Part shown: piece after piece, positions 1-64,000 of the stretch
Layout of the letters: every line of letters starts with the position of its first letter
Numbering within the stretch: position 1 is the first letter of the stretch
Origin: Terebella lapidaria
Lineage: Eukaryota > Annelida > Polychaeta > Terebellida > Terebellidae
Reading direction: 5' to 3'
NCBI GenBank assembly: GCA_949152475.1
Contig: OX424563.1
Coordinates: forward strand, 37,396,120 to 37,460,119
Length of the DNA: 64,000 bases
Position numbers and translations under genes: made by a program
The notes under the pieces: model-generated
What the model saw: the letters and a program-made list of their open reading frames with translations, nothing else
Database searches by the model: none
What the model was told of the DNA's origin: nothing

Positions 1-1290
1 AAACTCATGACTTTGAACTGGTAAAGGCCACCGGGAACACAGAAGGCCGACTTTTTCCGGGCGTCTTCATCCATCCCGACCTGCCAGTATCCACTGGTCA
101 GGTCGAGAGTGGAGAACCACTTGGCGTCTGCACAGGCTGCTATGCTGTCATCTATTCTCGGCAACGGATAAGCATCTTTCTCCGTGACTGCATTTAACTG
201 CCGGTAATCGACACAGAACCGGGTGGTTCCATCCTTCTTCTTCACCAGAACAATCGGAGAAGCCCAAGGACTGCTACTTTCTTCAATGACGTTCTTGTCT
301 TTCATCTCCTGAATTAGACTGCTCACCAGCTCTCTTTTGTCCGGCGGAATCCGTCTGGTCGGCTGCTTAATCGGCCGATGACTGCCCGTGTTTATCTGAT
401 GTTGTACCTCATTGGTCTGCCCCAGTTCTCCGGCATCATTGCTGAAGGTCGGCTTATTCCGAAATAGGAGGTCGGTTACTCTCTCGCGGAAATGACTCGG
501 CACTGCATCCTGGGTCTGCTCTGCTAATTGCCGCAGCTTCTCGTACCCGCTCCAATTCCACCCGGTCTCCGATTCCGTGGAAATCTGCACCTTCCTGCTC
601 CGCTCCACCAACGGAACAACACTGCAACCGGCTGCTAAGGTGGTCATCGTCGCCAACTGCGCTCCTTTCTTGATGATTACCGGCTCCGCCATCACATTGA
701 TCACTCGAACCGGGACTGTTCCTTGCTTTATCCGGGATAAAGTTCTCCCGATCAGCCAAGGTCTTTTCTCAGTAGGCTCCTGTGGTATTTCTAGTACTCC
801 TTCTGCTTCACGGACACTCTCTGCTTGTCCTATTATCAGCTGTTCCGTTTCCGGCGGAATTTGGTAATCTGCTACAGCGTTGATCGGAAACGGCTCTCTG
901 GTCTGCTCGAACATGGTGAGGAACACCTCCTGGCTGCCCATCTGCATAGTCATTCGGTAAAAATTTATGCCGGATATCCGGGAACGGATGAAATCCATTC
1001 CCAGTATTCCTTCGTCTTCACAGTCTGCTATCTCGAACGTCACGGTCTCAGCTACTCCTGCGATGTTGAGTGGGAGTTCTTTCCGGCCATGCATCCGTAT
1101 GTTACTTCCGTCAACCATTGAGAGACGAATCGGCGACCGCTTCAGCTTCATTCCGTTCCCAGGTTTGTAGGTTGAGCATTGTGACAGTGCTGCCGGTGTC
1201 GATTATCAGCGTTACTGGCTCTCCGCATACTCTGGCTGTCACACACATGCCCACCTCGCCCCTGGGACCGGGTCCGTGAACCACCTGCCG
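1..1290 (-). pseudogene. pol: Protease and N-terminal reverse transcriptase of element A (cut by window edge)
   Basis: Reading from about 1290 down, the aspartic protease has the catalytic signature [13 protein letters not shown] (near 1170-1215). A linker region follows. From about 430 to 1 the Ty3-type reverse transcriptase begins: SSPWASPIVLVKKKDG, FCVDYRQLNA, DAYPLPR, FSTLDLTSGYWQV and YQFKVMSF are all readable. The catalytic YxDD box and RNase H lie beyond the window edge. Together these would mature gag and copy element RNA. The region is a fossil and is partial here. Confidence 0.85.
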
Positions 1291-1346
1291 GTTATGGGGG
1301 TGTCCTCTCTTCCGGGTCCCGGAATTCCCCGTTTCCGCGACCCGCT

Positions 1347-1640
1347 CTAGTTTTCCGGCTGCTGCTGCGGCTGTCGTGGCTGCTGCTGTTGTTGCTGCTG
1401 CTGCGGCTGCTGCTGCTGCTGTTGTCGCGGCGACTGCTGCTGTTGTGGTTGACGCCGTTGCTGCTGCTGCTTCGGCTGCCTACAGTCTCGGGCAAAATGC
1501 CCTTTCCGGCCACAGTTAAAGCATTCTAAATCCGCTCGGGAACTGCGCTGCTGCTGCCTGCTAACCGCTTCCTTGACCTGAGTCATTAGATCCGCCAACT
1601 GCTGCTGGGTCTGCTCGGCTTGCTTCCGCAATTCGTTCAC
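1347..1640 (-). CDS. gag: Nucleocapsid (CCHC knuckle, Gln-rich tail) of element A
   Basis: The frame opens with a coiled-coil-prone stretch (MNELRKQAEQTQQQL) and then has one CCHC knuckle, CFNCGRKGHFARDC, followed by a tail that is almost only Gln, Pro and Arg, coded by CAG/CAA runs. A CCHC knuckle binds element RNA and is the usual C-terminal part of gag. The poly-Gln tail comes from an unstable trinucleotide-like tract and differs in length from the copy in element B. Confidence 0.85.
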   Translation of the reverse strand: MNELRKQAEQTQQQLADLMTQVKEAVSRQQQRSSRADLECFNCGRKGHFARDCRQPKQQQQRRQPQQQQSPRQQQQQQPQQQQQQQQPRQPQQQPEN

Positions 1641-1685
1641 CTGCTGGCTCCACTCCGGCTCCGTGTTCAGCTGCCTCGTCCGGTG

Positions 1686-2474
1686 TCACTCCGCTGGTCT
1701 ACTGTTGTCCGTTTTCATGATGCTCTCATACTCGGTAGCAAAAGCCAGAGCCTGCGACAGCGTTTCCGGGTGACTATTCAATACCGACAACCGCATATCT
1801 CGGTTAGTAAGACTGTTGCAGAAATGCATCTTCATGAGCACTTCTGTTGTTGCCGGGTCCGCTTTTGGGTAAGCTAGCTGTGTCTTGCTCCGTATGTCTC
1901 TGGCCAGCTCTGACAGCTCCTCCTCCGGCTGCAATTTCCGTGTCTGCAATTCCGCCTGGAAAACAAATGTTTTCTCCCCCGGACAAAACTGCTGTTTTAA
2001 TGCCGCCACAACCGTATCAAAGCTGCGTCTTTGCTCCGCGGACAGATCCAGTAGTATGCTGCGGGCGTTACCCCTCAAACTGACACATAAGTTCAGCGCC
2101 TTTTCCTCTGCTGTCCAACGGTAATACCGAGCGTATTCAAGGAGGTGAGCCTCATACTCCGGCCACGGATCAGTTCCGTCGTACGTCATTAATCTGGCTA
2201 CTCCTGCCCTTGGTGCTGGTTGTTGTACTGCTTCTGCCTGCTGCTGCTTTCCGGTTACTGCCAGATGCTGTTGAAACACCTCCACTTGGGTCGCCAATAA
2301 TCTGGTCAGGTTGTCGACTAAATTCTCACCGCCTTCCGGTTCCGCAGCCGGTTCCCGATCGCCAGCCTGGTCCGGAAAGTTAATTTCCGCCTCTGCTAAC
2401 TGCTCTGCAGGCTGCACTCCTTGAGGAACCCGAAAGGGCTCTTCTGTAACTGCTTTCTGTATTTCCGGCTGCAA
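1686..2474 (-). CDS. gag: Gag (matrix/capsid part) of element A
   Basis: An open frame of 262 residues starting MQPEIQKAV. The first ~90 residues are acidic and Pro/Glu-rich. From about residue 95 a Ty3-type capsid follows, with the hallmarks DPWPEYEAHL, a run around LRGNARSILLDL and a helical stretch around PGEKTFVFQAELQTRKL. Ty3 capsids of this kind assemble the particle that packages element RNA. The start follows the primer-binding site and leader. A near-identical capsid lies in element B at 17624-18127. Confident as Ty3/gypsy gag. Confidence 0.88.
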   Translation of the reverse strand: MQPEIQKAVTEEPFRVPQGVQPAEQLAEAEINFPDQAGDREPAAEPEGGENLVDNLTRLLATQVEVFQQHLAVTGKQQQAEAVQQPAPRAGVARLMTYDGTDPWPEYEAHLLEYARYYRWTAEEKALNLCVSLRGNARSILLDLSAEQRRSFDTVVAALKQQFCPGEKTFVFQAELQTRKLQPEEELSELARDIRSKTQLAYPKADPATTEVLMKMHFCNSLTNRDMRLSVLNSHPETLSQALAFATEYESIMKTDNSRPAE

Positions 2475-2631
2475 CAGCTTTCGCTCGGCAGGTCAAACTG
2501 CTTCCTTTTCCGCAACCGGCATCTGCAACGGCTCAGCTCCTACTGCTCCTACAGGCTGCTCCGTGTCCGACACGGCTGTCTTCAGCTGCTGTTCCGCCAA
2601 TTTGCCCCGTCTAGTAGTCATACTGCAGATG

Positions 2632-2649
2632 ATCCCACCGCTGCCACCA
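2632..2649 (-). promoter_or_regulatory. Primer-binding site, tRNA-Leu type
   Basis: Six bases inside the LTR end lies TGGTGGCAGCGGTGGGAT. This 18-mer is complementary to the 3' end (with CCA) of the metazoan tRNA-Leu isoacceptor ending CCCACCGCTGCCA. The match is from memory of tRNA sequences and fits the position expected for minus-strand priming. Confidence 0.8.
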
Positions 2650-2655
2650 AAAAGT

Positions 2656-3768
2656 TGTAACGGGTTCTTCACCCTTCTGTGACGTCTTGATGAACCGGTT
2701 TTCTAGGGAGGTGGGTGAGTTGTTATTTAACCGGAGCTGAAACGGTAAAACTCCGGGAAACTGCTACTGCTGTACGGTTGAACTCCGGCTAGAAGTCTCT
2801 GAAGGTTGGTAGTGTGGTCTGGAATGGACCTCTTAACCGTTGTCCGACTGCCAATCTGCAACTGCTCTTATAAAGTAAGAATCCGGAGGCGTTTCCGTCT
2901 CTGCTACTCTGTCGTCCGGTACCGCCTCTGCAACTGCTTCGTCGTTCCCGTCTCTGCAACTGCTCCGTCCGGTACCGCCTCCGTAGTTGCTCCGTTGAAT
3001 TCCACCTCCGTCTCCGTCTCCTTCCTTGGTGATCTGGGTTCTTGGATCACCCTAAGACGTCGTTACAACTTGGTCTGAACCGACTGTGGACATATCTCCC
3101 TTTTCTCCGTATTACTTTCTTTTCCGGTGAACTAACTTTATCATAAATTCCAGTTCCCTAACCAACACGGAAAAACAACTCGGTTGAAGTTTTCATGTTT
3201 ATTTTCCAAGTGCACAGTCAGAAGACTTAACTGCTATCATCTGGTATGACACAAGCCGGAGCAAGGGAGTACTCTGCTATGGGAGAAGGGGTCTGCACAG
3301 GTCGACGTCAGGACACCAACTCCGCCGTCTGCTGTGAAGCGGGGGCTTTTATAGACCTGAGACCCACGTCACGTGACCAACCTATTGTGACGTCATAGTC
3401 CGTCGAAACACTGATTTTTCCATATTTTCTAAAAACACTCTAGAACCAATCAGTGGCTGACACGTCACCTTTTAAACCGAAAACGAGGCTGATCACATGA
3501 CCTTCCGGAAATAACGTCATTACGATTTGTACTCCATTGTTCCGACTTCGTCTCCGGCTCCGTCTCCGTCTCCGGCTCCGTCTCCGGCTTTACCAACATC
3601 ACAAATATACCAAGTTCCGAGACGGGAAACCTTTTATATATTATCAATATGGAACCGAATGAACCTTTAAACACATATACATTTTAATAAACGGTTATTT
3701 AACCATATCACAAAACACTAATAGAATTACCTAGGGGAAACTTTTGGGTACGCCCCAAAACCGTTACA
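2656..3768 (-). repeat. 5' LTR of element A
   Basis: The LTR begins TGTAACGG and ends GTTACA (minus strand), a TG...CA end with a short inverted repeat. Promoter-like parts are visible: a CRE (TGACGTCA, 3388-3395), an E-box (TCACGTGA, 3369-3376) and a TATA box (TATAAAAG, 3346-3353). A GGAGAC/GGAGCC hexamer array lies upstream in U3 (3541-3590). It is homologous along its length to the LTRs of element B. Confidence 0.9.
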
Positions 3769-4336
3769 ATATTATATGTCTAATATAACTTTGTTCATAT
3801 ATCAGAGTTGTTTATTCTCATACATACAACCACGTGCTTTATAACGGTGATGATGGTCATCTTAGATTTTTCATATTTCTGGAATCGTGCAAAATCTAGT
3901 TTAGAATTGTAGCTAAAATGTCTATACATATACACAGTCTGAACTGTACCAATTTTGGCGCTGTTACTACCAAACCCACAATCATTCAACATTTCTGCTT
4001 CATTAAAGGTTCCCCTCAGCGAGCAACACTGGAGTGACCTCTGTGAATATTAAAAATGCTAAACCCTGAGTGAGAGCAATACCTTAGAAATGCGAGGTTG
4101 ACCTTGAACTCGCAATCCAGTGCTCCTTGAGCCCTACTTGAGTCTATCTCGCTTAATATGAGTGGATGATGAGTGTGAGTGAGGTTTCAGAATACAGGCC
4201 TAAGTCTGGCAACTGATTTTGATATTCCTCTAAAAATTGAGAAAACACATATTGGAGTAACAAACTTGACCTTTTACTGATGACCTCCAAATTTTGCAAA
4301 TTTGATGTGTCTGGTCATTTAAAATATGAGTTAGTA
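3769..4336. other. Unannotated AT-rich flank of element A
   Basis: No credible gene, RNA or repeat unit seen. Small open frames here lack any recognisable domain. Confidence 0.5.
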
Positions 4337-4756
4337 ACGTATTTCTATATGGAGCAGAATTGGGGCCAAAATTCATGACATGTCATATTTTGCTATATTC
4401 ACTTTTTATCTCGAGATTATAGAAAGCTAAACTATCAATTGTAGACATGTGAACTTCAGATTGTAGAAAGCACGAACTACAATAGGTACAATATTTGTTT
4501 AAAACTCTAATATTTGAACTTTTTCGTCAAAATCAACAAACCATATGTGTGAAGAAAGAAAAATAAAATTTATATTTTAATAGTCTATGATTCAGTAAAA
4601 TACAATAAAAAAAAAAACACTTTATATAAGTGGTTTTCTCCTTACGTAGTTCTATAGTTTATATGTTTCTGATTCACGTTCTGTCATTCATCCATTGACA
4701 ATTCGGCATTCAGAAATCTATCTTCTGCATTTTGACATTTTGAAGTTCGTGTTGGT
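4337..4756 (-). repeat. Dispersed repeat R, copy 1 (inverted relative to copy 2)
   Basis: The reverse complement of this stretch aligns by eye with 15384-15802 over about 420 bp at perhaps three-quarters identity. Shared landmarks include GGCCCCAATTCTGCTCCAT, TTCTACAATCTGAAGTT and TTGATAGTTTAGC. No coding capacity. Repeat class unknown. Both copies lie beside a family 1 LTR element, in the same relative orientation. Confidence 0.75.
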
Positions 4757-5876
4757 AAGTCTACAAAAGACTCTCGCCTGTGGAACAGAGGGCGCGTGAA
4801 GCGATATGAGTTTTGTTAATGTGAAACCAAATACTCCCTCACGCCATGCCACCCACACACCCGTGTAAGACGGTTCACTCGCGGGGAAAAACTTGAACGC
4901 CTATCGGTATGCATCATGCTGATGATAGTGTTTGTGAATGGGAATAACTAGGCCTATATTTCCTACATCCAAAACATTATATTTAAAAATTAATATATCA
5001 TTGTAAGTTATGCAAGTTACGTGTGTGCTTCTTCCTATTTTGTCATGTCCATTCATGTCATGTTCATTCCTTTATTCATTGCATTTTTGCAATACTATTT
5101 GGAAGAAAAAGTTTTGGAGACATCTAATTTAGTGTATATCAACAACAACAACAACCGCAAGTTCACGACGAGTTGTTTTTGTTAGTTTCGCGGAAATATA
5201 TTTATTCTGGATTCTATGCACATAATGGTGATAAGATGGCAAATAAATATGGTCACTCATTGGGATTGGTTTTTTTATTTTTAATCATAATTCAGGGAAA
5301 AATATCATGTGCAAGAACATACTAAAAGTTTTGTGATGAGATAGAATCACCAAAAATTGTGTGTTTACCACAATATTTATGACAAAGAACCCTTGATGGA
5401 CCGTGGAAAGATGTTCATTCCACAGTTAGACTCAACAAGACAAGCAATAATATCAGTACATTATAAAAATAGAATATATTTTCAAAATTCAGTTACACTT
5501 CAATATTATCAATTAACAAGCTAACTCCTACACAAATGAATCATACAAGGGAAGTTTCAGACAACTGAGGCCAGCAGAACTGAAGTACAGTAAATAGCTG
5601 AACACGAATGAAATTAGGTCCATCCTACAAATACTAGTACATGTATAAATGCCTTGTCCACATATTCGTAAAAAAACTGTTTATCAGAAAATGATAAATT
5701 ACTGTGCTTATGTTATTAAGGTGGCTCGCTCCAAAGGGCAAAAGGGTTTATTTGCTCAAAACAATTAATCAAATGTCAACATTTGGTATATTTGAGCACA
5801 AAACTGCCGAGAAAAGTATAGGTCACCGTGAGTTTTTTTTCCGTTATGGAACAATTTAGGCTGCGAACCTTGAGTA
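4757..5876. other. Unannotated AT-rich DNA
   Basis: No gene, transposon end or tandem structure that I can support. Contains a short CAACAACAACAAC run near 5142. Confidence 0.5.
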
Positions 5877-7112
5877 CCGTTTTATAATGGAGAGTATAGG
5901 GAAAATACAAGTACATCGCACTTATATACAGTATTACCGAACAATCGTCAATTTTATCGACATGAGTAATACATCATTTTCAAGGTAGAAAATTACCCTT
6001 ACATATAAAACCAAAACATTTTTGGGTCACCGTCCGAATTGTTGCGCTAATTGCCATTTTTACTTGCAGAAATCTACGATTTACGGGAAAAGCGAAAATA
6101 TATTGCACTTCTGTACAGAATAACCGAACAGTTATCAATTTTATCGCCATTAGTAATACATCATTTTGAAGGTAGAAAACTACCCTTACATATAAAACCA
6201 AAAAAATATTGGGTAACCGTCCGAATTGTTGCGCTAATTGCCATTTTCACTTGCAGAAATCTACGATTTAGGGGAAAAACGAGAATATATCCCACTTCTA
6301 TACAGTATTACCGAACAGTTATCAATTTTATCGGCATGAGTAATACATCATTTTGAAGGTAGAAAACTACCCCTACATATAAAACCAAAACAATATTGGG
6401 TCACCGTCCGAATTGTTGCGCTAATTGCCATTTTTACTTGCCGAAATCTACGATTTAGGGGGAAAACGAGAATATATCGCACTTCTGTACAGTATTACCG
6501 ACAGTTATCAATTTTATCGGCATGAGTAATACAGCATTTGGAAGGGAAAAAACCACCCTTACATATAAAACCAAAAAAATATGGGGTCACCGCCCGAATT
6601 ATTGCGCTAATTGCCATTTTAATTGCCGGAATCTATGATTTAGGGGAAGTACAAGTATATATCGCACTTCTGTACAGTATCACCCAACAATGACCAGTTT
6701 TATAAGAATGAGTGATCCATCATTTTGAAGAGAAAAATTACCCTTACATATAACACCAAGAAAATATGGGTTCACGGTCTGAATTGTTGCGCTAATTGGC
6801 ATTTTTATTTACCGGGACCTACGATTCAGGAGGAAAACGAGTATATATATCGCATTTCTGTACAGTATTACCCAACAATCATCAATTTTGTCGGGGTGAG
6901 TAATACACCATTTTAAGGGGAAAAACTACCCTTACAAATAAAACCAAAGAGATATGGGGTCACAGTCCGAATTGTTGCGCTAATTGCCATTCTTACTGGC
7001 TGGAATTTACGATTTGGGGTGAAAACGATATCGCACTTCTGTACAGTATTACCCAACAGTCATTAATTTTATCGGCGTCAGTAATACATCATTTTGAAGG
7101 GAAAAAACCACC
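5877..7112 (+). repeat. ~187-bp satellite, about 6.5 copies
   Basis: Units recur every 185-190 bp, with landmarks GGGTCACCGTCCGAATTG, GCGCTAATTGCCATTTT, TCTGTACAGTATTACC and TAATACATCATTTTGAAGG. ACC(A)AA...GGGTCACC landmarks fall near 6011, 6196, 6385, 6573, 6756 and 6944. Copies diverge toward the right end. The small open frames inside are by-products of the repeat and do not look like genes. Confidence 0.9.
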
Positions 7113-7649
7113 CTCAAATACTTAGTATAGAATCAATCATTCTGAAATGTGGTACGATGGTAGATGCTGCCATTATCATTCCAAGTTTCGTCCAGATTTG
7201 GGGAAAGGAATTGACGCCATGACGTAAATTACGTCTACCCCGTCACACCTAGCTTGTGTCTTTACAGTGTCCTAAACTGTCAAAATTTGAAGGACGCCGA
7301 GGGTCGCCGCGAAAACCCAAATAGTTTTTCAGTTACCCGTCATATCAGGGTCCTGTGGTCTGCGACATTTTCGTTTAGATGACGTCAAATGTCCCCATGG
7401 CGTCTCACGGCATCCCCATAGCACCACGACCTTACTGCGTCTCTGAACTGTCTACTGAGTCAGCACGACGTCCACATGACGATTTCCGGTGAACCCGGAA
7501 TTATGTGAGTGCAATCATGAGTTCACGTTCTTACCATGTTCATGGCGACTCTACGACGACAATAGGGCGTACTGCGAGTTCCTACCACGTTTCTATGGCA
7601 AACACAGCTACCCATGACGACCTCACTATGTCCTGAAAATGAGGTCCAG

Positions 7650-8035
7650 GACGCCGAGCCTTGGCATTTACTTTTAACATGTTTAAAGTAGTCGCCATCT
7701 CTCTGCGACCTTAGTTATCCTATGCGTCCCCACGGCGACTTCCTAAATTCTCAGCACGACTTCCGGGTGTCTATGGTGCCCTGATCGCGTCATGGGTCGC
7801 CGTAGGAACGCAGTAAGAACGCCAGTCCGGTTTGACGGAAAACTCATTTGAAAAATGCTCAAAGTTGTGGCAATCGCTAGCTCTGCGTTCTGCTCTGCGA
7901 CCTTCAGCATTCTGTGGGTCGCCATGGCGACTTTATGCATTCTCACTACGACCTCACGTCGCCTATGGCGTCCCTATCCGGTCCTTGATCGCCGTCAGAA
8001 CGCAGTAAGAACCCAAGCTCAGTGTGACGGGGGTA
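7650..8035 (+). repeat. 192-bp direct repeat, two diverged copies
   Basis: CTCTGCGACC recurs at 7701 and 7893, and GAACGCAGTAAGAAC at 7806 and 7998, both 192 bp apart with similar sequence between. Related GC-rich phrases extend back to about 7230, so more decayed copies may exist. No coding signal. Confidence 0.7.
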
Positions 8036-8229
8036 TAAGGGGGTTCTGTCCGATACTTTTCCGGCATGACAGTCCAGGAATGTAACTGATGACTCGATGT
8101 AACTGATATAGGTCCGTGATTGTTCCGAGGTGATTTGATGATACGTGGTTGTAAATGATGTTCCTGAATGGACTGGTTAAGGTTCAGTACACAGTCACGT
8201 ACAAAGGTTTTGGAATGACATTTGCCGGG

Positions 8230-8611
8230 CAGGGGCGTCACTAGGAAATGAAACATTGGGGGCACAGTTATTTTGGAGGCGTGGGTGCGAGCGTAGCTAA
8301 ACCGGTCTGGGGGTTCGGGGGGCGCCGTAAGCCCCCCGGATTGTTTTTTTATTTTATTTTGCACTCTCGAACAACCAATTAAAGCACATCTAGACATCCC
8401 TAACATGTCAAAATGACTCGCAGGTTTCGATAATTTTGCTCCCAACATATTGGCCTCAGAAATACCAGTAGATCTAGTTGGGCCAGCACAATTGTATTGA
8501 TTTATACAAGCTTTATATAAGACTTTTTTTTTTTGCTCAAAATTGATCCGGGGCACACATGAAAAGATCGGGGGCACGTGCCCCCTGTGCCCACCCCTAG
8601 TGACGCCACTG
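8230..8611. mobile_element. hAT-type MITE with 8-bp target duplication
   Basis: The left end is CAGGGGCGTCACTAGG and the right end, read inward on the other strand, is CAGTGGCGTCACTAGG: 16-bp terminal inverted repeats with a single mismatch. The flanks are a perfect 8-bp direct repeat, TTGCCGGG, at 8222-8229 and 8612-8619. CAG-type ends with an 8-bp duplication are the signature of the hAT superfamily. At 382 bp with no transposase it is non-autonomous. A GC-rich G/C-run patch sits near 8305-8340. Confidence 0.92.
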
Positions 8612-10527
8612 TTGCCGGGGTCATCTGGGATGGCACAGTGCTATTTTACAGTTATGGGTGGTATGGGAATGTCCATGTTGTGTCTGAGGCACTCAATAAC
8701 TCATGTCCTGTGTGGACGGGGGTGGTCCGTGTGGACATCGTGTTATGCTCAGGGTCGGTCCATGACACTGATACATGCTAGTAAGGGCTCATTGATGTAT
8801 TTCCACCATACATGCAGTGTTACTTGCGCGTATGCACCCGCGCATATCGCGAAAGTGGGTACATACCGGTCGAATATATATCAGATCAAAATCGTATCAA
8901 AACCCATGGACGATTGAAATAATTTGTTCAGCAATGTTTTTCCAGAACATTATCTTACAGACGAATCCCTTATATTTATATTTTATCTAAAACTATTTTA
9001 GATCCACCTATATCTATCCCTAGACTACCAAATTTAATAATATGTAAATCGCATGTTTAAACTGCCGCTAGTTTTTCTCGTTTTGCATGTTTTCATTTAT
9101 TTTGGTTTATCGTTTGTAATGGTATCTATGTTCTGTAATTATATGTATCTTTCATGGTCACCAGGGTCTCCTCTGGTGTCCAATGTATGTTCCTTTGATT
9201 TTGTTGTTGGTGTATGTAGAATAAAATTTCTATATTCGCTACTTTTTGGAGATTGATGTAATTAGTGCGCGTTCTTATTGTGAAGGGCAGTGAACTGCAT
9301 GGATAATGTCATTGTGGAATTATGGCGAATTATGACTGTAGATAACATGTTGTACAAAACGTAGGCCCACATGATTATTCTGCAAGAAAAAAACAGGCAT
9401 CCGCTTTTGATACGGCACTTTATTCGACTCATATGCGCACTTTCTCAGTATGCGCGCATTTCATATAGAATCCACGCATCAAAAGTGAAACACGGCTAAA
9501 GTGATCGCTAGTGGAAAACCCAATTGTGGCGTTGTGCCATATTTGGGCACATCGATTGGCACCTGGGGCGTTGATTGGCAAAACACACGAGGACCGCTCC
9601 TATAAGCACGCTGTAAAGACCAGCCGTGCTAACGAAATCAATCAATACTCGATAGGTGCCGCTTTCTTGTGGCGCGTACTACTTTAACTGAACCAAACTA
9701 CATGTAAATTTCACAGACCATGCAGGACTGACACACATACATGTCTAAGCACGCTGCTAACACACTAATTCATGAAGTCCAAAATAGCTATTTAAATGTG
9801 CTTCTGCACTGAATACATTGTCTGTGATAGATATATTGTTTGAATCAGGTATATTATCTCTACGATAGCATTCCAACATATTACTGCATATATCACAAAC
9901 ATATTAGTCTGTTATGAATGTAATCAATGTATATACATGTTCTTGGAAAATTTCAACTTTAAAACTTTGTGAAACCATCATTGAGCATCAAATCCTATAC
10001 TACATATGGAATGCTTCTGAACATGAACAAAGCATACTTCATCATACCAAGTACATACCGGGTATGCATTTACATTTTTACTACCAAACTCATTTTTTAT
10101 CACACTATCGGCTCAAAGTTCAAGATGTTGAAGACAACATCTTGAGTGTCACCCCCTTCCAGTCAGCCTTCGATCAGGAGCCATGCCTCCTTCAGTTCGC
10201 CTGTGATCTGGAGTCTTGATGCTGATTTCAGTCAGTCGATTATCTTGACTTCAGGCCATAACATCAGTCATCACCTAACAAAAATTTGAAAGAAACATGT
10301 TGAATTCCAATACACATGTATGCAACTATCAGGTCATAACTTGATCATTTTATTATATTTATATAACAAAAATGCAGAATATCTTGGATGATAAACTTTA
10401 ACAATTTGTAATTCACCTGTCAAAAATCATCAATTGCAGAGTTAAACCGTCCAATGGCGCCCCCACTTGCACCTGAAAAGTGGAAAAAAAATATCCAGTA
10501 GAAATGTATATTTATAGGCTATTACTA
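8612..10527. other. Unannotated DNA
   Basis: Nothing supportable seen: no long coding frame with domain features, no tRNA-like fold, no tandem array. Small open frames have no recognisable motif. Confidence 0.5.
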
Positions 10528-11231
10528 TGTGGCGATTTCACCCAAAGATCACGGCAGGAGATTCTTTGTAAACACTACTCTGGTTTTGACCGCTTCGTAT
10601 TCGAAGCATGTGCGCTACATAGCAACGCCCTCTAATCCTCTCGCTCCATTGTACTGTAACAATGGTCTTACGTCATCCCTCGTGTCTCGTTTCTTTAGGG
10701 GTTATAAATACTCTGAAGCCGTCTTGTTCAGTGGAGTTGTCTCAGTGTTGGCAAGGCGAGAGGACGACAGAGGGCTCGGGTATGAGCTCTACGTCCGTAC
10801 TCACCGGCTAAAGCCCGCGGGGGCCCTTGGGACTATTCCCATAGGAGGCCCAGGAGGGAGACCGTGATGATTCGGGACCCTGTGATCACCGGTCTCTCGC
10901 CCTGGGATGGTGTGACACAGGCTCTGGCAGACCGTCGGGCTGTCCAGGGTTCCACCCCTGTGGCAGTGCCGTCGGCGAGGCCGGCCAGCAACATGCCCAC
11001 GTGTGCGAGTTCTGTGGTGCCGCTCCCATGGCATCTCAGGCTCTGCATTCGGCAACATTACCACAACTAATGTATATGTTGTATGTGATGATGTTGATAA
11101 TGATGTGTTATGATGTGATGTAGATCTATGATCGGCCGGATTCGTCTGGACGGACTGTTACCTGGTTGTAGTTCTAGTAATTACGACGCCCGCCGCGTGC
11201 ACCCTGTGTGATGTGGGCGTCAAACGTTACA
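10528..11231 (+). repeat. Solo LTR (family 5)
   Basis: The element begins TGTGGCGATTT and ends GTTACA, is flanked by the 4-bp direct repeat ACTA (10524-10527 and 11232-11235), and has a TATA-like box (TATAAATA, 10703-10710). It matches, in inverted orientation, the LTR at 28639-29365, which is adjoined by a polypurine tract. No internal region is present, so it is the usual product of recombination between two LTRs. Confidence 0.85.
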
Positions 11232-11310
11232 ACTAGTACATGGATAAACAAATAGTAGTATTTTATTTTCAAAATCTACAGAATGGATCTAAACATAATG
11301 GGCACAAGAT

Positions 11311-12580
11311 CATGGTGGCTAGGCGTTACGCGTTATTCAGGGAGTGCCGTGTAAAATCGCGAGTATTACGCGTTATTCGTGAGGAAATTGCACAGGAAAC
11401 GACATAGGTCCCCATTTCAAATGAGGTGAGTTCGTGAAAAAGTTAATTTACTTCCTGAAATTCTGTATCCACGGAACATCCCAATGAGCAAACATCACGT
11501 ATGATACTATGAATTACTTGCATACATCGTTATATCTACGAAAATGGACACACAGTTGGTGACATCACCCGCATGCTTGCGACTTGTTTGTGAAATATCA
11601 TCGGCTGTCAATTGAAACCAACAAAGTGCATGTTGGTAAATCATAGAATGCTCGCAGAAATCTTTCTTTATTGTTACATCATGCAACTAGTTGTTTTAAT
11701 CGAGTATTTTATGAAATGAGAAGCTTTTTATGGTTTACGTGTATCAGCCTGAGGGCGGAAATCTACACACGCGTTACAGCATGAGGAAACATGTGAGTGT
11801 TGTCGGGGATGGTCGAGGTGGCAATGCATACACAAATATTTTTAAGTATGATTTAAGGCTGTACATGTTCCAATGATGATACTTCTCACTTATCGTTATC
11901 CTCCATATGTTCTTCCCAATCTTCATAAATCTGAAATTGACAACACTAAGAGCGTTTCGTGTCTTTTACACAAAAGCTCACCAAGCGAAAACAATATCCC
12001 TTGAACTTGAATTTATCCCATCAATTGAGCAGTAAAAACTGGAGAAAAATTCGCATTAAAAAAGAAATATCCCAACCTCAACAAAATATTTACTCATGCA
12101 CATACGCGTAATGCCCTCACACAAATCGCGTGAAGTATAGCAAATAAACAATTGACACATTCAACCTAGATTAGTGGTGCTTGCGACCATTGTGAAACAT
12201 TTTCAAGACAGGCACACGTGAAGCCCATAATATCAATATTATAGAACTCTCATTCTTTTCACAATAATGCCGATATATAACATTTTTCAACCCCAAAACC
12301 GAGGAGAGCGGCTGTCGAAGCAAAGTTGACAGATATTGTGCAGCCGAAGGTATCGCTACACTGGCTCATTTATTTAATTTAAACTCTCAACAACAAACAT
12401 GAATAATATTCCGTGCAAAACCAAATCCGACATTTCAAAACGGTAAAATTAGAGAAATTGTATGTATTTCCTGCTAGAAGTTAACCAGAGGCTGCCATTT
12501 CCTCATGAATAACGCGTAGGCCTAATACTCATGATTTTACGCGGCACTCCCCGAATAACGCGTAACGCCTAGCCACCGTG
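11311..12580. mobile_element. Non-autonomous DNA transposon with ~80-bp TIRs
   Basis: The left end (from 11311, CATGGTGGCTAGGCGTTACG) and the right end (to 12580; inward CACGGTGGCTAGGCGTTACG) pair over about 80 bp at close to 90% identity. Inside the TIRs the phrase ACGCGTTATTC occurs twice per arm. The 1.1-kb interior is AT-rich with no transposase. I see no convincing target duplication, so the superfamily is unknown. Confidence 0.85.
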
Positions 12581-12825
12581 AAAATGGACGTTCGCTTCGT
12601 TTTCGCCTTCGCGGATTACAAGTCTATAAGCCCTAATTATCGCCCAGACACCACATTTCGGAGATTAAATTCAACAAAATAAATTGATTGAGTACTTCGA
12701 AAACGTGAAAAGGAGAACTCACCGTTAATTTTCTCTTCATTAAATATCTTTTGGCGGAGTAAAAAACGGCTGGTAGATCGGTACAACATGAAAGTTTTGT
12801 CGAAGTCGGCTGTGCAGACACTATT

Positions 12826-15227
12826 CACTGTAGGAACCCTACCACCGTGACGCGACGTTACGGTAGTCCAAATGATGGCGGAAGGGTATAGCTTCGAAAA
12901 GTTTTTTCACGATAAACTAGCTATTAGGCAGGTTTCGCACATAGCACCTACACGAGGCGAATTGTCTAGATATACTTTATAGTGTGGGTGAATAATTAAA
13001 CTGTGAATCTGATTGATTTGCGAGAAAAAACGGTTCGAAATATGCGACGATTACTACCGTAACGTTAGCGGCCCACTACCGTAACGCCAATTTCCAGATT
13101 TCAAGTACTACCGTAACGCTTGCTTATATATAAAAAAAATATCATGATGTAAAACTTTGATTTTGATCATATTTTATGATTTTCGTTATCGATAAATAGT
13201 ACAAATATTGTTGTAGATCGATGATCATGATCGGGACAATTTTTGGGAGTTTGTCATGCATATGTAGCCTATGTGGAAAATACATCAGGATACATTCATT
13301 ATTAATATCGAAACGAAAATTAATCTAGAACAAACTCGTGAGATTCCGGCGTTTTGTCACAAATAATGTACATCATATTCAATATCATATTGTTCTGGTG
13401 AACAGAAACGATCATTACAAGAATTGCAAGTGGGATTTTATTATCTATCACCAGGCATGCCTGATCACCACCACAGGGAGCATGGTGCAATATTTGGAAC
13501 AACTGTCGGTCACACAATGCAAAAGTCTATACTACATTATTCTTTTAAGCTATGAGTCCCATTAAACAATCTACTTCATTTGAAAATATCATGTTCAAAA
13601 TTTGAACATATCATTTGAAAATATCATGTTCAAAATTTGAACATATCATTTGAAAATATCATGTTCAAAAATTATTTCGGAACTAGACTGGTCCGTTCAT
13701 CACAGTAGTAATACAACTCTAAAGCGAATGACAGAAGTGGCCATGATGACCGACTAAACGCCGAAGTTGGATATCCGGCACCAAAACAGATCCCGACTAG
13801 GAACGTAGTAGTTTGTATTCCTCCAAAAACAACTTTTTTAAAGTAATGACACACAAAATCATAGAAAAACCATCCCAAACCACTTTTTCGAGCAAATGCA
13901 TTTCATAAAACCCAGAGAAATATAAATAATATGTGTGTCATTATGTTTTAAAGGTTCATTTAGTTTCATCATTGGCGTATTCATGAGCGACAACCAAATC
14001 AGCGTTAATGATTTTGATTAGCATGCGGCATATTCACTCAGGACACCTATTCCTTTTGACACCTAAATGGTTCCGATACTCAATGCAATAGTTATTTACT
14101 TTCGTTTCCTCGATTAGTTGTCACTACCTGCGTTTCTGTCGCGATCCATTGCATCGTTCGGGCCTATTTGCCCGACAAAACGTCGGTGTCGCCCGACTAC
14201 TGGCGTAATTTCCCGACTAAACGCCGAATCGTAGGACCACCGTGTGACAGAAATTCAATAATTGTTACAGAATTCTTATGATGAATTTTTGGGGACGGTG
14301 TATACTAGTAAACGTTTTAAGAGCAAACCTTTGCGGTTCTTCCGTGGATACATTGCGGTTGGAACAGTGGCGACCTTATTTTCAAGTTCACCTCAAAGTT
14401 GGAGTTTATCTTATACCGTACGTTTCAAAGTTTGACTGACACCAAACGGAGCATGGTGCATAAATAAGGATTCACTCTTTCATAGCATGCAATATCTTTT
14501 GATATTTTACAGATATCGATAAAAAATCAATGTCAAAAACGAGACCTTATCTGATGCATATCACTGTGCGAATCTATATTCATAATTGATGCCAATCAAA
14601 TCATTGTTTCAAACTTACTCTCTACATAGACGAGTGTATTATGCTGCGCAACGGTCAGCGTTTGCATACGTGTGAATTATACGGCTCGGAATACACAAAC
14701 GACAACAATATGGCATGTATAAACATTGCTTACTCGGTATTGCTTGCTCACTTTCTGTTCTTTCGACAACCCATGTAACATGTTCAGTTATAGACATATG
14801 ATTTGTAAAAAATAATAAACAATTGTACCTCGAAATCAATTTCGTATATAAAAGCTCCTTATATTCGAAATTCTTATCTGAAACGATGCAAAAGAAATAT
14901 TACGAAATACCTTAGTGTGAGACCAAGATTAACGTTACGGTAGTACATGCTTGGCGTTACGGTAGTACCCCGCGTCTACTGATCTGACGTTACCGTAGTA
15001 ATCGCTTGATTTTCATTTTCGATTTTCTGACTAATTAAGAGCAATGTTCCCACAAAACAATACGCCAATAGATGCGAAACTTCAAGAGGCATCAAAGCAC
15101 AACATTGGAGAAGAGTGACATGTGTCCTATTAACGACAATCTCAAAAAAACCAATCGAACCACTCGCCTGCTTTCATCGTGCCGTACTACCGTAACGCCG
15201 CGTTACGGTAGTAGGGTTCATACAGTG
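12826..15227. mobile_element. CACTG-ended non-autonomous DNA transposon, 5-bp flanking repeat
   Basis: Both ends read inward CACTGTANGAACCCTACYAC, with TIRs of about 43 bp (12826-12868 and 15185-15227). Flanks are CTATT on both sides (12821-12825, 15228-15232). The phrase ACTACCGTAACG recurs subterminally at both ends (near 13053, 13077, 13109 and, inverted, near 14934, 14953, 14988). No transposase is present. CACTG ends plus subterminal repeats recall EnSpm/CACTA (usual duplication 2-3 bp). A CAC start with a 5-bp duplication recalls Transib/ProtoRAG. I cannot decide between them. Confidence 0.85.
13578..13673 (+). repeat. 35-bp tandem repeat, ~2.7 copies
   Basis: A 35-bp unit containing TTCAAAATTTGAAC, itself dyad-symmetric, repeats almost perfectly inside the CACTG-ended element. 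No gene. May form a cruciform. Confidence 0.9.
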
Positions 15228-15383
15228 CTATTGACAATCCATCGCCAGCCAGGAGCTTTTGCGCCGGCAGGGTGGCAGCATCAGGGAGCATTTAGTTTCA
15301 CACTCCTCTAACATACTTCGCGACATACTTCATGACATACTTCGTGACATACTTCAAGACTTCCAAATACGAACTTTCAAACA

Positions 15384-15802
15384 TGAACTTTCAAACACGA
15401 ACTTTGGAAATACAAAAGATAGATTTGTGAATGCGGAATTAGCAATAGGTAAATGACAAAACCTGAATTATATACATGCAAGGTGTTGAAATACGGAAGA
15501 AGAAAACAAGTTATATAAAGTTTTCTTTGTATTTTACTGAATTGAACAATGAAATATAAATTTTATTTTCCTTTCTTCACACATATGGGTTGTTCATTTT
15601 TGAAATGTTTAAACATTAAAGTTTAAATGATAAAGTTTCAAACAGAGAATGTGCCTATTGTTGTATGTGTTTTCTACAATCTGAAGTTTACGTGTCTTTA
15701 ATTGATAGTTTAGCATTCTATAATCTCAAGGTAAAATTGAATATAGCAAAATATAACATGTCATTAATTTTGGCCCCAATTCTGCTCCATATTTCTAGGC
15801 GT
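15384..15802 (+). repeat. Dispersed repeat R, copy 2
   Basis: Inverted counterpart of 4337-4756 (see that entry for landmarks). It ends about 25 bp before element B. Just upstream (15314-15390) is a short array of ACATACTTCGTG-like and CGAACTTTCAAACA-like units. Non-coding, class unknown. Confidence 0.75.
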
Positions 15803-15826
15803 TATATTCTTGCTGGAAAACATTAT

Positions 15827-17151
15827 TGTAACGGTTTTGGGGTGTTCCCAAAAGTTTCCCCTAGGTAATTCTAGCAGTATTTTGTGATATTACGGTTAAA
15901 TAACAGTTTATTGAAATGTATGTGTTTAAAGGTTCATTCGGTTCCGTATTGGTGATATTTAGAAGGTTTTCCATCTCGGAACTTAGTATATTTTTGATGT
16001 TGGTAAAGCCGGAGACGGAGACGGAGACGGAGACGGAACCGGAGACGGAACCGGACAATGGAGTACAAAAACGTAATGATGTTATTTCCGGAAGGTCACG
16101 TGATCAGCCTCATTTTCGGTTTAAAAGGTGACGTAGCAGCCGCTGATTGGTTCTAGAGTGTTTTTGGAAATCCGGAAAAATTTAGTGTTTTCGCGGGTTA
16201 TGACGTCACAATGGTCGGTCACGTGACCCTGGGTCTGAGGTCTATAAAAGCCCCCGCTTCACAGCGGACGGCGGAGTTGGTGTCCTGACGTCGACCTGTG
16301 CAGACCCCTTCTCCCATAGCAGAGTACTCCCTTGCTCCGGCTTAGGTCATACCAGATGATAGCAGTTATGTCTTCCGACTGTACACTTAGAAAATAAACA
16401 TGAAAACTTCAACCGAGTTGTTTTTCCGTGTTTGTTAGGGAACTGGAATTTATGATAAAGTTAGTTCACCGGAAAAGAAAGTAATACGGAGAAAAGGGAG
16501 ATAAGTCCACAGTCGGTTAAGACAAAGTTGTAACGACGTCTTAGGGTGATCAAAGAACCCAGATCACCAAGGAAGGAGACGGAGACGGAGGTGGAATTCA
16601 ACGGAGCAACTACGGAGGTGGTACCGGACGAAACAGTTGCAGAGACGGGAACGACGAAACAGTTGCAGAGGCGGTACCGGACGACGGAGTAGCAGAGGCA
16701 GTACCTGACGGAGCGGTTGCGGTAACCGGAAGTGAGAACACTTCCGAGATTCTCCATTTCAGGTGCAGTCGCAGGTTGCGGTGAGGCGGAGCCAACCGGA
16801 GCAGTTTGCAGTGAGGCGGAACCTGGCAGAGCGGTTGCAGTATTCGGAAACGGCAACGTTCCCGGATTCTCTATTCCAGGTGCAGTCGCAGTTGCAGTAA
16901 GGCGGAAAACGACGGAGCTGTTGCAGTAAAGCGGTATCCCGACGGAGCAGTTGCAGTACCCGGAGACGGAAACGCCTCCGGATTCTTACTTTACAGGTGC
17001 AGTTGCAGATTGGCAGTCAGACAACGGTTAAGAGGTCCATTCCAGACCACGCTACCAACCTTCAGAGACTTCTAGCCGGAGTGCAACCTTACAGCAGTAG
17101 CAGTTTCCCGGAATTTTACCGTTACAGCTCCGGTTAAATAACAACTCACCC
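15827..17151 (+). repeat. 5' LTR of element B
   Basis: Begins TGTAACGG and matches the 3' LTR (24644-26011) nearly base for base. U3 has a GGAGAC hexamer array (about 16012-16053), then the CCAAT/CRE/E-box/TATA block at 16144-16250. A poly(A) signal AATAAA lies at 16393-16398, which makes R about 120 bp long. The long region after R is rich in GCRGTTGCRG phrases. Confidence 0.92.
16144..16250 (+). promoter_or_regulatory. LTR promoter block of element B
   Basis: In order: TGATTGG (inverted CCAAT box, 16144-16150), CRE TGACGTCA (16201-16208), E-box TCACGTGA (16219-16226), TATAAAAG (16243-16250). The 16-bp gap between E-box and TATA and the spacing to the AATAAA signal fit a polymerase II LTR promoter. 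The same modules recur in front of ORF3 of this element. Confidence 0.8.
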
Positions 17152-17623
17152 ACCAGCCGTGTCGGACACGGAGCAGCCGGTAGGAGCAGTAGGAGCTGAG
17201 CCGTTGCAGATGCCGGTTGCGGAAAAGGAAGCAGTTCGTCCTGCCGAGCGAAAGCTGTTGCAGCCGGAAATGTAGAAAGCAGTTGCAGAAGAGCCCCCTC
17301 GGATTCCTCAAGGAGTACAGCCTGCAGAGCACTTAGCAGAGGCGGAAATTAAATTCCCGGACCAGGCTGGCGATCGGGAACCGGATGCGGAACCGGAAGG
17401 CGGTGAAAATTTAGTCGACAACCTGACCAGATTATTGGCGACCCAAATGGAGGTGTTTCAACAGCACCTGGCAGTGACCGGAAAGCAACAGGCAGAAGCA
17501 GTACAACAACCAGCACCAAGGGCAGGAGTAGCCAGATTAATGACATACGACGGAACTGATCCGTGGCCGGAGTATGAGGCTCACCTCCTTGAATAAGCAC
17601 CAAGGGCAGGAGTAGCCAGATTA

Positions 17624-18127
17624 ATGACATACGACGGAACTGATCCGTGGCCGGAGTATGAGGCTCACCTCCTTGAATATGCTCGGTACTACCGTTGGAC
17701 GGAAGAGGAAAAGGCGCTGAACTTATGTGTCAGTTTGAGGGGTAACGCCCGCAGCATACTACTGGATCTGTCCGCGGAGCAGAGACGCAGCTTTGATATG
17801 GTTGTGGCGGCATTAAAACAGCAGTTTTGTCCGGGGGAGAAAACATTTGTTTTCCAGGCGGAATTGCAGACACGAAAATTGCAGCCGGAGGAGGAGCTGT
17901 CCGAGCTGGCCAGAGACATACGGAGCAAGACCCGGCTAGCTTACTCAAAAGCGGACCCAGCAACAACAGAAGTGCTCATGAAGATGCATTTCTGCAACAG
18001 TCTTACTAGCCGAGATATGCGGTTGTCGGTATTGAAAAGCCATCCGGAAACGTTGTCGCAGGCTCTGGCTTTCGCTACCGAGTATGAGAGCATCATGAAA
18101 ACCGACAACAGTAGACCAGCGGAGTGA
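17624..18127 (+). CDS. gag: Gag capsid part of element B
   Basis: A 167-residue frame starting MTYDGTDPWPEYEAHLLEYA is the Ty3-type capsid seen in element A (residues ~95-262 there), with only a handful of differences. Conserved phrases are LRGNARSILLDL, PGEKTFVFQAELQ and LLRSLTSRDMRLSVL-like helices. It is preceded by an acidic matrix-like region from about 17260. Role: particle assembly. As a fossil part it is identified with confidence. The upstream gag boundary is not certain. Confidence 0.85.
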   Translation: MTYDGTDPWPEYEAHLLEYARYYRWTEEEKALNLCVSLRGNARSILLDLSAEQRRSFDMVVAALKQQFCPGEKTFVFQAELQTRKLQPEEELSELARDIRSKTRLAYSKADPATTEVLMKMHFCNSLTSRDMRLSVLKSHPETLSQALAFATEYESIMKTDNSRPAE

Positions 18128-18172
18128 CACCGGACGAGACAGCTGAACACGGAGCCAGAGTGGAGCCAGCAG

Positions 18173-18463
18173 GTGAACGAATTGCGGAAGCAAGCCGAGC
18201 AGACTCAGCAGCAGTTGGCGGATCTGATGACTCAGGTCAAGGAAGCAGTTAGTAGGCAGCAGCAGCAGCGCAGTTCCCGAGCGGATTTAGAATGCTTTAC
18301 CTGTGGCTGGAAAGGGCATTTTGCCCGAGACTGCAGGCAGCCGAAGCAGCAGCAGCAACGGCGTCAACCACAACAGCAGCAGTCGCCGCGACAACAGCAG
18401 CAGCCGCAGCAGCAGCAACAACAGCAGCAGCCACGACAGCAGCAGCAGCAGCCGGAAAACTAG
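18173..18463 (+). CDS. gag: Nucleocapsid of element B
   Basis: Ninety-six residues: a Gln-rich helical stretch, one CCHC knuckle (CFTCGWKGHFARDC, about 18294-18335), then a Gln/Pro/Arg tail encoded by CAG runs. It corresponds to 1347-1640 of element A. RNA binding and packaging is the family role. Confidence 0.85.
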   Translation: MNELRKQAEQTQQQLADLMTQVKEAVSRQQQQRSSRADLECFTCGWKGHFARDCRQPKQQQQRRQPQQQQSPRQQQQPQQQQQQQQPRQQQQQPEN

Positions 18464-18479
18464 AGCGGGTCGCGGAAAA

Positions 18480-19341
18480 GGGGAATTCCGGGACCCGGAA
18501 GAGAGGACACCCCCATAACCGGCAGGTGGTTCACGGACCCAGTCCCAGGGGCGAGGTGGGCATGTGTGTGACAGCCAGAGTATGCGGAGAACCAGTAATG
18601 CTGATAATCGACACCGGCAGCACTGTCACAATGCTCAACCTACAAACCTGGGAACGGATCCGGAAACCCAGAATGAAGCTGAAGCGTTCGCCGATTCGTC
18701 TCTCAATGGTTGACGGAAGTAACATACGGACGCATGGCTGGAAAGAACTCCCACTCAACATCGCAGGAGTAGCTGAAACCGTGACGTTCGAGATAGCAGA
18801 CTGTGAAGACGAAGGAATACTGGGAATGGATTTCATCCGTTCCCGGATATCCGGCATAAATTTTGACCGGATGACCATGCAGATGGGCAGCCAGGAGGTT
18901 TTCCTCACCATGTTCGAGCAGACCAGAGAGCCATTTCCGATCAACGCTGTAGCAGATTACCAAATTCCGCCAGAAACGGAACAGCTGATAATAGGACAAG
19001 CAGAGAGTGTCCGTGAAGCAGAAGGAGTAATAGAAATGCCACAGGAGCCTACAGAGAAAAGACCATGGCTGATCGGGAGAACCCTATCCCGGATAAAGCA
19101 AGGAACAGTCCCAGTTCGAGTGATCAATGTGATGGCGGAGCCGGTAATCATCAAGAAAGGAGCGCAGTTGGCGACGATGACCACCTTAGCAGCCGGTTGC
19201 AGTGTTGTTCCGTTGGTGGAGCGGAGCAGGAAGGTGCAGATTTCTCTGGAATCGGAGGCCGGGCGGAATTGGAGCGGGTACGAGAAGCTGCGGCAGCTAG
19301 CAGAGCAGACCCCGGTGGCCTTTACCAGTTCAAAGTCATGA
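18480..19341 (+). CDS. pol: Aspartic protease region of element B
   Basis: The frame holds the retropepsin signature [13 protein letters not shown] (about 18601-18640), with a second conserved block GILGMDFIR (near 18810) that matches the flap/ILG part of retropepsins. A linker to the reverse transcriptase follows, with an Arg/Glu-rich segment. It would process the gag-pol polyprotein. The upstream part of the same open frame overlaps nucleocapsid in another frame and is not counted here. Confidence 0.85.
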
Positions 19342-20978
19342 GTTTCGGCTTGTGCAATGCTCCGGGTACATTCGGCCGGTTGATGGAGAAGGTGTTAGGC
19401 GGACTGTCCTGGAAGACCTGCCTCATACATCTGGACGACATCATAGTCTAAAGCAAGACCCTGGAGGATCACATCCGTGATCTTCAGGAGGTTTTCGACA
19501 AGCTGAGAGAGGCAGACCTAAAAGTCAAACCGTCAAAATGCAAGTTCTTCCAGCCGGAGGTGTCTTTCCTAGGTCACATTGTCGGAAGAGACGGTATCCG
19601 TACTGACCCGGCAAAAACGGAGGCAGTACGGAAGTGGCGGACACCCACCAACCTGACGGAGCTGCGCAGTTTCCTGGGGCTATGCTCCTATTACCGGAAG
19701 TTCTTGCCAAAGTTTTCGGAGATTGCAGCGCCGCTGAATCGCTTGACAGAAAAAGGGGTGCAGTTCCAGAGGCAGATGGAGCAAAAGCAGGCATTAGCGG
19801 AGCTGAAGAACCGCCTAGTATCGGCACCGATACTCGGTTACCCAAGGGAGCAAGGCCGATATATCCTGGACACGGACGCCAGTGACACCGGGTTGGGAGC
19901 AGTGCTGTCACAGAAGCAGGGCAACCAGGAGCAGGTGATAACCTACTTGAGCCGCAGCCTAACCAAAGAAGAACGGAGATACTGTGTCACCCGGAAGGAG
20001 CTCCTGGCGGTTGTGTTTGCGGTACAGAAGAATAAGCAGTACTTGCTGGGACGACACTTCCTTCTTCGCACGGATCATGGCAGTCTTACCTGGCTGATGA
20101 ATTTCAAGGAGCCACAGGGGCAGGTCGCCCGGTGGATTGAGCTCCTGAGTGAGTTCCATTTCGACATCGAACATCGTCTGGGGCGAATCCATAATAACGC
20201 GGATGCATTGTCCAGATCCCCGTGCAGCCAATGCGGAAAAATTGACTGGAAGCAGGCCAAGATAGACGCCTGGAACTACGGAGAAAGGATCCGGCAGACA
20301 GGGAGTGAAGAAACTCCTCAGCCCAAGCCAAGAAAGGGGGGACGCCGGAAGCGGTCACGGAGATCGGGCGGAGAAGCAGAACTGGCAGGGGAGTCTACAG
20401 TAAATAAAGAATTCCGTGCGGTTGCGGTGACGGAGAAAGCAGTGTCCCGGAAGCCGGTTGCGGTTGCGGTGACGGAAAAGGCAGTGTCCCGGAAGCCGGT
20501 TGCGGTTGCGGTGACGGAAAAGGCAGTGTCCCAGAAGCCGGTTGCGGTTGCGGTGACGGAGAAAGCAGTCCCAAGGAAGGCGGTTGCACTAGCGGAGAAA
20601 GCAGTGTCCCGGAAGCCGGTTGCGGTTGCGGTGACGGAGAAGGCAGTTCCAGGAAAAGCTGATGCGGTTGCAGAAAAGACAGATGCAGAGAAAGCTGTTT
20701 CTCGGAGGCCGGTTGCAGTATGGAAGGATGCGGAAAATGTGGTTGCAGAGCAGATTAGGCTGGCGGAAAATGCGGACCAGGAAACTGTGCTGGGGCAGAA
20801 ATATCGACCAGATGATTTGCGGAGAATGCGGCAAGCAGAACCTTGGTACCCACTGGTGACGACGCTGATCGACGGGAGCAGTACAGCTGGCAGTGCAGAC
20901 TTTTCCAGCATGAGCAGCGAGGAGAAAGTGCTGTACAGGATGTGGAAGACCTTGCTGAAAGTCGACGGAGTAGTCTAG
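19323..20978 (+). pseudogene. pol: Reverse transcriptase and RNase H region of element B
   Basis: Readable reverse transcriptase parts are [14 protein letters not shown], the catalytic-box segment [10 protein letters not shown], and the thumb/connection FLGHIVGRDGIRTDP, LTELRSFLGLCSYYRKFLPKF. RNase H follows with YILDTDASDTGLGAVLSQ, RKELLAVVFAV and FLLRTDHGSLTWLMNF (about 19860-20110), then IHNNADALSRSPC. After RNase H comes an unusual repetitive spacer (20410-20690). The family function is copying element RNA into DNA. As a whole the region looks broken. Confidence 0.88.
20410..20690 (+). repeat. 42-bp coding repeat (14-residue unit) between RNase H and integrase
   Basis: About six tandem units of 42 bp encode VAVAVTEKAVSRKP-like peptides. 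Each unit carries GGTTGCGGTTGCGGTGACGG. The GGTTGCGG/GCRGTTGCRG phrase is the same one that is frequent in the LTR of this element (about 16630-17020 and 25440-25810). A low-complexity spacer here is not part of the standard Ty3 pol plan. Confidence 0.85.
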
Positions 20979-20999
20979 CGGAAATGGAAAACGGGAAAC

Positions 21000-21912
21000 G
21001 GGGAACCGGTACATCTTAGTAATCGGTGATTACTTCACCAAGTGGGTAGAGGCCTACCTGATGCCGAATCAGGAAGCGGTGACGGTTGCGGACATATTCG
21101 TCAACCAGTTTGCAGCGCGGTACGGCATCCCGATGGAGATCCACACCGACCAAGGCAGAAATTTCGAGTCCGACTTGCTGAGAAATGTTTGCAGAATCCT
21201 GGGGATTCACAAGACACGGGAAAACGCTTTCCGACCTCAGTCGGACGGTTTCATTGAGGGATTCAACCGGACGCTGCAGCAGATCCTGAGCCTGTACGTA
21301 AGCGAGCGGCAGACCAACTGGGATCAGCTAGTTCCGTTGGCGATGGCAGCTTACCGGAGTACTACGCAGGAGACAACCGGGCAGAGTCCCAATTTGCTGA
21401 TGCTGGGCAGAGAAGTCAATACTCCGGTAGAGTTACTGATTGGCAGGCCTCCGGGCGAATCGACAGCAGAAGTAACAGAGTATGGCAGTCAGCTCTGGGA
21501 GCGACTAGAAGCAGTATACAAGGCAGTTCGAGCGAAATCTGGCAGAGAGATGGAACGGCAGAAGAAGCTGTATGACCGGAGGAAGGTCGACAATCAGTTC
21601 CAGCCAGGAGACCGAGTGTGGATGGCAGTCAAAACACGGAAGAAGGGCAAGGCACCCAAGTTGCAGAGGAAGTGGAGCGGTCCAAAGCTAGTGTTGAGCA
21701 GATTTACCAACGTGACCTACGAGATTGCAGAGAGTGAAACTCGGCAGAAGGTGGTTCACTTCGATTTGCTGAAACCGTATAATGGTGTCAAGCATCCGAG
21801 ATGGATGAAGCGGAGAATGGCGGATTCCTGGAGGCAGTCGGAGCCGCCGAAACAGAGTAACGTTCCAGAGGCGGAACAGTCGGTCTCTGAGTCAGATACT
21901 GACTCGGAGTAA
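21000..21912 (+). pseudogene. pol: Integrase of element B (core and C-terminal part)
   Basis: Opens with the strand of the catalytic core RYILVIGDYFTKWVEAYL, then MEIHTDQGRNFESDL (second catalytic Asp) and the Glu region RPQSDGFIEGFNRTLQQ: a DDE integrase core. The C-terminal part has WSGPKLVLSRFTNVTYEI, a GPY/F-like module, then an acidic tail ending SESDTDSE. It would insert the DNA copy. No N-terminal HHCC zinc domain is readable in this copy. ORF3 and its promoters follow downstream. Confidence 0.87.
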
Positions 21913-22661
21913 AGCCGCAGAGGACGAAGAAATATGGGAAGACGGGGTGAGCTGTAGAGCAGGAGAAGGAGATAGCTGAGACCCTGGTAAAACGTTGAGT
22001 TCTGGCAGAGAGCGACCGCAAGAAGTTGGAACAGTGAGCAAGTGCTGGTTCCGGAAACAGGGCGGAGAAAGGAAGCAGAGCGGAACGCGGTGCAGAGACC
22101 GGATAGAGACATCCTAGAGGTTCTGACTGGGTTGAGCGCATAGTCAACCAGTCCAGGGTAGCGGCCAGGGGTCCAGAAGAACCTGGGTTAGCGGTCTAAT
22201 ATCTCCAGAGAAGCAGCTACACGTCTTCCATATTAGGAGAATTAAGATGGAAAAGTTTTCCGGCTGCAGACATCCAACCGGAGTTTCCACTTGGCAGAGA
22301 CAGTAAACCGGCTGCAGATCGACAGAAGCGGTGAAACATCATTCCAGATAGGAAGGGCCCTCCTTCTGGACAAGAATGTATGCAGTTTCCAGTGTCGACA
22401 AGCAGTAATACCAGTGAGCAGTTGTGCAGCAGGCGGAGCTGTGCAGACGGCGAAAACGCCCAACAGGCAGTCTAGATGTACGTGTGGCAGGCAGATTCAA
22501 CTGGCTGAGACTCTATTCAATCCTCCTGATGGCAGAGATACTTCAAACTTGCAGATACTTCGCTCGGAGAAGCAGTTGAAAGGGAGCCGGAAAAACCCGG
22601 AGAAGCCGGTTGAACCGGAGACGGACACCTCTCGGTTAATGGTTGAGTTTTTGCATAATTG

Positions 22662-22730
22662 TGACGTCACTCCTGAGGCAGCCAATCAGCGTGGAACTTT
22701 TCAAGTCACGTGAGCAGAAAGGGTATAAAA
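22662..22730 (+). promoter_or_regulatory. Internal promoter 1 of element B
   Basis: In 69 bp: CRE TGACGTCA (22662-22669), CCAAT box GCCAATCA (22681-22688), E-box TCACGTGA (22706-22713) and TATAAAA (22724-22730). The same four modules make up the LTR promoter at 16144-16250. It lies after integrase and upstream of the zinc-finger ORF, so I infer a separate transcript for that ORF. No transcript data are available. Confidence 0.65.
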
Positions 22731-22963
22731 GGGCCTTGAAATTGGGCTCTGACAATAGTTGGAGAGCAGACCTCGAGCTGTGCACATCGATGTAGCGGTC
22801 GACAGAGGCGGATGGCAGTTTGGCTGAGATGGTAGAAGCGGTGGCAGTTAGCAGCAACAACAACACGAAAAAAAAAAAAAATTATTTATCCAAGAAGACG
22901 GAAATCTCCGGAAGCAGACCTTGTGGAAGGTCACCACCAGGGGGAGTTGCAGTTTGCTGAGCA

Positions 22964-23015
22964 GCCAATCATCAAGCAGATAAGCTGGTCACGTGACTTC
23001 CAGAGACTATAAAAA
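22964..23015 (+). promoter_or_regulatory. Internal promoter 2 of element B
   Basis: A second module 280 bp downstream: GCCAATCA (22964-22971), E-box TCACGTGA (22989-22996), TATAAAAA (23008-23015). E-box to TATA spacing (11 bp) is almost the same as in promoter 1 (10 bp). The zinc-finger ATG is at 23094, 79 bp after the TATA box, giving a 5' leader of about 50 nt. The A-rich tract at 22869-22881 separates the two modules. Confidence 0.65.
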
Positions 23016-23093
23016 GGGGCAGATAGCTGTTACCGGACGCAGAAGGCAGTTTGCTGTAGCTGAGTCAACATAGACCCGAAGCAGAGAATCAGA

Positions 23094-24441
23094 ATGCCGA
23101 AAGTAAAGACAACACCCCGCAAGCCCCGCCTTCACCGGTGTGGAGACTGCAACCTGGAATTCAAGAACAAACACACATTGCTCCGGCATGTCACGGAGCA
23201 GCACATGGGTGAAGTCACCGTCTTCGCCTGTCCGCAGTGTGACCATTGGAGCAGACGGAAAGAGGGGACACAGAAACATCTGCAGGCCTGACACGGAATG
23301 GACGCGAACCCGATTCGACTAAGGGTTGGCAGAGAGCAGTTTGAGGAAAAAGCCCTCCGGTCCAGGATGACTCCACGGAAAAGCAAGAAAGCAGTAGCAC
23401 GGTTTGATCAGCTGTCGGATACGGAGTCGGAGTCGGGAGGTTCGGTTTCGTCCCGGACCCGGTACCGTTCTGGTACCCAGTCAGTGACCACACTAGCAGC
23501 CGACGTTTCGTCCACGGAGGCGGAGAGCAGTTCGGAAGAAGAATCAGAGCTGAACATTATGGCAAGTGAAGACGAGTTGCAGGACCCGGAGGACCCGGAG
23601 CCGGTTAAGCCACCTGTTACCCGAAGTTCTTCCCGGAACCCCAGACCCATCCCGGGGTACCGGAGCAGATCGAGACCGCGGAAAGAAGCGGAGTCGCAGC
23701 CGTTCTCCGGAGAAATCCAGCCGTCATCAACGCCGGGAATATAGGAAGGAGAGCCCGGAGCATACCAAGGACCGGGGCAGAGAACGTGGCCGAGAGGAGA
23801 AGCGCCACTCCCCATCCAAGTTTTCAGGAGGCAGCATCAAGGGAAAAGGCAAGGGGGTGTACGACTACAAGTTCCGGTTGTTGGAGGAAGGTTCCAGCGG
23901 AGCAACAGCAGAAGTTGGAGTGGCGGATATTGCGGAAATGCAGGGCAGAGACGAGGAAGGCAGTTTCCGGAGTCCAGCTCCGAGAACGACTAGTAGTGGC
24001 AGAGCGGTGAGCAGCATGATCGTCCGGCCCGGAGGCGGAGCAGAAAGCAGATCCAGCGGCCAAGCAGATAGCAGAGCAGATAGCAGAACAGATAGCCGAG
24101 CAGACAGCAGACCTGATGGCAGATCAGGAGGCAGAGCGGAGACCAAAGCGGAAGGCGGAACCAGGAGCAGAGCTGACAGTGAGACGGAGACCCGAGGATC
24201 CACGGAGAGAACTTTACCGGCAACCATTCAAGCAGTAGCCGGAAGCAGAACCAGTACAGCGGCTAAGGATGACGGAATGGAGTCTTCCGCGTCTGACCGA
24301 AGCCATGCGGACGTGCAGAGAGCCCGGAGGAGTATCCTGATGGATCAAGCCAGAGCTACACCCGGAATCCAAGTCGCCGCAAGTCGTCGTAAGTCAAGTC
24401 GGCGCAAGGAGAAGAAAGAAGAACCGTTTCCCAGATTCTAG
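23094..24441 (+). pseudogene. ORF3 of element B: C2H2 zinc-finger, acidic and Arg/Ser-rich protein
   Basis: The N-terminal part (from MPKVKTTPRKPRLHR) has two finger-like units: CGDC-x12-H-x4-H and CPQC-x12-H. An acidic Ser/Glu region follows (SDTESESGGS, EAESSSEEESEL), then Arg/Ser-rich stretches (YRSRSRPRKE, RSRSRSPEKSSR) and a long Ala/Arg/Ser/Asp tail with DSRADSR-like repeats, ending near KKEEPFPRF. The region is spread over more than one frame, and I treat it as a fossil. Position after integrase and behind promoter modules sets it apart from gag and pol. I infer a DNA- or RNA-binding regulator. It is not an envelope: no signal peptide or membrane segment is seen. Elements C and E have counterparts. 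Confidence 0.75.
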
Positions 24442-24531
24442 TATAATTAAGAGTTAAAAGTGGGGAACGGAACAAGCAAGATATCCGGGTACAGTGACCA
24501 TAAACTAGTTAAGAGATACCAGTACCCGGAT
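24424..24531 (+). other. Twin hairpins upstream of the polypurine tract, element B
   Basis: Hairpin 1: CCGTTTCCC (24424-24432) pairs with GGGGAACGG (24462-24470), nine pairs including one G-U, loop 29 nt. Hairpin 2: ATCCGGGTAC (24483-24492) pairs perfectly with GTACCCGGAT (24522-24531), loop 29 nt. Both loops contain TTAAGAG at about the same place; the second ends AGAGATACCA. Element E has the same pair with other stems. Probably an RNA structure of the 3' untranslated region. Confidence 0.75.
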
Positions 24532-24630
24532 CACGGAAAAAGTTGTGTTTGATTATACGGACAATTTAACGGTTGAAAATTTGTATATATGTGATATGTG
24601 ATATTGATCTGTTCGGGACGAACAGAGTCT

Positions 24631-24643
24631 AAGGAAGGGGGAG
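24631..24643 (+). promoter_or_regulatory. Polypurine tract of element B
   Basis: AAGGAAGGGGGAG abuts the TG of the 3' LTR, the expected primer for plus-strand synthesis. Element E has nearly the same tract at its LTR starts. Confidence 0.88.
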
Positions 24644-26011
24644 TGTAACGGTTTTGGGGTGTTCCCAAAAGTTTCCCCTAGGTAATTCTAGCAGTATTTT
24701 GTGATATTACGGTTAAATAACAGTTTATTGAAATGTATATGTGTTTAAAGGTTCATTCGGTTCCGTATTGGTGATATTTAGAAGGTTTTCCGTCTCGGAA
24801 CTTAGTATATTTTTGATGTTGGTAAAGCCGGAGACGGAGACGGAGACGGAACCGGAGACGGAACCGGACAATGGAGTACAAAAACGTAATGACGTTATTT
24901 CCGGAAGGCCACGTGATCAGCCTCATTTTCGGTTTAAAAGGTGACGTAGCAGCCGCTGATTGGTTCTAGAGTGTTTTTGGAAATCCGGAAAAATTTAGTG
25001 TTTTCGCGGGTTATGACGTCACAATGGTCGGTCACGTGACCCTGGGTCTGAGGTCTATAAAAGCCCCCGCTTCACAGCGGACGGCGGAGTTGGTGTCCTG
25101 ACGTCGACCTGTGCAGACCCCTTCTCCCATAGCAGAGTACTCCCTTGCTCCGGCTTAGGTCATACCAGATGATAGCAGTTATGTCTTCCGACTGTACACT
25201 TAGAAAATAAACATGAAAACTTCAACCGAGTTGTTTTTCCTGGAACTGGAATTTATGATAAAGTTAGTTCACCGGAAAAGAAAGTAATACGGAGAAAAGG
25301 GAGATAAGTCCACAGTCGGTTAAGACAAAGTTGTAACGACGTCTTAGGGTGATCAAAGAACCCAGATCACCAAGGAAGGAGACGGATACGGAGGTGGAAT
25401 TCAACGGAGCAACTACGGAGGTGGTACCGGACGAAACAGTTGCAGAGACGGGAACGACGAAGCAGTTGCAGAGGCGGTACCGGACGACGGAGTAGCAGAG
25501 GCAGTACCTGACGGAGCGGTTGCGGTAACCGGAAGTGAGAACACTTCCGAGATTCTCCATTCCAGGTGCAGTCGCAGGTTGCGGTGAGGCGGAGCCAACC
25601 GGAGCAGTTTGCAGTGAGGCGGAACCTGGCAGAGCGGTTGCAGTATTCGGAAACGGCAACGTTCCCGGATTCTCTATTCCAGGTGCAGTCGCAGTTGCAG
25701 TAAGGCGGAAAACGACGGAGCTGTTGCAGTAAAGCGGTATCCCGACGGAGCAGTTGCAGTACCCGGAGACGGAAACGCCTCCGGATTCTTACTTTACAGG
25801 TGCAGTTGCAGATTGGCAGTCGGACAACGGTTAAGAGGTCCATTCCAGACCACGCTACCAACCTTCAGAGACTTCTAGCCGGAGTGTAACCGTACAGCGG
25901 TAGCAGTTTCCCGGAATTTTACCGTTACAGCTCCGATTAAATAACAACTCACCCACCTCCCAAGAAAACCGGTTTATCAAGACGTCACAGAAGGGTGGAG
26001 AACCCGTTACA
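24644..26011 (+). repeat. 3' LTR of element B
   Basis: Runs from TGTAACGG to GTTACA (1368 bp) and is followed by the TTAT target repeat. It carries the same hexamer array, promoter block and AATAAA signal as the 5' LTR. The last ~55 bp, with GACGTCACAGAAGGGTGG, match the end of the A LTR. Confidence 0.93.
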
Positions 26012-26380
26012 TTATAATACTTTTTAATATTCCATTTGCTGGAAATTTCACCAGTTTTTACTTTCAGTCATAAAAACGTCAATTACCTCATGAACAATGA
26101 AATGATTGAATGGAAAATTGGAAATCAGTTTCAGTAGGTATCGATAGAACTTTATAGGACACCAAATCCATCATAATCATGAACAATTTGCACATATATC
26201 ATATGTAAAAATCACTTCCAAAGTCAAATGCAACCTTGGGCGCTTGGGAACGCTATAGGACATAAGCCTTGGGTCTACTACAAGTTTTAAACTAAGTAAG
26301 TATGTGTAAAACATCCTGGTTTTACTTTTGTGTTTCTATCTTTATCAGTTCCTGAGATATAGTGACTTACTTGTTCTAAT
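26012..26380. other. Short non-coding gap between elements B and F
   Basis: About 26273-26370 recurs in direct orientation on the far side of element F (about 50270-50365; landmarks GGGTCTACTACAAG, CTGAGATATAGTGAC). So F sits between two copies of a small host repeat. No gene. Confidence 0.6.
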
Positions 26381-27334
26381 TGTTCTTTTCCCGCCTCAGC
26401 CATCACAATAATCAATACTTTGCTCCCAGTCTACGTGCTCCAAGATTTGTATGTGTGTTCATACAGCATCATCAGTAACTAACCGCCTAACCTGACCATT
26501 GACTTGTGACTTACCTGTGACGTACTCGACGCATGATTGGTTCTAGTTGTTTACTTGTTTACCTGTTTACTGGTTGCTATTTTCCGTTCTGGCGCCAAAT
26601 ATGCGCATTCGAATCTTGGCCTTCATAGAGGCAACAGCATAGATCTAGTCTCATATTTTTTGGGATACTTTGAATATTTGGATTCCTTACACAGCGTGAG
26701 CATCTTTTCTTTGTGGTTTTATTGTATATAGTGCTACTATTCATATATACAGCTGATATTAGTTTATCAGATTTAGAATATTTACAGCTATCAGGTTTAG
26801 AATATTTGTGCAACGCACGTAGATGTTCCTCATACTACAGTTACTGTAATAGCTCTATACATTAGGATTGAACAAGTATTACCATTACAACACGTGTAGT
26901 AATTATGGGTTCGTCTGTCATTTCAGAATCCAAGTATATGTCTAACGATTGTGCAATAAAACACAAAGACCAAAATACCTCCTGTCCAGTATTTTATAAT
27001 GAACCCGCCCGCGGTGAACGCTATGAAATGGGGTACATTATCGAAAGGTACAAATTGTTTGTGTCTTCTTGTAAATAGACCCACGTTGCCATATAGAGGC
27101 ATTCCAATTTTCACAGTTTAATCATGCATGAATAAAATTAATCGATATTCATAGGATATGGTCTGTGCTGACCAGTAAGGTGACTAAAATTTGTCAACAA
27201 TACTGTCTTTGTTATGCATGGAAGGTTTTCCCAGAAGAGGGCAATAAGTGCAACGTGGGTCTTTAATGAAAGACTTCAATGATTTTGCAATTGGCGTAGG
27301 TACCCCATAAACATCGAAGTAGCCGCCGGTAACA
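26381..27334 (+). repeat. 5' LTR of element F
   Basis: Begins TGTTCTTTTCC and ends GCCGGTAACA. It aligns with 49532-50222 on both sides of an extra ~277-bp segment (27030-27306). A poly(A)-like signal CAATAAAAC lies near 26956. The TAAT flank and the adjacent primer site support the boundaries. Confidence 0.82.
27030..27306. mobile_element. Small insertion within the 5' LTR of F
   Basis: The 3' LTR lacks this segment. Its ends are GGGGTAC and GTACCCC, a short inverted repeat, so it may be a MITE that landed after F integrated. No clear target duplication, so class unknown. Confidence 0.5.
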
Positions 27335-27336
27335 AA

Positions 27337-27354
27337 TGGCACCCGATAAAGGAC
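27337..27354 (+). promoter_or_regulatory. Primer-binding site of element F, tRNA-Lys-like
   Basis: TGGCACCCGATAAAGGAC starts two bases after the LTR end. It matches the retroviral tRNA-Lys3 primer site TGGCGCCCGAACAGGGAC at 14 of 18 positions. This supports the LTR call. Mismatches reflect age or another Lys isoacceptor. Confidence 0.65.
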
Positions 27355-28638
27355 TCGAGGAAATTTGTGCTTATTGCAAAATCATACCATGCATGGGCTG
27401 TGAGCTGTCGAGACGGGGCCGTCTACAAGCTGCTTGCTGAGCGTGCTGTCGGAAGATTACAACCCCGGGGTGGACGCTGTTGCCTGCAATCCCTTCCATG
27501 TAACAACCGAGAGCCGCGAGTACGACGCGAGTACGATGGTCGCCTGGGAGGTCAATCTCATACCTCTTGCCGTGCTTCGTATTTCGTGCCTGGTAGTAAA
27601 AGCCAGACCACACGCACGCGTCGTTGTGCTTCAGCAATTCACCGTGAGACGCACGTTTCATCGGTCACCCCACGCCTGCATTCTCCGCATCGTTGCTCGT
27701 CGCTGCTCGCTGACAAACCAACAGGCGGACATACGTCTGCAACATTCGCCTCGGTCAAGGTCGCCTCGCGCTGACGTCAACGTGCGCCAAAATTTCGAAA
27801 GTCACTTTTTAGGTATACAAACACATATAGGATTGCCATTTAACTCCATTGTAACGTTTTATGAGAGAAATCACTTTCAAAATTTTCATAAAATTTCATT
27901 ATGTTGAAGCAATATATATAACTTACAAAATAATAAAAAATCAGCACATGTTGTGGGAATAGATCACACGCTACAAGCATTTGACCGTTAGCTGCTGACA
28001 CCTGGCGAATTCCTCGGAAAGCACACTCCCAAAAAGGGCCGGTTTGTTTATATGTATTCATGCGCACAGTAACAGCTCCAATCAACAGGAAAATTCACAT
28101 GTACATAGAAGAATACTCATAATACCACTATACAAACCAAAACAGAGACATTTTAAAGTGATACATGTGCATTTGGAGGAGAAACTGGGAGTTTTTAAAT
28201 AATATAGTACTTGCCTCATAGATGCCTCATTTTGACCATATAAGGAAATCAATACCGGTCCATAACCTGTAGTGTGAGTTCTCTCCACTTTGCCATAATT
28301 TGTGACAGTCACGTGTTCATAACTTTATGTCTCCATTGTATAGTTGTATATAGTTTGTAAATATCTACAACAATTATATCACTGCATTGTAAAGTGAAAT
28401 CCCCATCAATTCATCGTGTGTACTTGGTCATAATTAGTAATTTGACTTTGTCGTAATCAAAAAACAATTTTAATTGTCAAATTGTTTGGCAATTGTATGT
28501 TTATTGTGCTTGCATGATTGTAAAATATCATTGGTCATAACATATTGTGTTGGTACTCGGTTATAAACTAGTGTATTAGGTTTATGCTAGCTTCATGGTT
28601 TAGGTAGACAGTAATTTTACAAATTGCTGGTAAGCTAC
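27355..28638. other. Leader of element F and unassigned DNA
   Basis: A CG-rich stretch (27400-27790) with many ACGCG/CGAGTACG phrases gives open frames in several directions without any domain. It may be part of a decayed transposon. The rest is AT-rich with no gene seen. Confidence 0.45.
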
Positions 28639-29480
28639 TGTAAAGTTCGACGCCCGCACGTGGGGCGCCGGGTGGTAGGCTACTCTACTAGTACTACAAC
28701 CAGGTTACAGTCCGTCCGGAGCGAGTCCGATCGTCATACATCACATCGTGACACATCACCATCACCATCATCATCACCAACATCAACAACATCATACACA
28801 ACATGCATAGTACATAGTTATGGTAATGTAGCCGTGTGCGGAGCCTGAGATGCCATGGGAGCGGCACCACAGAACTCGCGCACGTGGGCATGTTGCTGGC
28901 CAGCCTCGCCGACGGCACTGCCGCAGGGATAGAACCCTGGACAGCCCGAAGGTCTGCCAGAGCCTGTGTCGCACCATCCCAAGTGGGAAGAAACCGGTGA
29001 TCCACAGGGCGTGAGCCCCCGAGTCAGCAACGGTCTCCCCCACCTGGGCCCCCTATGGAAGTCGTTACTGAGGCCTGACTGGCCTTTACTCGAACAGAGA
29101 CAAGGAGCCCATGGCGTGAGCTCACCTGTCGTGCTCAGTCTCTGGAACAACTCCGGCCACACAGAATGTGACCACAGTATTTATGCTAGAGGCGAGAGCA
29201 CGAGAGATGACGTAAACAGCCAGTGTTCAGTATAGTGGATAAGAGGACTAGAGGGCGTTGCCGGGGCAACGCGCGCTTCGAGCTGAAGCGATCAAAACAA
29301 AGGCCGTAAAACTAGTTAGTGTTTTGCAATGACTCCTGCCGCGATCTTTGGGCAAAATCGCCACATTACCCCCTTCTTACAATGTTGGTCCCCAACATGC
29401 TCCGCCCGCGCCCAAAACTGGGAAACACGACGAAGGCATCACATGCAGGAACCGGAAGGAAGCAAGGTGCTGACACCCGA
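28639..29480 (-). mobile_element. LTR element D fragment: 3' LTR and adjoining 3' end (family 5)
   Basis: On the minus strand the LTR starts TGTGGCGATTTTG (at 29365) and ends TTTACA (28639), 727 bp. It is homologous to the solo LTR at 10528-11231. Immediately upstream in its own orientation is AGAAGGGGGTAA, a polypurine tract, preceded by about 100 bp of presumed element 3' end. A CAT/CAC trinucleotide-rich run (28753-28795) lies in the LTR. Only this end of the element is seen. Superfamily (Ty3 or BEL) cannot be told. Confidence 0.75.
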
Positions 29481-29827
29481 AAGTCGTGGCGCAAATGACT
29501 CAGACCTTAAGGGTCCGTTTTGGAAGAATGGGGAACGACCCCTGGACTTACGAAGTATACTGAACACGCTCCTGAATTTTGAATAAACCCTAATAAACAA
29601 GCTAAAATTTTGAACGAGGTGTTCCGGAAAGGGTAGTGACCTTGGAAGGTTATCCGCGGAAAGGACGGTGTGTCGAGTCTTTGGAATATCTTTATTGTTA
29701 AACTTTAAATTTAGAAATTTTGTAAAACGACACACCGAGTGATCAAAACGTGGTAGTACCTCTAAAAAGTGTGGCCAGCTGCCCGGCCGCGGGAAGCAGC
29801 TCCGGCAAGTCTGCGCGCACATAAATG

Positions 29828-30701
29828 TGTAACAAAACCATGCAACTGCCGCGCTGAAACGTTCGTTAGGAACGGTCACGTGATCTACAAAGTCCACTTG
29901 CGAAGACACCGTTCGCGGAAGAACCGTTCGCGGAAGCACGATTGCGGAAGCATCATCAGCGGAAGCATCGTTCGCGGAAGAACCGTTCGCGGAAGCACGA
30001 TTGCGGAAGCATCAGTCGCGGAAGCACCGTTCGCGGAAGAGGAGCCTTCGCGGAAGAACCGTTCGCGGACGCAGTCTTCACCACGTGGAGAAGAGTGCGG
30101 AAGATACGTTCGCGGACGAAGATGCGCGCGCAGCCACCCTGGCTATATAAGGGAGAGCGGACGGCCGCTCTGAGAGCACTGCAACAGCGACATCGACCGT
30201 GGGGAGATCATCACTGCCACAGCCAAGGGACTCGACGAACTCCGTGCGGACGACTCCTTCTTCAGGGCCTTAGAGTCAACCGGGATTAGACCGACTACCT
30301 GGAGAAACCATTCCACTAAACGGGACGGGAAACTTTAACGGGAAGGGACAGAGAGACGCCGCCGGCTAAGAACTCTTTTTAGTTGTGCCCTCGTGCACTA
30401 TTTATTTTTGAAATGTACAGTGCTCCATGTCTGAACTTCATATTTGTACGTCACGTGGGTGACCAGCCATACAATTGTAAGTTGATTTGATGTATATAAA
30501 TCTTCAATTTATTTACATCTGAGTTGCTTCTTGCCTAAGTGAAGCCGGTAAGCTACGGAGTGATGATACACCAGCGTTGGGGAACGCCAGATTAGTGACG
30601 GCTCTCGAATCACAACGAGCGGGAGTTACATAAAGTCTATACGATCAGAGAAACCAGGTTTTTTGAGCCACACCGAAAACAAGTCATTACCAAACGTCAC
30701 A
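29828..30701 (+). repeat. 5' LTR of element C
   Basis: Runs TGTAACAAAACC to GTCACA. U3 has an E-box (TCACGTGA, near 29877), then an array of the 15-bp unit AACCGTTCGCGGAAG (about 29908-30100), a second CACGTG near 30088, and a TATA box (TATATAA, 30144-30150). Predicted transcription start is near 30175. Confidence 0.93.
29908..30105 (+). repeat. 15-bp motif array in the LTR U3 of C (TTCGCGGAAG)
   Basis: About twelve units share the core TTCGCGGAAG or close variants (ATTGCGGAAG, CAGCGGAAG), mostly spaced by 15 bp, directly upstream of the TATA box. The core holds the dyad TTC-N3-GAA. The same array recurs at 38366-38495 and within gag. Confidence 0.92.
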
Positions 30702-30704
30702 ACT

Positions 30705-30722
30705 TGGTGCCGTGACCAGGAT
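30705..30722 (+). promoter_or_regulatory. Primer-binding site of element C, tRNA-His type
   Basis: TGGTGCCGTGACCAGGAT, three bases after the LTR, is complementary to the 3' end of an animal tRNA-His (ending ATCCTGGTCACGGCA plus CCA) over all 18 bases, as far as I recall that tRNA. Confidence 0.8.
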
Positions 30723-30764
30723 CCCCGAGGGTCTACTGCCAGGGAACGAACCTCAGCATCACTC

Positions 30765-33310
30765 ATGTCCGGCGAAAACGACGAAACTGCCCCAGGGAAG
30801 ACAGGAGGTGAAGAGGAAGACTCTTCGCGGACGGCCTCACTTGCGGACGAGGAAGACAGCGGTTCGCGGAAGCCGACCTTTGCGGAAGAGGGAGACGACC
30901 GTTCGCGGAAGACGACCGTTCGCGGAAGACGTTCGCGGACGACAACTGTTCGCGGAAGACGACCTTGGCGGAAGAGGCCGACGACCGTTCGCGGAAGACA
31001 ACGTTTGCGGAAGACGACCGTTCGCGGAAGAGCAGCTTCACAGCCAGGGGTAGACGGGACGTTTCGACGAGTGAGGAGCAACCAGGGAGGTCGAGACCTT
31101 CCATGGGCCAGTCGGCTAGTCAACAGAGACCCCGGAGCCAGACACCCGACAACCGTTTTCTTTTCAGACACGACTCTGGGTGGCAGCACGATCGAGACAG
31201 GGAGAGGTCAACCTACCTTGAGAGCGTTAGGAGGGGCCCCGAGTTCCGACGAGTGCTGGGACCGGAGTACGTCAATCTGGACGGGGAGGACGGCGAAATC
31301 TGGGCGAGGAGGGATCGGCTACAGCTACCGGAGCAGAGTCCAAGTGTGGCACCTCCAGAGAATGCAGCATTGAGACGGCTTTGGGACCAGTCCCAGCAGC
31401 AGTCTGGCGCAACAGAGCAGCAGTCTGGTGCAACAGGGCAGCGGTCTGGTGTGACGAGTCGACAAACGGGAGTGACTGGAGGACGGGTTACTTGGGCTCC
31501 GACCCAAGAGAGCAGCTCGAGAGGGAGAGGACTTTTCGCGGAAGAGAACATTCGCGGACGAGAGGCATTCTTCGGCGACAGGGACGCTTGCAGCCGGGGA
31601 TCCTTCGTGGATGAACGGGCTCGTGGGCGAGGGGGAGTCTTTGGTGACGAGGACGCTTGTGACCGGGGAGGGCCCTTCGCGGACGACCACGTTCGCGGGC
31701 GAGGACGACTCACAGAAGAGAGTGTTCGCGGAAGAGAGGAGTCTTCACCCAGACGGCGGCTCGACGAAAGGAGTGATCCAGGCGACCAATCTTCCTTTCC
31801 AGTTTTTCAGAGTAGACGGGGAGGACCATTCGCGGATGAGCCGGTTCGCGGAAGACTCGCGGAAGATGGCGTTCGCGGACGTGCATCTTTTGTGGAGGGA
31901 CGTCTCCGAGACATCTTGGCGGACGAGCCCGTTCGCGGAAGACTCGCGGAAGACGGCGTTCGCGGAAGAGGCCTGTTCGCGGAAGAACTTCTTCGGGAGC
32001 TGTTGGCGGAAGAGTCCGTTCGCGGAAGGTTCGCGGAAGACAGTGTTCGCGGAAGGTTCGCGGAAGACAGCGTTCGCGGAAGAGGGAGGTCTTCACCCAG
32101 TCGACAACCGAGACAGCCAGCCTCCTGGAGAAATCCAGCTTCTATTTTAGTCACCCAGGGAGGCCGGAGACAGCACCCTTTCTCATCATCGGGCGATGAG
32201 GGGCCTTCATCTGATGGAGGGACCGACAGCAGCCATGGTTACCCAGGACGGGGGAGGAGACCACCGAGGCGGGGACCGCCGCTGCACCGACGAAGCCCTA
32301 GGCCGAGACGGAGGCAGGAGGACTCGTCGTCCGAGGACAGCACAGCCTGGAATCAGAACGGCAGAAGGAACCGGAAGATGCTGACCCCTGACAAGTTCGA
32401 TGGGACTTCCATAGAGTGGCCGGTGTACCGGGCCCACTTTGACGTCATCGCAGAGGTCAACGGATGGAGCAAGCGGGAACAGGGCGTCTACTTAGCCGGG
32501 AGCTTGACAGGAGAGGCGCGACGAATGCTGACCAGCCTGAGTCCTGCAGACCGGAGGGACATCGACGTTCTGACCGACAAGCTGACCCTACGATTCGACC
32601 CTGACTGTCAGGAGGAGTCCTACAAGGCGACCTTGGGACAGAGAACCCGCAGGAAGGCAGAGACACCCCAGCAGTACGGCTATGAGTTGCAGCGACTGGC
32701 CGGCCGTGGTTATCCGGATCTGAACTCTGCAGCTCAGGAGGCTATCGCCTTAGACCACTTCTGGAAGGGCCATCCAGATGGGGACATGAAGGTGATGGCG
32801 CTCATGAGGAAGATGAAGACCATGGAGGAGGCCATAGCGTTCGTGACCCAGTACGAATGTGTCAAACCCAAGCCTGGGAAGCCGGTGATGTCCATAGAGT
32901 CGGAGGACTCCGAGCCAGCTCTAGGACGGGTCCTACAGCTATTAAAGAACCAGCAGGGAGGCGAGATTACCACCAGTGGGCAGCAGAGCAACCAGCCGAA
33001 CGTAGCGGGTCTACCCAGACTTCCCTACTTCAAGGGGCTCTTTGAGAGCCAAGACAGGAAGCTGGATCGACTAATCGAGCTGTGTGAGCAGGTGCTATCC
33101 ATCAAGCCGAGGGCCGCCACTGCTGAGAACAAGGGACCAAGCGCTAGGCCGGGACCAGATGACTGTTGGTACTGTGGGAAGCCGGGTCATCGGAAGTACC
33201 AGTGTCCAGATCGGCCGCCACCTCGGACCAAGGAGGAGCGCTTGAGTCGACTAATCGAGGAGATTGGTGAGCGGAACAGTTTGACAGACGAGGAGTCGGA
33301 AAACCAGTAG
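30765..33310 (+). CDS. gag: Gag region of element C
   Basis: The front half (to about 32100) is low complexity: Arg, Glu, Ala and Gly-rich peptides such as FAEDSVRGR that derive from the arrayed TTCGCGGAAG motif, plus Gln/Ser-rich stretches. The main 781-codon frame begins at 30965 and ends at 33310. From about 32380 a Ty3-type capsid is readable: LTPDKFDGTSIEWPVYRAHF, LAGSLTGEARRMLTSL, TLRFDPDCQEESYKATL. A CCHC knuckle, CWYCGKPGHRKYQC, lies near 33163-33204. Function: particle and RNA packaging. The pol frame differs from the gag frame, and its first ATG lies 22 nt past the gag end, so pol expression needs one of the recoding or reinitiation routes known for Ty3 elements. Confidence 0.87.
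30850..32090 (+). repeat. TTCGCGGAAG motif copies inside gag coding sequence
   Basis: Two clusters (about 30850-31040 and 31530-32085) hold more than twenty copies or near-copies of the LTR motif. In the main frame it is read either as Phe-Ala-Glu (TTC GCG GAA) or as Val-Arg-Gly (GTT CGC GGA), often alternating within one FAEDSVRGR unit, and the overlapping frame reads Arg-Ser-Arg-Lys. The DNA word is thus kept across frames. Confidence 0.9.
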
Positions 33311-33332
33311 GGCTCATACCAGCCCCAACCGT

Positions 33333-36300
33333 ATGGGCCATTGGCAGGTGTGTGCACGGCTTCACAGGCGAGAAGCTCGACGAAGACGTGAAGAACACAT
33401 TGCCAGGGGGGAATTTTTAGTTTCACAGATTTTTAATAGGTTTTTCCGGTGTGCATCCAAAGTAACTGGATGGGCGCAGGAGGAGCTCGAGGATCGAATT
33501 CTCGACTATTTGGAGGGCAAGCCTGTCAACACAGACGGGAGTGCCAATGTACAGCAAACCGATGGAGCCGTGGAGCGTCTAATGCCCCGCGGAGACGTCG
33601 ACGAAATGCAGACCGATGGAGCCGTGGAGCGTTTGGGGACCCACGGAGACATCAACGAGGTTTCTGCTAGCAGCAAGGAGAACCAACAGGTTACAACCTT
33701 GAGGCTGGAGGCTGCGAAACAGCAGGGACCCCCCTATGCAACTGAACCACAAGCGGCCGTGAAAGAGGAGACGGAGGGCCGGTGGAGCGGAATGACCAAG
33801 GGGCCAGCGCAGCAGCTATTGCTGGTGGACGACTCATTACTTATCCGGAGCGGCGGTTCCGAGGGGAGTGATTCCCTTAAGACTGACAGAGAGGACCAGG
33901 GTGGTGCATCACTGTGGGTGGACGACTCAGTACTTATCCAGGGCGGCGTCCCTGAGGAGAGTGGCAGCTCTCTTAAGATTGACAGAAATGGCCAGGTGGT
34001 GTCGCTGTCAGCCGGTGCCCGAGGCACATTGGCGTGGTATGCGGCGTGCCACGTTATGGGGAAGGCGACTCGTATGTTGGTGGACACGGGTGCCTCTTCC
34101 ACCGTTCTGGACGAGTGTCTCTTCGACCAAATGGATGACGAACATAAAGCAATGATAAGGCAGACGAGAATAAGGTTACGGGCAGCAACCGGAGACTACT
34201 TACAGGTTCAAGGAGAGATGACAGTTCAACTTCTACTGGGCACACGACTCGTGTCGGCAGATGTACTGGTAGCCAAACTAGGGATCCCGGGAGTGTTGGG
34301 GCTTGATGTACTTCAGCAGATTGGGGGACAGCTGGATCTGCGTAAGGGCGAGTGGCAGGTGGGCGACACTACCGTAGTGATGAGCTCGGGCCACGAGGAC
34401 GCCGTCTACACACTGGTGACGGAGGAGACGGTCGTCTTGCCACCCTTTTCAGAGATGATGGTGGACCTCAAGCTGACAGGAAGTGAGGGAGGAGTTCCGA
34501 AGGCCGGCCTCGTGCAGTCCGCAAGAGAGCCGTTGGAGGACGACCCCCTCGTAGTGGGACGAGCCCTGGTACGACCCCGAGGACGCCTGGTACCGGTGGT
34601 ACTTCTGAACGCCGGCGCTGGAGCTTGCACTGTGCTGATGGGGACCATCCTAGCCGAGCTTCACGGAATAGAGGCCGTGATCGACCTAGGATTTCGTCCC
34701 GATGGAGGGAAAACAACCCAGAATGAACCTAAAAGGGAACAGTGGTACCGGGAGGAGAGCGGGAGGGAGCATGAGCCCCTTACACCAAACTCCACCAAGT
34801 GGCGGAACCGGACGCCTGAGCAGCCCGAAACCAGAGTGCACGCCATGCACGCAGAATCGTCGACGAAGACACCAGAGTGCCCGGAGCATTTAGAACCGCT
34901 CCTGGAGGGAATGCATCCGAACTTGACGGAAAAGGAGGTGGAGGTCGTCAGCGATCTCCTTCGACGCCACCAGCAGGTCTTTATGGGACCAGATGGGAGG
35001 TTGGGCCGGACGTCCCTGGCGAAACACGTCATCGACACGGGAGATCACCCCCCGATCAAGCAGCCTCTGAGGAGAGCCCCGTACTACCAACAAGAGCTGA
35101 TCGAGGACGAGGTCGACAAGATGTTGAAAGCTGACGTTGTGGAGCCAAGCGACAGTCCATGGTCGTCTCCCATCGTGCTAGTGAAAAAGAAGGATGGTGC
35201 ACTGAGATTTTGCGTCGACTACCGCCGTCTAAATGATGTCACCCGGAAGGATGCGTACCCCCTGCCTCGAGTCGACGAGAGTTTTGATACCTTGTCAGGA
35301 GGACGATATTTTTCGACGCTAGACTTGGCTAGTGGTTACTGGCAGGTCGAGATGGACGACAGGGACAAGGAGAAGACGGCGTTCACTACCCGTAGTGGAC
35401 TCTATCAATTTAAAGTGATGCCGTTTGGATTGGCGACGACCCCGGCTACTTTTGAACGTCTAATGGAGCTGGCACTGAGGGGACTCCAATGGAAGCGTTG
35501 TCTAATTTATTTGGACGATGTCGTCTGTCTTGGAAAGACTTTCCAAGAAGCCGTGGACAACCTCGAGGACGTGTTCCGGAGACTGCAGGCTGCCGGGCTG
35601 AAGCTGAAACCCGCCAAGTGTGAGCTGTTTCGACAACAGGTCAACTTCCTGGGCCATGTCGTGTCCGACCGAGGCATCCAGTGCGACCCTGCCAAGGTCG
35701 AAGCTGTAATAAAAATGGTTCCTCCGACCACCTTGACAGAACTAAGGAGCTTCCTTGGGTTCGTGGGGTACTACCGCAGATTCATCCCTGACTTTGCCAC
35801 CCGAGCGGGACCCCTCAACCACCTGTTAAAGAAGGAAGTCAACTACCATTGGAGCGAGGCTCATCAGCAGGCGTTCGAGGCGCTGCGTCAACCCCTGACC
35901 GAGCACCCCCTGCTGGTGTACCCTGACATGGACCAAGAATTTATTTTAGATACTGATGCTAGCGGCTACGGAGTGGGAGGCGTCTTATCCCAAGTGCAGG
36001 ACGGACGAGAGCGGGTGATCGCCTATGCTTCCAGAACCCTGAGGGACACCCAGCGGAATTACTGCACCACCAAGCGGGAGCTCCTGGCCGTCGTCAGTAT
36101 GATACACCATTTCAGACATTTCTTGTGGGGGAGAGCGTTCTTACTACGAACCGACCACGCCTCTCTCAAGTGGCTACTGAACTTTCGGGATGCGGAAGGA
36201 ATGATCGCTAGATGGGCAGCTCGCATCGCCAGCTACGCCTTCAGGTGTGAGGTCCGACCGGGAGTACAACACGGGAATGCAGACGGGATGTCCAGATGCC

Positions 36301-38351
36301 GACAGTGCCGGAGACCGGATTGTCCCGCCCCTCGCCACACCACAAGACCCGAAGGAGAAGAGGAGGCCTGTCCGACTCAGGAGGAGTGTCCCCTACCCCT
36401 GGAGGACCTCTCTGACGAGGATCTGCTTCCACCGATCAGCGGAGAAGGATGGAGCCCCGGAGGACCTCAAGTTAACATCTTGCGGGAGGTCCCTGTGGAG
36501 CCCTGGACGGAGGACTACTATTGCGGAGATGGAGTCGGGATATTCCAGATCTGGGAGGTGCGCTGCCAGGAGGACCCGAGGACGACTACCCAGCCGACCG
36601 AGGAATGCCTGCCTGACCGGAGCCCCCCACAGACGGAGGAAGGAGCCAGGAGCGTCTGCAGAACCCTGCATCAGCTCCGCCCCTCTGCCTGGGTTTGGTT
36701 TCTCCTGATGATGCTCCTCGCACTGCATGGTTTGGGACCGGAGGTTGTGGCCGGAGCAGCGATCGGCGCGACAGCCGACGTGTGGATGCGCTGCCGAGAG
36801 GAGCCCTTCCTGGACCCATGCCCCAACCCTGTGATCCGAGATCCAGACAAACAAATGCTAGCTGTCACGCGGGCTATGGCTACGAGAGGACGCCGGAATC
36901 CGATGGAGGGAGCCCCGGAGGCCCAGGTCCTGAATGGTTATTCCCAGGAGGACCTAGTGACCCTTCAACGAGCCGACCCTGAAGTTGGAGGCATCCTCGG
37001 GTGGAAGAATATTTTCACTGAGAGACCTGCATGGCCCGAAGTCAGAACAAAAAGTCAGCAAATGAAGACTCTGTGGCAACAGTGGGACCAGCTGGAGCTA
37101 CGTGATGGGCTTCTGTACCGGCGGTACCAAGCGGCTTGCCAGAACGCACCAATCCATCAACTGGTCGTTCCACAGGTCCTGAGACGCGCCGTCATGAAGG
37201 AGGTCCACACCGGCAAGCTGATGAGCCACCAGGGAGTCACCAAAACAGTCCACCGACTAAAAGCGAGAATGTACTGGCCGGGTATGACGAAGGACGTGGA
37301 GCGTTGGTGCCGGGAGTGCCTGAAGTGTAGTGGGAGAAAGCCGCGACCGGGGCCCAAGTACCACCCCATGGGAAATCTACCGGTAGGCGATCGGCTAGAA
37401 AGGGTGGCCATGGACATTTTGGAGCCTGGAACGATCACCAATTCTGGGAACCGGTATATACTGGTCGTGGGTGATTATTTCACCAAGTGGACTGAGGCCT
37501 ACGCTCTACCCAACCATGAGGCTCAGACGGTGGCGGACGTTTTTGTGACTGAGTTCGTGTGCCGCCTGGGAATGCCAGCCAAGATACACACCGACCAGGG
37601 ACGAGAGTTCGAGAGTAAGCTTTTCCTTGAGATGATCAAGATCCTAGGAGGGGAGAAGACTCGGACGACCCCTTATCACGCCAAATCAGACGGGATGGTC
37701 GAGCGATTCAACCGGACCCTGCTGAACCTTCTGGCCGTGGTCGTGGACGAGAACCATGACGACTGGGACGACCATCTGCCCTACGTGATGGCGACTTATA
37801 GAACGTCAGTACACGAAAGCACCGGGTGTACACCATTTCGAATGATGATGGGACGGGAGGCAACCACCCCATTGGACCTGAGGTACCGGACGAAACCGGA
37901 CGATTTGGGAGGACCAGTCCCCGAGTGTGCGTCCGAATACGTCGAATGGGTGAAGGAAGCCACCATACAAGCTCACGAGACTGCCCGAGAGTGCCTGAAG
38001 ACGGCTACGGTGCGACAAAAGCGCCATCATGACGTAAAATCAGCCGCTCGACATTTTCCGGTGGGCACCTGGGTGATGTATTGGTACCCTCCAAAGGCTA
38101 GACCAAAACTAGGACTAGGGTGGACGGGACCTTATCTCGTTGTGAAGTCTCATCTCGGATGGATGGTGTCCATACAAGATCGACCCGGTGGCAAGATTAA
38201 AGATGTCCACATTGACAATATAAAAAGGTGCTGGTTTACCCCTGAAACCGACGCCTGGATACCCAATCCGGACGATGTGACCCCAGTCCGGACCCCCAGT
38301 GATGACGAGGGACGAGTGGAAAACAGCGGGAATGCAGTCCAAACGATGTAA
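33333..38351 (+). CDS. pol: Pol polyprotein of element C (protease, RT, RNase H, integrase)
   Basis: One open frame of 1672 codons. Protease: LVDTGASSTVLD (about residues 248-260) and LGVPGVLGLDVL-like flap. Reverse transcriptase: PIVLVKKKDGALRFCVDYRR, FSTLDLASGYWQVEM, YQFKVMPFG, catalytic CLIYLDDVV (near 35500). RNase H: FILDTDASGYGVGGVLSQ, TKRELLAVVSM, LLRTDHASLKWLLNF. A spacer with a hydrophobic segment (about 36676-36780) comes next. Integrase: HHCC zinc domain (HTGKLMSHQG...CRECLKC), DDE core (AMDILEP, HTDQGREFESK, VERFNRTL), and a C-terminal GPY/F module (GWTGPYLVVKS). Length is well above usual Ty3 pol (~1200) because of the N-terminal extension and the spacer. It looks whole. Confidence 0.95.
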   Translation: MGHWQVCARLHRREARRRREEHIARGEFLVSQIFNRFFRCASKVTGWAQEELEDRILDYLEGKPVNTDGSANVQQTDGAVERLMPRGDVDEMQTDGAVERLGTHGDINEVSASSKENQQVTTLRLEAAKQQGPPYATEPQAAVKEETEGRWSGMTKGPAQQLLLVDDSLLIRSGGSEGSDSLKTDREDQGGASLWVDDSVLIQGGVPEESGSSLKIDRNGQVVSLSAGARGTLAWYAACHVMGKATRMLVDTGASSTVLDECLFDQMDDEHKAMIRQTRIRLRAATGDYLQVQGEMTVQLLLGTRLVSADVLVAKLGIPGVLGLDVLQQIGGQLDLRKGEWQVGDTTVVMSSGHEDAVYTLVTEETVVLPPFSEMMVDLKLTGSEGGVPKAGLVQSAREPLEDDPLVVGRALVRPRGRLVPVVLLNAGAGACTVLMGTILAELHGIEAVIDLGFRPDGGKTTQNEPKREQWYREESGREHEPLTPNSTKWRNRTPEQPETRVHAMHAESSTKTPECPEHLEPLLEGMHPNLTEKEVEVVSDLLRRHQQVFMGPDGRLGRTSLAKHVIDTGDHPPIKQPLRRAPYYQQELIEDEVDKMLKADVVEPSDSPWSSPIVLVKKKDGALRFCVDYRRLNDVTRKDAYPLPRVDESFDTLSGGRYFSTLDLASGYWQVEMDDRDKEKTAFTTRSGLYQFKVMPFGLATTPATFERLMELALRGLQWKRCLIYLDDVVCLGKTFQEAVDNLEDVFRRLQAAGLKLKPAKCELFRQQVNFLGHVVSDRGIQCDPAKVEAVIKMVPPTTLTELRSFLGFVGYYRRFIPDFATRAGPLNHLLKKEVNYHWSEAHQQAFEALRQPLTEHPLLVYPDMDQEFILDTDASGYGVGGVLSQVQDGRERVIAYASRTLRDTQRNYCTTKRELLAVVSMIHHFRHFLWGRAFLLRTDHASLKWLLNFRDAEGMIARWAARIASYAFRCEVRPGVQHGNADGMSRCRQCRRPDCPAPRHTTRPEGEEEACPTQEECPLPLEDLSDEDLLPPISGEGWSPGGPQVNILREVPVEPWTEDYYCGDGVGIFQIWEVRCQEDPRTTTQPTEECLPDRSPPQTEEGARSVCRTLHQLRPSAWVWFLLMMLLALHGLGPEVVAGAAIGATADVWMRCREEPFLDPCPNPVIRDPDKQMLAVTRAMATRGRRNPMEGAPEAQVLNGYSQEDLVTLQRADPEVGGILGWKNIFTERPAWPEVRTKSQQMKTLWQQWDQLELRDGLLYRRYQAACQNAPIHQLVVPQVLRRAVMKEVHTGKLMSHQGVTKTVHRLKARMYWPGMTKDVERWCRECLKCSGRKPRPGPKYHPMGNLPVGDRLERVAMDILEPGTITNSGNRYILVVGDYFTKWTEAYALPNHEAQTVADVFVTEFVCRLGMPAKIHTDQGREFESKLFLEMIKILGGEKTRTTPYHAKSDGMVERFNRTLLNLLAVVVDENHDDWDDHLPYVMATYRTSVHESTGCTPFRMMMGREATTPLDLRYRTKPDDLGGPVPECASEYVEWVKEATIQAHETARECLKTATVRQKRHHDVKSAARHFPVGTWVMYWYPPKARPKLGLGWTGPYLVVKSHLGWMVSIQDRPGGKIKDVHIDNIKRCWFTPETDAWIPNPDDVTPVRTPSDDEGRVENSGNAVQTM

Positions 38352-38365
38352 ACGATGACGGGAGC

Positions 38366-38495
38366 GTTCGCGGAAGAACCGTTCGCGGAAGCAGCGTTCG
38401 CGGAAGCAGCGTTCGCGGAAGTACCGTTCGCGGAAGTACCGTTCGCGGAAGCACGTACGCGGAAGCAGCGTTCGCGGAAGAACCGTTCGCGGAAG
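38366..38495 (+). repeat. 15-bp motif array in front of ORF3 of element C
   Basis: Nine head-to-tail units of 15 bp (core GTTCGCGGAAG) begin 15 bp after the pol stop and end about 70 bp before the internal TATA box. They match the LTR array in sequence, orientation and period. The array also leaves an open frame (FAEAA repeats) that I regard as incidental. Confidence 0.93.
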
Positions 38496-38563
38496 CAAGC
38501 GAAAAACGTTATTTCGTTCCACGACAATGCTTTTTCCCCCAGATCCCTGGTCCGCGCCTTTTC

Positions 38564-38570
38564 TATATAA
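38564..38570 (+). promoter_or_regulatory. Internal TATA box for ORF3 of element C
   Basis: TATATAA lies 42 bp before the ORF3 ATG (38606), in a GC-rich context (CGCGCCTTTTC upstream, GCAGGCCGGCC downstream), the same TATATAA as in the LTR. With the motif array immediately upstream it copies the LTR promoter plan. I infer an internal promoter with a 5' leader of roughly 10-15 nt. Confidence 0.7.
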
Positions 38571-38605
38571 GCAGGCCGGCCTACGATTCCGTCATCACTT
38601 CAACC

Positions 38606-39337
38606 ATGAACACACCAACTCTGCAGATCATTGAGATACCCGCATTTGCAGACGAAGATTTCGGGGACGTTCCAGATTTCGACTTGGCTGACTTTCTGCC
38701 CCTTGAAGTCGACAAGATGAGCGACCCACCTACCAAGATAGACAAGCCTGACCGAAAGCGGGAGCGCTCGAGGAGCCGGGAGCGTCGTGAGGAGCCCCGA
38801 GGAGGTCGACGGTCCCCTGCCCGGAAGTTGTCCACCGAGAGAGGGCGACGCTGGTGCAGCCCCTGCCGGATCCACGTGACGGCATCCAACTTTAGCCGAC
38901 ACGTGGCGACCAAACACACGCAGAAGGAGGGGCGGCACCTCTGCAAGATGTGCAGCCAGCGATTCGCCCGCCGAGCTGACAGAGACCGGCATGAGACGTC
39001 GCATGCCAGCGGCAACACCCTCAAGCCAGGACGGAGGAGGACGACGACCGACACGCCCGTGTCCGACCCCCGAGATGGTCCGACTACTGTGTCTGCCCCT
39101 GAGCTGAAGACTGTCAGCTTTGCGGCCAGCGGGACGACCAGCTCCACGCCGTCAAGCCCCCGGGAGGACGCCCCCAGGTCAGAGGACGCCCAGACCCCGA
39201 GGACGACCCCCCGAATAGCGAAGAGGAACCGGAGTCTCAGCAGGAGCGGAGAGAGGCAGAATCCCCGGAGGACCCCACCCCCGAGGACGACGGACCCCCC
39301 GTTCCCAGAGACTCGGCCCCTACCTACAAGCCCCTAG
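38606..39337 (+). CDS. ORF3 of element C: acidic, Arg/Ser-rich, two-finger C2H2 protein
   Basis: A 243-codon frame. Residues ~10-36 are acidic with bulky hydrophobics (DEDFGDVPDFDLADFLPLE), like acidic activation domains such as that of VP16. Residues ~45-75 are basic and Arg/Ser-rich (KRERSRSRERRE), plausibly a nuclear localisation signal. Residues ~88-135 hold two fingers: CSPC-x11-H-x4-H and CKMC-x12-H-x3-H. The remainder is Pro/Ser/Thr/Arg-rich. There is no signal peptide or membrane segment, so it is no envelope. It sits behind a motif array and TATA box. I infer a transcription activator of the element. The alternative is an RNA-binding or chromatin-tethering accessory protein. Confidence 0.82.
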   Translation: MNTPTLQIIEIPAFADEDFGDVPDFDLADFLPLEVDKMSDPPTKIDKPDRKRERSRSRERREEPRGGRRSPARKLSTERGRRWCSPCRIHVTASNFSRHVATKHTQKEGRHLCKMCSQRFARRADRDRHETSHASGNTLKPGRRRTTTDTPVSDPRDGPTTVSAPELKTVSFAASGTTSSTPSSPREDAPRSEDAQTPRTTPRIAKRNRSLSRSGERQNPRRTPPPRTTDPPFPETRPLPTSP

Positions 39338-39702
39338 ACCTGAGTTGGTACCTCAAGCCCGTTCCGGAGGAGGAGGACCAACTGCGACCGTATGTGGAGG
39401 GCCTGGGCAGAGCGGTCACTGCCGGAGAGAAGGCCCTGGAGGACCTGGCATCCACGATAGCCATGGGACGACGCCACCTCACCCAAGCGGAGGCTCGGCT
39501 CCAAGCCAAGGAGGAGCAGAGACAGCTCGAGGCCGAGGTGCTGCAGCTGTGAGGGGAGGCCTCTCAACGAGAGAAGAGCCACCGGAAGGAGCTGCGAGCC
39601 CACGTCCGAGAGACCAAGCTGCTCCGGGAACAGCTCCGAGCATATACAGACACTCGGGACAGGCTGGCGGAGACGTCCGAAAGCGAGGTGGATCGCCAGT
39701 GA
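39338..39702 (+). other. Coiled-coil-prone coding stretch after ORF3 of element C
   Basis: In one forward frame the stretch reads as a Glu/Leu/Arg-rich helix (EGLGRAVTAGEKALEDLAS, RLQAKEEQRQLEAEVLQL), and further helical sequence follows to about 39702. Low-complexity purine-rich DNA follows up to the polypurine tract. It may be a further part of the accessory coding region. I do not assign it a protein. Confidence 0.5.
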
Positions 39703-39785
39703 AGTGGAGGGAGAGAGCCCTGTAAACAACAGACAGACAGGAAAAGACGAAGAAGGAGGAAGAAGAGAAAAGAAGAGAGAGAAAG

Positions 39786-39822
39786 GATCAACGGGGACGT
39801 TGATCTCCAGAAAGGGTGGAGT
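39786..39822 (+). promoter_or_regulatory. Hairpin and polypurine tract of element C
   Basis: GATCAACG (39786-39793) pairs perfectly with CGTTGATC (39798-39805) around a GGGA tetraloop. The purine run AAAGGGTGGAG (39811-39821) then leads into the 3' LTR, a normal plus-strand primer. Confidence 0.75.
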
Positions 39823-40702
39823 TGTAACAAAACCATGCAACTGCCGCGCTGAAACGTTCGTTAGGAACGGTCACGTGATCTACAAAGTCCACTTGCGAAG
39901 ACACCGTTCGCAGAAGAACCGTTCGCGGAAGCACGATTGCGGAAGCATCATCAGCGGAAGCATCGTTCGCGGAAGAACCGTTCGCGGAAGCACGATTGCG
40001 GAAGCATCAGTCGCGGAAGCACCGTTCGCGGAAGAGGAGCCTTCGCGGAAGAACCGTTCGCGGACGCAGTCTTCACCACGTGGAGAAGAGTGCGGAAGAT
40101 ACGTTCGCGGACGAAGATGCGCGCGCAGCCACCCTGGCTATATAAGGGAGAGCGGACGGCCGCTCTGAGAGCACTGCAACAGCGACATCGACCGTGGGGA
40201 GATCGTCACCGCCACAGCCAAGGGACTCGATGAACTCCGTGCGGACGACTCCTTCTCCAGGGCCTTAGAGTCAACCGGGAATAGACCGACTACCTGGAGA
40301 AACCATTCGACTAAACGGGACGGGAAACTTCAACGGGAAGGGACAGAGAGACGCCGCCGGCTAAGAACTCTTTTTAGTTGTGCCCTCGTGCACTATTTAT
40401 TTTTGAAATGTGATCATAGAGTGCTCCATGTCTGAACTTCATATTTGTACGTCACGTGGGTGACCAGCCATACAATTGTAAGTTGATTTGATGTATATAA
40501 ATCTTCAATTTATTTACATCTGAGTTGCTTCTTGCCTAAGTGAAGCCGGTAAGCTACGGAGTGATGATACACCAGCGTTGGGGAACGCCAGATTAGTGAC
40601 GGCTCTCGAATCACAACGAGCGGGAGTTACATAAAGTCTATACGATCAGAGAAACCAGGTTTTTTGGGCCACACCGAAAACAAGTCATTACCAAACGTCA
40701 CA
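39823..40702 (+). repeat. 3' LTR of element C
   Basis: 880 bp, TGTAACAAAACC to GTCACA, with the same motif array, E-boxes and TATATAA as the 5' LTR, followed by the AATG target repeat. Confidence 0.94.
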
Positions 40703-42306
40703 AATGTACCCGCGGACAGCTGTCTCGGACAGCTATCAAAGCCAATGCGGCTGACAGCAAATGTTGACAGCAATTCTACGCGTGCAGCAGTGCATGCGGC
40801 GTCGCTGTAAACTTCTGTCCCCGGTCATAATGACACACTGCCCGGACCAAAATACAAACACTATAAAACTCATGCGGGGGCAATCATTTCCCTCCGGTGA
40901 CTCCAAATCAAACCGTGGATACGGGTAGAAAATGAGAATTTAACAGTAATTAAAATCAGTCATTAGCTATAGCTGCCGCACTGGCGGTAAATGACGGGAA
41001 ATTAATCACCTCAGCAAGGTAGAAATCGGGCTTGAAATTGACAGTAACCACTAACTTGTGGTTGTTACGATATGTCAGACGAAAACAACAATAAATTGCC
41101 GTTCTCCAGTCTTTTCGGATATCACATCACACCGTCACTGTCAAAATTAACGCAATTCCTTCACCCCTCTTTCGAGAGCGGAAATCACCTGATTTCCAAC
41201 CCTCTATTGCACCAGAAAGGAAATTTCACAAACTTGTCTCAATTGTGTCATTAATCGAGCAAGAACAGAATTCTCCAGAGACATGCCGCATACTAGTGGT
41301 TTTAATAATCCACTCAGTAAATAATAACATGAGATGGATAAATAAACATACACACTACCCATAGCCGCTGGTATGCTTACAAGGCGATCGGGTATGCCCA
41401 TGGTAGCCCTAAAGACAATTGAGCGCCCTGTGGGCGTTGATCAGACGCCCACTAGCAACCCCAACGTACAATAAGGCCACAGAGTAATACCGGTCAAACC
41501 CAGAGCCCAAACAAACGACCACCGGAGCGCGGAACCAATAGATTAGACGTGGTGCCGGCAGAGCCATAACCGCATTGGTTAGGGAGCGAACCCTTCATGC
41601 CGGCGCCCAATCTAGAGGATCCCAAACATGATGAAATCAATAGCCGGCGCTCGTCCGGAACTGCCTGCGAACAGAGTCCAGATCCAAACAAGCACCTTAA
41701 GATAGCATATTGACCTTATCCGATGGTAGTGATAGGGAGTAGAAACCACAAAGTATACTTCGCATGTAGAATACGACCCCCTTCCTAGAAGGAGGCCGGG
41801 GTTCCGGTCATTCTGGCCGGACCATGTATTGTAAGGTACGACCTGGACGAAAATGAGCATCACCCACTGCTGCGGCTGGTCCGCACATGCGGACTTAACA
41901 GCCGGTCCATTAAAAATAATGGTTAAACGGTTTCCTGCCGCTAGAAACCTTAAACTACTATAAACTTAATTACAGTAGTGGCGCATGGGTGATGACACAC
42001 CAGAGTGTGTCACCCAAAAGCATCCGGAGCACTACTATATATCCATGTGATATCTGTTTATCTATTTTCTTGGCCCACACGTACTGGCTCATTTGTGAAA
42101 CCATGTTGGTTTGACTGTGAACATTGTCACTTGTACTTGGGTTCACATAGTTCGATTTTGGATTTTGTTGGGATTGTCCAGAATTTGGACGTATACTGGT
42201 GACTTGTTCTGTCAAGTGCCAGGGACACTGACTGGTCACTGTCGACTGTGACTGTTGACTATGATAAATAACTACGCATGCACAACTGTGCATAACGTTA
42301 AACAAT
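40703..42306. other. Unassigned DNA between element C and gag of F
   Basis: No gene recognised. 41400-41940 is a GC-richer block with a hairpin-like flavour but no known motif. At 41986-42009 TGACACAC and GTGTGTCA form a hairpin with a CAGA loop. It may contain leader sequence of F or a small retroposon ending in the ATTC run that follows. Confidence 0.45.
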
Positions 42307-42337
42307 ATTCATTCATTCATTCATTCATTCATTCATT
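42307..42337 (+). repeat. (ATTC)n microsatellite
   Basis: About 7.5 perfect ATTC units. Tetranucleotide tails like this often mark the 3' end of invertebrate SINEs or LINEs, but no Pol III boxes are recognised upstream. Confidence 0.9.
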
Positions 42338-42438
42338 AACACATTCACTGTATATTCTCCATGATTTGAACTACGGTTGATTGCAGTTGTCCAGTATAAC
42401 TTGTCTCGTTTACTTTGTGGTTGCCTGTTAAATACACC

Positions 42439-43651
42439 ATGTCACTTGACACTATATCTATCTTTGTGAAAGGGTGTGGTGACAAGGTCAGTTGCACACA
42501 ACTGAGTGAGCACTTTGCTAAAGTGGGCAAAATCGAGTCCTGCGTTTTTAGTGCTACCCACAACGCGTTTGTTGTTTTTGTGAGAGCGGGTGATGCGAAG
42601 CGAGCAGTCAGGGACTTTGATGGTCATGAACTACAAGGTAGCATTTTATCGCTGACCATGATCACTTCTGATCAGGTCCCGGAAATTAGCGCGTTATTGC
42701 CTGCTTTGTCGGAAGTGAGTGCCGAGTCTGACTCTGCTGAGTCTGGTCTGGATCGCTTGACCAAGTTACTTTCTGGTATGGATCCAGACTTGGTCCAATC
42801 TGCGCTTCAAAGGATGCCTGTTATGTCGAAGGTGAAGTTTGAACGTGATCCGTCTACAACAGGACCTGAGGTTACCGTGGCTTCCAACTCACATAGTAAT
42901 GTGGCGTCAGGCATCTTTGACACCACCCCGGTTGTCCCGACTTCGGCTGTTCCTCCCCCTGCTCTGGTTACTCCCCCTGCTCTGGTTACTCCATTTGTGC
43001 CTGTTGCTGCTACAGTCACCCCCCTGTTCCAGAAAAAAACCTATTTTCTCTGGGGATGATAGTGTCAAGGGAGATGTCCATTTTCATCGCTGGTTTTATG
43101 AGGTGAAGTGTTTGATAAATGATCGACATTCTGATGCATTCATACTGCAGAGCATTCGTCGGTTACTCCATCACACTGCTGCTAATGTGCTCACCTGGAT
43201 GCCTTCCAACTCCACTCCAGCTGATGTTCTTCAGAAGTTGGAAGGATTGTTTGGTGCCGTCATTCCGGAAGAAAACATTATGCAACACTTCTACTCTCAA
43301 CAACAAAAATCTGGTGAAAACCTTACCCAGTGGGGATGTCGGTTAGAGTCGTTGGCTAATCTGGCGGTGGAAAAAGGCAAGCTTCCTGCCGGATCCAAGG
43401 ACAACAATCTCTGGTCACAGTTTTGGTCTCATTTGTATGACGATCGCTTGAAGCAAGCCACACATGGGAAGTATGATTCCATCTTTGACTTCAGTGCGTT
43501 GTGTGTTTCCGTCCGTACTATCGAGCAGGTGCTCCAGGAGAATGACAAACGTCACAAGATACTCTCTGGGAAAGCACAAGCTCATCAGATGACTGGTGCG
43601 AAGGCAGTTGAGTCTCCTCAAGCGAAAACTGATCAAACAGCTGATTCTTGA
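42439..43651 (+). pseudogene. gag: Gag of element F: RRM-like domain plus PNMA-like capsid
   Basis: The start codon at 42439 opens MSLDTISIFVKGCGDKV. Residues ~5-75 look like an RRM: RNP2-like ISIFVKG, helix LSEHFAKVG, RNP1-like AFVVFV, and a closing strand. After a Pro/Val-rich linker a capsid follows (about 43050-43560) with FSGDDSVKGDVHFHRWFYEV, LLHHTAANVLTWM, DVLQKLEGLFG and FYSQQQKSGENLTQWGCRLE, strongly reminiscent of vertebrate PNMA proteins. PNMA genes are known to derive from a Ty3/gypsy gag that had an N-terminal RRM-like domain. The region is a fossil. Confidence 0.8.
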
Positions 43652-43859
43652 GAAGCTGGAGTTACTTTCTAAGAAGGTAAAGAAGTTGGAGTCGAGACAG
43701 CGTTCAAAATCTGGTACACAGTCGGGATCCTTCCATGTCATCTGTTATCGTTGTGGTAAAGATGGCCATGCTGTGACTCGTTGTCATTCATCCACTCGTA
43801 TCTCTAAAGAGGGAGTGGACGCCATCAAGGAAAGACACAGGTCTTTGAACGGGAACTAG
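43596..43859 (+). CDS. gag: Nucleocapsid of element F
   Basis: A basic, Lys/Ser-rich stretch leads to one CCHC knuckle, CYRCGKDGHAVTRC (about 43744-43785). It is the RNA-binding end of gag, followed by protease. Confidence 0.8.
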   Translation: MRRQLSLLKRKLIKQLILEKLELLSKKVKKLESRQRSKSGTQSGSFHVICYRCGKDGHAVTRCHSSTRISKEGVDAIKERHRSLNGN

Positions 43860-43867
43860 TCTCTGGT

Positions 43868-44233
43868 GTGAGGCAACCAGAAGACTTGAAACATCCTGGC
43901 CTCGCTAATGACCGATTTTGCTGGAACTCCCTCATCGGTGAGCCGAACGAGTTGAACATAACAGTTGCTGGTTGTCCTACACGATGTTTAGTCAACACGG
44001 GTTCCATGATAACTATCATCTCCGAGACATTCTTCAAAGATTACCTACAGTTGGCTCATCCTTTGATGTCCCTGAACGATTTGTTGTCTGTGGAAGTTGG
44101 TGGAGGTCATCTCCTCAAGTATCTGGGATACGTGGAAGTGGATATTCTGCTCCCATTCAACGTTATTGGCTCAAGCGATGCACAGTCCATCTTGGCTCTT
44201 GTTGTTCCGGATACAAGAGATATATGGACCTGA
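43868..44233 (+). CDS. pol: Protease region of element F
   Basis: Contains CLVNTGSMITIISETFF (about 43984-44034). It is aligned with the retropepsin D(T/S)G motif but with Asn in the first place in this copy; family identity rests on position between the CCHC knuckle and RT. ELNITVAGCP before it is the usual strand ahead of the active site. Confidence 0.7.
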   Translation: MRQPEDLKHPGLANDRFCWNSLIGEPNELNITVAGCPTRCLVNTGSMITIISETFFKDYLQLAHPLMSLNDLLSVEVGGGHLLKYLGYVEVDILLPFNVIGSSDAQSILALVVPDTRDIWT

Positions 44234-44829
44234 TTTCGTCAACTCAGCATCATTGCCGGAAGCCTGGGTTCGTGCTTATCGTACCTTGATGATGAGTGAA
44301 CAAACCACCCATCAGGAACAACATTTTCCAGTTGTTTCGACTGAACCCATCACACTCGCTCCAGAGGAACAGATTGTTGTTCACATCTTGTGTCGCGCCA
44401 CTGGGCCAGCTGGTCACAAACTAGTGGAACCAAGCCAGGATAAATCTTTACCAGGTAGCCTTGTATTGATAGCAGAACTTCTGGATCTCTCACCATCTGG
44501 ATCAACTACTTTTATTGGAGTTCACATCTACAATGTTGGATCTAAGAAAGTCACCATTCCTGGAAAAACCATCCTTACTAGATTACACTTCACAGGTGTT
44601 GTTCATTCTGATTCTCCGTCTGGATCTGCGGATTGAGTGGATCTCAGTTCTGCTCTACTGTCAGAGGACCCCATTATTTCCTTGGATGATACCTGTCTGC
44701 AGGAAAGTCAGAAGGACAAACTCAAGAATTCCTGTCTACATGGAGGAAGGTCTTCTCTTTGAATACCGAGCCACTGGGACACACATATACAATAACCCAC
44801 AACATCAAGCTCCATTCAAGGAGAGGACA

Positions 44830-45585
44830 TGCCGTATCCTGCCGGGGATGTATGAAGAAGTCAGGAGTCACATCCAAGACATGTTGGATTCTGGAGTGAT
44901 ATGCGAGTCCTTGGTCCTCCAACATTGTCTGTGTCAGGAAGAAGGATGGAAGTCCTCACCTTTGTATTGATTTCCGGAAGTTGAATGCCCGAACTGTTCG
45001 TGATGCCTATGCACTTCCCCACATCAATGACACCCTGGATACACTGGCTGGATCTCAGATTTTCTCAACCCTTGACCTGCGCAGTGGTTACTGGCAGGTA
45101 GCCCTGGATGAAGAAGCAAAAGCGAAGACAGCCTTTTTGGTGGATCGTGTTTGGTTCTTCGAATGCAACAGGATGGCATTTGGATTAACAAATGCACGTT
45201 TCAGCGCCTAATGGAGCACTGCCTTCGGGATGTCTCAATGAGGGAATGCAGTATATACCTGGATGACGTCATCGTGTTCAGCAAGACTATCGAGGAACAT
45301 CTTGAACAACTCGACCATGTCTTCCAATGGCTACATGAATGCGGCTTAAAGCTCAAGCCATCAAAATGTTCCCTTTTCCAGGAGAAAGTTCGTTACCTAG
45401 GTCACACCATTTCTAGTGAAGGTATTCAAACAGATCCAGATGTTGTTCGTAACTGGCCAATACTGACAACCATCAAAGAGCTGTGCCAGTACCTCAGATT
45501 TACTGGATACTTCCCCTGCTTCATCAAGGGATATGCCCCAAATCGTGAAGCCACTCAACCAGTACCTCAAGGGTTCAACTCGTGA
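44830..45585 (+). pseudogene. pol: Reverse transcriptase of element F
   Basis: Readable parts: the N-terminal helix region with IQDMLDSGVI (about 44870), DAYALPHINDTLDTLAGSQI, FSTLDLRSGYWQVALDEEAK, the catalytic-box segment SIYLDDVIVFSKT (about 45250-45290), LKPSKCSLFQEKVRYLGHTI. These are Ty3-type RT blocks in order. Part of the N-terminal segment occurs again near 46150-46375. Broken. Confidence 0.85.
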
Positions 45586-46186
45586 CAACATGGGAAAGTT
45601 CCAGTCATCACCCATCAAGTGGACGCCAGAGGCCCAAGTAGCATTTGACATGTTAAAAGATGCCCTTTCCCATCCTTCTGTGCTTGGATATGCTGATTAC
45701 ACCTTGCCATTTGTCTTGCACATGGACGCCAGTGGTGACGGTCTAGGGGCAGTTCTTTATCAGGAGCAGGATGGCCAACAGCGTGTTATTGGTTAAGCGA
45801 GCAGAGGCTTGAAGAAGTCTGAGCAGAACTACTCAGCATACAAGTTGGAGTATCTGGCGTTTAAGTGGGTGGTCTGTAAAAAGTTTCACGATTACCGCTA
45901 CGGTCGATTCTTTGAAGTTCACACAGACAACAATCCCCTAACGTACCTGCTAACTACTGCCAGACTCGATGCTACTGGTCACAGATGGCTGGCGGAACTA
46001 GCATCATTCAACGTTTCCATCACCTATCGGTCTGGGAAGGAAAACATTGATGCGGATGCCCTGTCAAGGATTCCAAAGTCCATCACCGTCAATCCACCCG
46101 AAATCCAGGCTGTCTTGGAAGTTCATGACGTCAACTCTTGCTGTGCTGAAGGAGAGGACATGCCGTATCCTGCCGGGGATGTATGA
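45586..46186 (+). pseudogene. pol: RNase H of element F (first copy)
   Basis: FVLHMDASGDGLGAVLYQEQ, LKKSEQNYSAYKLEYLAFKW and FEVHTDNNPLTYLL carry the RNase H acidic residues, followed by GKENIDADALSRIP. A second, nearly identical RNase H segment is at 47544-47866. Confidence 0.85.
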
Positions 46187-46394
46187 AGAAGTCAGGAGTC
46201 ACATCCAAGACATGTTGGATTCTGGAGTGATATGCGAGTCCTTGGTCCTCCAACATTGTCTGTGTCAGGAAGAAGGATGGAAGTCCTCACCTTTGTATTG
46301 ATTTCCGGAAGTTGAATGCCCGAACTGTTCGTGATGCCTATGCACTTCCCCACATCAATGACACCCTGGATACATTCAAACAGAATGTACATTC

Positions 46395-47405
46395 TGGTCA
46401 CAGAATGTCGCAGACTTTCTGTCATGACTTTGAGGAAGACCATTGCCTCAACATGCTCAGCATTCAGGGTAGCGGACCTTACATATCGTCCATCTCTTCA
46501 ACAGAATTGAAGGAGTATCAAGCTCAGGATGAGGTCATCGCTCCCATACTTCGCATTTTGCACCAGCGGAGGAAACCTGTCACGCTTGACAGTTCTCTAC
46601 ATCCGGATGTGCAGCTGCTGCTCAAGCAGTGGGACCATTTGTCCATCAGGGATGGTGTTCTGTATCGAGGTTGTCAGGTGGATGGTGAGACGAGGTACCA
46701 AGTTGTTCTTCCAAGCATCTTGAAGGATCAAGCCATCACAGGTTTACACCATGAAAATAGACACCTCGGCTTTGACAGAGTCATCAACTAGTGCGGGCTT
46801 GGTTTTACTGGCCGAGGATGGCTATTGATGTCAAGTCCAGAATCCAGCAGTGTGACCGTTGCATCTGGAGGAAGATTCCAATTACCAAGAGGTGTGCTGC
46901 ACTGGGGAACATTAAGTCATCTTACCTGATGGAGCTACTCTGCATCGACTACTTGTCATTGGAAGAGTCAAAAGGTGGCTACCACAGCATACTGGTTGTC
47001 ACAGACCATTTTACCCGCTATGCCATTGCGGTACCGACACGTAACCAGACTGCACAGACAACGACAAGGATTCTCTTTGATCGTTTCCTTGTACACTACG
47101 GATTTCCGACATGAATCCACAGCGATCAAGGACGGAACTACATGTCTGACCTTCTGAAGCATCTCTGCAAGATCGCAGGTATACAACAATGTCGCACCAC
47201 TCCATATCACTCTCAAGGGAATGGCCAATGTGAACAATTCAACCAGGCTTTGATGGGGATGTTGGGCACGCTCACCGATGACCAGAAGTGTGATTGGAAG
47301 TCTCACGTTCCAAGTTGGTTCACGCCTAAAATGGAACAAAGCATGACGTCACTGGTTACTCACCATTCTTCCTCCTGTTTGGTCGCCATCCACGTCTTCC
47401 GTTGA
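46395..47405 (+). pseudogene. pol: Integrase of element F (first copy)
   Basis: HHCC domain with HHENRHLGFDRVIN...CDRCIWRK, then catalytic core LLCIDYLSLEESKGGYHS, TDHFTRYAIAVPT, SDQGRNY-like and QCRTTPYHSQGNGQCEQFNQ blocks. DDE-type Ty3 integrase, broken. A partial second copy lies at 47866-48530. Confidence 0.82.
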
Positions 47406-47543
47406 CGTTGCACTGGGAATTGCCCCTGAGGATGGAAGGGAAGAGTCACTGCCCATGTTTGTGAAGAACTTCAGAGAGCGTCTTCAGAGAGCGTATGACC
47501 TTGCCAGTCTTGAAACAAAGAAGAGCACTGAGCAATTTACACC

Positions 47544-48908
47544 TTGCCATTTGTCTTGCACATGGACGCCAGTGGTGACGGTCTAGGGGCAGTTCTTTAT
47601 CATGAGCAGGATGGCCAACAGCGTGTTATTGGCTATGCGAGCAGAGGCTTGAAGAAGTCTGAGCAGAACTACTCAGCATACAAGTTGGAGTATCTGGCGT
47701 TTAAGTGGGTGGTCTGTAAAAAGTTTCACGATTACCGCTACGGTCGATTCTTTGAAGTTCACACAGACAACAATCCCCTAACGTACATGCTAACTACTGC
47801 CAGACTCGATGCTACTGGTCACAGATGGCTGGCGGAACTAGCATCATTCAACGTTTCCATCTGCATGTCGCAGATTTTCTGTCATGACTTTGAGGAAGAC
47901 CATTGCCTCAACATGCTCAGCATTCAGGGTAGCGGACCTTACATATCGTCCATCTCTTCAACAGAATGGAAGGAGTATCAAGCTCAGGATGAGGTCATCG
48001 CTCCCATACTTCGCATTTTGCACCAGGAGAGGAAACCTGTCACGCTTGACAGTTCTCTACATCCGGATGTGCAGCTGCTGCTCAAGCAGTGGGACCATTT
48101 GTCCATCAGGGATGGTGTTCTGTATCGAGGTTGTCAGGTGGATGGTGAGACGAGGTACCAAGTTGTTCTTCCAAGCATCTTGAAGGATCAAGCCATCACA
48201 GGTTTACACCATGAAAATGGACACCTCGGCTTTGACAGAGTCATCAACTAGTGCGGGCTTGGTTTTACTGGCCGAGGATGGCTATTGATGTCAAGTCCAG
48301 AATCCAGCAGTGTGACCGTTGCATCTGGAGGAAGATTCCAATTACCAAGAGGTGTGCTGCACTGGGGAACATTAAGTCATCTTACCTGATGGAGCTACTC
48401 TGCATCGACTACTTGTCATTGGGAGAGTCAAAAGGTGGCTACCACAGCATACTGGTTGTCACAGACCATTTTACCCGCTATGCCATTGCGGTACCGACAC
48501 GTAACCAGACTGCACAGACAACGAACTTCAGAAGAGCGTCTTCAGAGAGCGTATGACCTTGCCAGTCTTGAAACAAAGAAGAGCACTGAGAACTCCAAGC
48601 AGCGGTATGATGTCGGAGTTAGAGAAGCACATTTGGAGCCTGGAGACCGTGTGCTCGTCCGGCAAGTTGGGTTGAAAGGGGAGCAGAATCTAGCCGACCG
48701 ATGGAAAGCCGATGTGTACATCGCCTGGACCAGCCTTATCCTGAATTGCCTGTGTACACTGTGCAGAAGGAAGGCAGTAAGGGGAAAAAGAGAACACTGT
48801 ATCGTAACATGCTTCTTTCTCTTTCCACTGCTCAAGTCGAGAAACCAACTCCAAGTCCCAGTGCACACGAGCCACTCGAGGAGTCCGAGGATGACTTGTC
48901 AGTTCTGA
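47544..48908 (+). pseudogene. pol: Second RNase H/integrase segment and integrase C-terminus of element F
   Basis: Repeats the RNase H (47544-47866) and integrase HHCC/core start (47866-48525) of the preceding stretch at near identity. It then continues with the C-terminal integrase module (YDLASLETKKSTENSKQRYD, PGDRVLVRQVGLKGEQNLADRW). Near identity of the two copies suggests a recent duplication or a patchwork of related copies. An assembly artefact is possible. Confidence 0.75.
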
Positions 48909-48921
48909 TGAGGATGCCATA

Positions 48922-49362
48922 CTAGACATCCGACGCGACGTAACAGCTCCAGAGTTCGTGCCTGCAGCTCTAGACCCGAGTCCTGATGCAGATGATGTCA
49001 TCCCTGCAGATGTTCCCGAAGATGTGTTGAGTGAAACTGATGATGTTCAGGATCCTGACGATGATCCACCCGTCAGTGATCAGGAAAACTCCACATATGA
49101 GGAAGATGACGACATGCAGCAGGAAAATGATCGAGACGTTCCCCTTCCTGCACCACGTACTCCAGTACTTGAGGGTCCTCTGCCTACAGTCCGGAGATCA
49201 CTACGGCAGAAGAGGCAGCTAGACAGGTGGATTTATGGACCATCCATTGCTACCGATGATCTCCAGGGAAAAGTACATCTTCTAATGGAAGCCAAAAATA
49301 TGTTCCCATCAGAGGATACAGCATTGGCTGCGGCCATTGTAAATATTGTTACTAATTCGTAA
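48922..49362 (+). pseudogene. pol: Acidic C-terminal tail of element F pol
   Basis: The open stretch from 48958 reads Asp/Glu/Pro-rich (DADDVIPADVPED, EEDDDMQQEND), then TVRRSLRQKRQLDRWIYG, a basic motif common at the ends of chordate Ty3 pol proteins. A poly(A)-type AATAAA follows at 49395-49400. Confidence 0.6.
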
Positions 49363-49531
49363 ATGTCTATGTAGCGTATGTCATTTTGCTTTCGAATAAA
49401 GCACCGCTGTTATCACATAACTCGATTCGATTTGTCGTGTATGATTGATTGTGTGAATGATAGTGTGTTGGTTTCCGGGTCGGAAACATTATAAAGTAGG
49501 GAAGTATGTTACCGCCTCGTATTTTGCTACT

Positions 49532-50222
49532 TGTTCTTTTCCGGCCTCAGCCATCACAATAATCAATACTTTGCTCCCAGTCTACGTGCTCCAACATTTG
49601 TATGTGTGTTCATACAGCATCATCAGTAACTAACCGCCTAACCTGACCATTGACTTGTGACTTACCTCTGACGTACTCGACGTATGATTGGTTCAAGTTG
49701 TTTACTTGTTTACCTGTTTGCTGGTTGCTATTTTCCGTTGTGGTTCCAAATATGCGCATTCGAATCTTGGCCTTCATGGAGGCAACAGCACGTATCTAGT
49801 CTCGGATTTTTGGGATACTTTGAATATTTGGATTCCTTACACAGAGTGAGCATCCTTTCATTGTGGTTCTATTGTATATAGTTCTACTTTTCATATATAC
49901 CGATTGTAGTCTACAGCTGATATTAGCTTATCAGATTTAGAATATTTACAGCTATCAGGGTTAGAATATTTGTGCAACGCACGTAGATGTTCCTCATACT
50001 ACAGTTACTGTAATAGCTCTATACATTAGGATTGAACGAGTATTACCATGTACAACACGTGTAGTAATTATGGGTTCGTTTGTCATTTCCGAATCCAAGT
50101 ATATGTCTAACGATTGTGCAATAAAACACAAAGACCAAAATACCTCGAGTCCAGTTCTTTTTATAATGAACCCGCCCGCGGTGAACGCTATGAAATTAAC
50201 ATCAAAGTAGCCGCCGGTAACA
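49532..50222 (+). repeat. 3' LTR of element F
   Basis: 691 bp, TGTTCTTTTCC to GGTAACA, followed by TAAT. About 3-4% different from the 5' LTR and lacking its inserted segment. A clear polypurine tract is not seen next to it; the nearest purine run (AAAGTAGGGAAG) is ~27 bp upstream. Confidence 0.82.
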
Positions 50223-50226
50223 TAAT

Positions 50227-50978
50227 TGATTTTCAAGTTTTGATCTTGACCATTGATTTCAGGGTCTACTACAAGTTTCATACTAACTAAGTATGTGTAA
50301 AACATTCTGGTTTCACTTTTGTGTTTCTATCTTTATTAGTTCCTGAGATATAGTGACCTACTTTATTTTCACTCAAATCTCAATTTTGATCTTGATCACT
50401 GATTTTTACCATGGAATTTCGTGAAATGGAATAACTTGTCCATGCTTATACCACGACCCTAAAAAACATGTGGAATATGCCGTGATGGATAGTGCTGCTT
50501 CCGAATTGCTTTCATTGAAATGTTTGTGTAATTTCTTGAAGGAAGAAGAAATATTGACATCGTGTCATGTTTTATGCTAGATAAATGAGTGCTGCTGGAT
50601 TTTTTGATATTGGGCCATGTTTAGCTGACAAAGAGAAATCTCAATATGTATTTATAGAATGGGAGTGAGCATCACTGCCAGAAGGTGACAGGTAGAAAAT
50701 TAAAAAGGTAATGTTTGAATGAAATAAATGAAATAAAATGTAAATAATTGTACACACGAATGTGACTCAACAAATCGATTGTGTTCCATTGTGTTCCTTC
50801 AAACAAACAATATTACTGGTTTGTACCACAATGAACCGTAATAATTTTACTAGAAGATTTTCATTAGTAAAAATAAAGTTCAAATGGAAAATGTTTTCGT
50901 GGAGAAGGTGAAATTTAAGTTTGCATTTGAAAAAATGACTGAGCGTGCGCTTGGTGAGGGGGCAGGTCTTTTCATAGT
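50227..50978. other. Non-coding flank between elements F and E
   Basis: 50270-50365 repeats the sequence left of element F (about 26273-26370). The rest is AT-rich with no gene or mobile-element end that I can support. Confidence 0.5.
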
Positions 50979-51585
50979 TTTGGTGCTGCATGGACAGAAC
51001 GTGTGACCCGAGAGAACGGAGCTTTGGTGCTGCATGGACAGAACGTGTGGCCCCGAGAGAATGGAGCTTTGGTGCTGCATGGACAGAACGTGTGGCCCCG
51101 AGAGAATGTAGCTTTGCTGCTGCATGGACAGAACGTGCGGCCCAAGAGAGCAGAGCTTTGGTGCTGCATGGACAGAACGTGTGCCCCGAGAGAACGGAGC
51201 TTTACTGCTGCATGGAGAGAACATGTGGCCCCGAGAGAGCGGAGCTTTGGTGATGCATGGACAGAACGTGTGGCCCGAGAGAACGGAGCTTTGCTGCTGC
51301 ATGAACAGAACGTGTGCCCCGAGAGAATGGAGCTTTGGTGCTGCATGGACATAATGTGTGGCCCCGAGAGAACGGAGCTTTACTGCTGCATGGAGAAAAC
51401 GTGTGGCCCGAGAGAGCAGAGCTTTGCTGCTGCATGGACAGAACATGTGGCCCCGAGACAGCAGAGCTTTGCTGCTGCATGAACAGAACGTGTGGCCCGA
51501 GAGAGTGGAGTTTTGCTGCTGCATGAACAGAACGTGTGGCCCGAGAGAGTGGAGTTTTGCTGCTGCATGGACAGAACATATTTTC
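50979..51585 (+). repeat. 44-45-bp tandem array upstream of ORF3 of E
   Basis: About 14 units, phased by GCATGGACAGAACGTGTGG at steps of 44 or 45 bp, with GAGAGAACGGAGCTTTG in each. Steps of 44 and 45 mean that no single frame is kept, so the open frames on both strands are by-products. It ends directly at the zinc-finger sequence. Confidence 0.92.
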
Positions 51586-53510
51586 CCCGAATTCGAGTTC
51601 CATTCTTCACATGCTTTGCTGAGACACGTCACAGAACAACACACAACCCATGTGAATGTCTACTCCTGTGCCCAGTATTATCACGGGAGCTGAAAAAAGC
51701 CGGACGTCAAGAAGCACATGAAAACTAAGCACAACCTGGTGGATGTCAGCCCCCAGCCACAGCGAATCAACCGGAGTGAATTCGCCAAGCAAGTTGGAAA
51801 AAAGCACACCCTGAAGAAAAGCCGAGAACAAGGAGAGGTTTGGGAGCAGCTCCCGTCCGATACTAAATCAGATTCAGCTGCCTTGGTAGCATTCAGCTGC
51901 CTTGGTAGCACTAGACACCAGACTGGAGATTGGCCATATTCCTTTTTTGGGCCGATCTAGTCTTGTCAGAAACCAGCGATGAAGATGACGATGATGACCT
52001 GATCACCGTATCTGAGGGAGACGACGATCTGCCTGAGAATCCCAAGCCCGGTTCTTCCACGGATGACAAGAAGGGGGAAGACCGCCCATCTGACACTGAA
52101 ATTTTTTTTCCAAAGAGTAGTACCTGGAGTCGTTCAAAGTCTAAGGCAGCCGAAAAGCGAGGAGGGAGCCCAAAGCCGAAGTCATCCCGCTACCGGAGTC
52201 CATCTCTTAGACGTGGCTGAAAAGCAGACAGCCGAGGAAGGAGCCTCCGATGGTCCTCATCCCAGCGGAGCCTGTCTCCACACCGAGGCTGTAGAGCTGA
52301 TAACCAAGAAAGAAGTCGCCGTAGATCTCCACGACATGTCCGAATTGAGACTTGGCGTTCCCCGAAGACGGAGGACAGCCACAGCTGATCCAGAGCCGGA
52401 AATGGACACCGTTCCCGGAGCCAAGAAAGAGACTCCAAAAGATCTTCTCCAGTGATACCAAGAACGGGAGCGTCCTCATCCAGCACCAAGCAGGGTGTTC
52501 CGGCCAAAACTACAGATTTTGGAGCCCCTCCAACATCCACTGTGATTGTGACTACCTCTTCAGAGCCTGCTGCTGCCGCCCCTGCTGCTGCCGCCCCTGT
52601 CATTCTACTGTCATTCTAATGACTCTTGACCGAACCGACGGCCGAAACTAAAGTATCCAGCCCGAAGGAGCTTCCGGCCGTGTCCACACAAGCAAAGTCC
52701 CCATTCTTGTTCCGGTTGCTGACCATCGACACAAGCCTGTTCGTGACCACCGCACCAGGAAACGTCACTTCGGCTGACCACCCCGCGATCTCCCAGCTCG
52801 ACCCCCCGAGAAGTGGCTCACTCCAAGATTTCTACAACGCCCCAGGTGACCAGAGTGTTGCCGGCTCCCCGCTCTGGCTCCCCAGAGAGTCAGGAGTTCC
52901 GGAGCGCCGAAGTCGCATCTTGGAGGACCAGGCAGCCATCATTCCAGATTACACCGTCCCGACAGAGGAACGTCCACGTCAGTCTCCAGCGATCACCCAA
53001 ACGAGAGGGCAAGCGGCAACCCGAACAACTATTACCACCTCCGGAGGCCAGCATTTTTCTTCAAGCTGATGACCTCGACAGACTTCCTGTGCATTCTGGC
53101 TGTCATCCTATCTGTGTCGACCTTGGAGGAGGCTTCACCACTGCAATAGTGCCGCCAGCCCCTCAACAAGTATAGTACATCCCCGTTTGGTGGGGGCCTG
53201 ATCAGTGGAGTCCGTCTGAATTTCAAGATTCAGGGGTCTATGCAGAGACCTATGAAGTTCGGGAGACACCTTGGGGCATGCTGCCCTGCCGAAATCTCTA
53301 CCGCATCGTCGACATGAATGTGAGCAACGACCGTCTGAAGAATGGCTGCTATCCTCCTCAGTGGTCCCTGCATCAACTGGATCTTTTTCGGAGCCCCTGC
53401 CCCGGCCTGAGGTACCAGTGGCGGTCGTACATGTGTGCCAGTCTCGTGTGACCAGACTGTGACCACGTCCTTACCGAACAGACTCTTCGGTTAGCGGTCT
53501 GGGAAGCAGT
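51586..53510 (+). pseudogene. ORF3 region of element E, copy 1
   Basis: Finger-like sequence FHSSHALLRHVTEQHTTHVN (about 51600-51660) matches HTLLRHVTEQHMGEVT of element B, and VKKHMKTKHNLVDV follows. Then come an acidic run (SDEDDDDDLITVSEGDDD), Arg/Ser/Lys-rich stretches (SRSKSKAAEKRG, SSRYRSPSLRRG) and, near 53190-53420, a Trp/Asp/Tyr-containing block (WSPSEF, ETYEVRE, CRNLYRIVDMNVSNDRLKNG) that is conserved in copy 2. Same plan as ORF3 of B: fingers, acidic, Arg/Ser. A fossil. Role inferred as for B and C. Confidence 0.65.
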
Positions 53511-53556
53511 CGTTAAACATGTTTGTCACAAGTAAAGTCGGCGCAAGACGAGTTCA

Positions 53557-53677
53557 GAGACTCCCAGTGACAGTTAATTGTAGTTAAGAGATACCAGGGA
53601 GTCTCGCCGAAGACAAGAATCAAACCAAAGAAACACAATGACATTTAATTTTAATTAAGAGGTACCAGTGTCTCCGG
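53557..53677 (+). other. Twin hairpins upstream of the polypurine tract, element E copy 1
   Basis: Hairpin 1: GAGACTCCC (53557-53565) pairs with GGGAGTCTC (53597-53605), loop 31 nt starting AGTGACAGTTAATT and ending TTAAGAGATACCA. Hairpin 2 follows with a GTGTCTC right arm and a loop of the same make. The loops resemble those of element B while the stems are unrelated. Confidence 0.8.
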
Positions 53678-53762
53678 AATAATTTGTGTTGTGTTATGGA
53701 CTGCTATGAACTGTTTGACCCACGGATATGTTCGGGATGATCATTATCTAAGAAAGAGGGAG

Positions 53763-54838
53763 TGTAATGATTTTAAGCCGAAAATTGTGTTCGGCCAAGT
53801 TTTAATACCTGTTTGTTAATGTGGCTACACGATGTTTTACGGTCGTTAAATGAATTGAAAATTGATTCTAAGTGTGTATATATGATTGTCAAAGTTATCG
53901 TATTTTTTGGCTGCTTCGGTTGCTCTTCGGCTGACATCAGACCTTGATGGTCAAAATACACGATTACGTAAAAGTGCTCAGAAACGGATTTACAACAATG
54001 CAGTGAGCACTTTTTAACCTCAGTGAGAATCTTTTCACCTCTGTGAGAACTTTTACACCTCGGTGAGAACCTTTTCACCTCAGTCAAAACCTATTCACTT
54101 CTGTGAGAACCTTTTCATCTCAGTGTGAACCTGTTCACCTCAGTTTGAACCTGTTCACCTCAGTGAGAACCTTTTCACCTCAATGTGAACCAGTTCACCT
54201 CGGTGAAAACCTTTTCACCTCAGTGTGAACCTGTTCACCTCAGTTTGAACCTGTTCACCTCAGTGAGAACCTTTTCACCTCAGTGAAAACCTCTTCACCT
54301 CGGTGAAAACCGTTCCACCTCAGTGTGAACCTGTTCACCTCAGTGAGAACCTTTTCACCTCAGTGTGAACCTGTTCACTTCAGCGAGAACCTTTTCACCT
54401 CAGCCAGAACCTTTTCACCTCAGTCAGAACCTTTTCACCTCAGTGAGAACCTTCTCACCTCAGTGAGAATCTTTTCACTTCGGTTAAAACCTTGTGACCT
54501 CTGTTAGAACATTTTTTCACCTCAGTCAGAACCTTTTCACCTCAGTGAGAGCCTTTTCACCTCAGCGAGAACCGCTTCACCTCAGTGAAAACCTTTTAAC
54601 CCCAGTGAGAACCTTTTCACCTCTTTGAGAACCTTTTCACCTCAGTCAGAATCTTTTCAGCTCAGTCAGAACCTTTTCACCTCCGTGAAAACCTTTTCAC
54701 CTCGGTGAGAATCTTTTCACCTCATGGGAACCTTTTCACCTCGGTGCGAACCTTCTCACCTCCGTCAGAACCTTTTCACCTCAGTGTGAACCTGTTCACC
54801 TCAGTTTGAACATTTTCACCTCAGTATCAATCAGTTCA
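53763..54838 (+). repeat. LTR of element E, copy 1 with 20-bp array
   Basis: Starts TGTAATGATTTT after the purine tract AAGAAAGAGGGAG. About 230 bp of unique U3 are followed by some 40 copies of the 20-bp unit CAGTGAGAACCTTTTCACCT (about 53995-54835), which run straight into the second ORF3 stretch. Confidence 0.85.
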
Positions 54839-56090
54839 CTTGGCGTTTCCCGAAGACGGAGAAGGACAGCCACAGCTGATCCAGAGCTGGAGATGGATAC
54901 CGTTCCTGGAGCCAAGAAAGAGACTCCAAAAGATATCTCCAGTGATACCAAGAACGGGAGCGTCCTCATCCAGCACCAAGCAGAGTGTTCAGGCCAAAAC
55001 TACAGATATCTGAGCCCCTTCAACATCCAATGTGATTGTGACTACCTCTTCAGAGCCTGCTGCTGCCGCCCCTGCTGCTGCCGCCCCTGTCATTCTACTG
55101 TCCGAACTAAGATGATTCTTGACCGAACCGACGGCCGAAACCAAAGTATCCAGCCCGAAGGAGCTTCCGGCCGTGTCCACACAAGCAAAGTCCCCATTCT
55201 TGTTCCGGTTGCTGACCATCGACACAAGCCTGTTCGTGAACACCACACCAGGAAACGTCACTTTGGCTGACCAACCCGCGATCTCCCAGCTCGACCCCCC
55301 GAGGAGTGGCTCACTCCAAGAATTCTACAACGCCCCAGGTGACCAGAGTGTTGCCGGCTCCCCAGTCCGCTACCGTCATCCAGCCAGCAATAGTAACTCG
55401 AAGCAGCAGTTCGGAGAGTCAGGAATTCCGGAGCGCCGAAGCCCAATGCAGCCGAATACGCATCTTGGAGGACCAGGCAGCCATCATTTCAGATTACACC
55501 GTCCCGACAGAGGAACGTCCACCTCAGTTTCAAGCGATCACCCAAACGGGAGGGCAAGCGGCAACCCGAACAACTATTGCCGCCTTCGGAGGCCAGCATT
55601 TCCTTCCAGCTGATGACCTCGACAGTGCATTCTGGCTGTCATCCTATCTGTGTCGACCTTGGAGGAGGCTTCACCACTGCAATAGTGCCGCCAGCTCCTC
55701 AACAAGTATAGTACATCCCCGTCTGGTGGGTGCCTGATCAGTGGAGTCCGTCTGAATTTCGAGATTCAGGGGTCTATGCAGATACCTATGAAGTTCGTGA
55801 GACACCTTTGCACGTGCTGCCCTGCCGAAATCTCTACCGCATCGTCGACATGAATGTGAGCAACGACCGTCTGAAGAATGGCTGCTATCCTCCTCAGTGG
55901 TCCCTGCATCAACTGGATCTTCTCGGAGCCACTGCCCCGGCCCGAGGTACCAGTGGCGGTCGTACATGTGTGCCAGTCTCGTGTGACCAGAATGACGGTG
56001 AAGCCGGGAATACCCTTCCCACGTCCTCACCGAACTGACTCTTCGGATAGCGGTCCGGGAAGCAGTTGTTAAACATGTTCGTCGCAAGTA
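54839..56090 (+). pseudogene. ORF3 end of element E, copy 2
   Basis: Direct repeat of 52351 onwards. It shares PTAETKVSSPKELPAVSTQA, FLFRLLTIDTSLFV and the block DQWSPSEFRDSGVY...CRNLYRIVDMNVSNDRLKNG with copy 1. The two copies keep these peptides with few replacements, which suggests that the block was once protein-coding. Confidence 0.65.
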
Positions 56091-56112
56091 AAGTCGGCGC
56101 AAGACAAGTTCA

Positions 56113-56230
56113 GAGACTCCCAGTGACAGTTAATTGTAGTTAAGAGATACCAGGGAGTCTCACCGAAGACAAGAATCAAACCGAAGAGACACAATGACAT
56201 TTAATTTTAATTAAGAGGTACCAGTGTCTC
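56113..56230 (+). other. Twin hairpins, element E copy 2
   Basis: Hairpin 1: GAGACTCCC (56113-56121) with GGGAGTCTC (56153-56161). Hairpin 2: GAGACAC (56186-56192) with GTGTCTC (56224-56230). Both loops are 31 nt, share TGACA near the 5' side and TTAAGAG(A/G)TACCA at the 3' side. In copy 1 the left arm of hairpin 2 has one mismatch. Confidence 0.85.
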
Positions 56231-56559
56231 CGGAATAATTTGTGTTGTGTTATGGACTGCTATGAACTGTTTGACCCCCGGATATGTTCGGGATGATCAT
56301 TATCTAAGAAAGGGGGAGTGTAACGATTTTGAGCCGAAAATTGTGTTCGGCCAAGTTTTAATACCTGTTTGTTAATGTGGCTACACGATGTTTTACGGTC
56401 GTTAAATGAATTGTAAATTGATTCTAAGTGTGTATATATATGATTGTCAAAGTTCTCGTATTTTTCGGCTGCTTCGGTTGCTCTTCGGCTGACATCAGAC
56501 CTTGATGGTCAAAATACACGATTACGTGAAAGTGCTCAGAAACGGATTTACAACAATGC

Positions 56560-58545
56560 AGTGACCACTTTTTAACCTCAGTGAGAAACTTTTCACCTCT
56601 GTGAGAACTTTTTCACCTCGGTGATAACTTTTTCACCTCGGTGAGAACCTTTTCACCTCAGTCAGAACCTTTTCACCTCTGTGAGAACCTTTTCATCTCA
56701 ATGAGAACCTTTTCACTTCAGTGAGAACCTTTTCACCTCGGTGAAAACCTTTCCACCTCAGTGTGGACCTATTCACCTCAGTGGGAACCTTTTCACCTCA
56801 GTGTGAACCTGCTCACTTCAGCGAGAACCTTTTCACCTCAGTCAGAACCTTTTCACCTCAGTGAGAACCTTTTCACCTCAGTGAGAACCTTTTCACCTCA
56901 GTGAGAATCTTTTCACTTTGGTTAGAACCTTGTGACCTCTGTGAGAACATTTATTCACTTCAGTGAGAGCCTTTTCACCTCAGCGAGAACCGTTTCACCT
57001 CAGTGAAAACCTATTAACCCCAGTGAGAACCTTTTCACCTCAGTCAGAATCTTTTCACCTCGGTCAGAACCTTTTCACCTCGGTGAGAATTTTTTCACCT
57101 CCGTGAGAACTTTATCACCTCAGTCAGAACCTTTTCACCTCAGTGTGAACCTGTTCACCTCAGTTTGAACCTTTTCACCTCAGTGAGAACATTTTCGCTT
57201 CAGTATAAATCTTTTCACGTAAGTTTGAACCTTTTCACCTCGGTGAGAACCATTTCACCTCAGCGAGAGCCTTTCCACCACAGTGAGAACCTTTTCACCT
57301 CAGTAAGAACCTTTTCACTTCAGTAAGAATCTTTTCACCTCAGTGAGAACCTTTTCACCTCAGTGAGAATCTTTTCACTTCGGTTAGAACCTTGTGACCT
57401 CTGTGAGAACATTTATTCACTTCAGTGAGAGCCTTTTCACCTCAGCGAGAACCGTTTCACCTCAGTGAAAACCTATTAACCCCAGTGAGAACCTCTTCAC
57501 CTCAGTCAGAATCTTTTCACCTCGGTCAGAACCTTTTCACTTCCTCGAGAACCTTTTCACCTCGGTGAGAATCTTTTCACCTCCGTGAGAACCTTATAAC
57601 CTCAGTCAGAACCTTTTCACCTCAGTGTGAACCTGTTCACCTCAGTTTGAACATTTTCACCTCGGTGAGAACCATTTCACCTCAGCGAGAGCTTTTTCAC
57701 CACAGTGAGAACCTTTTCACCTCAGTAAGAACCTTTTCACTTCAGTAAGAACCTTTTCACCTCAGTGAGAACCTTTGACCTATGTGAGAAACCTTTTCAC
57801 CTCAGTGAGAACCTTTTCACCTCAGTGAGAATCTTTTCACTTCGGTTAGAACCTTGTGACCTCTGTGAGAACATTTATTCACTTCAGTGAGAGCCTTTTC
57901 ACCTCAGCGAGAACCGTTTCACCTCAGTGAAAACCTATTAACCCCAGTGAGAACCTTTTCACCTCAGTCAGAATCTTTTCACCTCGGTCAGAACCTTTTC
58001 ACTTCCTCGAGAACCTTTTCACCTCGGTGAGAATCTTTTCACCTCCGTGAGAACCTTATCACCTCAGTCAGAACCTTTTCACCTCAGTGTGAGCCTGTTC
58101 ACCTCAGTTTGAACCTTTTCACCTCAGTGAGAACATTTTCGCTTCAGTATAAATCTTTTCACGTAAGTTTGAACCTTTTCACCTCGGTGAGAACCATTTC
58201 ACCTCAGCGAGAGCCTTTCCACCACGGTGAGAACCTTTTCACCTCAGTAAGAACCTTTTCACTTCAGTAAGAACCTTTTCACCTCAGTGAGAACCTTTTC
58301 ACCTCAATGATAACCTTTTCACCTGGGTGAGAACCTTTTCAATTTGGTTAGAACCTTTTCACCTCATTCAGAACTATTTGCCTCAGTGAGAACCTTTTCA
58401 CTTCGGTGAGAACCTTTTGACCTCAATGAGAAGTTTTTGACCTCAGTGTGAGCGTTTTCACCTCGATGAGAACCGTTTCACTTCTGCGAGAACCTCCTCA
58501 TTTCGGTTAGAACTTTTTCACTTCAGAGTCAAAACCTTTTCACAC
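56560..58545 (+). repeat. 20-bp array with 462-bp higher-order period
   Basis: Roughly 100 units of CAGTGAGAACCTTTTCACCT, each near dyad-symmetric (GTGA...TCAC). The marker GTTAGAACCTTGTGACCTC recurs at 56921, 57383 and 57845, so a 462-bp block (23 units) has itself been amplified. The array stops about 35 bp before the TATA box. Confidence 0.93.
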
Positions 58546-58580
58546 TGGTGAGTAATTTTTCATTAAAGGGGAAGTTCCGG

Positions 58581-58588
58581 TATAAAAG
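58581..58588 (+). promoter_or_regulatory. TATA box of the element E LTR
   Basis: TATAAAAG follows the array by about 35 bp, with AATAAA 61 bp further on: the order expected of U3-R. The array is thus placed as an upstream regulatory region. Confidence 0.65.
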
Positions 58589-58700
58589 GCAGGGGGCAGT
58601 ACTCTGCACCGTCCATAATCTGTGGCTCAGGAATGCAGTGAACAGGCAAATAAATGTTTGGCAAATAACTCTTTCCATAGGTCATATTCATCATCACATT

Positions 58701-59332
58701 TTTGCAAGGTATATCATTTTAGATCAACAATTTCAAATGTGTTTTTGTTCAGAACATCTACTCTCCAATTGTGGTGAAAATAGACCATAAAATTTTGAAG
58801 CTGCAGATAACTCAAACCCGGTAACTGATGATGTTTCTAAACGCTCAGCCAATCAGATCCCTACAAGGCACCAGTCAGCACAGTTGAAACTTGTTTATAA
58901 ACAGAACCACATGCTATCAGTGCTGATTGTACTAGTATGTGAGAGGGATAGTACACACTGTACGTGTCAGGCAGTTAGCTGATCCAGCCACGGGCAGAGC
59001 TGCCGTGTTCACTGCCAGCCTGTCTGCTTGGTTATTTTTAAATCCCACTCCAGTCACTCAAATCTCTGGCCAGCAACATGCAATTAGGCCCCTCCCACAA
59101 AACCACCTGGTTTCAAATCTCCAAGTCCGACTGGAAGCAAGTTCAAACTAAAAACCCATGCAATCATGCAAGCAAACAATGAAGAAACCTCAGGGTTCTT
59201 GATCACGTTGATAAAAATATAAAGTTGAAATTAATGCATATAGCGTTTGCTAAGGTAATGAACTTGCATCCAATAATGTCCTCACACATTCACATATTGA
59301 TTATATACGAACCGATATTCTGCACTTGCACA
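58701..59332. other. Unannotated DNA
   Basis: No gene or repeat recognised. May include the end of the element E LTR. Confidence 0.4.
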
Positions 59333-59952
59333 TGTCCATGTTAAATACACACAGACTAATATTTTACACTTGCACATGTCCATATTAAATATACACAGAC
59401 TAATATTCTACACTTACACATGTACATATTAGATACACTTAGGCTGATATTCTACACATACACATGTACATATTAAATACACTTAGGATGATATTCTACA
59501 CTTACACAAGTACATATGAAATACACACAGACTGATATTCTACACTTACACACTACATATTAAATACACTTAGACTGATATTCTACACTTACACATGTAC
59601 ATATTAAATACATTTAGGCTGGTATTCTACACTTACACGTGTACATATCAAATACACAAAGACTGATATTCTATGCTTACACATGTACATAATAAATACA
59701 AACAGACTGATATTCAACACTTACACGTGTACATATTAAATACACTTTGTCTGATATTCTACACTTACACATGAACATAATGAATACACTTAGGCTGATA
59801 TTCTACACTCACACGTGTACATATTAAATACACACAGACTGATATTCTATGCTTAAACATGTACATAATAAATACAAACAGACTGATATTCTGCCTTACA
59901 CGTGTACATATTAAATACACTTTGTCTGATATTCTGCACTTACACATTTACA
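59333..59952 (+). repeat. 44-bp minisatellite, ~14 copies
   Basis: Unit of 44 bp with GATATTCTACACTTACAC and ATGTACATATTAAATACAC. Copies alternate between CACACAGACT and CACTTAGGCT endings. No coding sense. Confidence 0.92.
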
Positions 59953-60230
59953 GACTTCAGCACTTGACACAGGATTCAACTCCGAAACCGGTCGTGCAAC
60001 AAGCAGAGTACATTGTGAGTGACCTTTTTTGATATTGTTCTGTATTATTTTGTTTTGTATTAGATACTGGTCAGATTATTGACCGTATCTTCGCATTCAG
60101 GCTTCTTCAAACGTTTTATTTCCATTTTATACAATTGTTTTTATTTTTATAGTTTTATCCTTCGGTTTTATCATCCAAAACAATCACGTTCTGGTTTTAA
60201 TAGTTTCAAAATTAATTGCTGAAATGTATC

Positions 60231-60464
60231 ATGGCTCTTTCTAAACCTCCTCACTTTCGGTCTTTTTACACTCTTCTTCAATGCTTCCACCATCTTTCAC
60301 TGATGCTCCAGAAGTTTCAAGGCCAAGTCACCAGGGCTTTCAGTAAAAAACAACAACACCTGGATGACTTCATTAAACCTGCTTGTTTTGGTCCTCTAAT
60401 CAAACAAAAAATCCACAAAATCAATCAAACTTTCGGCCCACATTTCCTCTTTAGATTTATCTGA
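60231..60464 (+). pseudogene. N-terminal coding stretch of the Penelope-like element
   Basis: Starts MALSKPPHFRSFYTLLQCFH and continues with a Gln/Lys-rich helical region (FQGQVTRAFSKKQQHLDDFI). The next frame shows SDSDIANSVALVIQQAKSHFG. No known domain recognised. Likely the N-terminal extension of the ORF that carries the NADAR-like domain. Confidence 0.45.
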
Positions 60465-60618
60465 TTCGGACATTGCAAATTCGGTAGCTCTCGTCATTCA
60501 GCAGGCTAAATCTCACTTTGGCAAAAACTTCAGACTCCCACCACCCAGAAATTAATAAGCTCTACTCTTCCAAATTCCCCTATTCCAAATTCTAACTCTC
60601 AACCAAAACCTCAGACTT

Positions 60619-61047
60619 GTGAGGTTAAAGGTCACAAACACCAACTTAGTAAAATGTAATATATCCTGTCGTGGTATGAGATTCCTTAGCCTTGAGCACA
60701 TCTATCAGTATCAAAAAGCCCGGTACCATGACTGTCAACACCTAGACAATCGGATCCTGAGGGCTTCCCATGCAGGAGTGGCTAGACGTTTGGCTAGTGA
60801 AATTCGTAGTCTGTCCTCGTTCTGGCATAAAAGTAAAAATGGAATCATGCGTCAACTTCTTAAAGCTAAGTTTAATCCTTGCAAATCGTCCCTCGACACT
60901 CTGATGGGTCTAGCTGAAAGGGTGTAACATTGTCCATCCAGTTCCTGACAGCCACTGGGGTGTTAACCGTCATGGTCAAGGCTCTAACTTCTTTGGCCGC
61001 CTCCTAATGGACCTAAAACATGCAAACTCTGCTACTAACAACCCTTA
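60619..61047 (+). pseudogene. NADAR-like (YbiA/DUF1768 family) domain
   Basis: The 102-codon frame reads CRGMRFLSLEHIYQYQKARY, then ILRASHAGVARRLASEI, FWHKSKNGIMRQLLKAKF. These are the hallmarks of the NADAR fold: G-x-x-F-x-S-x-EH-x-YQ-x-x-KA near the start and M-x-x-x-L-x-x-KF in the middle. The last block, HWGVNRHGQGSNFFGRLLMDLK, is read in another frame just downstream (one frame change near 60925). NADAR proteins act on ADP-ribose-linked substrates, including ADP-ribosylated guanine in DNA. The source may be host capture into the retroelement. Confidence 0.75.
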
Positions 61048-61574
61048 ACCCTCTCGCTCTGTGCCTCCATCTTCAAATAACACCCTCTCTTAACCCTTCT
61101 CTCTGTGTCCACTTCTAACCGCTTCCAACTCCTTGACACTCTCTCTAATCCTCCTTGCCTCTCATCATCTGATGATTGGCCACCTCTCTCTCGTTCTTCT
61201 CCTGATAACTGCCTTAGCGCCACGCTCAAACAGCGTCCACGCTTTCCTTCTTCTCCTGAACTCTCACCCTCTTCTCTACCTAAAGGCAATTGCTCTCGCT
61301 TTGCCTCTCCTAAAAACTCTCCTAACACCACTTTCCATGTCTCTCCTGATAGTTATCAGAGGGCCCAAAATTCTTTGGGCCCTTCCTAACCTAACCTCCT
61401 CCACTGTCGTCCTCGGATCTTCTAACCTCTCGCATTACCAAATCACTCGGATCACCAAATCCCCCGTCAGTGATATCAAAGTTGTGTCTTATCCTGGAGC
61501 TTTGTTCAACCATCTCAGAATGATGTTCACGGCCTGTAAAAAAACATTTGATGGCCCCGTAAACTTAATCTTAA

Positions 61575-62280
61575 CCTTTTCGCTACTGAGCCACCCCTCA
61601 GCCTCCATACTGAGCCGATTCATGTATGAATTGATAGGATTTCTATATGTTTGATTATTTTTATTTAAAGATGTTTCAGAATAATTAGGTGCGAAAATAA
61701 AGTCATATTATAGTGTGCTATTTCTATATAGTATACTTTTCAACCATATTTCATCGGTTACCGTGGAAACAAGAAAAAAATCTAAGGACTAAACAGATGG
61801 CTATTCCCATTTTCTTTATCATACAGCCATATTCGAATTTGTAATGAGATATAATCCAATACATTTTACTCTAGTACTTGTAGTCTTCTATATTTGTGAT
61901 GAAGTGAATATCGTGAGTTTTGATGGTGTTTACAGCATGTTAATATCTTGATTAGTTATGGAGATGTTAAAGTTTTAGTGAAAATTGTAAGTAGTCCGAC
62001 CCATTGTAATCGGTATTTGTGACGTCACAAGTTTAATGACAGGTTAATTATTCAATTAACTAAACTATCAATTAAGCTTCTAGATTTCAATCGGTGGCAA
62101 TATGTATGTGCTAGTTTAGCGTGTAGGTACATTCTCGGGTATATATAACATTAAATACAATCAGTGGACAAGTACCTATACATATATTGGTTGTCAAAGT
62201 TATGGTTACGCAGCGTAACCATCAGTACAGCAGGAGGGGTGTGGTATGGTTACGCAGCGTAACCATGAGTAGTGAAAAGG
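61575..62280. mobile_element. TTAA-flanked MITE inside the SGNH-like domain
   Basis: Left end CCTTTTCGCTACTGAG and right end, inward, CCTTTTCACTACTCAT, with TTAA on both sides (61571-61574, 62281-62284). TTAA duplication with short inverted repeats is typical of piggyBac and Kolobok families. 706 bp, no transposase. Near the right end are two palindromes (see next). Confidence 0.82.
62202..62266. repeat. Paired 21-bp palindromes near the MITE right end
   Basis: ATGGTTACGC-A-GCGTAACCAT occurs at 62202-62222 and again, identical, at 62246-62266. They could be subterminal binding sites for a transposase or cruciform-forming units. Confidence 0.9.
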
Positions 62281-62699
62281 TTAAGTGTAGTCCTGAACAA
62301 TCGAAGCTCCAAACCAAGTGTTACTTCAATACCAGAGCTGAGGAATATGCTCAGCAGTGCTTTTTTCTCAGCAGTGATTTCCCCCCAACTCCAAAATTCT
62401 CATTCCAGAAATTAACTACTCAGACAATCTTCCCTCTGTAGAGAAGCTTAGATATGATTAACAGGGCTTTGGATGACATGAATTCAGCAATCTCACAGTT
62501 GTTAAACAGTTGGAGCCAATCAAGTTCTCCACACAGCCAGATAACATTCATTCGACTAAACGGCCAATGAAATGTTGAAATTCTGGCTCAGTCATTCTGG
62601 ATCAGTCATTTAAACTAAATCATTCTGAGAGTCCACCGAACTTCAGTACGACTAATAATGTTGTAAAGCTTTCCAAATTTTCACTTTCGGACACACATT

Positions 62700-64000
62700 G
62701 CTCTTCTAAATCGTGGTTTGACATTTGTTCCCAAACCCAAAATAACATTGGATACAGTTGAACAAGCTGTGCAAGATTTTGGTAGAAAACTCAAACTTCA
62801 ATATTATTCAATATTATCTCACCGTCCGAATTCATTTACAAATAGATCAAAATTCACTTCAAAATCTACCTGCACTCCATTCAGTTCCATGATTAACAAG
62901 CCTGTTTTAGATTGCATTTCTGCGATATATAAATAATTTGAAATTTGAAAATTCAACCAGGAACCAAAAACCTAACGAAAATGGAATTTAAAACTATAGA
63001 GGATTTACAAAATAACGTAGACTTGGTAATTAAAAAAGCAGATAAAGGTAGTGCAGTCGTAATTATGGATAGGCAAAATTATATTAACGAATGTTTTCGT
63101 CTATTATACAATCCAGCTCATTTCAGAGAAATTGACACTCCTCTTTACCTAGAAAATTCAGAAAAATTTACACAAATTTTAAAAGGATTACGCAATTCTG
63201 GCAGCCTTTCTGAAAAAAGTATTTCAATTTCTTTTACCACCAGAACGCCCTCGTCAAAAAAAATGTATATGCTACCTATAAATTCATAAACCCAAAGACT
63301 CCCCACCAATTGCAGATCTAATGCCTCCAGGACTCCCAATTGTTTCTGACTGCAGCAGTGAATCTGAAAAAGTTGCTATGAATATCGATTCATAATAAAA
63401 GATCACGCGAATAAGCATCGGTCATACATCAAAAACACGTATGACTTTTTATATAAAGTTAGAGGGCTTGATTTAGATCCAAATTCTTTACTAATCACTT
63501 TGGATACCAATATAAATCATGAAGAAGGAATCCAAGCAATTCAAAATGCATTTCCGACCCTGGAAAACAATGGACTATTCAACGATATAAAAGATTTATT
63601 GGAAATTTCACTTATATGTAATGACTTTGAATTTGATGGTAAGACATTACTACAAGTTTCAGGCACAGCCATGGGTCAGAAATATGCACCGCATTATGCA
63701 GATATTTATATGGCTGAATTTGAAAAGTAAGCATTACAAAATTGTACATTCAAACCAGATTGCTATTATAGGTATTTAGATGACATTTTCTCGAAATATT
63801 CAATTCTCATAGGGCATCAATTAAGTTCAAAGCTGAAATTAGTACTGATTCAGTTAATTTTTTGGATACTACTTTGTTCAGGAGCAAAGAAACACATTAG
63901 AAGCAGAAGTTTTCTTCAAACCAACGGAAACTGATCAGTTGCTGCATAAGCTCTTTTTTCATCCAAAACATACTCATAAAGGACTAATCAAGTCTCAAGT
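62700..64000 (+). pseudogene. Penelope-type reverse transcriptase, partial
   Basis: LLNRGLTFVPKPKITLD opens the domain. IKKADKGSAVVIMDRQNYIN (about 63027-63090) is the Penelope-family fingers signature. GTAMGQKYAPHYADIYM (from 63664) is the block before the active site, and YYRYLDDIFS (about 63755-63785) holds the catalytic YxDD. FFKPTETDQLLHKLFFHPKH follows near the window end. Several stops and frame changes are present. Penelope-like RTs are a retroelement class of their own, related to telomerase. The endonuclease and 3' end lie outside. Confidence 0.85.

Follow-up and report, generated by a model that had tools for sequence, protein, structure and literature searches.

LTR retrotransposons are generally thought to depend on host factors for their promoters, and VANDAL transposons, which encode the VANC proteins, are Mutator-like. 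The described systems closest to the locus reported here are the Tas (Bel1) protein of foamy viruses, VANC, and the CERV protein of Cer1 in C. elegans. Tas carries an acidic activation domain, forms dimers and binds the internal promoter first and U3 afterwards (PMC3798896). VANC is a transposon-encoded protein which binds dense tandem motifs of its own element, all pointing in one direction (PMC5735166). The term "zinc finger" is absent from PMC10398659 on VANC. CERV is an additional, nuclear regulatory protein encoded by a Ty3/gypsy element. It is made from a spliced mRNA, acts in RNA export and has no reported homology beyond nematodes, and matched repeat arrays are not described in the consulted part of the source (PMC10309623).

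The 64,000-nt stretch of DNA analysed here (the window) belongs to a host genome of 438 contigs and 761.6 Mb. It contains element C, a Ty3/gypsy (Metaviridae) LTR retrotransposon, as is evident from the order of its pol domains, TG...CA LTRs, AATG target duplication, primer binding site and purine tract (Table 1). A target duplication of 4-6 bp is the rule for Ty3/gypsy elements (PMC12440569). The two LTRs are identical in 865 of 881 alignment columns, 6 of the columns being gaps. The primer binding site is similar to the 3′ end of a tRNA, putatively tRNA-His. The CCHC knuckle of the gag-like ORF scores just below the Pfam cut-off. In two other copies of the element, L024 and L025, gag starts further upstream, and the counterpart of this start in the window lies near 30766. 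In pol of element C, the RNase H match is separated from the integrase zinc-binding match by some 310 residues. These include a strongly hydrophobic stretch (36684-36830, WVWFLLMMLLALHGL), a feature that seems unusual here.

The last gene, ORF3, had been described in the first-pass annotation as standing in place of an envelope gene. This holds for the position of the gene but for nothing beyond it, and a Pfam scan of ORF1-3 detected no env domain. ORF3 resembles Tas as a self-encoded acidic protein with a DNA-binding domain, here a predicted one, and an internal TATA promoter 5′ of its gene, which in C is recognised by sequence only. The response elements of Tas are located in the internal promoter and in U3; their counterparts in C would be the arrays shared by its internal promoter and U3. 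Tas, however, comes from an env-bearing retrovirus, in which its promoter is located at the 3′ end of env, whereas C has ORF1-3 devoid of an env domain. Tas is not known to contain C2H2 fingers, and ORF3 has no detectable sequence relative in the protein database. A further difference is that the response elements of Tas share little sequence, with the exception of bovine foamy virus (PMC3798896). VANC is likewise self-encoded and targets tandem motifs, but VANDAL is a DNA transposon of Arabidopsis while C is an LTR retrotransposon, and the effect of VANC is loss of methylation. Finger 1 of ORF3 shares the S-N-F-x-R helix with Tramtrack (2drp); Tramtrack is a host factor, however, and its match to ORF3 is weak and local.

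Table 1. Features of elements C and A in the window (positions count from its first nucleotide).
Feature	Position	Strand	Basis or remark
TCACGTGA + TATAAAA module 5′ of element A ORF3	22989..23014	+	
Element A ORF3, two C2H2 fingers with acidic and RS segments, broken	23094..24443	+	
Target-site duplication AATG	29824..29827 (left), 40703-40706 (right)	.	
5′ LTR (TG...CA)	29828..30701	+	aligned against 3′ LTR
5′ U3 array of 15-bp repeat, core GCGGA	29910..30121	+	11 GCGGAA, 13 GCGGA in U3; limits transferred from 3′ LTR unit positions through the LTR-LTR alignment
LTR TATA box TATATAAG, 5′ LTR	30144..30151	+	
Candidate splice donor in LTR (CCG/GTAAGC, cut at slash)	30548..30549	+	matrix scan, tied 2nd of 529 GT sites
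Primer binding site	30705..30722	+	
Leader/gag 5′ units	30822..32085	+	23 GCGGAA, 31 GCGGA within 30703-32100
Gag-like ORF1 with CCHC knuckle	30965..33310	+	ORF list and Pfam
pol: protease, RT, RNase H, integrase (Ty3/gypsy order)	33333..38351	+	Pfam
Internal promoter array, nine 15-bp units	38365..38498	+	9 GCGGAA, 10 GCGGA in 38352-38561
Candidate splice acceptor, first exon base	38543	+	matrix scan, 4th of 952 AG sites
Internal TATA box TATATAAG	38564..38571	+	
ORF3, 243-aa reading	38606..39337	+	about 46 last residues out of frame in window copy
Acidic/hydrophobic segment, candidate activation domain	38618..38710	+	putative function
C2H2 finger 1 (CSPCRIHVTASNFSRHVATKH)	38855..38917	+	code residues Thr92, Asn95, Arg98, predicted to read GAn
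C2H2 finger 2 (CKMCSQRFARRADRDRHETSH)	38942..39004	+	code residues Arg122, Asp125, Arg128, predicted to read GCG
ORF3 coiled-coil segment	39373..39696	+	other frame than 38606, stop-interrupted; residues 257-364 of intact copies
3′ LTR	39823..40702	+	aligned against 5′ LTR
3′ LTR U3 array, 13 units	39905..40116	+	10 GCGGAA, 12 GCGGA in U3
TATA box of 3′ LTR	40139..40146	+	

When the protein database was searched, neither the 243-aa ORF (E <= 1) nor the 365-aa ENA protein P0001 (E <= 10, 7572 word-sharing candidates) retrieved anything but ORF3 itself; P0001 is the same protein as intact ORF3. Among viral contigs, P0001 gave 12 pattern stretches, none of which was confirmed, and a pol piece gave none. 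The gag protein has five relatives, retrieved as proteins without flanking DNA, and the only one of named source is from Holothuria leucospilota. By eye, the N-termini of the five contain no extended FAED/VRGR repeats; one, P0003, has a single FADES stretch. A search of the open-licence PMC literature found, among the titles and abstract starts listed, no Ty3/gypsy element with a zinc-finger or activator ORF. In the host genome, 20 random 10-kb stretches yielded no other two-finger frame under a strict pattern of low sensitivity, which within the window recovered the frame of C alone and missed the broken ORF3 of element A. A different Ty3/gypsy element (L030, 2600-8808), whose 494-bp end repeats are 100% identical, has no frame longer than 90 aa between integrase and 3′ repeat. 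An ORF3 is thus not universal among the Ty3/gypsy elements of this host. The search for C copies gave 1757 candidates, at least 150 of which were scored. Both C and A occur in many close copies, a sign of recent bursts. Elsewhere in the window, large minisatellites occupy 54001-58543 and 50979-51577; a 20-bp unit forms arrays of 41 and 99 copies, and a unit of 44 bp is repeated about 13 times.

The ORF3 protein and its conservation

The acidic/hydrophobic segment, Arg/Ser-rich region and two C2H2 fingers reported in the first-pass annotation are all present in the ATG-started 243-aa ORF, but the 243-aa form itself proved to be a damaged copy. Twenty loci were fetched, and a start codon was found in all except L004, which has no recognisable start. 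ORF3 is 365 aa long in 12 of the 19 loci with a start, stops early in four (243, 243, 240 and 204 aa) and runs through 366 codons without a stop in three. An additional copy, L048, stops at 362. In the window copy, the linker and coiled coil continue in another frame to about 39702, and this continuation is itself interrupted by a stop. A functional truncated subfamily with the 243-aa form was considered and rejected, as the lesions differ among the early-stopping L001, L003, L005 and L006. Because the causes differ between copies, the early stops are likely to reflect independent decay.

The 365-aa protein comprises, in this order, an acidic N-terminus, an Arg/Ser-rich segment, two C2H2 fingers, an acidic linker and a long helix. 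The acidic/hydrophobic part corresponds to residues 5-35. PDFDLADFLPLE is found close to the N-terminus, and 30-residue windows there have a net charge of -9 to -10 and 7-8 F/W/Y/L/M residues. The C2H2 signatures are found at residues 84-104 (C-x2-C-x11-H-x4-H) and 113-133 (C-x2-C-x12-H-x3-H), so that finger 1 has 11 residues between Cys and His instead of 12. Neither finger passes the Pfam gathering cut-off: the best score is 17.4 against 27.5 bits (zf-Di19) for the 243-aa ORF and 16.5 against a cut-off of 40 for the 365-aa protein. The best sequence match of the finger pair among solved structures is to the Tramtrack fingers, at a weak E of 0.017. A single-sequence AlphaFold2 model of low overall confidence (mean pLDDT 64, pTM 0.30) places bba units at the fingers, with a mean pLDDT of 77-79 over residues 81-120 and 59 over 121-130. 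The same model predicts one helix over residues 257-364, with pLDDT 93-97 across 271-350. Foldseek matched the model to no PDB entry at E <= 0.001. On the strength of the Cys/His pattern, the selection described below, the weak Tramtrack match and the modelled bba units, ORF3 is likely to carry two C2H2 fingers, which are predicted to bind DNA.

ORF3 is under purifying selection. The comparison of 18 copies with L010 revealed 52 distinct single-base codon changes, 17 of them replacements (one a stop) and 35 silent; L004, with its unrecognisable start, was excluded. Without selection, 70.6% replacements would be expected; the observed 17 N : 35 S (N, replacement; S, silent) correspond to a ratio of about 0.2 (p 1.7e-8). 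The constraint is seen at residues 81-135 (1 N : 4 S, p 0.02) and in the coil (4 N : 19 S, p 4e-7). Constraint does not reach significance in the first 80 residues (3 N : 3 S) or in the linker (9 N : 8 S) when each is taken alone. Since the first set of copies had been ranked by protein score, the count was repeated with seven copies less dependent on that ranking, namely L001, L002, L003, L005 and L006, which were ranked partly through frames, and L048 and L049, which were found by a DNA pattern. Gapped codons were left out (125 in L002, 15 in L049). The repeat gave 19 N : 34 S (ratio 0.23, p 1.7e-7), and the most diverged copy, L003, alone gave 10 N : 25 S. Across residues 84-133, the count for the seven copies comprises four changes, all of them silent. 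A Thr-to-Ile substitution at residue 131 of L003 involves two bases and falls outside this single-base count. A lack of purifying selection had been named beforehand as a possible refutation of the activator reading, and both copy sets revealed such selection.

The 15-bp arrays and the predicted finger site

The arrays of element C are built from a 15-bp unit consisting of CGTTCGCGGAAG and three looser bases, with the core GCGGA(A/C)G. In the 3′ LTR, the 13 U3 units are mostly 14-15 bp apart and end shortly 5′ of the LTR TATA box. The nine-unit array lies 5′ of the internal TATA box, and looser units extend across the leader and the 5′ end of gag. No array was found in pol, ORF3 or R-U5 of the element. 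GCGGA is the commonest of the 512 strand-collapsed 5-mers in both U3s and is tied first in the 210-nt internal promoter and in the 1398-nt leader/gag 5′ part. It ranks 211 in pol, 127 in ORF3, 58 in R-U5 and 486 in the 43-64 kb part of the window. Outside the array regions of C, GCGGAA occurs once in the rest of gag, four times in pol and not at all in ORF3 or R-U5, and its minus-strand count is zero in all eight C regions scored. The rest of the window contains 33 plus-strand and 9 minus-strand copies in 53 kb. The word GCGGAA is therefore not unique to element C, but the dense 15-bp arrays are.

Within the 3′ U3 units, G, C, G, G, A and the final G are conserved in 12-13 of 13, in a set chosen by at most four mismatches to a 12-mer, a criterion with the same bias at each of the 12 positions. 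At the sixth core position, A is found in 11 of 13 3′ U3 units and in 25 of 35 gag units. In the gag genes of L024 and L025 the word occurs in all three frames (17, 10 and 7 times) and is read as AE/AD, RG and SRK/SRT, respectively. This indicates that a nucleic-acid word is kept and not one peptide.

The arrays recur in other copies. Six to nine GCGGAA are located within 260 nt 5′ of ORF3 in 19 of the 20 loci. Of six 5′ pieces fetched, two contained LTR, primer binding site and gag start, one was partial, two covered only 74 nt and one gave nothing. The two scorable pieces have 16 and 12 GCGGAA in U3 and 24 each in leader/gag. Genome-wide, a pattern of three sites at 15-bp spacing had 5598 matches, compared with 0 for the reversed control. 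The 100 matches listed of these 5598 fall into 11 clusters when grouped by eye, seven of which have the U3-internal-U3 arrangement. The remaining clusters among the matches listed are two with U3-type arrays only, one incomplete and one single match.

According to the published finger code, Arg reads G, Asn reads A and Asp reads C, and Thr at position -7 is too short for a base contact (PMC12264921). Applied to ORF3, the code assigns the 5′ triplet GCG to finger 2 and GAn to finger 1, and GCGGAn to the pair. The predicted site equals the array core, and the base that the code leaves free is the base that varies between A and C in the arrays. We infer from this agreement that the finger pair would read GCGGAn on the arrays. 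The site was derived after the array had been seen, so the match is not blind. By calculation, about 3% of random 15-bp repeats would carry GCGGA on one strand or the other, and the word would rank first among 5-mers with a chance of about 1 in 512. In GCGGAnG, the last G does not vary among the U3 and gag units, and two fingers leave this G unexplained.

Element A, a second Ty3/gypsy family

Element A (about 15827-25957) belongs to another Ty3/gypsy family and is broken in the window. In copy L047, the frame of its own two-finger ORF3 stays open over at least 446 aa, and a genome search with the finger piece of A gave 728 candidates, 150 of them scored. A comparison of the window copy with L047, in which 53 and 65 columns are gaps, yields 38 N : 54 S (ratio about 0.29, p 4e-9); the ORF3 of A is likewise under selection. 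Besides the module directly 5′ of this gene, TCACGTGA + TATAAAA modules occur about 284 nt upstream (22706/22724) and in both A LTRs (16219/16243 and 25032/25056). Judged by sequence, an internal TATA box thus precedes a finger ORF in two families of this genome. Composition-adjusted BLASTP detects no homology between the A and C ORF3s (E 1.3), but they may be distantly related, as an unadjusted, unfiltered local alignment gives 1e-6 over 166 columns that include the fingers. The integrases of A and C are 38% identical. In A pol, a 42-bp tandem repeat between RNase H and integrase core (20417-20655) codes for a Lys/Ala/Val-rich peptide, which has a weak match to a histone H1-like family, below the family cut-off.

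The finger code finds no support in element A. Its predicted site there, GNGGNA, is low in information and has 0 plus-strand matches in A U3, compared with a shuffle mean of 2.3. In A R-U5, GNGGNA shows a weak excess (9 against 5.2), which 16 of 200 shuffles reach. The prediction is also unstable, since at position -7 of A finger 1 the window copy has Asn but L047 has Ser. Counts of exact GCGGAA exceed those of shuffled sequence in leader/gag (5 against 0.6), pol (7 against 1.8) and ORF3 (4 against 0.6) of A, levels reached by 0 of 200 shuffles; in A R-U5 the count is 2 against 0.3, reached by 6 of 200. The fingers of A differ from those of C.

Transcription and possible function of ORF3

The TATA box that the first-pass annotation assigned to ORF3 itself is confirmed: TATATAAG starts at 38564, 42 nt 5′ of the ATG. 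Together with the array upstream of it, this box favours an internal promoter for ORF3. A transcript start near 38595, about 30 nt 3′ of the box, would leave a predicted 5′ UTR of about 11-12 nt. One may speculate that a 5′ UTR of about 12 nt lets ribosomes skip to Met38, giving a form without the acidic segment. It is unlikely, in our estimate, that ORF3, although DNA-binding, is instead expressed like env from a spliced LTR transcript, with the internal TATA box weak or unused. The acceptor and the LTR donor (Table 1) are strong in a simple matrix scan, no ATG was seen by eye from 38543 to 38606, and CERV of Cer1 sets a precedent, being produced from a spliced mRNA (PMC10309623). Splicing alone, however, gives no role to a TATATAAG located 3′ of an array with the same word as U3. 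Moreover, the TATA-to-ATG distance of 42 nt is constant in 19 of 20 loci, although these are close relatives, and the LTR leader exon 5′ of the donor contains ATGs when inspected by eye. Both routes may serve ORF3.

We propose that ORF3 is a self-encoded, sequence-specific regulator which binds the promoter arrays of its own element and raises transcription, Tas-like without being Tas. The probability that we give this reading on the sequence evidence is a little below 0.6. According to this proposal, the internal promoter would produce ORF3 first. The finger pair would recognise GCGGAn on the arrays, the C-terminal helix would make ORF3 a dimer or oligomer, which suits dense sites of the same direction, and the acidic N-terminus would recruit the transcription machinery. 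Binding to the internal array would create positive feedback, and subsequent binding to the U3 arrays would switch on the full-length RNA, the two-step logic of foamy-virus Tas. For ORF3, the binding, the transcript start and the activation are inferred. The activator reading of the first-pass annotation is strengthened by the arrays before both promoters and by the code-predicted site that equals the array core, but it receives no finger-site match from element A.

Anti-silencing is the nearest rival to activation by ORF3, by analogy with VANC, whose targets are also dense one-direction tandem motifs. ORF3 would then bind the arrays and remove repressive chromatin rather than act as a classical activator. 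The VANC21 motifs are dense, unidirectional and arrayed in non-coding parts of their element, and their tandem repeat numbers change fast (PMC5735166, PMC10398659). The GCGGAA of C is similarly restricted to one strand and varies from 6 to 9 copies in the internal array of 19 of 20 loci, and the CG-rich arrays reach into gag, past a normal promoter. On the other hand, a TATA box stands 3′ of each promoter array, the acidic N-terminus resembles an activation domain, and many C units lie in gag whereas the VANC motifs occupy non-coding DNA. We consider this rival improbable on balance. Binding of the repeats in RNA for export or packaging of genomic RNA, as with CERV, is more improbable still. 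CERV is needed for the nuclear export of a Ty3/gypsy genomic RNA (PMC10309623), the repeats of C would be present in one direction in its genomic RNA (U3 at the 3′ end, leader/gag and internal array), and ORF3 is rich in Arg/Ser. Dense copies directly upstream of two TATA boxes are nevertheless placed as expected for DNA, the finger residues match the array core under the DNA code, and this reading leaves the acidic N-terminus unexplained.

The repeats might also be an enhancer for a host factor or a mere tandem expansion, with a coincidental finger match. Slippage generates tandem arrays, the match was found only after the array had been seen, and element A lacks a finger match and yet has GCGGAA above shuffles in some of its parts. 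Against coincidence, a single word leads the ranking, alone or in a tie, in U3, internal promoter and leader/gag but ranks low in pol, ORF3 and R-U5. The word is maintained in three coding frames, and the arrays vary at the very base that the code leaves free. We regard this explanation as rather unlikely.

A broader reading is more tentative than activation by ORF3 itself, and we put it at somewhat less than an even chance. A Ty3/gypsy element without envelope would have evolved a full autoregulatory switch independently of foamy viruses, comprising an activator with C2H2 fingers, an internal promoter, and arrays of the cognate two-finger site in that promoter, in the LTR and in all three frames at the start of gag. 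The unrelated-looking two-finger ORF3 with its own internal promoters in the second family would make this a recurrent strategy.

Foamy-virus Tas and VANC are element-encoded proteins with known targets in their own element, and if the proposal is true, ORF3 of element C would be a further independent case. The switch is directly testable because its target word is predicted to the base. The gag repeats would be a case in which the coding sequence, in every frame, has been shaped around a regulatory site, and self-activation could help to explain the hundreds of close copies in one family.
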